This document shows, in pieces, positions 1 through 36,644 of a stretch of DNA of 36,644 nt; position 1 is the stretch's first letter, and each line of letters starts with the position of its first letter. The DNA lies in assembly GCA_019261985.1 (NCBI GenBank), contig JAFAQY010000002.1, positions 1 through 36,644 of the forward strand, given 5' to 3'. The notes below the pieces were generated by a model. The model ran no database searches. It was not told the origin of the DNA and saw only the letters and a program-made list of their open reading frames with translations. Made by a program: the position numbers and the translations under genes. The DNA is from Bryobacterales bacterium. Its GTDB lineage: Bacteria > Acidobacteriota > Terriglobia > Bryobacterales > Bryobacteraceae.

Positions 1-477
1 CACCATCGCGCCGACGGCCGCCACCATGCGCGTGACCGCGGGGGAAAGCCAAGTGCCTGCTAAGCCCAACTGACGATCACGCGGGCAAAACCCCTCGCCA
101 CACGCGGCGCAGTGGAAGTAGGCGCGCTTGAGTTTCAGCGGCCCGAGAACGCTCGTGAAGGTTTTTTCGCGCCGTCCGCCATAGCGGGCCATCTGACCGC
201 ACTCACAGCGAGCCTGCTCCGCTCCCTCATCGGAGTGATCTGCATTGAGCCGTTGCTCGACCGCCCGGCCCGCCAAGTGGAGCGCTTGGCGTCGCACCGC
301 CAACTCCAGCGCTCCCAGATCGAGTTCCTGGATGGTCTGCCGCCCCAGTAGCGCATCGAGATCCCAGAGAATCTCAGCGGCGAGCAGGCCGTCGAGCGCC
401 GTTTTTTTTATTGTCTTGTTCTTGTGATTTCTGCGGTTGCCGCAACTGGAGATCGCAGATCTGCTCGGAAACCGCGA
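1..477 (-). CDS. ISKra4-family transposase, N-terminal part (partial)
   Basis: Cut-and-paste or copy-type DNA transposase of the IS element. The frame is open from 477 to the window edge. It reads through TALDGLLAAEILWDLDALLG, then a helical region, then cysteine pairs CECGQMARYGGR and FHCAACGEGFCPRD, which are typical of the zinc-binding N-terminus of ISKra4 transposases. The catalytic domain lies outside the window. The frame opens after a TGA at 478-480, and there is no ATG, GTG or TTG before the conserved region, so it is probably expressed as a fusion with the upstream ORF through a frameshift. Family assignment is from recognised sequence style; the frameshift is inference. Confidence 0.7.
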
Positions 478-772
478 TCAACTGCTGGACCAGTTGGCGG
501 AAGCGGTGGTACTCGTCGAGGTGTTGTTGCGTACGTTCCACGGCTGGGCCAGCGGGAATGACGTTGGTGACCGTTTTGCCCTTTACCGCGTGGGTCAGCG
601 AATAAGAAGGGCCATGGCCTTGAGCGCCTTTCTTGGCGCAGTGGCATGAGGCTTTACCACATTTGCGATAGCGTGGGACCAGAGAACCTGGGCGCATATC
701 GCCGATAGCGGCCAACTGGGACTTGAGTTGGTCGCGTTGCTGGAGCAGGGCTTCGAGATCAGAAGCAGGCAT
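374..772 (-). CDS. IS-associated DUF6788-like protein (first ORF of ISKra4-type element)
   Basis: Small basic protein of about 132 residues that regularly precedes ISKra4-type transposases; its biochemical role is not established. It starts MPASDLEALLQQRDQ with a heptad-like coiled coil, then the hallmark segment RPGSLVPRYRKCGKASCHCA (a Cys-x4-Cys-x-Cys zinc-ribbon-like motif), HGPSYSLTHAVKGKTV and IPAGPAVERTQQHLDEYHRF. The ATG at 772 is preferred over an upstream in-frame ATG at 829 because AGAGGAGG lies just before it on the minus strand. The stop at 374 overlaps the transposase frame by about 100 bases, and that overlap contains an A8 run. Confidence 0.75.
   Translation of the reverse strand: MPASDLEALLQQRDQLKSQLAAIGDMRPGSLVPRYRKCGKASCHCAKKGAQGHGPSYSLTHAVKGKTVTNVIPAGPAVERTQQHLDEYHRFRQLVQQLIAVSEQICDLQLRQPQKSQEQDNKKNGARRPARR
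402..409 (-). promoter_or_regulatory. A8 run, candidate frameshift or transcriptional slippage site
   Basis: Eight consecutive A residues on the minus strand lie inside the overlap of the first IS ORF and the transposase frame. The first ORF reads AAA AAA AAC here; the transposase frame is displaced by +1 (equivalently -2). Loss of one A, or gain of two, in the transcript would join the two proteins. The run and the frames are seen directly; its use as a slippage site is inferred. Confidence 0.5.
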
Positions 773-780
773 GATCCTCC

Positions 781-805
781 TCTGACAGTAGTATACGCTG
801 TCAGA
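781..805. repeat. 8-bp perfect inverted repeat just upstream of IS ORF1
   Basis: TCTGACAG and CTGTCAGA are separated by nine bases. The repeat sits about 9 bases upstream of the ORF1 start codon, between the presumed IS end and the ribosome binding site. It could form an mRNA hairpin limiting transposase translation, or serve as an operator or transposase-binding site. Confidence 0.45.
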
Positions 806-844
806 AGCAGCCCCGCAACCGCAGGCCATCGCTCGAAACGTCTT

Positions 845-1423
845 TCAATCACGTTTTAGTCGTGCGCCCACGAAAATCACTACCATTGCAAGAGCCAGAG
901 TTTGTTGAGCCTGACGCACCGTTGCGGCGTGCAAGGATACAAAGACTCCAGCCGAGGCCACGGCGCCGGCCACTAGCGGAGGCGCAAGGATCAGACAGAG
1001 CCAGCTTGCGGGATCGCGATACAACAGAACTTGGCCGTTCCAGTTCGCGACATTGACCGTGATGATGCCGAGCGCAATCGTTATGATCGAGATCAGCCAG
1101 CCATAGCCGAGGCATGCAGCCATTTTTCCGAACAGGATTGCGCGATCCGGCAGGCGTGTAGCAAGCAGCGTTTCGAGCGTATGCCGCTCCCGCTCGCCGG
1201 CGAAGGCATCCGCGATCACAGCGAAAGTCGACATCATTGATATTAGTGTCATAATCACGAGAGGCTGCGGTCCGAAGTATCTCTGCGGGCCCAAGCGAAG
1301 CGGAATCAGAATACCGATTACACCAACCACAAGCAATGGGCGCACGCCACCGCCGCCGGCCGAACGCTGGAGCAAAATTTCTTTCCACTCTTTCCAAAGC
1401 ACGGTGGCAAAATCCGGGTCCAT
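845..1423 (-). pseudogene. ABC-2 type transporter permease, truncated by the IS
   Basis: Membrane component of an ABC exporter. The N-terminal motif VLWKEWKEILLQR and several hydrophobic segments (about residues 28-45, 52-75, 100-125, 140-165, 172-188) match the ABC-2 permease family. After about 188 residues the frame ends in GARLKRD exactly where the ISKra4-like element begins, so the last membrane segment and C-terminus are missing and the stop codon probably comes from IS sequence. The ATG at 1421-1423 directly abuts the TAA of the ATPase gene, as expected for a two-gene exporter operon. It is unlikely to be functional. Confidence 0.75.
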
Positions 1424-2160
1424 TTACGCATCGTCCTCCATCAGGCTAAGGAACACATCTTCCAGGCTTCCCTGCCCCGCGCGGGCTCGGAGTTCTGCTG
1501 GATTTCCGACTGCCAGCAGTTTGCCCTCTCTGATAACAGCAACAAGGGTGCAGAGCTTTTCCGCTTCGGCCATATTATGCGTCGTCAGAAAAATCGTCGC
1601 GCCCTGCTGCGCAGCCAGGGCGGCGAGGTCTTTCCGCAGTCCGGCGGCCGCGACCGGATCGAGACCTGCCGTAGGCTCGTCCAGAAACACCAGGCTGGGC
1701 CGATGGAGCACTGCGCGGGCAATGGCCAGCTTCTGCTTCATACCCGGCTCCACTTGACCACGACTTCCTTGCGCCGATCCCATAGGCCCATATGTCGAAG
1801 CAGCTCTTCCATTCGCTTTTCAAGATCGGGATGGGGCATGCGTGCGACGCGGCCATAGAATCGTAAATTGTCCTCCGCGCTGAGACGCTCATATAAGCCG
1901 GAGTGCTCAAGCAACGCTCCGCACCTCGCCCGGATTTCATGGCCTTGTGTGAGAGTATCGAAGCCCAGCACCTCGGCGCTCCCACTGGTGGGCGCGATGA
2001 GTGAGAGCAGCAGCCGGATGGTCGTGGTCTTGCCAGCGCCATTCGGTCCGAGAAAACCGAAAACCGAGCCAGCCGGCACTTCGATCGTCAGATCCTCAAG
2101 CGCGCGCACGGAGGCGAACTGTCGCGTGAGCCCACGCGCGCGAATGGCGAATTCATTCAT
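1424..2160 (-). pseudogene. ABC transporter ATP-binding protein, frameshifted
   Basis: Cytoplasmic ATPase of the exporter whose permease follows. Frame one (2160 to 1738) carries the N-terminus and Walker A GPNGAGKTTT; it ends at a TGA after DRRKEVVVKWSRV. A second frame (to 1424) continues GMKQKLAIARAVLHRP, Walker B LVFLDEPTAGLDP and the switch histidine in TTHNM. The two join if one G is restored in the GGG run at 1743-1745, which would recreate a signature motif of the form WSRGMKQ. Either a real one-base deletion or a homopolymer sequencing error explains this. With the permease also cut, real decay is plausible. If the shift is an error, this is a normal 245-residue ATPase. Confidence 0.8.
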
Positions 2161-2237
2161 AAGATTGAGGTGGCCGGGTCTACCCTGCGCTGGCCGCCGA
2201 ATAGCGTTCCTTCATTGTATGTAGTGGGTGCTTAGAT

Positions 2238-2741
2238 TTACAGCGCGCCCGTCTCGATCATTAATCTCCTCAGCACGTCTCCGAGCTTCAGAAATCCGCT
2301 GTAGCTCGCAGGCTTGCGGAAGTACCCCGCCCCCATTTCCGTTGCGCGCTGCAGGTCCGCGGGCGCGTCTGAAGACGTTACGATGACAACCGGCACGCCG
2401 TTACACTTCGGGCTAGCTCGCAATCGCTCCAGCACTTCAAAACCGTTTCTCTTCGGAAGATTCAAGTCAAGCAAAGCAATTTGCGGGCAAGGCGCATCCG
2501 CGTGCGTCTCCGCCCGTTCTATGAACTCGAGCGCTTGCTGGCCATCGGAAACCACATGCACTTCCAGCGGCAACTTCTCTTCCCGGATCGCCTCGCGCAC
2601 CAGCAAGACGTCCGGCAGATTATCTTCAGCTAGCAGAAGATTGTAAAGCCGCAGGGCGGACGGGTTGGGCCCGTCGGGGGACGGTAAAGAAGAAGGTTGA
2701 CCCTTTCCCGACTTCGGATTCGACCCAGATTCGTCCGCCAT
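2238..2741 (-). CDS. Rcp1-like single-domain response regulator
   Basis: Receiver-only protein that accepts phosphate from the overlapping histidine kinase. The receiver starts at LYNLLLAEDN (acidic pocket), with phospho-acceptor Asp in LLDLNLPKRNG, the switch Thr/Ser in VTSSDAP and the conserved Lys in FRKPASY. There is no DNA-binding output, and the sequence resembles the Rcp1 regulators that partner phytochrome-type kinases. The start is uncertain: ATG 2741 gives about 30 residues of Pro/Ser/Gly-rich leader overlapping the kinase 3' end by 116 bases; an in-frame ATG at 2828 would make it longer, and a non-ATG start close to the receiver is also possible. It is the last gene of the TonB receptor-YfiR-kinase unit. 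Confidence 0.8.
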   Translation of the reverse strand: MADESGSNPKSGKGQPSSLPSPDGPNPSALRLYNLLLAEDNLPDVLLVREAIREEKLPLEVHVVSDGQQALEFIERAETHADAPCPQIALLDLNLPKRNGFEVLERLRASPKCNGVPVVIVTSSDAPADLQRATEMGAGYFRKPASYSGFLKLGDVLRRLMIETGAL

Positions 2742-4476
2742 AACGCTCGACGACGCGTTGGCAAATCGCCAATCCGATACCAGTGCCGCTATACTTCCGA
2801 TCGTGCCGGAGCCGTTTGAATACTCCAAAGATTTTCTCCTTGTATTGGGGCTCGATTCCGATCCCGTTGTCCCGTACTGAAAAACACCACAGCGACCCGC
2901 GCGAATCCGCTGAAACGTGGATGCGGGGAGGCTCCTGGTCGCTTCTGTACTTCAGGGCATTGGCGACCAGATTTTGCAAGACCTGCTGAAGGTGCGCCTC
3001 GCCCATGAACACCTCCGGCAGGGGATCGTACGTGATTTCCGCCTGACTTTCGCGGATCGCTTCCGCCAGACTCGCGAGCGAATTCTTCAATACTGCGTTC
3101 GCATCCACGGGCGTCTGGCTCAATTCCGCCATGCTCGCCCGTGTGTAGGCAAGTAGATCGTTCACCAGCGTAGCCAAACGCCGGCCACCCTCCTGAAGGA
3201 ACCCGAGGAAGATTTGCCCGTCTCCGTCCAGGGCGTCACGATAGCGCTGCGCCACGATTTCGCTGTAGACGGCGACATTTCTTATCGGTTCCTGGAGGTC
3301 GTGGCTGGCGGAATACGCGAACTGCTGAAGGTCTTCGTTGGCGCGCTGCAACTCGGCTTCTTTTTCTTTTTGCTCGTCGATGTCCGTGCTCGATCCGATC
3401 CACATTGTGATCCTTCCGGTGGCGTCGCGCATCGCATGGGCGCGGCTAAGGTGCCAGCGATACTTTCCATCCGCCGCGCGGAAGCGGTGCTCATAATGGA
3501 ACGGATCGCCCGTATTAATCGAGTGTTGCCATGCCGTCAGATTGTCCTCCAGATCGTCGGGATGGACGAGCTGGATCCAACCCGTCCCGCTCATCTGGTC
3601 AAAGGACAGGCCGCTAAACTCCATCCATTGTGCGTTCAGGTAATTCATATTGCCGTCGGGAGCGGCCGTGAAGATTTTTTGCGGCATCGACTCCGCCATG
3701 AAACGGAACCGCTGCCGCTCTTCTTCCGCTTGGCGGAGCGCCAGCTCACGGTCGAAAAGCGCGCTTTTCAGGTCGCTGTCGCGCGATTGAATTCCGTTCA
3801 ACATCTCGTTGAACCGGTCCACTAGCACTCCCAGTTCGTCCTGCGAGACTTTTGCGGCCCGAATGCTGTAATCGCCCGTTTCGGCAACGGATGTAGTTGC
3901 GCTTACGAGCCGCGCAATCGGCGTCGCGATTAAGGACCGCAGTTTTGCGGAAACGAAAAAAGCCACCACACTTGCCAGCAGCAGTACAGCTAACACTACT
4001 CCGCCGTATAACTTCACTCGGTCCCATGTTTCCTGCAGGTTATAGGACAACGTCAAGGTGCCGATCTTGCGGCCGTCCAGTATGATGGGCTGGGAAACTG
4101 TTAGGTCGTTCCCGAAGCGGACGTCGGTTCCTCTGTACGCGCTCGGACAGCTAAAGGAGCCTAGCCGCGAGTACTTCGCCAGAATCGTTCCGTCCGGCCG
4201 GTAGATGCACGCGCCATCCACATTCGTGCGCGCGCGTAAAGCCCTGAGCGTCTGCGTAGCTACATCCGGGTCGTTGAACTGCAACGCCGCGGTGCTGTTT
4301 TCCGCGACAATGCGCGCCAAGGTTAACAGGTCTCGCTGCAGATATTGCCGGAAAAGGATGGAATCGGCCAACAGGATCCCCAGGCCGGTGAGGAGCAATG
4401 CCGCCGCTGTAGTCACCATCGTGATGATCAGCAGCTTTTGGCTAATCGGGCGATCTGGCGAAAGGAGCCGCCGCAT
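2626..4476 (-). CDS. CHASE8-HAMP-PAS sensor histidine kinase
   Basis: Inner-membrane sensor kinase, 616 residues. Order: membrane helix about 12-38; a periplasmic CHASE8-like domain about 40-150 (AENSTAALQFND, GTILAKYS); membrane helix about 156-176; HAMP about 177-230; PAS about 258-368 (FSGLSFDQM, VHPDDLE); phytochrome-type HisKA with the phosphorylatable His392 in SASHDLQEPIRN; and HATPase with N-box NLVANALKY, DNGIGI and GTGIGL. CHASE8 is the periplasmic domain of YfiN/TpbB, which YfiR inhibits; here a YfiR-like gene ends one base upstream. The output is therefore phosphotransfer rather than cyclic-di-GMP synthesis. The likely partner is the response regulator overlapping its 3' end. Domain calls rest on motifs and membrane pattern. 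Confidence 0.88.
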   Translation of the reverse strand: MRRLLSPDRPISQKLLIITMVTTAAALLLTGLGILLADSILFRQYLQRDLLTLARIVAENSTAALQFNDPDVATQTLRALRARTNVDGACIYRPDGTILAKYSRLGSFSCPSAYRGTDVRFGNDLTVSQPIILDGRKIGTLTLSYNLQETWDRVKLYGGVVLAVLLLASVVAFFVSAKLRSLIATPIARLVSATTSVAETGDYSIRAAKVSQDELGVLVDRFNEMLNGIQSRDSDLKSALFDRELALRQAEEERQRFRFMAESMPQKIFTAAPDGNMNYLNAQWMEFSGLSFDQMSGTGWIQLVHPDDLEDNLTAWQHSINTGDPFHYEHRFRAADGKYRWHLSRAHAMRDATGRITMWIGSSTDIDEQKEKEAELQRANEDLQQFAYSASHDLQEPIRNVAVYSEIVAQRYRDALDGDGQIFLGFLQEGGRRLATLVNDLLAYTRASMAELSQTPVDANAVLKNSLASLAEAIRESQAEITYDPLPEVFMGEAHLQQVLQNLVANALKYRSDQEPPRIHVSADSRGSLWCFSVRDNGIGIEPQYKEKIFGVFKRLRHDRKYSGTGIGLAICQRVVERYGGRIWVESEVGKGSTFFFTVPRRAQPVRPAALQSSAS

Positions 4477-4477
4477 T

Positions 4478-5185
4478 TTACTTCTCCACGGCTTTCGCCA
4501 CGGCCAAAAGTCGCGAGCTAAGCCTTAACTCCTCATGTGCCGCCGCCGTTACATTGACGATGAACCGCACGCGGCGGTTATCCGTAACGAACGCGATGGT
4601 CCCACCGGCGCGCAGAAAACTCTCTCCCTCGCCGACTGTTAATATGTCCGGCTCCAAGCTGTGTACGATTGTGGGAAGGTCCCTTCCGGACAGCGCGACA
4701 AAAACCACCTGACACGTATGCGGCGAGGGCACTTGTGCGAGTCTCCGCACCACCAAGCGGCGGCCGTTCACCGTTGCCCCGCGCACGTCCTCGTCCAAGA
4801 TGGCTCCAAACGGGTCCCCACCCAGAACGCATAGAGTCATGGGCGCATCGGGCGTAGCGAAGGCGCTGGGCGGCCACTCGACGAACTTCGTGAAGTTCAG
4901 CAAGAAGGCAGCCTTCACTTCATATTCTGACACGCCCTGCGCACGCGCCTTCTGCGACAGCCAAGGACCGCACAAAACCGGGGCGAACACTGCAATCCCG
5001 AGGAGGGCGGTCTTCAACCGGTGGCGGACTCGAGTGCGCCATTCGCATTCGGCGGGCTTAGGGCCGCTGCAGGTCGAATCCCACGATAAAAGGCTTTTAC
5101 CACTGCCGCACAAGATAACCATGCGCCAGAACTGCCTCAAAGGCGGGCCGCCGCCGGGAATAGCCGCCCGCACTACTTCGTCCAC
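4478..5185 (-). CDS. YfiR/HmsC-like (DUF4154) periplasmic protein
   Basis: Small exported regulator. After the signal sequence (LKTALLGIAVFAPVLCGPWL, cut near ARAQG) comes the family hallmark EYEVKAAFLLNFTKFVEWP, then LCVLGGDPFG, HTCQVVFVA, LTVGEGESFLRAGG and a C-terminal INVTAA segment, all typical of DUF4154. YfiR proteins hold the CHASE8 sensor YfiN inactive in the periplasm until envelope or redox stress. The longest frame starts with a GTG that overlaps the receptor stop by 13 bases, but this leaves over 55 residues before the signal peptide; a TTG near 5011 or an ATG at 5122 could be the true start. It lies between a TonB receptor and a CHASE8 kinase, which supports a sensory role. Confidence 0.85.
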   Translation of the reverse strand: MDEVVRAAIPGGGPPLRQFWRMVILCGSGKSLLSWDSTCSGPKPAECEWRTRVRHRLKTALLGIAVFAPVLCGPWLSQKARAQGVSEYEVKAAFLLNFTKFVEWPPSAFATPDAPMTLCVLGGDPFGAILDEDVRGATVNGRRLVVRRLAQVPSPHTCQVVFVALSGRDLPTIVHSLEPDILTVGEGESFLRAGGTIAFVTDNRRVRFIVNVTAAAHEELRLSSRLLAVAKAVEK

Positions 5186-7236
5186 GTCAATGTTCCATAG
5201 CCGCTCCGCTGGACCGCTACAGGACCTCCTGTATCCTTGTACTCAAAATGGAAAGGCTGAAACAAATCGCGGCCCACTGCAGCCAATTCGAAATGCCGGC
5301 TGAACCGCCATGCGATTCGAGCGTCGCCGGTCGAGTACGCGGGAGCGCTCTGCGCCGGCAACGCGCTCACGTAGCGATACATTAAATCGAGCTGAATCGT
5401 CCTGCCGATGTCCAGCGCCGAACCTACGGTCACCTCGTGCTTGGGACTGGATCCCTCCACAATCCCGGGACCCGCGCCAAGGATAATCGTACGCGGCTGT
5501 TTCAATGCCATGTCGAGGTAAGAGTATGTTGCTCGAAGCCGCCAAAAGTCCACGGGCCGCCATTCCGGCGCGATCTCAAACCCCTGCGTGTCCCCGTACA
5601 AGTCGTTGCGGAACTGCGCGGGCAGTAACAAGTGCGGCGGAGTCGAGTTCGAGTCCGGGTCCGGGAAAGGCAAGGAGGTCTCCACATACGGAGCTCCCTC
5701 CAGATCCAGGCTAAACAAATCGTGATAGTGGTTGACGAACCCCGCAATATCGATGTAAAGACTCTTGGACAGCAGTGTCCGGTACCCAAGCTCGTACCCG
5801 TTGAGCTGCTCGTCCGCAAAAGCCGGGTTAGCATTGAACCGCGCAAAATACTCCAATCCACTGGAGTAGCCTAAGAAGCTCGAAAGGTAGAATTCCCTTT
5901 CACTTCGCGAAGGAGCGCGGAGGGAGTGGGTGAACGATGCCCAAATCGTGTGTTTCTCGCTCGGCGTGTATAAAAGCCGGATACTCGGCTCAAACTGAAA
6001 ATTCGTGAAGTTCGTCTTAAGCAGCTTGGTGCCGAAGGTGACGCTCAGTTTGTTGTTGATCAGGATAAGTTCGTCCTGGAAGAAAGCACTCCCCAGATAA
6101 TCCAAACGGTTATACGGATAAAAAATCAAACCCGATGCCACTTCTTCAAAGTGGCCATAGCTCGCTCGCGCTCCCAAACCATAAATAAGGCGGTTACGGC
6201 CGCCAACCGCCGTGTGCTGGATATAGTCGATATCGTATGTATCTCGATCTTCACCTAAATTAGGCTCATGGCGGTTGGTGCGATCGTAGTACGCCTGGAT
6301 TTGCAGGCTATCGTCGCCTTGTAGCTTACGCGTCCAGCGCGCAAGCACGTTGCCTCCCGAAAGATCCGCCGTGCCGTCCACATTCGCGGTATACGGCGGA
6401 TTATAAGTGCCGATGCCTACGCGCTCTCCATCCGACTGCCGGTAGAGATCCCCCGAAACCGTGAACGAATCGCGATCGCCTTTCGCCCAATCCGTTCGAA
6501 AGCCTGTCTGGCCTCCATGCCACTTATCGAAGTTATCCCGGTCGAAATGATACTCGGGACCGCGATTGAATCCCTTTGCGTAGAGGCGATACGTGAATCC
6601 GTTGGGATCTCCGCCGCCATAGCGCGCGTTGCCGAAACCCTGTTCGAGACTTCCGCCGCCGACCGACACATAAGGTCCCAACGTATCCTTCGTGGATTTG
6701 GTGATGATATTAATGACCCCATTCACCGCGTTCGGCCCCCAAATCGTGCCGCCCGGACCCCGGATCACTTCGATGCGATCGATGTCCTCAAGCAGCGTAT
6801 CCTGGACCTCCCAATATGTCCCGGCGAACAGGGTTGTGTATACGGTGCGGCCGTCCATCAATACCAGAACATCGCGCGAAAGCCGGGTGCCGAAGCCACG
6901 AATGCCGATCGACCACTTGTTGCTGTCGATGCGCGCGACTTCCACGCCCGGCGCAAGGCGCAAAGCTTCCGGGATCGTCGTTGCGCCGGAGCGGCGGATA
7001 TCCTCGCCGGTGATGATATAAATCGCCATAGGCGAGCGGAAGGCGGGCGCGGCTTGCTTGGTTGGAGTGGTCACTTCAATCTGCGACAGCTCTTCGAGGC
7101 TGAGATTCTTAAGCTCGCCAGGCGATGCCGCGGCGGGTGTGCCCGCCTGAGGACTGCCGGCGTGAACGTCCCGCACGAACAAAACGAGCAGCAGACAGAG
7201 AACCAAGGATGTGAAACCGCTGAAGCGTAATCCCAT
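5173..7236 (-). CDS. TonB-dependent outer-membrane receptor
   Basis: A 687-residue outer-membrane beta-barrel for TonB-driven uptake or sensing. A signal peptide (about 1-26) is followed by LSLEELSQIEVTTPTKQ, the plug domain (about 65-180: IYIITGEDIRRSGATTIPEA, VLVLMDGRTVY, IDRIEVIRGPGGTIWGPNAV, GVINIITK) and a long barrel of alternating aromatic strands. This subgroup, with the LEELSQIEVTT leader, often lies beside YfiR-like genes. No ligand can be assigned from sequence; there is no cobalamin- or siderophore-specific neighbour. It is the first gene of the signalling unit, so it may act as a ligand-gated input to the kinase as well as a transporter. The start overlaps nothing and lacks a strong ribosome binding site. 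Confidence 0.9.
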   Translation of the reverse strand: MGLRFSGFTSLVLCLLLVLFVRDVHAGSPQAGTPAAASPGELKNLSLEELSQIEVTTPTKQAAPAFRSPMAIYIITGEDIRRSGATTIPEALRLAPGVEVARIDSNKWSIGIRGFGTRLSRDVLVLMDGRTVYTTLFAGTYWEVQDTLLEDIDRIEVIRGPGGTIWGPNAVNGVINIITKSTKDTLGPYVSVGGGSLEQGFGNARYGGGDPNGFTYRLYAKGFNRGPEYHFDRDNFDKWHGGQTGFRTDWAKGDRDSFTVSGDLYRQSDGERVGIGTYNPPYTANVDGTADLSGGNVLARWTRKLQGDDSLQIQAYYDRTNRHEPNLGEDRDTYDIDYIQHTAVGGRNRLIYGLGARASYGHFEEVASGLIFYPYNRLDYLGSAFFQDELILINNKLSVTFGTKLLKTNFTNFQFEPSIRLLYTPSEKHTIWASFTHSLRAPSRSEREFYLSSFLGYSSGLEYFARFNANPAFADEQLNGYELGYRTLLSKSLYIDIAGFVNHYHDLFSLDLEGAPYVETSLPFPDPDSNSTPPHLLLPAQFRNDLYGDTQGFEIAPEWRPVDFWRLRATYSYLDMALKQPRTIILGAGPGIVEGSSPKHEVTVGSALDIGRTIQLDLMYRYVSALPAQSAPAYSTGDARIAWRFSRHFELAAVGRDLFQPFHFEYKDTGGPVAVQRSGYGTLTWTK

Positions 7237-7258
7237 CCAACGCTACCGATTGTACTGC

Positions 7259-7292
7259 ATGATTGAAACACGCGCGTTCTTTCGGCAATCAT
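7259..7292. promoter_or_regulatory. Nested palindromes in the divergent receptor/glycosyltransferase promoter region
   Basis: ATGATTG (7259-7265) and CAATCAT (7286-7292) are perfect inverted arms 20 bases apart. Between them lies the palindrome ACGCGCGT (7270-7277). The site sits in the 75-base gap between the divergently transcribed TonB receptor and the GT4 gene, where a shared operator would be placed. A regulator is not known. Confidence 0.35.
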
Positions 7293-7311
7293 TTTTATGA
7301 GAGGGACATGG

Positions 7312-8370
7312 ATGAGGATCGCAGAAGTCGCTCCGCTGTACGAGAGCGTCCCGCCCCAGCTCTACGGAGGCACCGAGCGGGTAGTCTCTTACCTGACTGA
7401 AGAACTGGTGAAACAAGGGCACGACGTTACCTTGTTTGCCAGCGGGGATTCCGAAACCGCCGCCAAGCTGATTTCGCCATGTAAGAAATCCTTGCGTCTG
7501 GATCCGGATTGCAGGGATTCGCTTGCGGCTCACATCGTGATGCTCGATGAAGTATACCGGCGTGCCAAGGATTTCGAATTTATTCACTTCCACACCGATT
7601 ATCTGCACTTCGCGCTTGCGAGTCGCATGAGCATCGCCCATGTCACGACACTCCACGGCCGCTTGGATTTGCCGGAGCTGAAGATTGTCTATCGCCAGTT
7701 CCCGGAGCTGCCGCTTATCTCCATCTCCGACGATCAGCGGCGGCCCATCTGGTGGGCAAATTGGCGCGCCACGATTTACCATGGCCTTCCCTCCGACCTT
7801 TATCGCCTTCATCCGGACCCCGGAAAATACTTGGCTTTCATAGGACGTGTATCTCCCGAAAAACGCCTGGACCGGGCCATCGAGCTGGCCATTGATGCCG
7901 GGGTTCCGCTTCGGATCGCGGCGAAGGTGGACGAAGCGGACAAAAAGTATTTCGAAAGCGAGATCAAACCGAAGCTGGACCATCCGCTAATAGAATGGAC
8001 CGGTGAAATCGGCGAGCACGAAAAGCAGGAATTCCTTGGCAATGCGATCGCCCTCCTGTTCCTGATCGATTGGCCTGAACCGTTCGGCTTGGTCATGATC
8101 GAGGCCATGGCGTGCGGCACCCCCGTGATCGCGTTCAATGCCGGCTCCGTTCCCGAGGTTATCGACGACGGCTCCACGGGGTTCGTTGTGAAGAATATGG
8201 ACCAGGCCCGCAACGCTGTCCGGAATATCGAGACGATCGGCAGAGAAGGCTGCCGGCGCGTTTTTGAGCGTCGCTTCACCGCGGATCGCATGGCGGCCGA
8301 TTATCTAGCGCAGTTCTCTCTCCTCATCAAGCAAAGCCACGCGTGTCTTTCCGCGGCCGACGTGCCATGA
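7312..8370 (+). CDS. Family 4 glycosyltransferase
   Basis: Retaining nucleotide-sugar-dependent glycosyltransferase of the GT-B fold, 352 residues. The N-terminal domain begins MRIAEVAPLYESVPPQLYGG, with the GT4 glycine-rich acceptor loop, then HFHTDY and VTTLHGRLD. The C-terminal donor domain has FIGRVSPEKRLD and the E-x7-E type motif in EPFGLVMIEAMACGTPVI. An in-frame ATG at 7297 exists, but AGAGGGAC just before the ATG at 7312 makes the latter the better start. The stop codon overlaps the start of the debranching-type enzyme (ATGA), so the two are cotranslated. This GT4/glucosidase pairing suggests alpha-glucan or glycoside synthesis and trimming; donor and acceptor are unknown. Confidence 0.9.
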   Translation: MRIAEVAPLYESVPPQLYGGTERVVSYLTEELVKQGHDVTLFASGDSETAAKLISPCKKSLRLDPDCRDSLAAHIVMLDEVYRRAKDFEFIHFHTDYLHFALASRMSIAHVTTLHGRLDLPELKIVYRQFPELPLISISDDQRRPIWWANWRATIYHGLPSDLYRLHPDPGKYLAFIGRVSPEKRLDRAIELAIDAGVPLRIAAKVDEADKKYFESEIKPKLDHPLIEWTGEIGEHEKQEFLGNAIALLFLIDWPEPFGLVMIEAMACGTPVIAFNAGSVPEVIDDGSTGFVVKNMDQARNAVRNIETIGREGCRRVFERRFTADRMAADYLAQFSLLIKQSHACLSAADVP

Positions 8371-10547
8371 TTCCTATTGACGAGAACCTGTACCCGGAAG
8401 AAAACTACTACATTCAAGCCACCTCGGAATTACTGATCGAGGGCGCCCTGGTGTTGAAGCAGAATGATACCTTCGGCTTATTCAATCAGCATGGTGACGC
8501 CGATGCGGTCGAGCGTTGGGAGGAGGGGGTGTATTGCAGCGGAACGCGGTTTCTGTCCCGTTTAAAACTGAGCCTTGGAAAATGGACACCCTTGCTTCTC
8601 AGTTCCACAGTGCGAAACGACAACGTGCTTCTAGCCGCGGATCTAACTAACCCCGACATTTTCTCCGAAGGCTCGCTGATAATCCCGCGCGGCCTGCTGC
8701 ACATCTACCGCTCGCAATTTTTGTGGCGGGAGAAGCTGTACATGAACATTCGCGCGCGCAATTTTTCCCTGGCGCCGATAAAGGTCAGCTTTTCGCTCGG
8801 AATCGGCGCCGACTATGCCGACATTTTTGAAGTCCGGGGAGAGAAGCGGGAAAACCGTGGGCGCTTGCTGCCGCCCCAGTGCGCCGATCACGGACTAGAA
8901 ATCGTATTTGAGTACGAAGGTCTCGACGACGTTGTGCGCCGCACCGTCGTACGGTCGGAGCAGCCCTGTCAAATGTCCACGCCTTCGACACTATCCTTTC
9001 CGCTGCGCCTGCCGCCTAAGGAGGAAACGAGCGTAGAATTCACATTCGACTTCGATATCGGCAAGAAGCAGCATCGCCGCTCGCGCTTCGCCCATACGCT
9101 CGCCCTCGCGACGAGCGAGATCTCCGGTCCGGACCGGGTCTTCCCCCTGGTAAGCACGTCGAACAAACAATTCGATGCATGGCTGGAGCGGTCGCGCGCG
9201 GATTTGAATATGCTGATCACCAGAAACGGCCATGGCGTGTATCCCTACGCAGGCGTGCCCTGGTTCAGCACTCCGTTCGGACGAGATGGAATCATCACCG
9301 CGCTCGAATGTCTGTGGATTGCGCCGTCGATTGCACGCGGCGTGCTGCGATATCTTTCCGCTACCCAGGCCGATTCTATAGAGCCGGAGCGGGATGCCGA
9401 GCCTGGCAAAATCCTGCACGAGGCGCGGGACGGTGAAATGGCCGCCCTCGGCGAAATCCCGTTCGGCCGTTATTACGGCAGCGTGGACTCTACGCCGCTA
9501 TTTCTCATTCTCGCTCGCGAGTATTACCGGCGGACCGGCGATCGTGACTGCCTCGAATCGATTTGGACGCACGTCCAGCGGGCGATTAATTGGCTCGATC
9601 AATACGGCGACCGAGACGGCGACAAATTCATCGAGTACCATCGCAAAACGCCTCGCGGCCTGGCTCAGCAGGGCTGGAAGGATTCCTACGATTCGGTGTT
9701 TCATGCCGACGGAGCGCTCGCGGAAAGTCCGACTGCTTTGTGCGAAGTGCAGGCTTACACGTACGAAGCCAAGCTGAGCGCTGCCGCCATTGCCGCGGTG
9801 CTGGGACATTCAAGTGAGGCCCACCAATGGACCGCCGATGCTGCCCAATTGCGCGAAAAATTCGATGGCGCGTTTTGGTCGGATGAACTCGGCTGTTACG
9901 CGCTTGCTCTCGATGCCGAAAAACGGAAGTGCAACGTCCGAACATCGAACGCGGGCCATTGCCTGTTTTGCGGCATCGCCGAGCCGGAGCGGGCGCGCAG
10001 CATCGCGGAGCTGTTGCTTTCCGACTCCTTTTTCTCGGGGTGGGGCATCCGGACGGTTGCAAGCTCGGAAATCCGCTATAACCCGATGTCCTATCACAAC
10101 GGCTCGGTTTGGCCGCATGATAACGCCCTCATCGCAGCGGGGCTAGCCCGTTATCGCATGACGCACGAGGCCTCCAGAATCATGGCCGGATTGTTCGAAG
10201 CGTCCGTTCAGTTTCCCCTGAACCGGCTGCCGGAGCTTTTCTGCGGCTTTCGCCGCCAAGTGGGCGAGGGTCCAACTCAGTATCCCGTTGCCTGCTCACC
10301 GCAAGCATGGTCCGCGGGCGCTGCGTATTTGCTTTTGCAATCGTCGGTGGGACTCTCGATCGATGCCGTCGGGAGGCAGATCGTCTTGCGCAACCCCGTA
10401 CTGCCCGATTTTCTCGACGTCGTGCACGTCCGCAATCTCAAAATCGGCGATGCCGCGGTAAACCTGGTGCTATTCCGCTCGGGCAACGCGGTCGCAGTTA
10501 CCGTGGAGCGGCGCACCGGGGATGTCGATGTGATGGTTTTGAATTAG
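8367..10547 (+). CDS. Amylo-alpha-1,6-glucosidase (glycogen debranching-type) family protein
   Basis: A 726-residue protein with the bacterial/archaeal debranching-enzyme architecture. The N-terminal beta-sandwich (about 15-260: LIEGALVLKQNDTFGLFN, YCSGTRFLSR) precedes an (alpha/alpha)6 barrel (about 290-700) with PWFSTPFGRDGIIT, GSVDSTPLFL, QGWKDSYDSVFHADG and GSVWPHDNALIAAGL. Carboxylates in the GRDG, WKDS and WPHDN loops are where this family hydrolyses alpha-1,6-glucosidic bonds, although many members remain uncharacterised and may act on other glucosides. The start MIPIDENLYPEENYY at 8367 overlaps the GT4 stop by four bases; the in-frame ATG at 8343 is less likely. There is no signal peptide, so it acts in the cytoplasm. 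Confidence 0.9.
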   Translation: MIPIDENLYPEENYYIQATSELLIEGALVLKQNDTFGLFNQHGDADAVERWEEGVYCSGTRFLSRLKLSLGKWTPLLLSSTVRNDNVLLAADLTNPDIFSEGSLIIPRGLLHIYRSQFLWREKLYMNIRARNFSLAPIKVSFSLGIGADYADIFEVRGEKRENRGRLLPPQCADHGLEIVFEYEGLDDVVRRTVVRSEQPCQMSTPSTLSFPLRLPPKEETSVEFTFDFDIGKKQHRRSRFAHTLALATSEISGPDRVFPLVSTSNKQFDAWLERSRADLNMLITRNGHGVYPYAGVPWFSTPFGRDGIITALECLWIAPSIARGVLRYLSATQADSIEPERDAEPGKILHEARDGEMAALGEIPFGRYYGSVDSTPLFLILAREYYRRTGDRDCLESIWTHVQRAINWLDQYGDRDGDKFIEYHRKTPRGLAQQGWKDSYDSVFHADGALAESPTALCEVQAYTYEAKLSAAAIAAVLGHSSEAHQWTADAAQLREKFDGAFWSDELGCYALALDAEKRKCNVRTSNAGHCLFCGIAEPERARSIAELLLSDSFFSGWGIRTVASSEIRYNPMSYHNGSVWPHDNALIAAGLARYRMTHEASRIMAGLFEASVQFPLNRLPELFCGFRRQVGEGPTQYPVACSPQAWSAGAAYLLLQSSVGLSIDAVGRQIVLRNPVLPDFLDVVHVRNLKIGDAAVNLVLFRSGNAVAVTVERRTGDVDVMVLN

Positions 10548-10571
10548 GCGGCCTCTCGCTTATCGGGCCGC
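10548..10571. terminator. Hairpin between convergent genes
   Basis: GCGGCC (10548-10553) pairs with GGCCGC (10566-10571) around a 12-base loop, immediately after the TAG of the glucosidase and overlapping the end of the opposing pseudokinase gene. There is no clear T-tract, so this is at best a weak bidirectional terminator. Confidence 0.3.
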
Positions 10572-11324
10572 GGGAGGTTGATAGAAATACCAAGCAATTA
10601 TGGCAAGTGCGGTGAACAGTAGCACCAAACCGTACACGACTACCGAGAGGCGAACCAGCGATTTGCCTGGATTCCTGGGCTGGCGCGTCAATCGTGGTGC
10701 GACCATATGCTGGAGCTTGCCAAATACTTCCCCAAAATTCTTTGGCCTAATGTCGGGATTCTCGTCCATACACTGCTGCGCCAATTCGGCCGCCGCTGCC
10801 GGTGCGTCTCCCGGCGCTTCCATTAGCTCGTATAACAATGCTCCAAACGTGCCCATAGCTCCCTCGCCCGGGCCAAATCCCGCATTGATAGCTTTGACTC
10901 GGCCGTCAAAGTCGATCTGAACGCTTTGAGGGACAATTTCACCGATCCGCACTCCATGCCCTTCTAGAAAGCTGAACGCGCCGGCTACCTTTGCCGCTGC
11001 CTTCAGGGCGTCCCGTACCGACGGAAAATGGTTCTGTTTTCGGGCGCCGGCGATGTCCTCACCCGGTAACTCCTCCAGTACCGTATATGCGTAGCCATCC
11101 AATTCGCCAACCTCCGCCACGGTGGAGATGTTTTCGTGACGGGTTCGAGCCATAACGCGCGCTGCTTGAAGGAAGCGGCTTTTGGCATCCGTCGACTTGG
11201 AATTCAGGATTTGAATCGTAATGTCCGGCCCGTTCGGCGCTTTGCGTCCGCGATACAAATCCACCGGTCCGGCGCTCAATTTTTCGAGTAATTCGTACTT
11301 GCCAAAAACGGCGGGGATCTGCAT
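10560..11324 (-). CDS. Membrane-anchored protein-kinase-like protein, probably a pseudokinase
   Basis: A 254-residue protein with a recognisable PknB-type fold: FGKYELLEKLSAGPVDLYRG in place of the glycine loop, an E-rich hinge (TVLEELPGEDI), a C-lobe with FGALLYELM and an ENPDIRPKNFGEV end like the conserved Arg region, then one membrane helix about 226-247 and a short outer tail. The catalytic signatures are lost: the beta-3 lysine position reads ITIQIL (Gln38), the HRD loop reads RIGEIVPQSV, and the DFG region reads AINAGFG without the Asp. Phosphotransfer is therefore unlikely. A scaffold or sensing role is plausible. It has no obvious operon partner; the porin is divergent. Confidence 0.8.
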   Translation of the reverse strand: MQIPAVFGKYELLEKLSAGPVDLYRGRKAPNGPDITIQILNSKSTDAKSRFLQAARVMARTRHENISTVAEVGELDGYAYTVLEELPGEDIAGARKQNHFPSVRDALKAAAKVAGAFSFLEGHGVRIGEIVPQSVQIDFDGRVKAINAGFGPGEGAMGTFGALLYELMEAPGDAPAAAAELAQQCMDENPDIRPKNFGEVFGKLQHMVAPRLTRQPRNPGKSLVRLSVVVYGLVLLFTALAIIAWYFYQPPAAR

Positions 11325-11386
11325 GGCGGCGGGCTACCCCCACTGTAACAAGCTCTTTCATGGAACCTTTATATTCGGGCGATAGC

Positions 11387-12736
11387 ATGAAATTGATGCT
11401 TTGGTGGATCGCAGTGGCGCTATCGGTCGGGTCTTGTTTGAACGCTCAAACGGGTGCCGCGGCTCCTCAAAATCCAGACCCGGAAGACTGGAACCTTTAT
11501 TACCAGGCTACTGCCGTCGGGATGTATCACGCCTCGTTCCCGGCGTTTTACTCCGGCCCGTTGAGCCTGGACACGAGATCTGAGCGAGATGTCTCGCTGA
11601 CGACTACGTTGTTCTTCGGGTTCCGCTTGCTTGATACCGAATTCTACGTCAACCCGGAAATCGCTGGGGGCAGAGGATTCAGCCATGTGAATGGATTGGC
11701 GAACTCGGAAGATGGCGAACTGCCTCGCGTGGCATCGGCCACCCCCAAGCCCTATCTTGCCCGCGCATATCTCATACACGATTTTGGTTTCGGCGATGAA
11801 AGAGAACTCGTTGAAAGCGACGCTAATCAGCTCGCTGGTACACGTCCGGTGATCCGTTACACAATCGCTATAGGGCGCTTCACGGTTACCGATTTCTTCG
11901 ATGACAATCGCTACACTCACGATCCCCGGACGCAATTCCTGGGCTGGGCGAACATGTACAACGGCGCGTGGGATTATCCAGCAGACGTTCGCGGGTACAC
12001 GTGGGGGTGGGTGCATGAATTCCATACCCGCAACTGGTCGCTTCGATACGGCAGCGCCGGTGAGCCTAAGGTTGCCAATGGCTCGCAGCTCGACCGCAGG
12101 ATATTCGTGAATCATGGCAACGTCTACGAAGTTGAGCACCGCCACGAATGGCGTGGCCATCCAGGCACGGTGCGGGTGCTCGGGTACGATAATCATGCGC
12201 GCGCGGGCAACTACGCGGAGGCCTTGAGATTGGCCGCGAGCACCGGCAATCCCCCGGATGTGACTGCAACCCGGCAGGACGGCACGCTGAAATACGGTTT
12301 CGGCGTGAGTTGGGACCAGGAGGTCACGAAAAATTGGGGCGTTTTTGGCCGCCTGGGCTGGAATGACGGTAAGACCGAAAGTTTCGCCTTTACGGCGATG
12401 GACCGCTTGGTAAGCGGCGGCGTTTCGGTGAGCGGAACGCGGTGGCATCGCAAAGACGATACCGTCGCGACGATCCTGACATTCGCCGGCCTCTCCGGAG
12501 TCCATGCCAACTACCTCGCGCATGGCGGACTCGATTTCTTGATCGGCGACGGCGCGTTGCGCTATGGTCTGGAAACCATGTGGGAGACCTATTACAGCGC
12601 GCGTGTACTCAAATGGTTTTGGACGAGCTTGGACCTGATGCATGTGGCAAATCCGGCTTACAATCAGGACCGCGGCCCGGTGTGGATCGCGCAATTGCGC
12701 TTGCATGTTGAACTCGGCAAGAGTACTTTCAAATAG
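11387..12736 (+). CDS. OprB-like carbohydrate-selective porin
   Basis: Outer-membrane barrel of about 449 residues that probably admits sugars. It has a signal peptide MKLMLWWIAVALSVGSCLNA, then many short amphipathic strands ending in aromatic residues, with family-like segments TRPVIRYTIAIGRFTVTDFF, DPRTQFLGWANMYNGAWDYP, YTWGWVHEF and a C-terminal ARVLKWFWTSLDLMHVANPA / DRGPVWIAQLRLHVEL. These resemble the OprB/carbohydrate porin family. The start at 11387 is chosen over the in-frame ATG at 11360 because it begins directly at the signal peptide. A TATATT lies about 20 bases upstream. Substrate is not visible in the sequence. Confidence 0.8.
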   Translation: MKLMLWWIAVALSVGSCLNAQTGAAAPQNPDPEDWNLYYQATAVGMYHASFPAFYSGPLSLDTRSERDVSLTTTLFFGFRLLDTEFYVNPEIAGGRGFSHVNGLANSEDGELPRVASATPKPYLARAYLIHDFGFGDERELVESDANQLAGTRPVIRYTIAIGRFTVTDFFDDNRYTHDPRTQFLGWANMYNGAWDYPADVRGYTWGWVHEFHTRNWSLRYGSAGEPKVANGSQLDRRIFVNHGNVYEVEHRHEWRGHPGTVRVLGYDNHARAGNYAEALRLAASTGNPPDVTATRQDGTLKYGFGVSWDQEVTKNWGVFGRLGWNDGKTESFAFTAMDRLVSGGVSVSGTRWHRKDDTVATILTFAGLSGVHANYLAHGGLDFLIGDGALRYGLETMWETYYSARVLKWFWTSLDLMHVANPAYNQDRGPVWIAQLRLHVELGKSTFK

Positions 12737-12752
12737 CAATTACGCGCTATTT
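12731..12752. terminator. Hairpin spanning two convergent stop codons
   Basis: AAATAGC (12731-12737) and GCTATTT (12746-12752) are perfect inverted arms with an 8-base loop. The left arm contains the porin TAG and the right arm contains the TAG of the opposing membrane-protein gene. The A/T ends of the stem would give a short U-run in either transcript, so a weak bidirectional terminator is possible. Confidence 0.4.
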
Positions 12753-13901
12753 AGGCGGGTCCGAAATCTTAAACCCGATATAAGTGCCCGAGCTGATTCC
12801 CATCAGCCCGAGCAAAGTTGTGCTGAACTCCGGCATCGCCAGATCCTTAATTACCGAGATCACGAACACAAAGCCCAACACGCCCGTCCAAGTCGCCAGT
12901 TGAAAGCGATGAAAGCTTACACCGGTGTCGTCGCGGAGAATATCTCGGAGAAAGCCGTTCGAAGTCCAGCTGGCGCCTCCTGGCAAGCCTTTCCATGCGG
13001 CCAATACGTCCAATAACCGGCTCTGTTTCGACGTTAATTGCGTTTTCAAGTTATCGAGATCCGGCGGGGCCGGCTGGGCAGCAAGAGCCGTCTCTAACTT
13101 CGCGATATCGGCGATCAGCGTATCGCGCTCACCTTCCAATGCAGCGCGTTGGTCGCGCTTTCCTCCGTCGATAACAACCGCGCCGAGCCCGGTCGCCGCG
13201 CTAATGCCGGCCAGGATCAAAACCGACGATGTCAATGAATCCCAATCGCCGGTCACCAGCCCGATGTAGTGATACGCGCCGAGTATCAGAAACAGCCACC
13301 ACGCCATCTGCGCTCGTGCAAGGCTGTACGGCAGTTCCTTGCCTTGCGGGGGAGTGGGCCCAGGATCTCGAATAATATTGCTCTTCTTCGCCAGAACCCC
13401 GAAAATAACCAGAAGGGCGGCCATAAAGACGGCCGAAATCCACGCATAGCTTGGAAACACCTGCGCCCGAATCGTTCTGTCACCGGCGTAGGACATCTTC
13501 CCGGCCGTCCCCACGCTCACATGGAAGATGTGATTCGGCTGGCGCGCAAGGCTCAGGATCTCCTTCCAGACGGCGCGATTGTCTGCTCCGTTCGGCCCTG
13601 AAGCACTAACGCGCTTGAGTGTAAACTGCAGCTGATTTTCGCCAGAACGTCATACCGGCGAGCCGGTAATAACCCGCCCATCGAGCGCGAGAAGGATGGA
13701 CGATGTATCGGTCAACTTGAGATTGTCTATCCATGCTCCGAGATTGCTCGTTTTAACAGTGAGCGTCCCATCGAGCATACACACGCCATTCGGCTGCCCG
13801 CAGTAGGCGTCCATCAGGATTAAAACCGGCGCGTCCTGGGCCGACAAAGCGGATGCACACACGGCTAGTGCGGTAATAGCGATGGAAATGCGAATTTGCA
13901 T
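12747..13901 (-). pseudogene. Membrane protein of unknown function, interrupted by an in-frame TGA
   Basis: Two pieces lie in the same frame, separated only by TGA at 13650-13652 (codon 84). Piece one has a signal peptide MQIRISIAITALAVCASALS and a beta-rich segment ending LALDGRVITGSPV. The frame then continues, without another stop, through RSGENQLQFTLKRVS and AVWKEILSLARQP into a part with membrane helices (about PSYAWISAVFMAALLVIFG, MAWWLFLILGAYHYIG, SVLILAGISAATG, VLGFVFVISVIKDL) and a coiled coil between them. Read through, it is 384 residues. Piece two alone could start at GTG 13520 (257 residues). A CGA-to-TGA change would explain the stop. No function recognised. Sequencing error, pseudogene or readthrough are all possible. 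Confidence 0.65.
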
Positions 13902-13959
13902 AATCTCGGGTAATTCTAACTTAGACAGAAATCAAGGATTCGGTCCTTGCGAACATAAG

Positions 13960-14244
13960 ATGGCGAAGGTTACATCGAAGCTACAGGTCACGCTGCCCAA
14001 AGTAATCGCCGACCAATACCACATTCGACCAGGCGATCAAATCGAATGGGCCGCAGCCGGCGAGGTGATTCGCGTCGTCCCTGGCGCAAAGGAAAATACC
14101 TCCGAGGCGAAGCCCCAGCCGCTTCGGCTTTTCGACCAAGCTACTGAGCGCCAGCGCAATCGGGATTTGCACGGAAAAGTTCGCGTCGCGAAAGATAGAG
14201 GCTGGAGGCGCGAGGACCTCTACAAGCGTGGCATCTCTGATTGA
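13960..14244 (+). CDS. AbrB/MazE-like antitoxin
   Basis: A 94-residue protein whose N-terminus MAKVTSKLQVTLPKVIADQY and following HIRPGDQIEW match the swapped-hairpin AbrB/MazE DNA-binding fold used by antitoxins. The second half (QPLRLFDQATERQRNRD) is polar and probably contacted the toxin. Start ATG 13960 is chosen because it begins at the fold; an in-frame ATG at 13882 would add an unrelated leader. Its 3' end overlaps a PIN toxin remnant by 17 bases, the usual antitoxin-first order of a type II module. With the toxin broken, it is now an orphan, possibly still acting as a repressor of its own promoter or as an anti-addiction factor. Confidence 0.8.
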   Translation: MAKVTSKLQVTLPKVIADQYHIRPGDQIEWAAAGEVIRVVPGAKENTSEAKPQPLRLFDQATERQRNRDLHGKVRVAKDRGWRREDLYKRGISD

Positions 14245-14552
14245 TACGCACATCCTGGTCTATCGTTTTGACAAACGATCTCCGGCTCAGCGGCAAACCC
14301 ACCGGCGAACGCCTCCGATGGCATGCGCGAAGCTGAAGAGTTCTTGAGGCAATTTCGGTCTTGTATCCCAACGATGGCGTGTTAAGACTCGCCATGCGCG
14401 GTCGTGCGGCTTACCACATGAACTGGTGCGACGCCCACATGTGGGCATATGCTGAATTCAACAATCTCGACGAGCTTGTGACGGAAGACCTCGAGCATGA
14501 CCGGCTCTACGGAAATGTGCGGAATGTAAATCCCTTCCGCGCCGGTAAGTAA
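14228..14552 (+). pseudogene. PIN-domain (VapC-like) toxin, degraded
   Basis: Three pieces of one PIN ribonuclease lie in different frames. From GTG 14228, VASLIDTHILVYRFDKRSPA gives the first active-site Asp. A second frame reads ANASDGMREAEEFLRQF. A third frame from about 14359 reads LYPNDGVLRLAMRG, then MNWCDAHMWAYAEFN (the second acidic pair) and LEHDRLYGNVRNVNPF, the normal C-terminus. The total is about 108 codons against roughly 135-140 for the family, so about 30 residues after the N-terminus, including the middle acidic residue region, are missing. At least two frame changes are needed. It should be inactive. Confidence 0.75.
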
Positions 14553-14555
14553 GTC

Positions 14556-15653
14556 TCAGCCCCAGACCTTGCGAGCCGTGGCGACCACTAATTCCAGCTT
14601 CCGCCACTGATCGTCAATGGAGAGCAAATTGCCCGCCGCGACCGATGCGAAACCACATTGAGGACTCAAAGCCAGATTCTCGAGTGGAACGTATCGCGCT
14701 GCTTCATCGATCCGCCGCCGCAATTCGTCCTGCGATTCGAGCTTTGGTTCTTTCGTTGTAATCAGCCCTAGCACGACGGTCTTGCCGCGAGGCACCAGCC
14801 GCAGCGGCTCAAAGCCGCCGGACCGTTCTGTGTCGTACTCCAGTAGGAACCGGTCGGCAGCCAGCGTTCCGAAGAGTTTTTCGGCGATCGCGTCATAGCC
14901 ACCCTCGGTAAACCACCGGCTGCGGCTATTGCCGCGGCAGACGTGTACGGCAATGGTTACCCGATCGCGCGAAATCCCGGCGATCGCCGCATTATCGCCC
15001 GCAATGCCCGCTTCGAATTCTCGATCCGCATCGCGCTCCGCGGCGCGCAGCTTTTCGCGCTGCGCGGGATCCAAATAGAAGGAATAATACGGTGCATCCA
15101 ACTGAATGTATTCGACACCTTCCGCCACCAGCCACTGGATCTCATCGCGAACGATCTCGACCAAGTCTGGAAGCAGGTCCGCGTGAGCCGGATAGACCTT
15201 ATCGGTTAGCCCGGGCTTGTAACTCGGCACCAGGAAGTTCGAGGGCGCGGGCAAGGTGATTTTGAACGGCCCTCCCGCGGCTTTCTTCAAAAACGGCAGC
15301 TCATATTCCGCTAATTTCCGAGTCTTTTTCAATTTGGCCCCGACAGCATTCGCCGTGCTGCCTTCCACTCCGCCTCCGGGGCCTTTCCATTCGATGGAGA
15401 CCTTCTGCGGCACGAACCCTGTCACCGCTTCCGCCATGTCAGTGAGCCACGAACCGCGCCGCATCTCGCCATCGGAGAGAATATCGATTCCGATCGCCCG
15501 CTGCCGGTCCAGCGCCGCCGAAATCGCACGGTCCTCCTCGGAGTGAAGCTGTTCCGTGCTGATTGCTCCACGCGAATTTCCGGCGTGCGCTTCAAGAACT
15601 TCAGGAGGACGAAGCAGGCTGCCCACCTGTTCGGCTTTGTAACGCCGGGCCAT
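14556..15653 (-). CDS. MetE-like (cobalamin-independent methionine synthase C-terminal) family protein
   Basis: A 365-residue TIM-barrel protein similar to the C-terminal catalytic half of MetE and to YxjG/YxjH proteins. Visible features: N-terminal EQVGSLLRPPEVLEA, DGEMRRGSWL, YIQLDAPYYS, zinc ligands His-x-Cys in VHVCRGN, and a late Cys in LSPQCGFAS. It lacks the folate-binding N-terminal half of true MetE, so folate-dependent methionine synthesis is not certain; members of this group handle methyl or thiol transfer on small molecules or remain unassigned. It starts one base after the hydrolase stop, so it belongs with the hydrolase and the flavin monooxygenase. Confidence 0.85.
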   Translation of the reverse strand: MARRYKAEQVGSLLRPPEVLEAHAGNSRGAISTEQLHSEEDRAISAALDRQRAIGIDILSDGEMRRGSWLTDMAEAVTGFVPQKVSIEWKGPGGGVEGSTANAVGAKLKKTRKLAEYELPFLKKAAGGPFKITLPAPSNFLVPSYKPGLTDKVYPAHADLLPDLVEIVRDEIQWLVAEGVEYIQLDAPYYSFYLDPAQREKLRAAERDADREFEAGIAGDNAAIAGISRDRVTIAVHVCRGNSRSRWFTEGGYDAIAEKLFGTLAADRFLLEYDTERSGGFEPLRLVPRGKTVVLGLITTKEPKLESQDELRRRIDEAARYVPLENLALSPQCGFASVAAGNLLSIDDQWRKLELVVATARKVWG

Positions 15654-15654
15654 G

Positions 15655-16437
15655 TTAACTCAGAAATCCTTCGACGAGCGCGGCCACCTTCTCGGCATGT
15701 TCAAGCGTGAACACATGCCCTGCCTGGCCCAGCATCTCTACGCGAGATCCGGGAATCCGGCTCGAGAATTCTTCGGCATACACCGCGGGCACCAGCCGGT
15801 CGTCGCTGCCCCACAACACCAGCGTCGGCGCCTTGATCCGGTGAATTCGCTTCTTCAATCCCTTATCCGGAATCGGCCACACGAACTTACCCGTGCAGGC
15901 CATGCACCAGATCATGCGAATCTGCATTTCTGGGTCCGGCGCGCCGAACATCTGCTTGGCCACCGGACCTTCCGGATCGTAGAGCAGATATTTGGGCATA
16001 TCGCTCGCGGGCGAGATGGTCATCCAGTTCGGAATTGGGGCGTCATCGCGCCAGAAGCCGATGGGGCACATCAGCACGAGTTTGCTGACGCGCTCGGGAT
16101 TACTCGCCGCGAGCTCGGCCGCCATCATGCCGCCAAATGAATGACCGATCACCGGTACGGATTTCAACCCGAGCGCATCGAACAGCTCGTAATAATACAG
16201 CACCAGGTCCCACAGGTTATCCAGATGAGCGATAGCGTCTGGATCGCCGCTGCTGGTCCCCGGATGTTCGGGTGCGTAGACAGTATGCCGCTCCGCGAGC
16301 TTATCGAGAAACGGGTCCCAGATGAGTCCGCCTGCTCCGTGCAAAAAAACCACCGGCGAGCCACTGCCGGCTACTTTCACGTTTGGCGAAATCTTGTTCT
16401 GCCAAACTGTCACGCGACGATCGGTTACCGTGCTCAT
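15655..16437 (-). CDS. Alpha/beta hydrolase
   Basis: A cytoplasmic 260-residue serine hydrolase. The oxyanion loop FLHGAGGLIWDP, nucleophile elbow GHSFGGMMAAELAA, acid loop LWGSDDRLVP and histidine loop GQAGHVFTLEHAE provide a full Ser-Asp-His triad. The start MSTVTDRRVTVWQ overlaps the monooxygenase stop as ATGA; a longer in-frame extension upstream is only the shadow of that gene. The setting, directly after a LLM flavin oxidoreductase and before a MetE-like protein, suggests that it hydrolyses an ester, lactone or C-C bond produced by oxygenation. No substrate can be named. Confidence 0.88.
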   Translation of the reverse strand: MSTVTDRRVTVWQNKISPNVKVAGSGSPVVFLHGAGGLIWDPFLDKLAERHTVYAPEHPGTSSGDPDAIAHLDNLWDLVLYYYELFDALGLKSVPVIGHSFGGMMAAELAASNPERVSKLVLMCPIGFWRDDAPIPNWMTISPASDMPKYLLYDPEGPVAKQMFGAPDPEMQIRMIWCMACTGKFVWPIPDKGLKKRIHRIKAPTLVLWGSDDRLVPAVYAEEFSSRIPGSRVEMLGQAGHVFTLEHAEKVAALVEGFLS

Positions 16438-17672
16438 GCAGCCACCCCCTCCGGCGCCTTGTGGCGCAATGCTTGCGGCCACCAGCGGTTCTCCCAGTCG
16501 TCTTCCCACATCGGACGGAGCGAGGGAGCCACTTCCTGAAAAAACAGGCTGATGTTCTTCAGCGTCAAATCGTGCGGCATCGACCCGATATGCAGCAGCA
16601 CCATCAGATTGCCGACGCGCAGAGTCTTGCACAGCTCCTTCAATTGATCCCGCACAGTAGCGGGGCTGCCGCACATCACGAATTTGTCTTCCACAAAATC
16701 TTTGAAGCGTTTTTCCTTCAAGGCAGCAAAATTGCGCGCCATCGCCGGATTCCGCACCGCGTTGGCCATGCTCTGGTAGTCCTGATGACCCGGAATCCCC
16801 AGCCACTCGGGAGGCACGTGCAGGCCCTTGTGATAGAAGTACTCGACGTGCTTGGCGTAATCTTTTTCCGCCTGGGCATCGGTTTCGGAAACCCCGACTA
16901 GTTGGAGAAATCCCATGCGATACGGATTTTCATCGCGCCCAAACTTCGCGCAGGTCTCCCAATATTTGTCCCGTACCGCGAGCGAAACGCTTTTGAACCC
17001 GAAATAGCTGAGGAAGCAATAGCAGTGATCGTGCTCCGCCGTGTATGCGAAAGTACTGGTGCTGCCGGACCCGGGAATCCACACGGGCGGATGTGGCTGC
17101 TGAATCGGCCGGGGCCAGAGGTTCACCTGTCCCAATTGAAAATATTTTCCGTTCCAGGGAAATACTTCTTTCGCCGTCCATGCCTTAAGGATCAGATCGT
17201 GTGCTTCGCGGTAGCGGTCGCGCTGTTCGATAGGAGTGATTCCGTAACAGATGTTGATGTCCATCGGCGTGCCGAGCGGAAAGCCGGCCACCAACCGGCC
17301 GCCAGAAATGGCGTCGAGCATCGCGTACTCCTCGGCGATCCGGATCGGCGGTTGCGTTCCGGGCAAGCTCGCGCCGATTTGGACCAGGGCGCAATTAAGC
17401 CCCTGTGTCGATCGGGCCAGCACCGAACCCATCATGTTAGGGCTTGGCATGAAGCCGTAAGCGTTCTGATGATGCTCGTTCGTGCAAATGCCGTCCGAGC
17501 CGGCCTTCGCCGCCGCGATCAGTTCATCGAATGTCCAGTTGTAATATTGCCCGACGCGTTTCGGATCGGCGAGCTCGTGGAACGGCGCCGTCACCCAAAT
17601 CGATTTATAACGCTTCTCGAAGTCATCGGGCAGCTCGCGATGCGGCATTAAATGAAATGTGGATATGTACAT
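16434..17672 (-). CDS. LLM-class flavin-dependent oxidoreductase
   Basis: A 412-residue luciferase-like monooxygenase that would use reduced FMN (or F420 in some relatives) and oxygen. The sequence shows the bacterial-luciferase pattern: GICTNEHHQNAYGF, LPGTQPPIRIAEEYAMLDAI, GRLVAGFPLGTPMDINI, HPPVWIPGSGS and CGSPATVRDQLKEL. The ATG at 17672 has GGAG seven bases upstream and starts the fold (MYISTFHLMPHRELPDDFE). It is the first gene of a three-gene unit with a hydrolase and a MetE-like protein. Three palindromes lie just upstream, so it is probably regulated separately from the oxidase genes before it. Confidence 0.9.
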   Translation of the reverse strand: MYISTFHLMPHRELPDDFEKRYKSIWVTAPFHELADPKRVGQYYNWTFDELIAAAKAGSDGICTNEHHQNAYGFMPSPNMMGSVLARSTQGLNCALVQIGASLPGTQPPIRIAEEYAMLDAISGGRLVAGFPLGTPMDINICYGITPIEQRDRYREAHDLILKAWTAKEVFPWNGKYFQLGQVNLWPRPIQQPHPPVWIPGSGSTSTFAYTAEHDHCYCFLSYFGFKSVSLAVRDKYWETCAKFGRDENPYRMGFLQLVGVSETDAQAEKDYAKHVEYFYHKGLHVPPEWLGIPGHQDYQSMANAVRNPAMARNFAALKEKRFKDFVEDKFVMCGSPATVRDQLKELCKTLRVGNLMVLLHIGSMPHDLTLKNISLFFQEVAPSLRPMWEDDWENRWWPQALRHKAPEGVAA

Positions 17673-17695
17673 GGCGCTCCTAGGCTGATTCGGCA

Positions 17696-17729
17696 TGATA
17701 TCAAACACGCAGGGCGTGCTTGCATGCAA
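17696..17729. promoter_or_regulatory. Three adjacent palindromes upstream of the LLM monooxygenase
   Basis: TGATATCA (17696-17703), CACGC-AGG-GCGTG (17706-17718) and TTGCATGCAA (17720-17729) follow each other within 34 bases, starting 24 bases upstream of the ATG. On the minus strand TATCAT lies at a plausible -10 position. The dense dyad symmetry in a 142-base gap suggests repressor or activator binding for the three-gene unit. Confidence 0.4.
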
Positions 17730-17814
17730 CGCAATCCAACTCCGTAAAAAGCCTTCGGCGTTCCGAGCCCGCCCGCAGAACACATCCGGCGATAGAAGCG
17801 ATGGTTACGCCACG

Positions 17815-18180
17815 CTACCGCAACGTATACAGATACATAGAAATCGATGACGCGTCCTGAGGAGTGACGCCGAGGTTGGGCATCAGCGTGTTCGGGTTTA
17901 CGGAATGCGGGTTTTCGATCCATTTTTGGAGATTGGAGGCGTCGTTCGGTAGCAGACCCGCGACGTACTGCCGCTGAGCGATGCCGGCGAGCGGGGGCCC
18001 TACCTGTCCGTGCGCGCCCGGAATTCCAGGGATAGTATGGCATGCGCCGCAGCCGTACTCTGCGATCTTGGTCCGGCCCGAATCCGGATCGACACGGTCG
18101 GCATCCCTCGCATTCCGGTTCGAAGCGCCGCCGCAGCCGAGTAAAATAAGCGCCGCACTAAAGCCGAGGAATCTACGCAT
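17815..18180 (-). CDS. Lipoprotein cytochrome c, oxidase-associated
   Basis: A 121-residue monoheme cytochrome c. The signal MRRFLGFSAALILLGCGG has a lipobox cysteine, so it is probably membrane anchored at the periplasmic face. Heme binding is by CGACH (IAEYGCGACHTIPG), with distal Met in NTLMPNLGVT. The overall pattern (GQVGPPLAGIAQR, NASNLQKWIENPHSVNP-like segment) resembles the cytochrome domain fused to oxidase subunit II. It starts at 18180 and overlaps the end of ctaG by eight bases, which places it last in the oxidase operon. It may donate electrons to, or stabilise, the oxidase. Confidence 0.88.
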   Translation of the reverse strand: MRRFLGFSAALILLGCGGASNRNARDADRVDPDSGRTKIAEYGCGACHTIPGIPGAHGQVGPPLAGIAQRQYVAGLLPNDASNLQKWIENPHSVNPNTLMPNLGVTPQDASSISMYLYTLR

Positions 18181-18979
18181 ATTCCCTGCGCCTCGCCAAA
18201 ACATCGCCCTCCCGCAGCCACAGCGCGAATAGAACTAAACCTGCCGCCAGGTAAACCACCCCCGCCGGAATCCACATGATTAAACCGCCGATCTGTTGAT
18301 CTTCCAGCGCGGAAAGTCCCCAACGCGGCGCAGTGGCGGCATACGCTGCATACCAGGGCCTGGCGGCGAACGTGAGAAGAGCGCCAAGAATGCTGGTGTG
18401 AACCGCGGTCGTGAACACGTACAGGAAGCTCGCTCCATAACTTGCGTGCCCCCGCGCGTAAAACAGCGCCCACCAAAACAGCAGAGCCGAGGTTAGGAAG
18501 CTCAGATGTTGCGCCGAATGTACCCAGTCGCTTGTAAGCGTGGCTTCAAAAAAACGCGGGATGTGCCATAGCCATAGCGCCGCGGCATGGATCCACCACG
18601 CCGCTATCGGCAATGTGAGAAATACCCAGACAGATTGTATTTCCCGCCGTTTCGACCACTGTCCGAGGACGCGCCTCCACGCCATGGGCAATCCCCACAG
18701 CATCGGCACGAGAGGTCGAGACAGCACGAGCAGCGGCGCGGCTAAAAGCATCAAGATTTCGTGCTGCGCCATGTGCGCCCAAAATAACTGCTCGCCCAAT
18801 TCGTGAATGGGCGAGATCAGCGCGATCGTAAGGAATAGCCAGCCGCTCCAGAAGCATGCAACCTGTGCGTTGGACACGCCACGCTTCCGCCGCGCGCCGC
18901 GAATGTATAAAAGAGCGGTGCCGGCCAGCGGCAGAATGATTCCGGGGTCCGTGCTCCATTCACTCCAGATCGCCCCCAT
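18173..18979 (-). CDS. ctaG: Cytochrome c oxidase assembly factor CtaG (caa3 type)
   Basis: A 268-residue polytopic membrane protein of the caa3-type CtaG family, which helps to mature the oxidase, probably by copper handling. About seven hydrophobic segments are visible. Family motifs include ISPIHELGEQLFWAHMAQHE with conserved histidines, LLVLSRPLVP, a HHAA-like region (WWIHAAALWLWHIPRFFEA), SAQHLSFLTSALLFWWAL and a late GLIMWIPAGVVYLAAGLVLF. It starts three bases after the stop of the small membrane protein and runs into the terminal cytochrome c. This is not the periplasmic Cox11-type CtaG. Confidence 0.9.
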   Translation of the reverse strand: MGAIWSEWSTDPGIILPLAGTALLYIRGARRKRGVSNAQVACFWSGWLFLTIALISPIHELGEQLFWAHMAQHEILMLLAAPLLVLSRPLVPMLWGLPMAWRRVLGQWSKRREIQSVWVFLTLPIAAWWIHAAALWLWHIPRFFEATLTSDWVHSAQHLSFLTSALLFWWALFYARGHASYGASFLYVFTTAVHTSILGALLTFAARPWYAAYAATAPRWGLSALEDQQIGGLIMWIPAGVVYLAAGLVLFALWLREGDVLARRREYA

Positions 18980-18982
18980 GGA

Positions 18983-19312
18983 TTACTCGCAACCCGTCAT
19001 CATCAAATTCGGAATCGCCTGGGCCAGGATGACGATAGCGAACGAAGCGCCGAGAATGGCCCCGCCAAGCGTCAAGGCGCGGGTGCCGGGCGTCATCGCA
19101 GAAGCGCCGTTTCGGTTGGGTGTCCATAAGGACCACGCAAGGAATCCGGCGCCTGCAGCGGCCACGAATGCGACGCCGGAAACAACGTAAAGAACCCCCT
19201 TTGCATGCGCCGAGCATGCCAACGGCGCCAGCGCAAAATTCGCCTCCAGGCTAAGGAACCAGACAAGCGGGGCGATCGCCAGCGCAGACCAAAGAATGAC
19301 GGCGGGTTTCAT
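18983..19312 (-). CDS. Small three-helix membrane protein in the oxidase operon
   Basis: A 109-residue protein with three predicted membrane helices (about 4-21, 38-62, 80-101) and a short Cys-containing end (MMTGCE). I do not recognise a named family. Its position between subunit III and ctaG, with a TAATG overlap with ctaE, suggests an accessory subunit comparable in place to subunit IV (CtaF), but there is no clear sequence match. The ATG at 19312 is preferred; a long upstream extension in the same frame is only the shadow of ctaE. Confidence 0.7.
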   Translation of the reverse strand: MKPAVILWSALAIAPLVWFLSLEANFALAPLACSAHAKGVLYVVSGVAFVAAAGAGFLAWSLWTPNRNGASAMTPGTRALTLGGAILGASFAIVILAQAIPNLMMTGCE

Positions 19313-19926
19313 TATTTGGCTCCAAGCGCGCGAGGGCCCCAATACAGCACGCCATAAAGCGGCAGCCAGATCAGGACCAGGAAATACCACGCGACGGTGT
19401 CCACATGAACCCCCAGCCGCTGCTTCTGCCCATAATGTCCGGATGCCACGATAATGATGAGGACCAACGTGAACAGCAAGTCCGCAACCATGTCGTAGGT
19501 GTGCAGAAAAAGGATGGTCCACACGATGCTTCCGTGAATATCGCTGGACCACGTAAAATTTAAGCCCCGCCATTCGATGCCTCGGAGTGCGAGGAAAATA
19601 CCTCCGAGGACAAGGTTCGAAATCATCCCGACAAGCATCCCGCGGCGATCGTCTCTCTTCGCCGCCTCGCTGGCAAGGTAGGAGCCGATGCAACTGGCAA
19701 GCAGCGGAATCAGCGCGACGGTCGGCAACATCACCGAAGGCAGCCGCACGCCCGGCGGAGGCCACACGTCCACACTCAGACGCACATAAAAATACGTCGC
19801 AATCAGCAGGCAAAGAAGGCTTCCTTCGATCACGCACATCAGCAGTTGCCCGAGCCACAGCGGCGACTTGTTGGAAATCCGGTACGGCAGCAGCCCCGAA
19901 ACGTCGAGAACGCGCGGCTCACTCAT
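19312..19926 (-). CDS. ctaE: Cytochrome c oxidase subunit III
   Basis: A 204-residue membrane protein with about five helices, matching heme-copper oxidase subunit III of the short type. Landmarks: GQLLMCVIEGSLLCLLIATYF, LLASCIGSYLASEAA, GGIFLALRGIEWRGLNF (the position of the usual QxxE/W region), HGSIVWTILFLHTYDM and VDTVAWYFLVLIWLPLYGVL with the conserved W-Y-F end. Subunit III stabilises subunit I during turnover. The start overlaps the ctaD stop as ATGA and the stop overlaps the next start as TAATG, so translation is coupled on both sides. Confidence 0.9.
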   Translation of the reverse strand: MSEPRVLDVSGLLPYRISNKSPLWLGQLLMCVIEGSLLCLLIATYFYVRLSVDVWPPPGVRLPSVMLPTVALIPLLASCIGSYLASEAAKRDDRRGMLVGMISNLVLGGIFLALRGIEWRGLNFTWSSDIHGSIVWTILFLHTYDMVADLLFTLVLIIIVASGHYGQKQRLGVHVDTVAWYFLVLIWLPLYGVLYWGPRALGAK

Positions 19927-21818
19927 GGCCGGATATCCAGAGGCTGCCGCGGCCAAAACCAGCCGATTATCCCGATCATTCCGAGCGCGGTCGCAATCCA
20001 ATATCCCGAAAATGCGAACACCGAGTAATAGAGTCCGATGCTGAAGCCGACGGCGGTCAAGAACGGCCAGATCGAATTTCCCGGCAGTACCAGACGGTGG
20101 TCCGGCTCGGCATCGAGAACTGTTGTGACCAGAACTTCGCGGCGGTCATTGCGAAGGCCGGTGACAATGTCCTTACTCTTTTCTTGGTCCCATAGCGGAT
20201 AGCGGCTCGCTACAACCGGCAGATGGATGAAACCATATGCTTGAGCCGGTGAAGAGGTGGACCATTCGAGCGTCCCCGCATCCCACGGATTGGGATCCGC
20301 TTTCGTCCCGAAGCGCCTGCTCTTGAGCACATTCGCAATAAAGCAAATTCCGCCTGCGGCGATAATGAAGGCTCCGATGGTTGCGAGAAGATTCGCCGGG
20401 CCCCACCCCATCTCCGGCACGTAGGTGTAAACGCGGCGAGGCATGCCGTGCAGACCCAGGATGTGCATCGGAAAGAAAGTGCAATTAAAACCGATGAACA
20501 AAAGCCAGAACGTAATCTTCCCAAGCTTCTGATCTATCATTCGGCCAGTGAATTTCGGGAACCAATAATGGAATGCGCCGAACAGCGGAAACAACGTGCC
20601 GCCGATCAGGACATAGTGAAAATGCGCGACCACAAAGAATGTGTCGTGCGCTTGCAGATCGAGAGGAATCGATGCCAGCATTACGCCGGTCAGGCCGCCC
20701 ATCACGAAAATGAACAGAAAACCGAATATGAAATGCAGGCCGGCGGTTGGTTGAAGGCGGCCGCTCCAAAGGGTCGCCAGCCAGCAGAAGATCTGCACTC
20801 CGCTGGTTACCGCGATCATCATGCTCGCGGCGGTGAAATAGGCTTCGCCGATTTGAGGGAGGCCTGTCGCGAACATGTGATGCACCCACAAGCCGAACGC
20901 TATAAAACCATTGGCGACGAGCGAAAGCACCAGCGCCGGATAGCCGATCACGGGACGCCGTGAAAAGGCCTCGATAATCGACGAAGCCATTCCGAGCGCC
21001 GGGATAAAGATGATGTAAACCTCCGGATGGCCGAAGAACCAAAATACGTGCTGGTAAAGCAGCGGATCGCCGCCTTCCGCCGGGTTCACGAAGTGAGTTC
21101 CTATGGTGCGGTCATTCAGAAGGAAAATCGTACTCGCAATCATGACCGCGGGCATGGCGAAAATGATCATGAACGATTGGACGAGCATCGCCCAACAAAA
21201 CATCGGGAGCCGGTTAAGCGTCATCCCGGGTGCGCGCAAACGCAAAATCGTCACGATCAGCTCGACGGCAACGCACAATGCGGAGATTTCCGTGAAGGTG
21301 ATCATCTGCGCCCACACGTCCACTCCCTTGCCGGGCGAGAACTGCGGGCCGGATAGCGGCGAATAGGCAAACCACCCCGCATCCGGCATCGTGTTGGTGA
21401 ACGCCGCGGCGTACAGCAGCAGCCCACCCGCCAGATATATCCAATAACCGAATGCATTTAATCTCGGGAATGCGACGTTCCGAGTCCCGATCATCAACGG
21501 GACCAGGTAAACGCCCATGCCTTCCATTACAGGCACCGCGAACAGGAACATCATCGTAGTTCCGTGGACGGTGAAGATCTGGTTGTATCGCGCCGGATTC
21601 AGGAACGTATTTTCCGCCGAAGCAAGCTGAATCCGCATCATGAGCGCTTCGATTCCGCCGAGCAACAGAAAAATAAAAGCGGTCACGATATAACGCATTC
21701 CGAGCTCTTGATGCGTCGTCACGGAAATCCACCCCAGCGGCCCGGGCCTGTTCTTCCACGCGCGGGCGAGTTCTTCCGCCTGCTGCGGCTCAGCCCGCAA
21801 CTCCTCAAGAGCGGTCAT
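19923..21818 (-). CDS. ctaD: Cytochrome c oxidase subunit I
   Basis: Catalytic heme-copper subunit, 631 residues, reducing oxygen to water. Low-spin heme ligands: His85 (IFTVHG) and His401; heme a3 ligand: His399 (VVAHFHY); CuB: His264 with cross-link Tyr268 (GHPEVY), His313 and His314 (WVHHMF). Glu266 of the D-channel end is kept, as in A1-type oxidases. However, the D-channel entry Asp is Asn114 (GTRNVAFPR) and the K-channel Lys is Gln342 (TSGVQIFCW). A C-terminal extension carries two extra helices (about 580-625), as seen in caa3-type enzymes. It is coupled by ATGA overlaps to ctaC and ctaE. Confidence 0.95.
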   Translation of the reverse strand: MTALEELRAEPQQAEELARAWKNRPGPLGWISVTTHQELGMRYIVTAFIFLLLGGIEALMMRIQLASAENTFLNPARYNQIFTVHGTTMMFLFAVPVMEGMGVYLVPLMIGTRNVAFPRLNAFGYWIYLAGGLLLYAAAFTNTMPDAGWFAYSPLSGPQFSPGKGVDVWAQMITFTEISALCVAVELIVTILRLRAPGMTLNRLPMFCWAMLVQSFMIIFAMPAVMIASTIFLLNDRTIGTHFVNPAEGGDPLLYQHVFWFFGHPEVYIIFIPALGMASSIIEAFSRRPVIGYPALVLSLVANGFIAFGLWVHHMFATGLPQIGEAYFTAASMMIAVTSGVQIFCWLATLWSGRLQPTAGLHFIFGFLFIFVMGGLTGVMLASIPLDLQAHDTFFVVAHFHYVLIGGTLFPLFGAFHYWFPKFTGRMIDQKLGKITFWLLFIGFNCTFFPMHILGLHGMPRRVYTYVPEMGWGPANLLATIGAFIIAAGGICFIANVLKSRRFGTKADPNPWDAGTLEWSTSSPAQAYGFIHLPVVASRYPLWDQEKSKDIVTGLRNDRREVLVTTVLDAEPDHRLVLPGNSIWPFLTAVGFSIGLYYSVFAFSGYWIATALGMIGIIGWFWPRQPLDIRP

Positions 21819-22876
21819 TGGAGGCTCTCCAAATACTCAAGAAGTGGCTGCATATCGGTGGGGTCTAAAGGTACCGTGGCCATGCGCGTTCCCGGCTTTA
21901 TGTTTTGCGGATCGGCGATCCAGCCCGCGAGGTTGCCCTTATTATTGGGAAGCGTTCCGGCAGCGATGCTCAATCTGCTGCCGAAGTGGGTCAAATCGGG
22001 GCCAACTTGCCCGTTAGCGGTTGTGCCTTGGATGGAGTGGCAAAGCACGCAGGCATGACTAAGAAACACCTCTTGGCCGCGCTGTTGCAAATCATCCGAA
22101 GGGGCTGCGCCGGGCCGAAGCTGCGTCCCTATCCACTGTTGAAACTGCGATTCCGGTTCGGCCACCGTCCACAGCGCCATGTGTGCGTGCTGAAGCCCGC
22201 AGAACTCTGCGCACTGCCCCCGATACCGTCCGGGTTCGTTGGTTTCAATCCACTGCGTCGTCACTCGGCTAGGAATTAGATCGCGCTTGCCTTGCAGGCC
22301 GGGAACCCAGAAGCTATGGATCACGTCATTGGATAATCCGCGGATCAAGACGGGCCGGCCCACCGGGATGTGGAGTTCGTTCGCGGTCACGACGATCCTG
22401 GTGGGATCGTCATTCAGATAACGCACAAACCACCACCACTGATTACCGGTAACCTCAACGACGAGCTCATTACCGCGGCCGCCAGGCGCGGAGATCTCCT
22501 TTCCCACGCCCACACTGACGACCACGAGTCCAAAGAGGATCAGGATGGTCAATACGGAAGCCCCGGCAATAGCTGTTTTCAGGCGGCGCTGCGCGGCTTC
22601 ATCTTGCGTCGATTGGCCGCGCTGGAAGATGGATGCCACAGCAATTGCGATGACGATCAGAAAAATGATGCCGAGCAACCAGAAAAAAAACACGCCGAGC
22701 GATTTGATCTGACTCGCATGCGTTCCTCCGGGTGCAAGGGATGACTGTTGTCCAAAAGCGGAGGCTAGACTGAAGAGCATCGTGGCGCAGGTTGCCAGCT
22801 TGGGGCGCGTTCCCGATTCGCCTGGCCAGCGCCGGTTCGCAACCGGCGCGCAGGATGGCATCCTGCCCCACGTCAT
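21815..22876 (-). CDS. ctaC: Cytochrome c oxidase subunit II fused to cytochrome c (caa3 type)
   Basis: Electron-entry subunit, up to 353 residues. Two helices flank about 55-80 and 95-120; the cupredoxin domain follows with the CuA set: His in SNDVIHSFWVPGLQG and Cys-x3-Cys-x3-His-x2-Met in GQCAEFCGLQHAHM. A C-terminal cytochrome c domain carries CVLCH and distal Met in GTRMATV. The fusion makes this a caa3-type oxidase. ATG 22876 overlaps the previous stop (ATGA), but an internal ATG at 22780 (MLFSLASAFG) would give a cleaner signal segment, so the start is uncertain. It accepts electrons from the periplasmic cytochrome or dehydrogenase genes just upstream. Confidence 0.95.
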   Translation of the reverse strand: MTWGRMPSCAPVANRRWPGESGTRPKLATCATMLFSLASAFGQQSSLAPGGTHASQIKSLGVFFFWLLGIIFLIVIAIAVASIFQRGQSTQDEAAQRRLKTAIAGASVLTILILFGLVVVSVGVGKEISAPGGRGNELVVEVTGNQWWWFVRYLNDDPTRIVVTANELHIPVGRPVLIRGLSNDVIHSFWVPGLQGKRDLIPSRVTTQWIETNEPGRYRGQCAEFCGLQHAHMALWTVAEPESQFQQWIGTQLRPGAAPSDDLQQRGQEVFLSHACVLCHSIQGTTANGQVGPDLTHFGSRLSIAAGTLPNNKGNLAGWIADPQNIKPGTRMATVPLDPTDMQPLLEYLESLQ

Positions 22877-23388
22877 CTCGGCTCTCCCTCGCTCTTCGGA
22901 AGGATCGTCCTCGAACTCTGCTCGATCGTGTCCAGCCGTTCCGGCGTTGCAGATCTGGGCTCCAGATTATTCATTGACCGGATATAGGTCACTAATTGCC
23001 AGATCTGATATTCGGGAATTTTCGCGCCCCATGAAGGCATGCCGTTGGGCCGTCCCTTCACGATCGTGTCGAACAGATTGGCCGGTTCGTTGCCATAAAT
23101 CCAGTGATCCTTGATCAGAGGCGGACCGATCGCGCCGCCGCCGTTGGCATGGCATCCCGTGCAGTTGTACCAGCCAAACAAGCGCTGCCCTTCGGAAATC
23201 GCATACGCATTGCCTTGGAATGGATTAGTGACACTTGCGCGAGGCGCGCCGCCGCCGGGTAGAATTTGGCTCTGAATAGCCGCGTCTCCGAACACGACAA
23301 CTTTCGCGGGTGACGGACGGAGATCCCTCCGTTCTCGCTCGCACGCGGTCAGCGCGAGGAGGAAACAGCCGATTGCGGCAAACCGCAT
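22873..23388 (-). CDS. Lipoprotein cytochrome c (XoxG-like position)
   Basis: A 171-residue monoheme cytochrome c. The signal MRFAAIGCFLLALTACERE ends in a lipobox. Heme binding is at NCTGCHANGGG, with distal Met in RPNGMPSWGAKIPEYQIWQL, a pattern typical of small cytochromes that serve PQQ dehydrogenases or oxidases. ATG 23388 is chosen because GGAGGA precedes it at good distance; an in-frame ATG at 23454 is inside the upstream gene. It lies between the XoxJ-like gene and ctaC, so it is the natural electron shuttle from the dehydrogenase to the oxidase. Equating it with XoxG is by position and type, not by proven orthology. Confidence 0.88.
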   Translation of the reverse strand: MRFAAIGCFLLALTACERERRDLRPSPAKVVVFGDAAIQSQILPGGGAPRASVTNPFQGNAYAISEGQRLFGWYNCTGCHANGGGAIGPPLIKDHWIYGNEPANLFDTIVKGRPNGMPSWGAKIPEYQIWQLVTYIRSMNNLEPRSATPERLDTIEQSSRTILPKSEGEPR

Positions 23389-24179
23389 TTCGCGCGATCC
23401 TCCTTCAATTGAGGGATTCGGTATTCTCTGAGCAGGCCGGCGATGGCTTCGCATTCGCGCGAAAGTATTCCGTCGATTTCCGATTGCAGCGCATTGTTGC
23501 CATTACGGACGCCCGCGGAAACGCTGTATGTGAACGGCACCGCTAAAAACATTGCGGGAGATACCGGCGTGACATCCAGCGGCACATCCTGAAGCTTTGA
23601 AAAGTATCCGGCGATCGGCCCCCATGCGATCGCCACGTCGATATCCCCTTTGGCTACTGCTTCGATCAGCCTTGCCGGCGGGTTCGTCTCATCCGCTGCC
23701 CCATACATGCTGAACCCGAATAACCGGCTTGCGAGCCCGCGCCGAACCAGCAGGTACGCCGGCGGCGCATAATCGTCGCCCGCCACATGCAGGCCGATTT
23801 TTGCTTCGTTCAGGCGGGGATCGTTCAAGGACGAAATGTTGAAGTGGCGATCGGATCGCGTCACGAATACATAGGTCGAACAGTAATAAGCCCGCGTTGG
23901 CAAAACAGAGTCGATGGTAGAAGGAACGCCCATGGCCGCGTCGCATAGGCCGGCTCCCAGCGAATTTTCCGGAAAGCCCTTCCTCTGCGGCACCCACGCG
24001 TAACTTAGTGGGACGCTCAGATCTTTCGCGATTAGCTCTGCCAGCCGGTTCTCAATTCCCTGCCCTGCCCGGTTCGAAAACGGCAGATTGTTGGGGTCGG
24101 CGCAGACTCGAAGCTCGCGGCCATCGGCCGCCATGGCAGCGACGCATACCCACGCGAGGCTAAGGCAGCGAAAAAACAT
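23349..24179 (-). CDS. xoxJ: XoxJ/MoxJ-like periplasmic solute-binding-fold protein
   Basis: A 276-residue exported protein of the family associated with quinoprotein dehydrogenases. Signal MFFRCLSLAWVCVAAMAADG is followed by LRVCADPNNLPFSN, the hallmark start of the family, then GFGIELA-like ENRLAELIAKDL, CDAAMGVPSTIDSVLPTRAYY, AKIGLHVAGDDYAPPAY, GDIDVAIAWGPIAGYFS and a C-terminal IDGILSRECEAIAGLLREY. XoxJ is thought to bind and activate XoxF in the periplasm. The start overlaps the xoxF stop by 20 bases, and the 3' end overlaps the cytochrome gene by 40, which supports translation coupling. Confidence 0.88.
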   Translation of the reverse strand: MFFRCLSLAWVCVAAMAADGRELRVCADPNNLPFSNRAGQGIENRLAELIAKDLSVPLSYAWVPQRKGFPENSLGAGLCDAAMGVPSTIDSVLPTRAYYCSTYVFVTRSDRHFNISSLNDPRLNEAKIGLHVAGDDYAPPAYLLVRRGLASRLFGFSMYGAADETNPPARLIEAVAKGDIDVAIAWGPIAGYFSKLQDVPLDVTPVSPAMFLAVPFTYSVSAGVRNGNNALQSEIDGILSRECEAIAGLLREYRIPQLKEDRAKCGLPQSAVSSSR

Positions 24180-25908
24180 ACAACATTCCGCCACTGGTTG
24201 TGTACTTTGGGAGATCCGCCATCGCATTTAAAAATCCCAGCGCCCCGGTGCCATCGTTCGCGTTCAATCCCCCTGCGACAATGGCGCCCGACCACCCGCC
24301 GACCCCCGACAAAATCGCCACATATTGTTTTCCGTCCGGGCCTTTATAAGTAACCGGCTGCCCGATAATCCCCGAGCCCGTCTTGAACTGCCACAGCACC
24401 GCGCCATTATGCGCGTCCAGAGCTTTGAACCAGCCGTCCATTGTTCCGTAAAACACTACATCCCCGGCTGTGACCATCGCGCCGCTCCAGGCCGGAAACA
24501 TTTCTTTGACGGTCCAGACGGTCTTCGCCGCGACAGGATCCCAGGCGCTGAACTCACCTCGATGCCCGCCCGGACCGGCATACATGCGAACATTCGCGCC
24601 CACAAAAGGTGTCCCCGCAATGTAATTGGCTTGTATACCTTGAAACTCCATACAGAGGTTGTTGTGGGGGATGTAAATGTAACCGGTTTTCGGCGAATAG
24701 GCCGACGGCTGCCAGTCTTTGCCTCCGGGGGCCGCTGGGCAAATGTCGCGAACGGTTTTGAATCCCGTGATCTTCGATGGGACGTATGAAATTCGTCCTG
24801 TCTTTAAGTCCACGGAATCGCTTGTATTCTGATAAGCGAACGGCTCGGCTGAGATCACTTCGCCGGTACTGCGATCCATAAGATACAAGCGCCCATTGCG
24901 GTCCGGATGCGCCAGGACCTTCCGCATCTTCCCGCCGATATTCAGATCCAGCAGGATGTTTTCGTTTACTCCGTCGTAATCGTGATCGTCATGAGGGTTG
25001 TATTGATATGCCCAGATCGCTTCGCCAGTGTCTGGCCGCCGGGCAAAAAGGGTGGAGGTCCATTTGTTATCGCCGGGCCGCTGATCGGAGTTCCACGGGC
25101 CTGGGTTCGAGGTGCCGTAATAAATTAGGTCGAGATCGGGATCGTAGGAAATCCAGCTCCACGCGGCTCCGCCCCCGATTTTCCATTGCTCTCCCTGCCA
25201 CGTCTTCAGGCCCAAATCCGGACTACGGTCGCCCGCGTAAAACGGCTTGAAATTGGATCCAATCAGGATGTCTTTGTCGGGGCCTGTCGAGTACGCGCGC
25301 CATACGATCTTTCCGCTATCCGCATCCAGAGCGGCTAACCACCCGCGAACGCCAAACTCACCCCCGCTGTTTCCGACAATGACTTTGCCTTTGACCACGA
25401 GAGGCGCCATCGTCATCGATTCCCCCAAATTGATATCGCCTAATGTCGTCTTCCAAACCTGTTTCCCGGTGTTGGCATCCACTGCGACAGTGTGCATATC
25501 GAGGGTGTTGTAGTAAATCCTGCCCTTGTAATACGCACCTCCGCGATTCACCACATCGCAGCAGGCGACACCTTGCGAGCTCGGAGAAACATGCGGGTCG
25601 TAGGTCCATTTCGACGCGCCCGTTTTCGTTAAATCAAGCGCGTACAGCAGATTTGGAAACGGCGTCACGATGTACATCGTGTTGTTCACGATCAAGGGAG
25701 CCGCTTCGTGTCCCCTGGTCAGGCCGGTTGAAAACGTCCACGCGACTTTCAGGTTTTTTACATTCGATGTATTAATCTCCGTGAGCGTGCTGAAGCGCGT
25801 GCTCGCGTAGTTTTTGGCCGGCATGGTCCACTGGCCATCGTCGGTCTGATTTTGTATTTGGGCTGCGGCTGAAATGCCGATAAATCCCACCAACACCCTG
25901 ATAAACAC
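24160..25908 (-). CDS. xoxF: XoxF-type lanthanide-dependent PQQ methanol/alcohol dehydrogenase
   Basis: A periplasmic eight-bladed quinoprotein of about 582 residues that oxidises methanol or other primary alcohols. A short export signal (FIRVLVGFIGISAAAQ) starts from GTG 25908; no ATG fits. The vicinal disulfide that stacks on PQQ is Cys116-Cys117 (GVACCDVV). Metal ligands are Glu184 (GGEFGVRG), Asn268 (TSNPGPWN) and catalytic Asp310; Asp312 in HDYDGVNE is the extra acid that marks rare-earth enzymes, where calcium MxaF has Ala. There is no fused cytochrome domain. It leads an operon with xoxJ, cytochrome c and a caa3 oxidase. No PQQ synthesis genes are in the window. Substrate is inferred from family. 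Confidence 0.9.
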   Translation of the reverse strand: MFIRVLVGFIGISAAAQIQNQTDDGQWTMPAKNYASTRFSTLTEINTSNVKNLKVAWTFSTGLTRGHEAAPLIVNNTMYIVTPFPNLLYALDLTKTGASKWTYDPHVSPSSQGVACCDVVNRGGAYYKGRIYYNTLDMHTVAVDANTGKQVWKTTLGDINLGESMTMAPLVVKGKVIVGNSGGEFGVRGWLAALDADSGKIVWRAYSTGPDKDILIGSNFKPFYAGDRSPDLGLKTWQGEQWKIGGGAAWSWISYDPDLDLIYYGTSNPGPWNSDQRPGDNKWTSTLFARRPDTGEAIWAYQYNPHDDHDYDGVNENILLDLNIGGKMRKVLAHPDRNGRLYLMDRSTGEVISAEPFAYQNTSDSVDLKTGRISYVPSKITGFKTVRDICPAAPGGKDWQPSAYSPKTGYIYIPHNNLCMEFQGIQANYIAGTPFVGANVRMYAGPGGHRGEFSAWDPVAAKTVWTVKEMFPAWSGAMVTAGDVVFYGTMDGWFKALDAHNGAVLWQFKTGSGIIGQPVTYKGPDGKQYVAILSGVGGWSGAIVAGGLNANDGTGALGFLNAMADLPKYTTSGGMLYVFSLP

Positions 25909-25939
25909 GTCCTTTGAATAGAGCTTTTCTGGATGGAAA

Positions 25940-25957
25940 TGTTTCGGGGTCGAAACA
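25940..25957. promoter_or_regulatory. Inverted repeat centred between divergent xoxF and SDR genes
   Basis: TGTTTCG and CGAAACA form perfect 7-base arms around GGGT. The six-base core GTTTCG/CGAAAC starts about 33 bases from the xoxF GTG and ends about 33 bases from the SDR ATG, so it lies almost at the centre of the 80-base gap. A third CGAAAC half-site is at 25980-25985, just before the SDR start. This looks like a shared operator. Confidence 0.45.
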
Positions 25958-25988
25958 GAGGCGCCGCCGCCGTAGTCTCCGAAACGAC

Positions 25989-26945
25989 ATGAGAAACGCG
26001 CTAGACCGGCAGCATCGAGTTCAAGAGCAGATAGGAAAAGCGGACCAAAAGCGGCCCAAAATCGAATCCGATGGGGCGATGCAAGCGGGCGCTCGCGAGT
26101 ATCCCGCGCCGCCTTTCCCGAAACAGCACCAGCCCAAACCCGGCGAAGAAAGCCAGTTAAGGCCGGAACCCCTTTATGACGCGCCGTTCTACATCGGCTC
26201 AAAGAAGTTGAAGGGTAAAGTCGCGATCGTCACCGGCGGCGATTCAGGCATCGGCCGCTCGGTGGCGATCCTGTTCGCGCGCGAAGGCGCGGACGTTGCT
26301 GTCGTGTATCTCAGCGAACATAAAGATGCCAAGGTGACCAGGAAACATGTGGAGGCCGAGGGCAGGCGCTGTCATCTGATCTCGGGCGATGTCACGGACC
26401 CGGCATTTTGTGGCAAGGCCGTCACGGATATTGTAAAGAAGTTGGGCCGACTCGATGTTCTGGTGAACAACGCGGCATTTCAAGCGCACGCCTCGCGTAT
26501 TGAAGACCTGACGCCCGAGCACCTCGACGAGACGATTCACACGAACCTCTACGGGTACTTCTTCATGGCTCAGGCTGCGGTGAAATTTATGCAGCCCGGA
26601 GCGGCGATTATCAACACGGGATCGGTCACGGCTATGAAAGGGAGCCCGAGCCTGCTCGATTACTCCATGACTAAAGGCGGCATCCACACGTTCACAAAAT
26701 CGCTCGCGACACAACTCGTCCCCCGCGGCATCCGCGTGAACTGCGTCGCGCCCGGCCCCGTCTGGACGCCGCTAAATCCGTCCGATAAAGACGCCGGCGA
26801 TGTTTCCGACTTTGGCGCGCAAACCAAAATGAAGCGTCCGGCGCAGCCGGAAGAAATTGCCCCCGCGTTCGTATTTCTCGCTTCGCCGCACTGTTCAAGT
26901 TACATAACGGGAGAGATTCTTTCCATCACCGGCGGCGGCGAATAA
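25989..26945 (+). CDS. Short-chain dehydrogenase/reductase (YhdF/YghA-like)
   Basis: A 318-residue NAD(P)-dependent oxidoreductase. A polar, proline-rich N-terminal extension of about 65 residues precedes KLKGKVAIVTGGDSGIGRS (cofactor loop), VLVNNAAFQ, the catalytic Ser in INTGSVTAMKG, Tyr-x3-Lys in LDYSMTKGG, and PGPVWTPLNPS. The extended N-terminus and end motif ILSITGGGE are typical of the YhdF/YghA group linked to stress and general aldehyde or ketone reduction. ATG 25989 (MRNALDRQHRVQEQ) is chosen over 25914, which would run across the inverted repeat. It heads the plus-strand group opposite xoxF. Confidence 0.9.
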   Translation: MRNALDRQHRVQEQIGKADQKRPKIESDGAMQAGAREYPAPPFPKQHQPKPGEESQLRPEPLYDAPFYIGSKKLKGKVAIVTGGDSGIGRSVAILFAREGADVAVVYLSEHKDAKVTRKHVEAEGRRCHLISGDVTDPAFCGKAVTDIVKKLGRLDVLVNNAAFQAHASRIEDLTPEHLDETIHTNLYGYFFMAQAAVKFMQPGAAIINTGSVTAMKGSPSLLDYSMTKGGIHTFTKSLATQLVPRGIRVNCVAPGPVWTPLNPSDKDAGDVSDFGAQTKMKRPAQPEEIAPAFVFLASPHCSSYITGEILSITGGGE

Positions 26946-26983
26946 TCCGGTAACGCGTCTGCGCGGCGCTGCCTCTCCTGTGT

Positions 26984-27733
26984 ATGTCCCCGCAACACCG
27001 AATCAACATGAACCTCGCAGACCGCTGGGCCTCGACGCTCGGCGGAGTCGCGCTTCTCTTTTCGGCGATGCGACGCCGGTCGGGCAGCAAGTGGGCCGCA
27101 TTAATCGCCGCTGAATTGATCCGCCGTGGCGTCACCGGGCATTCCTACGCCTACGATCTTTTCGGTACGGCGGGCACCGTGGGCCAAGGCGGAAAAAACG
27201 TCAGCGTGCCCTACCAGGTCGGCGAACATGCGCGCGCCGCGATCACCATCGCCAAGCCGCGCTCGGTAATTTATCAATTCTGGCGCGATTTTCAAAACCT
27301 TCCGCGAGTGATGGAACACCTGGTTTCGGTAGAGCCTCGCTCGGGCACACGCTCGCACTGGGTTGCCGAAGGTCCCGCCGGAAAGCGAGTGGCATGGGAT
27401 GCGGAAATTCACAACGATATTCCCGAAGAGTTGATCGCCTGGCGGTCCCTGCCCGATTCCGAAGTCCAAACGGCGGGTTCCGTTCACTTTAAAGACGCGC
27501 CCGGAGGCCGAGGAACCGAGGTCATCGTCCACATGAAATACAATCCGCCTGCCGGGCTGATTGGCGCCACCGTCGCAAAGCTTGCGGGCCGAAATCCCGA
27601 GGGCGATCTCGAAAACGGGCTCTTCCGCCTTAAGCAATATCTCGAAACCGGCGAGATCGCGACCGCCGGCCCGCAGCCTCATGGTGACGGAGTGGCGGCG
27701 GGGAAACCGGTGATTGCAGAGGTGCTGACATGA
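26984..27733 (+). CDS. SRPBCC-fold protein with N-terminal hydrophobic region
   Basis: A 249-residue protein. The first part ([20 protein letters not shown], then [10 protein letters not shown]) is a hydrophobic module like the DUF2892 region often fused to this family. From about 80 a START/SRPBCC (polyketide cyclase-like) domain follows: [68 protein letters not shown]. Such proteins regularly sit beside zinc alcohol dehydrogenases and SDRs in stress-related clusters; the ligand is unknown. ATG 26984 or 27008 could be the start. Its stop overlaps the next start as ATGA. Confidence 0.85.
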
Positions 27734-28896
27734 AGGCGCTGTGCTGGTACGGCAGAGGCGACGTACGCGTGGAAAATGTGCCCGATCCGGGCATTATCAA
27801 TCCGCATGACGCTATCGTGCGGATCACGCTGACCGCCATCTGCGGATCGGACCTGCATCTTTATAACGGCTACATTCCCGGAATGCAAAAGGGCGACATC
27901 CTGGGCCATGAATTCATGGGGGAAGTGATCGAAGTCGGGCCCGAGGTAAAACGGCTTAAAAGGGGCGATCGGGTGGTAGTTCCGTTCACCATCTGCTGCG
28001 GCGAGTGCTTTTACTGCAAAGCCGATCTGTGGGCATTGTGCGACAATACCAACCCGAATGCGATCATTCTGCGGAAAATGTATGGCGCTTCCGGAGCCGG
28101 CCTTTTTGGATACTCGCACCTATACGGTGGATATGCGGGCGGGCAGGCGCAATATGCGCGCGTTCCGCATGCCGACGTCGGGCCTATCGTGATCGAAGAT
28201 GGCCTGCCCGATGAACAGGTGCTGTTCCTTTCCGACATTTTCCCCACCGGCTACATGGCTGCCGAAAACTGCGAAATCAAGCGCGGCGATGTGATCGCCG
28301 TATGGGGCTGCGGGCCCGTGGGTCAATTCGCGATTCGTAGCGCCTTTATGTTCGGCGCCGAACGCGTGATCGGAATCGATCGCATCCCTGAACGGCTGGA
28401 GATGGCGCGGCAAGCCGGCGCGGATATTTTGGATTATGCCGATAGTAGCCTGATGGAGAAAATCCGCGAGCTGACCGGAGGACGCGGTCCCGATGCTTGC
28501 ATAGACGCCGTCGGAATGGAGGCCCACGGCGCCACGTTCGACAATGTTTACGACCATGCCAAGCAGGCCTTGTTCCTGGAAACAGACCGGCCGGGTGTCC
28601 TGCGGCGGGCGATTATGGCGTGCCGCAAAGGCGGGATTGTATCCATTCCCGGCGTCTATGGCGGGTTTATCGACAAGATGCCGATGGGCGCTGCGTTCGG
28701 CAAGAGTCTGACGTTCAAGATGGGGCAAACCAATACGCCGCGTTATTTGCGGCCGCTATTAGAGCGGATTCAAAAGCGCGAGATCGATCCTGCCTTTGTC
28801 ATCTCGCACCGGTTGCCGCTGGAACAAGCGCCCTACGGCTATGAAGTGTTCGCGAAAAAACAGGATCACTGCACTAAAGTCGTGCTGAAGCCATGA
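27730..28896 (+). CDS. Zinc-dependent alcohol dehydrogenase, formaldehyde-dehydrogenase-like
   Basis: A 388-residue medium-chain dehydrogenase. Catalytic zinc ligands are in TAICGSDLH and [10 protein letters not shown]; the structural zinc lobe reads [19 protein letters not shown] binds at [11 protein letters not shown] with acidic GIDRI. The inserted region and the conserved C-terminal part ([38 protein letters not shown]) resemble glutathione-independent formaldehyde dehydrogenase-like enzymes. Proximity to xoxF is suggestive of aldehyde removal after alcohol oxidation, but it is on the other strand and substrate cannot be read from the sequence. Both ends overlap neighbours by ATGA. Confidence 0.9.
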
Positions 28897-29933
28897 CACG
28901 CCGCAATCGTGCGCTGCTTTGGGGATCGGCAGGCCTGACGGCAGGTTTAGCCATAAATGCCGCGATTCGCCTCAGGTTCATGCTCGATATGCGAGGCGAT
29001 GTCGTCTTAATTACCGGTGGCTCGCGGGGACTCGGGTTAGCCCTGGCGCGCGAATTCGCTGGCCTGGGATGCCGCGTCGCCATCTGCGCTCGAAAACAAG
29101 ACGAGCTCGACATTGCAAAGCATGACCTCGAACGCCGGGGCGCCGAAGTTTTTGCCGGCGTCTGTGACGTCTCCAAAGAATCGGAAGTCGTGAACTTGAT
29201 ACAAGCCGTACGGGCGCGCTTCGGCAGGATTGATCATTTGATTAATAATGCCGGAATTATCCGCGTCGCTCCCGTTGCAAATATGACGCTAGATGACTTC
29301 CGGTATGCCATGGATGTAATGTTTTGGGGTGTGGTGTATCCCACTTTGCACGTCCTGGACGAAATGAAACATCGCGGACGCGGACGCATTGCGAACGTTA
29401 CGTCGATCGGCGGAAAGGTCAGCGTCCCTCATCTTCTCCCGTACTGCTGCGCGAAGTTTGCCGCCGTTGGTTTCTCCGAAGGATTGCGAGCCGAGTTGGC
29501 GCGCCATGGCGTAAAAGTAATCACCATCGCGCCAGGTTTGATGCGAACAGGATCGTACCGCCAAGCTGAATTCAAAGGCAATCACCAGCAGGAAGCGGCA
29601 TGGTTCAGTATCAGCTCATCGTTGCCGCTGATGTCCATGGGCGCGGAGCGCGCTGCGCGGCAGATCGTCGCGGCTGTACGCCGCGGCGACTCCGAGAAGA
29701 TTCTTTCAACGCAAGCCAGCTTGTTGGCCCGCGCCAATGGCGCGTTTCCTGGATTCATCCCCAATCTGATGGCCGCGGCGAACCGGTTTCTTCCTCATGA
29801 GACATTCGATCGCGAATCCATTGTCACAGGCGCGCAAGCGGAACAACATGCGGAGGATTATCAGCGTAGGCTCACCCGTTTAGGCAGGCGCGCGGCTGAG
29901 CGTTTGAATGAAATGACGGAAACACGCGCGTAG
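28893..29933 (+). CDS. Membrane-associated short-chain dehydrogenase/reductase
   Basis: A 346-residue SDR. An N-terminal hydrophobic stretch ([19 protein letters not shown], about 5-25) could anchor it. Then come [19 protein letters not shown] (cofactor loop), [12 protein letters not shown], the catalytic Ser in [13 protein letters not shown], and [13 protein letters not shown] with Tyr-x3-Lys. The C-terminal extension (about 240-346) is of the kind found in the membrane-linked SDR group. The ATG overlaps the alcohol dehydrogenase stop, making it the last gene of the four-gene unit. Confidence 0.88.
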
Positions 29934-30052
29934 AACATTTGCCTTAGGGTAATCACCCCATCGCATTATGTCAATGCGCACGTATCAAACATTTCTCAAA
30001 AAATCCGTAACATATAGAACGCGCTCGGTATCTAATCCGACGAGGTACAAAG
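29934..30052. promoter_or_regulatory. Intergenic region upstream of the oligosaccharide cluster
   Basis: This 119-base gap is AT-richer than its surroundings. It holds GGGT-AATC-ACCC (29947-29958) and CGCATT-ATGTC-AATGCG (29962-29978), both perfect inverted repeats, then an A-run and TATAGA as a possible -10, and GAGG seven bases before the epimerase ATG. The first hairpins may end the preceding operon or bind a regulator; the promoter is inferred. Confidence 0.4.
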
Positions 30053-31162
30053 ATGAAAGTTCTCGTCACGGGGGGAGCGGGATTCATCGGCGCTCACGTC
30101 GCAAATGAACTTCTTAAGCACCGCCATTCAGTTCGAGTCCTCGACAGCTTAATTCCACAAGTCCACGGTCCGGAGCGAAAGCGCCCCGCGTATTTACATC
30201 GGGACGTCGAATTAATCGTTAAGGACATTCGTGATTCGGAGGCAGTAAATAAAGCTCTAGATCAAATAGACGCGGTTGTGCATCTGGTTTCGCTCGTGGG
30301 CGTCGGCCAGAGTATGTATCAGATGGCTGAGTATACCAGCGTCAATAATCTCGGCACCGCGACGTTGCTTCAGGCTCTTACCAGTCGACCTGTGAATTCC
30401 CTTGTCGTCGCTTCCAGCATGAGCATCTACGGCGAGGGCGCCTACCGCGACGGCAGCGGCAATCGCGTGGATCCGCCGAATCGAACGCTGGAGCAACTCA
30501 AGATGGGGTCATGGGAATTGATGCATAAGGGCGAGCCGCTGATTCCCCTGCCTACGCCGGAATCCAAGCGTCCGGCACTGGCCTCGGTCTATGCCCTTTC
30601 TAAATACGATCAGGAACGGATGGCCCTCATAGTGGGCGAAGCCTACCGCTTTGCGGTGGTGGCATTACGCTTCTTCAATACTTACGGACCGTATCAGGCT
30701 CTTTCGAATCCGTATACGGGTGTGCTCAGCAATTTTGCGACACGCGTACTCAATGGCCGGCCGCCGCTGATTTACGAAGACGGGTTGCAATTGCGGGATG
30801 TTGTCAGCGTCTACGACGTCGCGCGCGCATGCCGCATGGCTCTGGAAACTCCGGCCGCCGGCGGGCACGCCCTCAATATTTCAAGTGGGAAACCGATCAC
30901 CATCCGCGAAGTCGCCGAGCGAACTATAAAAGCGGTCGGCGGTAAAAATATACAGCCCGAAATTACCGGTAAATATCGCACTGGCGATATACGCCATTGT
31001 TTTGCGGATATTAGTCTCGCAAAGCAGGTATTGGGCTGGGAGCCGCGAGTGTCCCTGGAAAAGGGCATTGAAGACCTTGCAGAGTGGTTGCAGGGTCAAA
31101 CCGCTGTAGACCGGGCGATGGACGCGCGCGCGGAGTTAGCCGCGTACGGACTCGTGATTTGA
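30053..31162 (+). CDS. NAD-dependent nucleotide-sugar epimerase/dehydratase
   Basis: A 369-residue extended SDR acting on a nucleotide-activated sugar. Cofactor loop VTGGAGFIGAHVANEL; HLVSLVGVGQSMYQM; catalytic Ser in SSMSIYGEGAY; Tyr-x3-Lys in YALSKYDQE; RFFNTYGPYQALSNPYTG substrate region; and YRTGDIRHCFADISLAKQVL at the C-terminal end. The pattern resembles 4-epimerases of UDP-hexoses or dTDP-rhamnose-type enzymes; the exact sugar is undetermined. It leads a cluster of a radical SAM enzyme and four glycosyltransferases, so it probably supplies the activated sugar. A GAGG site precedes the ATG. Confidence 0.9.
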   Translation: MKVLVTGGAGFIGAHVANELLKHRHSVRVLDSLIPQVHGPERKRPAYLHRDVELIVKDIRDSEAVNKALDQIDAVVHLVSLVGVGQSMYQMAEYTSVNNLGTATLLQALTSRPVNSLVVASSMSIYGEGAYRDGSGNRVDPPNRTLEQLKMGSWELMHKGEPLIPLPTPESKRPALASVYALSKYDQERMALIVGEAYRFAVVALRFFNTYGPYQALSNPYTGVLSNFATRVLNGRPPLIYEDGLQLRDVVSVYDVARACRMALETPAAGGHALNISSGKPITIREVAERTIKAVGGKNIQPEITGKYRTGDIRHCFADISLAKQVLGWEPRVSLEKGIEDLAEWLQGQTAVDRAMDARAELAAYGLVI

Positions 31163-31173
31163 ACTGTACACCC

Positions 31174-32448
31174 ATGCGGTTTTCATTGATCAACCCGGAT
31201 TGGCGGTTCGACCACAGCATCTACTTCGGCTGCCGAGAGCCGCACTTACCCTTGGAATTCGGCTACGCAAAGGCGCTGTTGGAACAAGCCGGTCATCAAG
31301 TCCAAATCGTCGACGGCCAGCTCGACGGGCTGAAAACAGGTGAAATTCGCGAGTTGGTAGATTGGTTCCGGCCGCACTTCGCTGTTATCACCACGGCGCC
31401 CAGCTACCTTTTTTGGCGTTGCGCCCCGCCGGAGTTGCGCGTTCCCCAGGAGCTTGCCGCCGCGATACGCGGCAGCTCCGGCATCCTCGTGGTTGTCGGC
31501 CCGCATGCGTCTACCACTCCCCGCCCGACTCTCGAAAAGCTTGCTGCCGACATCGTCGTGCTCGGTGAATGTGAAGAGGTTCTGCCGAAGCTTGTAGGCG
31601 CGTGGAGCGAGATCGAATCGATTTGCTATGTCCGGAACAGAGTAACGCAGGTGCAAGGCGGTCCGCACGTTGCGGACATGACCAGATTACCCGCTTTGCG
31701 TTGGGGCGGCGCCACGATCGCCCGCCATCGGCATCATCATCATCGTTTCGATGTCGAGCCATCGGGTCCGGGAGCCGAAATGGAGACCTCCCGCGGCTGC
31801 CCGTACCATTGCACGTTTTGCGCAAAAGACAATTTCAGGAATTCATTCCGGCGGCGTCCACTTGAAGTAATCGCCGAAGAATTGGACGGATTAATCGCCG
31901 ATGGCGCTGAATATGTCTATTTCATAGATGAAATCTTTTTGCCTTTCCGTGACGTATTGGAATTAATCCGGGAACGCCATATCAAATTCGGCATCCAGAC
32001 TCGCATCGACCTCTGGAGCCAGCCCATGATCCAGCTTCTCGCCGAAGCCGGCTGCGTTTCGATCGAAGCAGGCGTCGAAAGCATTACCGAGTCGGGCCGC
32101 GAGATTTTAGACAAAAAATGCAAGATCTCGACCGATGAAATCACGCGCCGCCTGATTTATGCCAAGGACCGAGTCCCCTTCGTTCAGGCCAATCTGCTCG
32201 ATTCCGAAGCCGACGACCCGGCCGAAGTGGAACAGTGGCGCGCATTGTTGCAGCGCCACGGTGTGTGGGCCAATGAGCCCGTGCCGTTGTTTCCTTATCC
32301 CGGATCCCCGGACTATACACGCCGCTGGGGCCAACCCGACGACCGAGCCTGGGAGCGCGCGCATGAGTTTTATCTCGACAGGTTTGTTCGTTTCAGCGAC
32401 ATTCAAGAGCAGCGTCCCGCGCCGCTGGTGGAATTGGAGCTGCACTGA
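31174..32448 (+). CDS. B12-binding domain radical SAM protein
   Basis: A 424-residue enzyme. The N-terminal Rossmann-like cobalamin-binding domain (about 1-125: LPLEFGYAKALLEQAGHQV, PHFAVITTAPSYLFW, VVVGPHASTTP, VVLGECEEVLPKLV) precedes the radical SAM barrel with Cys-x3-Cys-x2-Cys in SRGCPYHCTFCAKDNF, YFIDEIFL, and IEAGVESITESGREILDKK. It resembles a B12-radical SAM group found in oligosaccharide clusters. Likely jobs are methylation or rearrangement of a sugar or lipid at an unactivated carbon. ATG 31174 is chosen (MRFSLINPDWRFDH); a longer frame from 31084 is inside the epimerase. A histidine tract (RHRHHHHRF) sits before the cluster motif. Confidence 0.9.
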   Translation: MRFSLINPDWRFDHSIYFGCREPHLPLEFGYAKALLEQAGHQVQIVDGQLDGLKTGEIRELVDWFRPHFAVITTAPSYLFWRCAPPELRVPQELAAAIRGSSGILVVVGPHASTTPRPTLEKLAADIVVLGECEEVLPKLVGAWSEIESICYVRNRVTQVQGGPHVADMTRLPALRWGGATIARHRHHHHRFDVEPSGPGAEMETSRGCPYHCTFCAKDNFRNSFRRRPLEVIAEELDGLIADGAEYVYFIDEIFLPFRDVLELIRERHIKFGIQTRIDLWSQPMIQLLAEAGCVSIEAGVESITESGREILDKKCKISTDEITRRLIYAKDRVPFVQANLLDSEADDPAEVEQWRALLQRHGVWANEPVPLFPYPGSPDYTRRWGQPDDRAWERAHEFYLDRFVRFSDIQEQRPAPLVELELH

Positions 32449-33576
32449 ATGGCGCGGCATTCGCGAAACCACAAGCGCCCGCTAAAAGTGTTGATGACCG
32501 CCGATACCATCGGCGGGGTGTGGACGTTTGCGATGGAGCTCTGCGAGGGCTTGACCTCGCGCGGTATAGAGATCATGCTCGCCACCTTGGGACGGGCGCC
32601 CTCCGCCGAGCAGTTGCTCGAGGCCGGGCGAATCCCGCGTCTGCACCTGCGCCTAAGCGACTTCAGGCTGGAGTGGATGAACGATCCCTGGTCCGACGTG
32701 GAAGCCTCGGGCGAATGGCTGCTTCGTCTCGAGTCGGAATTTAGGCCCGATGTCGTGCACTTGAATTCGTTCGGACACGGCGGCTTGCCGTGGCGCTGCC
32801 CGGTTGTTTTAACCGCGCATTCGTGTGTTGCGTCGTGGTGGCAGTCGGTCAAAGGCGAGCCGCTGCCGCCCAGCCGGTCGCGATACAAAGGCGTCGTCAT
32901 GAGCGCGGTACATTCTGCGCGTTGCGTCACCACACCCTCGCGGGCGATCCTCGAAACCCTTCAGGAAAACTACGGATTGTCCATCGCATCCCCGCACGTG
33001 CGCGTAATTCCAAATGGCCGGCGCGCTGACCGGTTTTGCCGTGAAGAAAAAGAGGAGTTCGTGTTTGCTTCCGGGCGCCTCTGGGATTGCGCCAAGGGGA
33101 TCGATACTTTAGCGGCGATCGCGCATGAGCTGCCATGGCCCGTTTTTTTGGCCGGAGAACGGGCGCTTCCCGGGGCCGGCCGGTGCGATGGCGATGGCTG
33201 CCGCATGCTGGGGCGGCTGACCGCGGAAGAGATGGCCGGGTATTATTCCTGGGCGCCGATCTATGTATTGCCCGCCCGATATGAGCCTTTCGGGCTATCG
33301 GCTCTCGAAGCGGCGCTATCGGGATGCGCACTGATTCTTGGCGATATCCCCAGCCTCCGGGAAATTTGGGGAAAGAACGCGATATTCGTTCCGCCAGGCG
33401 ATGCTCCCGCGCTCGCCGCTGCGATTCGCCGCCTGATCGATAACGCTGAAGAGCGTGACAGCTTCGCGCGGCTGGCTTACCGGCGTGCGCTTCATTACGA
33501 TGCCGATCGCATGACCAAGGCGTATCTCTCGGTGTACTCGGCCGCACGACAGGAGGACTTCTCGTGCGTTGCGTGA
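32449..33576 (+). CDS. Family 4 glycosyltransferase
   Basis: A 375-residue GT-B enzyme. N-terminal KVLMTADTIGGVWTFAMEL has the GT4 acceptor glycine loop; HLNSFGHGGLPW and LTAHSCVASWW follow. The donor domain has FASGRLWDCAKGID, EEMAGYYSWAPIYVLPARYE and the E-x7-E region PFGLSALEAALSGCALILG. The ATG directly abuts the radical SAM stop (TGAATG). It presumably adds one sugar in the cluster product. The 3' end overlaps the next gene by 13 bases and contains its ribosome binding site (AGGAGG). Confidence 0.9.
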   Translation: MARHSRNHKRPLKVLMTADTIGGVWTFAMELCEGLTSRGIEIMLATLGRAPSAEQLLEAGRIPRLHLRLSDFRLEWMNDPWSDVEASGEWLLRLESEFRPDVVHLNSFGHGGLPWRCPVVLTAHSCVASWWQSVKGEPLPPSRSRYKGVVMSAVHSARCVTTPSRAILETLQENYGLSIASPHVRVIPNGRRADRFCREEKEEFVFASGRLWDCAKGIDTLAAIAHELPWPVFLAGERALPGAGRCDGDGCRMLGRLTAEEMAGYYSWAPIYVLPARYEPFGLSALEAALSGCALILGDIPSLREIWGKNAIFVPPGDAPALAAAIRRLIDNAEERDSFARLAYRRALHYDADRMTKAYLSVYSAARQEDFSCVA

Positions 33577-34739
33577 TCTTCACGCATTCTCTCGTGTCGG
33601 ATTGGAATCACGGCAACGCTCATTTCATCCGAGGAATCGCCGCCGATATGATCGCGCGCGATTGGCGCGTTCGTATTTATGAGCCCAAAGCCGGCTGGAG
33701 CCGGACGAATTTGGTCGAAAACTACGGTCACGGCCCGGTCGCGGATTTCGAAACGGCGTTTCCCCAACTTCGAAGTGTGGAATACGACTTAACCTCTCTC
33801 AATTTGGATCATGCTCTATGTGACGCCGATCTTGTGCTGGTGCATGAGTGGAGCGATCCCGAGCTTGTGAATCGGATTGGCGCGCACCGCTCGAAAAAAA
33901 ATAGGCCCTACCAACTATTTCTGCACGATACTCATCACCGCGCGATCACTTCGCCGGAATCGATCGCTGCCTTCGACTTAACAGGCTATGACGGAGTCCT
34001 CGCCTACGGCCGCGCCCTCGGCGACGTGTACCGGTCGAGGTTCGCGTGCAATGCCTGGACCTGGCATGAAGCGGCAGACGCGCGCACGTTTTATCCCCGT
34101 CCGCAAAACGAAAAGCACGGGGATGTTGTGTGGATCGGAAATTGGGGCGATGAAGAGCGCGCCTTGGAGTTGCGCGAATTCTTCATCCGGCCTGTGGTTC
34201 GTTTGGGCTTAAAGGCGGCGGTATACGGCGTGCGTTATCCGGATTCCGCGCTTGCCGAGCTGGCCGATGTAGGCATCGAGTACAGAGGCTGGCTGCCGAA
34301 TTACCGCGTGCCCGAAGTATTTTCGCGGTACCGGCTCACGATGCATATTCCGCGCCGGCCCTACGCAACACTCTTGCACGGGATTCCGACGATCCGGCCG
34401 TTTGAGGCGCTGGCTTGCGGAATACCGCTGGTTTCGGCGCCCTGGAAAGATTCCGAGGCGTTATTCCAGGCAGGGCGCGATTACTTAATGGCGCGGGATG
34501 GCGACGAAATGACGGATCTCGTCCGTATTCTGCTGCTTTATCCCAGCCTGGCAGCGAAGCTCGCGCAAAACGGCCTTGCCACGATTCGCTCGCGCCACAC
34601 CTGCGCGCACCGCGTCGAAGAACTCATGTCGATCAGTCGGAGCGTGCGGCAACCCGGGGCCTTCTCGAACGGAAGCGTCAACACGCTCAGCAGCCTTCCC
34701 AATGCTGAGCTTGCCGCGGCGCGCGAGGGAGCCGGTTAA
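33564..34739 (+). CDS. CgeB-type glycosyltransferase (1 of 3)
   Basis: A 391-residue GT-B protein starting from GTG with AGGAGG in good position. It begins VIFTHSLVSDWNHGNAHFIR, then HEWSDPELVNRIG, FLHDTHHRAITSPE (the DUF3880-like acceptor region), VVWIGNWGDEE, and a donor domain with MHIPRRPYATLLHGIPTIRP, FEALACGIPLVSAPW and DSEALFQAGRDYLM, the CgeB end motif. In the same style as the two genes that follow, but divergent in sequence. It lies in a chain of overlapping genes, so all three probably act on the same glycan or glycolipid. Confidence 0.85.
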   Translation: MRCVIFTHSLVSDWNHGNAHFIRGIAADMIARDWRVRIYEPKAGWSRTNLVENYGHGPVADFETAFPQLRSVEYDLTSLNLDHALCDADLVLVHEWSDPELVNRIGAHRSKKNRPYQLFLHDTHHRAITSPESIAAFDLTGYDGVLAYGRALGDVYRSRFACNAWTWHEAADARTFYPRPQNEKHGDVVWIGNWGDEERALELREFFIRPVVRLGLKAAVYGVRYPDSALAELADVGIEYRGWLPNYRVPEVFSRYRLTMHIPRRPYATLLHGIPTIRPFEALACGIPLVSAPWKDSEALFQAGRDYLMARDGDEMTDLVRILLLYPSLAAKLAQNGLATIRSRHTCAHRVEELMSISRSVRQPGAFSNGSVNTLSSLPNAELAAAREGAG

Positions 34740-35848
34740 TGCGCATCGCCTTCTTCGGTTCCAGCCTGGTATCCGCCTATTGGAACGGCGCGGCCACGTA
34801 CTATCGCGGAATCATTCGGGCTCTCCACGCGCGCGGGCACCGCATTACGTTTTTCGAGCCCGACGCTTACGATCGCCAGGCGCACCGGGATATTGACGAT
34901 CCGCTGTGGGCAGAAGTTGTTGTGTACCCGCCGAACGCAGACGATGCGCGTCGGGCCCTCGCTTCGGCTAAGGGATTTGATGTCATCGTTAAGGCGAGCG
35001 GCGTTGGCGTCCAAGACGACTTGCTTGAGCGAGAGGTTCTGGAGCTAAGAACGCCCTCGAACATGATTGCTTATTGGGACGTAGACGCGCCGGCGACTCT
35101 GGATCGCATTCGACTAAACACCGGCGACCCGTTTGCCCGTTTAATTCCGCGCTTCGACGCGATTCTTACCTACGGTGGCGGAGAACCGGTGATCGACGGT
35201 TATATGGCGTTGGGCGCGCGCAAGTGCGTACCGATCTATAACGGCTTGGACCCGGATACGCATTATCCGGTTGCGCCCGACGCGCGCTTTTTCGGCGACC
35301 TTGCATTCCTCGGCAACCGCCTGCCGGATCGCGAAAAGCGGGTAGAGGACTTTTTCTTGAAACCTGCCGCTTCCCTGCCCCACAAACATTTCCTGCTGGG
35401 AGGCGCGGGTTGGCGCGACAAGTCAAAAAGCGCGAATATCCGATATTTCGATCACGTCTATACGTTCGATCACAACGCCTTCAATTGCAGCCCGCGCGCG
35501 ATCATAAACATCTCGCGCGAAAGCATGGCGAACTACGGCTTTTCACCCGCCACCCGCGTCTTCGAAGCGGCGGGGGCAGGAGCTTGCATCATTACGGATT
35601 GGTGGAGAGGCATCGAAATGTTCTTCGAGCCAGACGAAGAGATCCTTATTGCCCGGAACGGGGCCGAAGTTATCGAGATTCTCGCTGCACTCACGCCGCG
35701 GCGTGCGCGCATTTTGGGTCAGGCAGCCTACCGGCGAGCGTTGGCCGATCATACCTACCGGCATCGCGCCCAGCAGCTGGAAAGCGTGCTATCCGGCGCG
35801 ACCTTATCCGGTACAAGCCTGGCGCGCGCGGGGGCGGAGCGGCGATGA
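34739..35848 (+). CDS. CgeB-type glycosyltransferase (2 of 3)
   Basis: A 369-residue protein beginning MRIAFFGSSLVSAYWNGAAT, with ALHARGHRITFFEPD, MIAYWDVDAPATLDRI, ILTYGGGEPVIDGYMALGA, YNGLDPDTHYPV, DLAFLGNRLPDREKRVEDFF and a donor domain RAIINISRESMANYGFSPAT-RVFEAAGAGACIITDWW. This is the CgeB/Glyco_trans_1_2 layout. The start overlaps the previous stop (TAATG) and the stop overlaps the next start (ATGA). Sugar donor and acceptor are not evident. Confidence 0.88.
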   Translation: MRIAFFGSSLVSAYWNGAATYYRGIIRALHARGHRITFFEPDAYDRQAHRDIDDPLWAEVVVYPPNADDARRALASAKGFDVIVKASGVGVQDDLLEREVLELRTPSNMIAYWDVDAPATLDRIRLNTGDPFARLIPRFDAILTYGGGEPVIDGYMALGARKCVPIYNGLDPDTHYPVAPDARFFGDLAFLGNRLPDREKRVEDFFLKPAASLPHKHFLLGGAGWRDKSKSANIRYFDHVYTFDHNAFNCSPRAIINISRESMANYGFSPATRVFEAAGAGACIITDWWRGIEMFFEPDEEILIARNGAEVIEILAALTPRRARILGQAAYRRALADHTYRHRAQQLESVLSGATLSGTSLARAGAERR

Positions 35849-36644
35849 ATTACGACATCGTTATCGTCGGCCTGTCGATCACATCGTCCTGGGGCAATGG
35901 ACATGCGACCACGTACCGGAGTCTTGCGCGCGGTCTCGCCGGCCGCGGGCACCGCGTCTTGTTTCTGGAACACGATACGCCCTGGTATGCCGAAAACCGC
36001 GATACACCTCAGCCGCCCGGCACGACTACCCGTCTTTATTCAAGCTTCGAGGAGCTGATCGAACGTTTTGAAGCCGTAATCCGGGATGCGCGCCTCGTCA
36101 TTCTGGGCTCGTATGTGCAGGATGGGGCGCGAGTTGGAGATTGGGTGACTTCGGTAGCGCGAGGCCGCACCGCGTTCTATGACATCGATACCCCGGTCAC
36201 GCTGGCTAAATTTGCGCGCGGCGACTTCGAATATCTTTCACCAAAATTGATTCCGCAATTCAGCATGTACCTGTCATTCACCGGCGGACCGACGCTCAAA
36301 CGCCTGGAGACGCAATATCGCTCGCCAATGGCGCGCGCTTTCTACTGCGCGGTTAATCCGCAGATGTATGCGAACGCGCCGGCGCTCGAAGCGAAATTCG
36401 ATCTCGGCTATCTCGGCACCTACAGCGAGGACCGGCAGCCCTCGCTCGATCGCCTGCTGCTCGACACTGCGCGCCGGCGCCGGCACGGCCAGTTCATCGT
36501 TGCCGGTCCGCAGTATCCGGACTCAATTGCGTGGCCGCGGAACGTCGAGCGCGTCGAACATCTCGCGCCGGATCGTCATGCCTGGTTCTATGGCAGTCAG
36601 CGTTTCACGCTCAACATTACGCGCCGCGATATGATTGCCGCCGG
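35845..36644 (+). CDS. CgeB-type glycosyltransferase (3 of 3), cut by window end
   Basis: An open frame with no stop before the window edge, 266 codons visible. It begins MNYDIVIVGLSITSSWGNGH, followed by ATTYRSLARGLAGRGHRVLF, LEHDTPWYAENRD, FYDIDTPVTLAKFARGDFEY, MYLSFTGGPTLKRLE, AFYCAVNPQMY, FDLGYLGTYSEDRQPSLDRL and WFYGSQRFTLNITRRDMI. These are the standard landmarks of this CgeB group. The donor domain end lies outside. ATG 35845 overlaps the previous stop as ATGA. Confidence 0.88.
   Translation, partial: MNYDIVIVGLSITSSWGNGHATTYRSLARGLAGRGHRVLFLEHDTPWYAENRDTPQPPGTTTRLYSSFEELIERFEAVIRDARLVILGSYVQDGARVGDWVTSVARGRTAFYDIDTPVTLAKFARGDFEYLSPKLIPQFSMYLSFTGGPTLKRLETQYRSPMARAFYCAVNPQMYANAPALEAKFDLGYLGTYSEDRQPSLDRLLLDTARRRRHGQFIVAGPQYPDSIAWPRNVERVEHLAPDRHAWFYGSQRFTLNITRRDMIAA

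Follow-up and report, generated by a model that had tools for sequence, protein, structure and literature searches.

Altered proton-channel residues in the A-type oxidase of a xoxF gene cluster from a soil Bryobacterales bacterium

Does a xoxF gene that runs head to tail into a whole caa3-type oxidase mark a dedicated electron route from alcohol to oxygen, as an earlier note on this locus had proposed? We addressed this question in a 36,644-nucleotide stretch of DNA from a soil Bryobacterales bacterium (hereafter the window). The xoxF-oxidase linkage itself is already published and hence not new. According to the account in PMC10875860 (BMC Biol 2024), XoxF3 occurs with CoxI-III, CtaG, CytC, XoxG and XoxJ in 12/12 acidobacterial genomes having XoxF systems, and the XoxF3 clusters of Acidobacteria and Gemmatimonadetes described there have the same oxidase linkage as the window. 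The altered proton channels of the linked oxidase, which the earlier note does not mention, seem to be new: the XoxF3 cluster account of PMC10875860 does not mention proton channels, and in the accessible portions of the open-access literature (including PMC10875860, PMC6784897, PMC6431628, PMC3084760, PMC8239185, PMC8509429, PMC7646524 and PMC11996626) we found no oxidase beside xoxF described as lacking the K-channel lysine (hereafter K-less). We consider it probable that the cluster encodes an XoxF3 methanol-oxidation respiratory module with a variant A-type oxidase.

Layout of the nine-gene cluster

All nine frames are open, read from the minus strand and follow one another head to tail from 25908 to 17815. 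The order is xoxF (24160-25908, GTG start), xoxJ for a periplasmic binding protein (23349-24179), a lipoprotein cytochrome c in the XoxG position (cytochrome A, 22873-23388), ctaC for oxidase subunit II with a CuA motif and a fused heme c domain (21815-22876), ctaD for subunit I (19923-21818), ctaE for subunit III (19312-19926), a gene for a small three-helix membrane protein (18983-19312), ctaG for a copper assembly factor (18173-18979) and a terminal lipoprotein cytochrome c (cytochrome B, 17815-18180). Seven of the eight junctions overlap, by 20, 40, 4, 4, 4, 1 and 8 bases in order from xoxF to cytochrome B, and the sole gap, between the small gene and ctaG, measures 3 bases. This order is not due to chance, as it recurs in many loci. 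The gene spacing suggests a single transcript; scans for promoters (one promoter-like site versus a shuffle mean of 5.4) and terminators (16 terminator-like sites versus 14.0 in shuffles) gave no usable signal.

The earlier note's unit of overlapping or near-touching frames was thus borne out, with all of its boundaries open. Its three-gene follow-on unit on the same strand (14556-17672; luciferase-like monooxygenase, alpha/beta hydrolase and MetE-like) fell outside the system, being separated by a 142-base gap and unmatched, at the cut-offs used, in all 80 named relatives' loci. While NRAMP genes occur in many of the XoxF3 clusters described in PMC10875860, none was found among the scanned window proteins.

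The xoxF product belongs to the PQQ methanol/ethanol dehydrogenase family (TIGR03075, 664.5 bits; cut-off 480.05). The marker Asp312 named in the earlier note is present (24973-24975, minus strand; Asp310 at 24979-24981). In alignments it coincides with the additional Asp of the XoxF structures 4mae, 6oc5 and 6dam, two residues past the catalytic Asp, and the Glu and Asn ligands are present too. Among the XoxF rows extracted at 59% identity or more, 95/95 have the same Asp, some rows being the same gene cut differently. Judging by these residues, the enzyme is probably lanthanide-using, and the gene cluster in common with PMC10875860 would place it in the XoxF3 clade. The xoxJ product is MoxJ-like (TIGR03871, 258.6 bits versus a cut-off of 212). 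Cytochrome A is weakly MoxG-like, scoring 35.6 bits against a TIGR03872 cut-off of 147.8, and is therefore named only by its XoxG position. Cytochrome A, CtaC and cytochrome B carry one CxxCH motif apiece, and Cytochrom_C is matched by CtaC and cytochrome B; because the cytochrome B query also matches the CtaC heme domain, its counts in relatives were set aside. No pqqC was found in the bacterium's own genome, so that either PQQ import is required or the gene falls in an assembly gap.

Proton-channel residues of the oxidase

In the textbook view of A-type oxidases, as outlined in PMC8239185, each of the D- and K-channels begins and ends with an essential ionisable residue and contains none in between. 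The window CtaD is a COX1-family protein scoring 689.9 bits against TIGR02891 (cut-off 671), while CtaC (COX2) falls narrowly below the CoxB cut-off (TIGR02866, 145.8 versus 147.7); CtaE and CtaG match COX3 and Caa3_CtaG. With the caa3-type A1 oxidases (TIGR02891; 1ar1, 6adq) the enzyme has in common the family, the six His ligands, the active-site Tyr, the HPEVY Glu, and CuA with a fused heme c. It departs from them in the channel residues listed in PMC3084760: the positions of Asp124 and Lys354 of P. denitrificans are taken by Asn114 (21477-21479) and Gln342 (20793-20795), both on the minus strand like the other residues given here, and we therefore class it as a variant rather than a standard A1-type caa3 member. 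Further replacements are Gly190 by the clade-specific Glu177 in helix IV (21288-21290), Asn113 by Val, Ser193 by Ala and Asn199 by Glu186, the last being variable among relatives. The D-channel end is conserved as Glu266 (21021-21023; Glu278 of P. denitrificans).

The window CtaD falls in a 78-row clade of A-type oxidases in which the K-channel lysine is absent (0/78) and Gln takes its place in 71. We counted channel residues in 69 XoxF-type rows, collected mainly via xoxF loci; a set of 75 core rows, which contains genes twice, was left out of these counts. The Lys354 site holds Gln in 67 rows and Ile in two, and the Asp124 site is non-acidic in 64/69 (Asn 43, Ser 12, Thr 4, Asp 4, Gln 3, Ala 2, Glu 1). 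The helix-IV Glu is invariant (69/69), as are the residues at the Glu278 and Tyr280 sites (69/69 each). By contrast, the 32 rows outside the clade have Lys (27) or Ile (5) at the Lys354 site, these five being the Lys-to-Ile oxidases, and Asp (31) or Glu (1) at the Asp124 site. All six metal-binding His and the active-site Tyr are present in 68/68 rows, and CuA is retained in rows long enough to cover its region. The subunit II Glu at the K-channel entrance looks unconserved in a gappy alignment and was set aside.

K loss is not exclusive to XoxF-linked oxidases, as fused CtaD-CtaE and HPWVY types share it. Four fused caa3 oxidases (L198, L199, L201 and L209), in which a single frame encodes both subunit I and subunit III, resemble the window in having Gln at the Lys site and the helix-IV Glu, and some are accompanied by the small protein. 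Unlike the window, they retain the D-channel Asp and do not lie beside xoxF in the fetched stretches. Thus, neither K loss nor the helix-IV Glu is tied to XoxF.

The replacements might be neutral, with water and Gln carrying protons along the old routes and pumping as in other A-type oxidases. B-type oxidases, as described in PMC3084760, use other polar residues in place of A-type K-channel residues, and in the XoxF-type rows the terminal Glu is always kept, the Asn131 site is Asn in 61/69 and the Thr351 and Ser291 sites are mostly polar. We nonetheless find this reading rather doubtful: the uniformity of Gln, the complete absence of Lys and the invariant helix-IV Glu over five phyla look selected, and four D-channel positions (the Asn113, Asp124, Ser193 and Asn199 sites) are altered together.

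Linkage of xoxF and the oxidase among relatives

The search of relatives for xoxF close to ctaC and ctaD, proposed in the earlier note, found the linkage. Among 55 named loci from five phyla with at least 6 kb downstream, ctaD lies downstream on the same strand in 49, an oxidase lies elsewhere in the locus in four, and two have none. One cultured bacterium with the cluster is Methylobacterium oxalidis (locus L077). In 200 genomes of the family, xoxF was detected in 19 and window-type ctaD in 15, all of them within the 19 (same contig in 10/15, separate contigs in 5/15); at the cut-off, ctaD was missing from four of the xoxF-positive genomes (G012, G101, G192 and G208). Across 396 genomes of the phylum, xoxF was found in 13, ctaD in 12 and both in 11, on the same contig in 10/11. 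The more distant XoxF genes (47-52% identity), presumably XoxF5 and similar, have a XoxJ homolog at most loci, like the window, whereas the flanks fetched for nine of these genes contain no oxidase. The earlier note's statement that XoxF usually occurs with only xoxG and xoxJ fits these nine but not XoxF3, whose link to an oxidase has been published (PMC10875860).

A less probable account is that the two are neighbours by history, an ordinary alternative terminal oxidase of the whole respiratory chain having come to lie beside xoxF by happenstance. It draws on the XoxF-type oxidases without an adjacent xoxF (in G377, in G401, where xoxF is on a different contig, and in P. graminis as a second copy), which disprove that the oxidase always adjoins xoxF and imply that it can serve something else. 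It also draws on other oxidases being at hand: the bacterium's own genome has four COX1 genes, and at least one further COX1-family match was found in all 22 genomes searched for paralogs. Against it stand the gene order conserved over five phyla, the absence of window-type ctaD from every one of the 181 genomes of the family in which xoxF was not matched (at the cut-offs used), and the matched divergence of XoxF and CtaD (distances correlated at r 0.70 over 47 loci, versus at most 0.14 across 2000 permutations). Together these observations make coincidence improbable. The window CtaD belongs to a clade distinct from the genome's other three COX1 proteins, to which it is 36-48% identical. Comparison lends good support to the dedicated alcohol-to-oxygen route of the earlier note, through gene order, near-perfect co-occurrence and an oxidase clade apart from the other COX1 genes of these genomes, its electron path being a proposal.

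The small Cys-pair protein and a proposed route

Between ctaE and ctaG lies the gene for a three-helix protein with a Cys pair (Cys33 and Cys108), and this protein accompanies 68/75 testable K-less oxidases. We propose as most likely that it either forms an additional subunit of the K-less oxidase type or serves in its assembly as a copper or disulfide factor. PMC10875860, working from a predicted structure, described the same protein as vesicle-transport-like; such a role in the XoxF system would fit its presence in 40/47 XoxF3 clusters with enough flank and the weak PRA1 matches of 2/40 members (best E 0.00057), but is very improbable given that the gene also follows K-less oxidases without a neighbouring xoxF (L153, L155 and L220), is found with 0/31 other oxidases, and has a product that matched no solved fold in Foldseek (best E 1.6). 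The association with K-less oxidases gives a protein named after a doubtful resemblance a concrete, testable role.

In the proposed respiratory module, XoxF3 would act in the periplasm, oxidising methanol or a different alcohol by means of PQQ and probably a lanthanide. Cytochrome A, in the XoxG position, would accept the electrons and hand them on to CtaC, first to its heme c and next to its CuA. From CtaC they would reach the active site of CtaD and reduce O2 to water, so that quinone and a bc1-type complex are bypassed. The residue pattern suggests that all water-forming protons most likely enter through one rebuilt channel containing Glu177 and Glu266, with pumping weaker or absent. More tentatively, XoxF3 dehydrogenases across five phyla may own a natural single-channel class of A-type oxidase, in which the K-channel lysine is lost, the D-channel is rebuilt round a new buried Glu, a dedicated Cys-pair subunit is added, and reduced or absent pumping is matched to electron entry at cytochrome c. 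A clade departing alike from the A-type rule in five phyla offers natural experiments on oxidase proton movement and pumping, and its altered channels bear on the energy yield of rare-earth methanol oxidation in soils.

Gene unit and its occurrence among relatives

The unit comprises nine genes arranged head to tail on the minus strand, between 25908 and 17815, with frames, starts and stops checked. By family profiles and heme motifs, their order is xoxF, xoxJ, a lipoprotein cytochrome c (22873-23388), ctaC with its own heme domain, ctaD, ctaE, a small membrane protein of 109 residues (18983-19312), ctaG and a second lipoprotein cytochrome c (17815-18180). As the earlier note had described, these genes overlap or nearly touch: seven of the eight junctions overlap (by 20, 40, 4, 4, 4, 1 and 8 bases), and at the remaining one 3 bases separate the small gene from ctaG. 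The XoxF marker Asp312 that it reported is present together with Asp310, and Asp312 aligns with the lanthanide Asp of structurally solved XoxF enzymes. Linkage of xoxF to an oxidase is already known as an arrangement (PMC10875860); the label XoxF3 is taken from that published cluster and not from a tree of our own. Elsewhere in the window, a TOL_0243-family YfiR-like protein (over cut-off) is paired with a TonB receptor similar to TOL_0244, whose 559 bits fall short of the cut-off of 645 (pair at 4478-7236, minus strand); a CHASE8/PAS histidine kinase at 2626-4476 adjoins them.

Relatives bear out the proximity of xoxF and ctaD. Among the best 80 named of 248 confirmed loci, which span Acidobacteriota, Gemmatimonadota, Verrucomicrobiota, Pseudomonadota and Myxococcota, a same-strand ctaD lies downstream of xoxF in 49 of the 55 with at least 6 kb of downstream sequence. 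An oxidase is elsewhere in the locus in 4/55 (L057, L061, L063, L075) and lacking in 2/55 (L048, L051); the flank was too short to judge in 25 of the 80, with ctaD visible even so in 9. The 47 loci whose downstream sequence reached 8.5 kb or more gave counts of 41 for xoxJ, 46 for the first cytochrome, 43 for each of ctaC, ctaD and ctaE, and 40 for each of the small gene and ctaG. An Opitutus MAG (L031, about 6-13 kb) combines two XoxF-type ctaD genes in a single cluster, and two loci (L065, L074; about 9-11.5 kb) have a tandem pair of xoxF genes upstream of one oxidase cluster.

Across 200 genomes of the family (xoxF at E at most 1e-210, XoxF-type ctaD at E at most 1e-200), xoxF was detected in 19 and ctaD in 15, all within those 19, while 181 had neither. 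Ten of the 15 carry the two genes on one contig, and the other 5 (G080, G174, G177, G186, G203) have them on separate contigs. Four genomes were scored for xoxF only: G012 has a 58% XoxF with a different oxidase upstream; in G208 a contig end cuts ctaD; G192 has xoxF and ctaC, with no ctaD match up to the contig end; and beside xoxF in G101 there were ctaG and cytochrome matches only, with no match to ctaC, ctaD or ctaE. The layout in G101 (L151, about 5.9-7.9 kb), where a 78% xoxF precedes ctaG and matches to the terminal cytochrome and a second ctaG-like match lies on the opposite strand, would reflect a deletion, rearrangement or misassembly. Across 396 genomes of the phylum (E at most 1e-200 and 1e-190, respectively), 13 had xoxF, 12 ctaD and 11 both, on a shared contig in 10 of the 11. 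G221 and G249 carry a distant xoxF (55-56%) alone, G377 an XoxF-type oxidase without xoxF, and G401 both genes, on separate contigs and so not as neighbours. Among 23 genomes of the window's own genus, the only other XoxF match at E 1e-200 was the 58% one, so the cluster is patchy. The fetched flanks of nine other XoxF genes from cluster-bearing genomes (47-52% identity), some stopping at contig ends, contained no oxidase. XoxF and CtaD distances correlated across 47 linked loci (r 0.70, with a maximum of 0.14 over 2000 permutations), as expected of jointly inherited genes, although common ancestry of the hosts would by itself produce one too.

A distinct oxidase clade with altered proton channels

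The window CtaD is 55-79% identical to XoxF-type CtaD of other genomes and 36-48% identical to the other three of the four COX1 genes in its own genome. In a tree of 94 aligned CtaD sequences, the XoxF type forms one 68-row clade (SH-aLRT 100), two members of which (G377, G401) have no xoxF beside them. Comparison rows comprised 24 of at least 35 matches from ten acidobacterial genomes (loci for 30/35), the window's own genome and oxidases that turned up by chance in the loci. We added 17 oxidases from a search of 12 cluster-carrier genomes (48 matches, loci for 30; of these 30, 12 had been included before and L191, another Methylobacterium copy, was excluded) and dropped a long-branch row, L088_6887, with canonical Lys and Asp. 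The resulting 110-row set contains one 78-row clade without the K-channel lysine (SH-aLRT 100; Gln 71, Ala 3, Thr 2, Ile 2), made up of 69 XoxF-type rows (SH-aLRT 94), four fused CtaD-CtaE and five with HPWVY replacing HPEVY. By our labels, 66 of the 69 lie beside xoxF or in pair-bearing genomes and 3 do neither. In L057 and L075 an HPWVY oxidase adjoins xoxF; in L061 the two are about 5 kb apart, and in L145 (window's own genus, partial) the oxidase lies upstream of xoxF. The HPWVY type thus represents a second kind of K-less oxidase paired with xoxF; no xoxF was seen near two further members of the type, L200 and L208. A fused K-less caa3 oxidase in L216 (about 10-15 kb) lies near genes that by eye resemble those for a GMC dehydrogenase with its small subunit, and this may be a further dehydrogenase that has an oxidase of its own.

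Sites were mapped by alignment to 6adq, and to P. denitrificans 1ar1 via a Sphingomonas sequence (L203), with window residues counted from the ATG at 21818. The window CtaD has Asn114 at the D-channel Asp124 site and Gln342 at the K-channel Lys354 site. Among the 69 XoxF-type rows, Lys354 is replaced by Gln (67) or Ile (2), and the Asp124 site holds Asn (43), Ser (12), Thr (4), Asp (4), Gln (3), Ala (2) or Glu (1). At other D-channel positions, Asn113 becomes Ile, Val or Leu in 64/69, Ser193 is Ala in 55, Gly in 10 and Ser in 4, and Asn199 is Glu in 37 and mixed in the others; Asn131 is retained in 61/69. The Gly190 site is Glu, and Glu278 and Tyr280 are retained, in 69/69. Relatives' genes were gathered mostly via xoxF, and the sample of other oxidases is small. 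The 32 rows outside the 78-row clade have Lys (27) or Ile (5) at Lys354, Asp (31) or Glu (1) at Asp124 and Gly (27) or Ile (5) at Gly190, and keep Asn113 in 30 and Asn199 in 32. Because Gly190 lies one helix turn ahead of Ser193, a listed D-channel residue (PMC3084760), Glu177, the new residue at this site in the window CtaD, most likely faces the D-channel. The six heme/copper-binding His and the Tyr are conserved in 68/68, so that the oxidase looks like a working enzyme, not a decayed one. Five acidobacterial oxidases (L178-L182), with HPEVY and Asp present and Ile at both the K-channel lysine and the helix-IV Gly, seemingly lost the lysine independently.

The tree method is itself unrooted; with a root set among the far rows, loss of the lysine would date to the base of the 78-row clade and gain of the helix-IV Glu to a 73-row branch (SH-aLRT 95), while the entrance Asp would have been lost in the XoxF-type part only. 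On this order, neither of the first two changes would have been caused by XoxF. The rebuilt D-channel entrance is the mark of the XoxF type.

The small membrane protein

AlphaFold2 predicted three helices in the small protein (3-35, 39-67, 75-104; mean pLDDT 90.1), and by helix count its cysteines, 33 and 108, would lie on one side of the membrane. A both-cysteine pattern fits 72 of 87 candidate frames chosen between ctaE and ctaG. In a profile built from 50 distinct frames among these 72, the cysteines occur in 71 and 73 of 74 aligned matches, counts that are partly circular because the profile was made from both-cysteine frames; independently of frame choice, both occur in 8/9 printed matches from HPWVY, fused and L093 loci. 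The protein was found downstream of 68/75 testable K-less oxidases, including HPWVY and some fused ones, and of 0/31 other oxidases, 29 of them judged on about 1.4-1.5 kb downstream. As it also accompanies XoxF-type oxidases without adjacent xoxF (L153, L155, L220), it belongs with the oxidase. Its PRA1 resemblance is weak (2/40 members) and may be the source of an earlier name, "vesicle-mediated transport". None of the solved folds compared with it matched.

PQQ supply and proposed electron and proton routes

The search for pqqC, positive in four of the six genomes tried, found none in the window's own genome, which was among the six; as that genome is 98.8% complete, its host probably imports PQQ. 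The same genome has no pqqC match yet holds XoxF and 73 matching PQQ-dehydrogenase-type stretches.

In the most likely route, XoxF3 would oxidise alcohol and electrons would pass from the lipoprotein cytochrome to CtaC and on to oxygen. Since this cytochrome, which occupies the XoxG position, resembles the MoxG model only weakly, its role is assigned from position. We infer that a single rebuilt channel with Glu177 and Glu266 would take all proton uptake, with pumping reduced.
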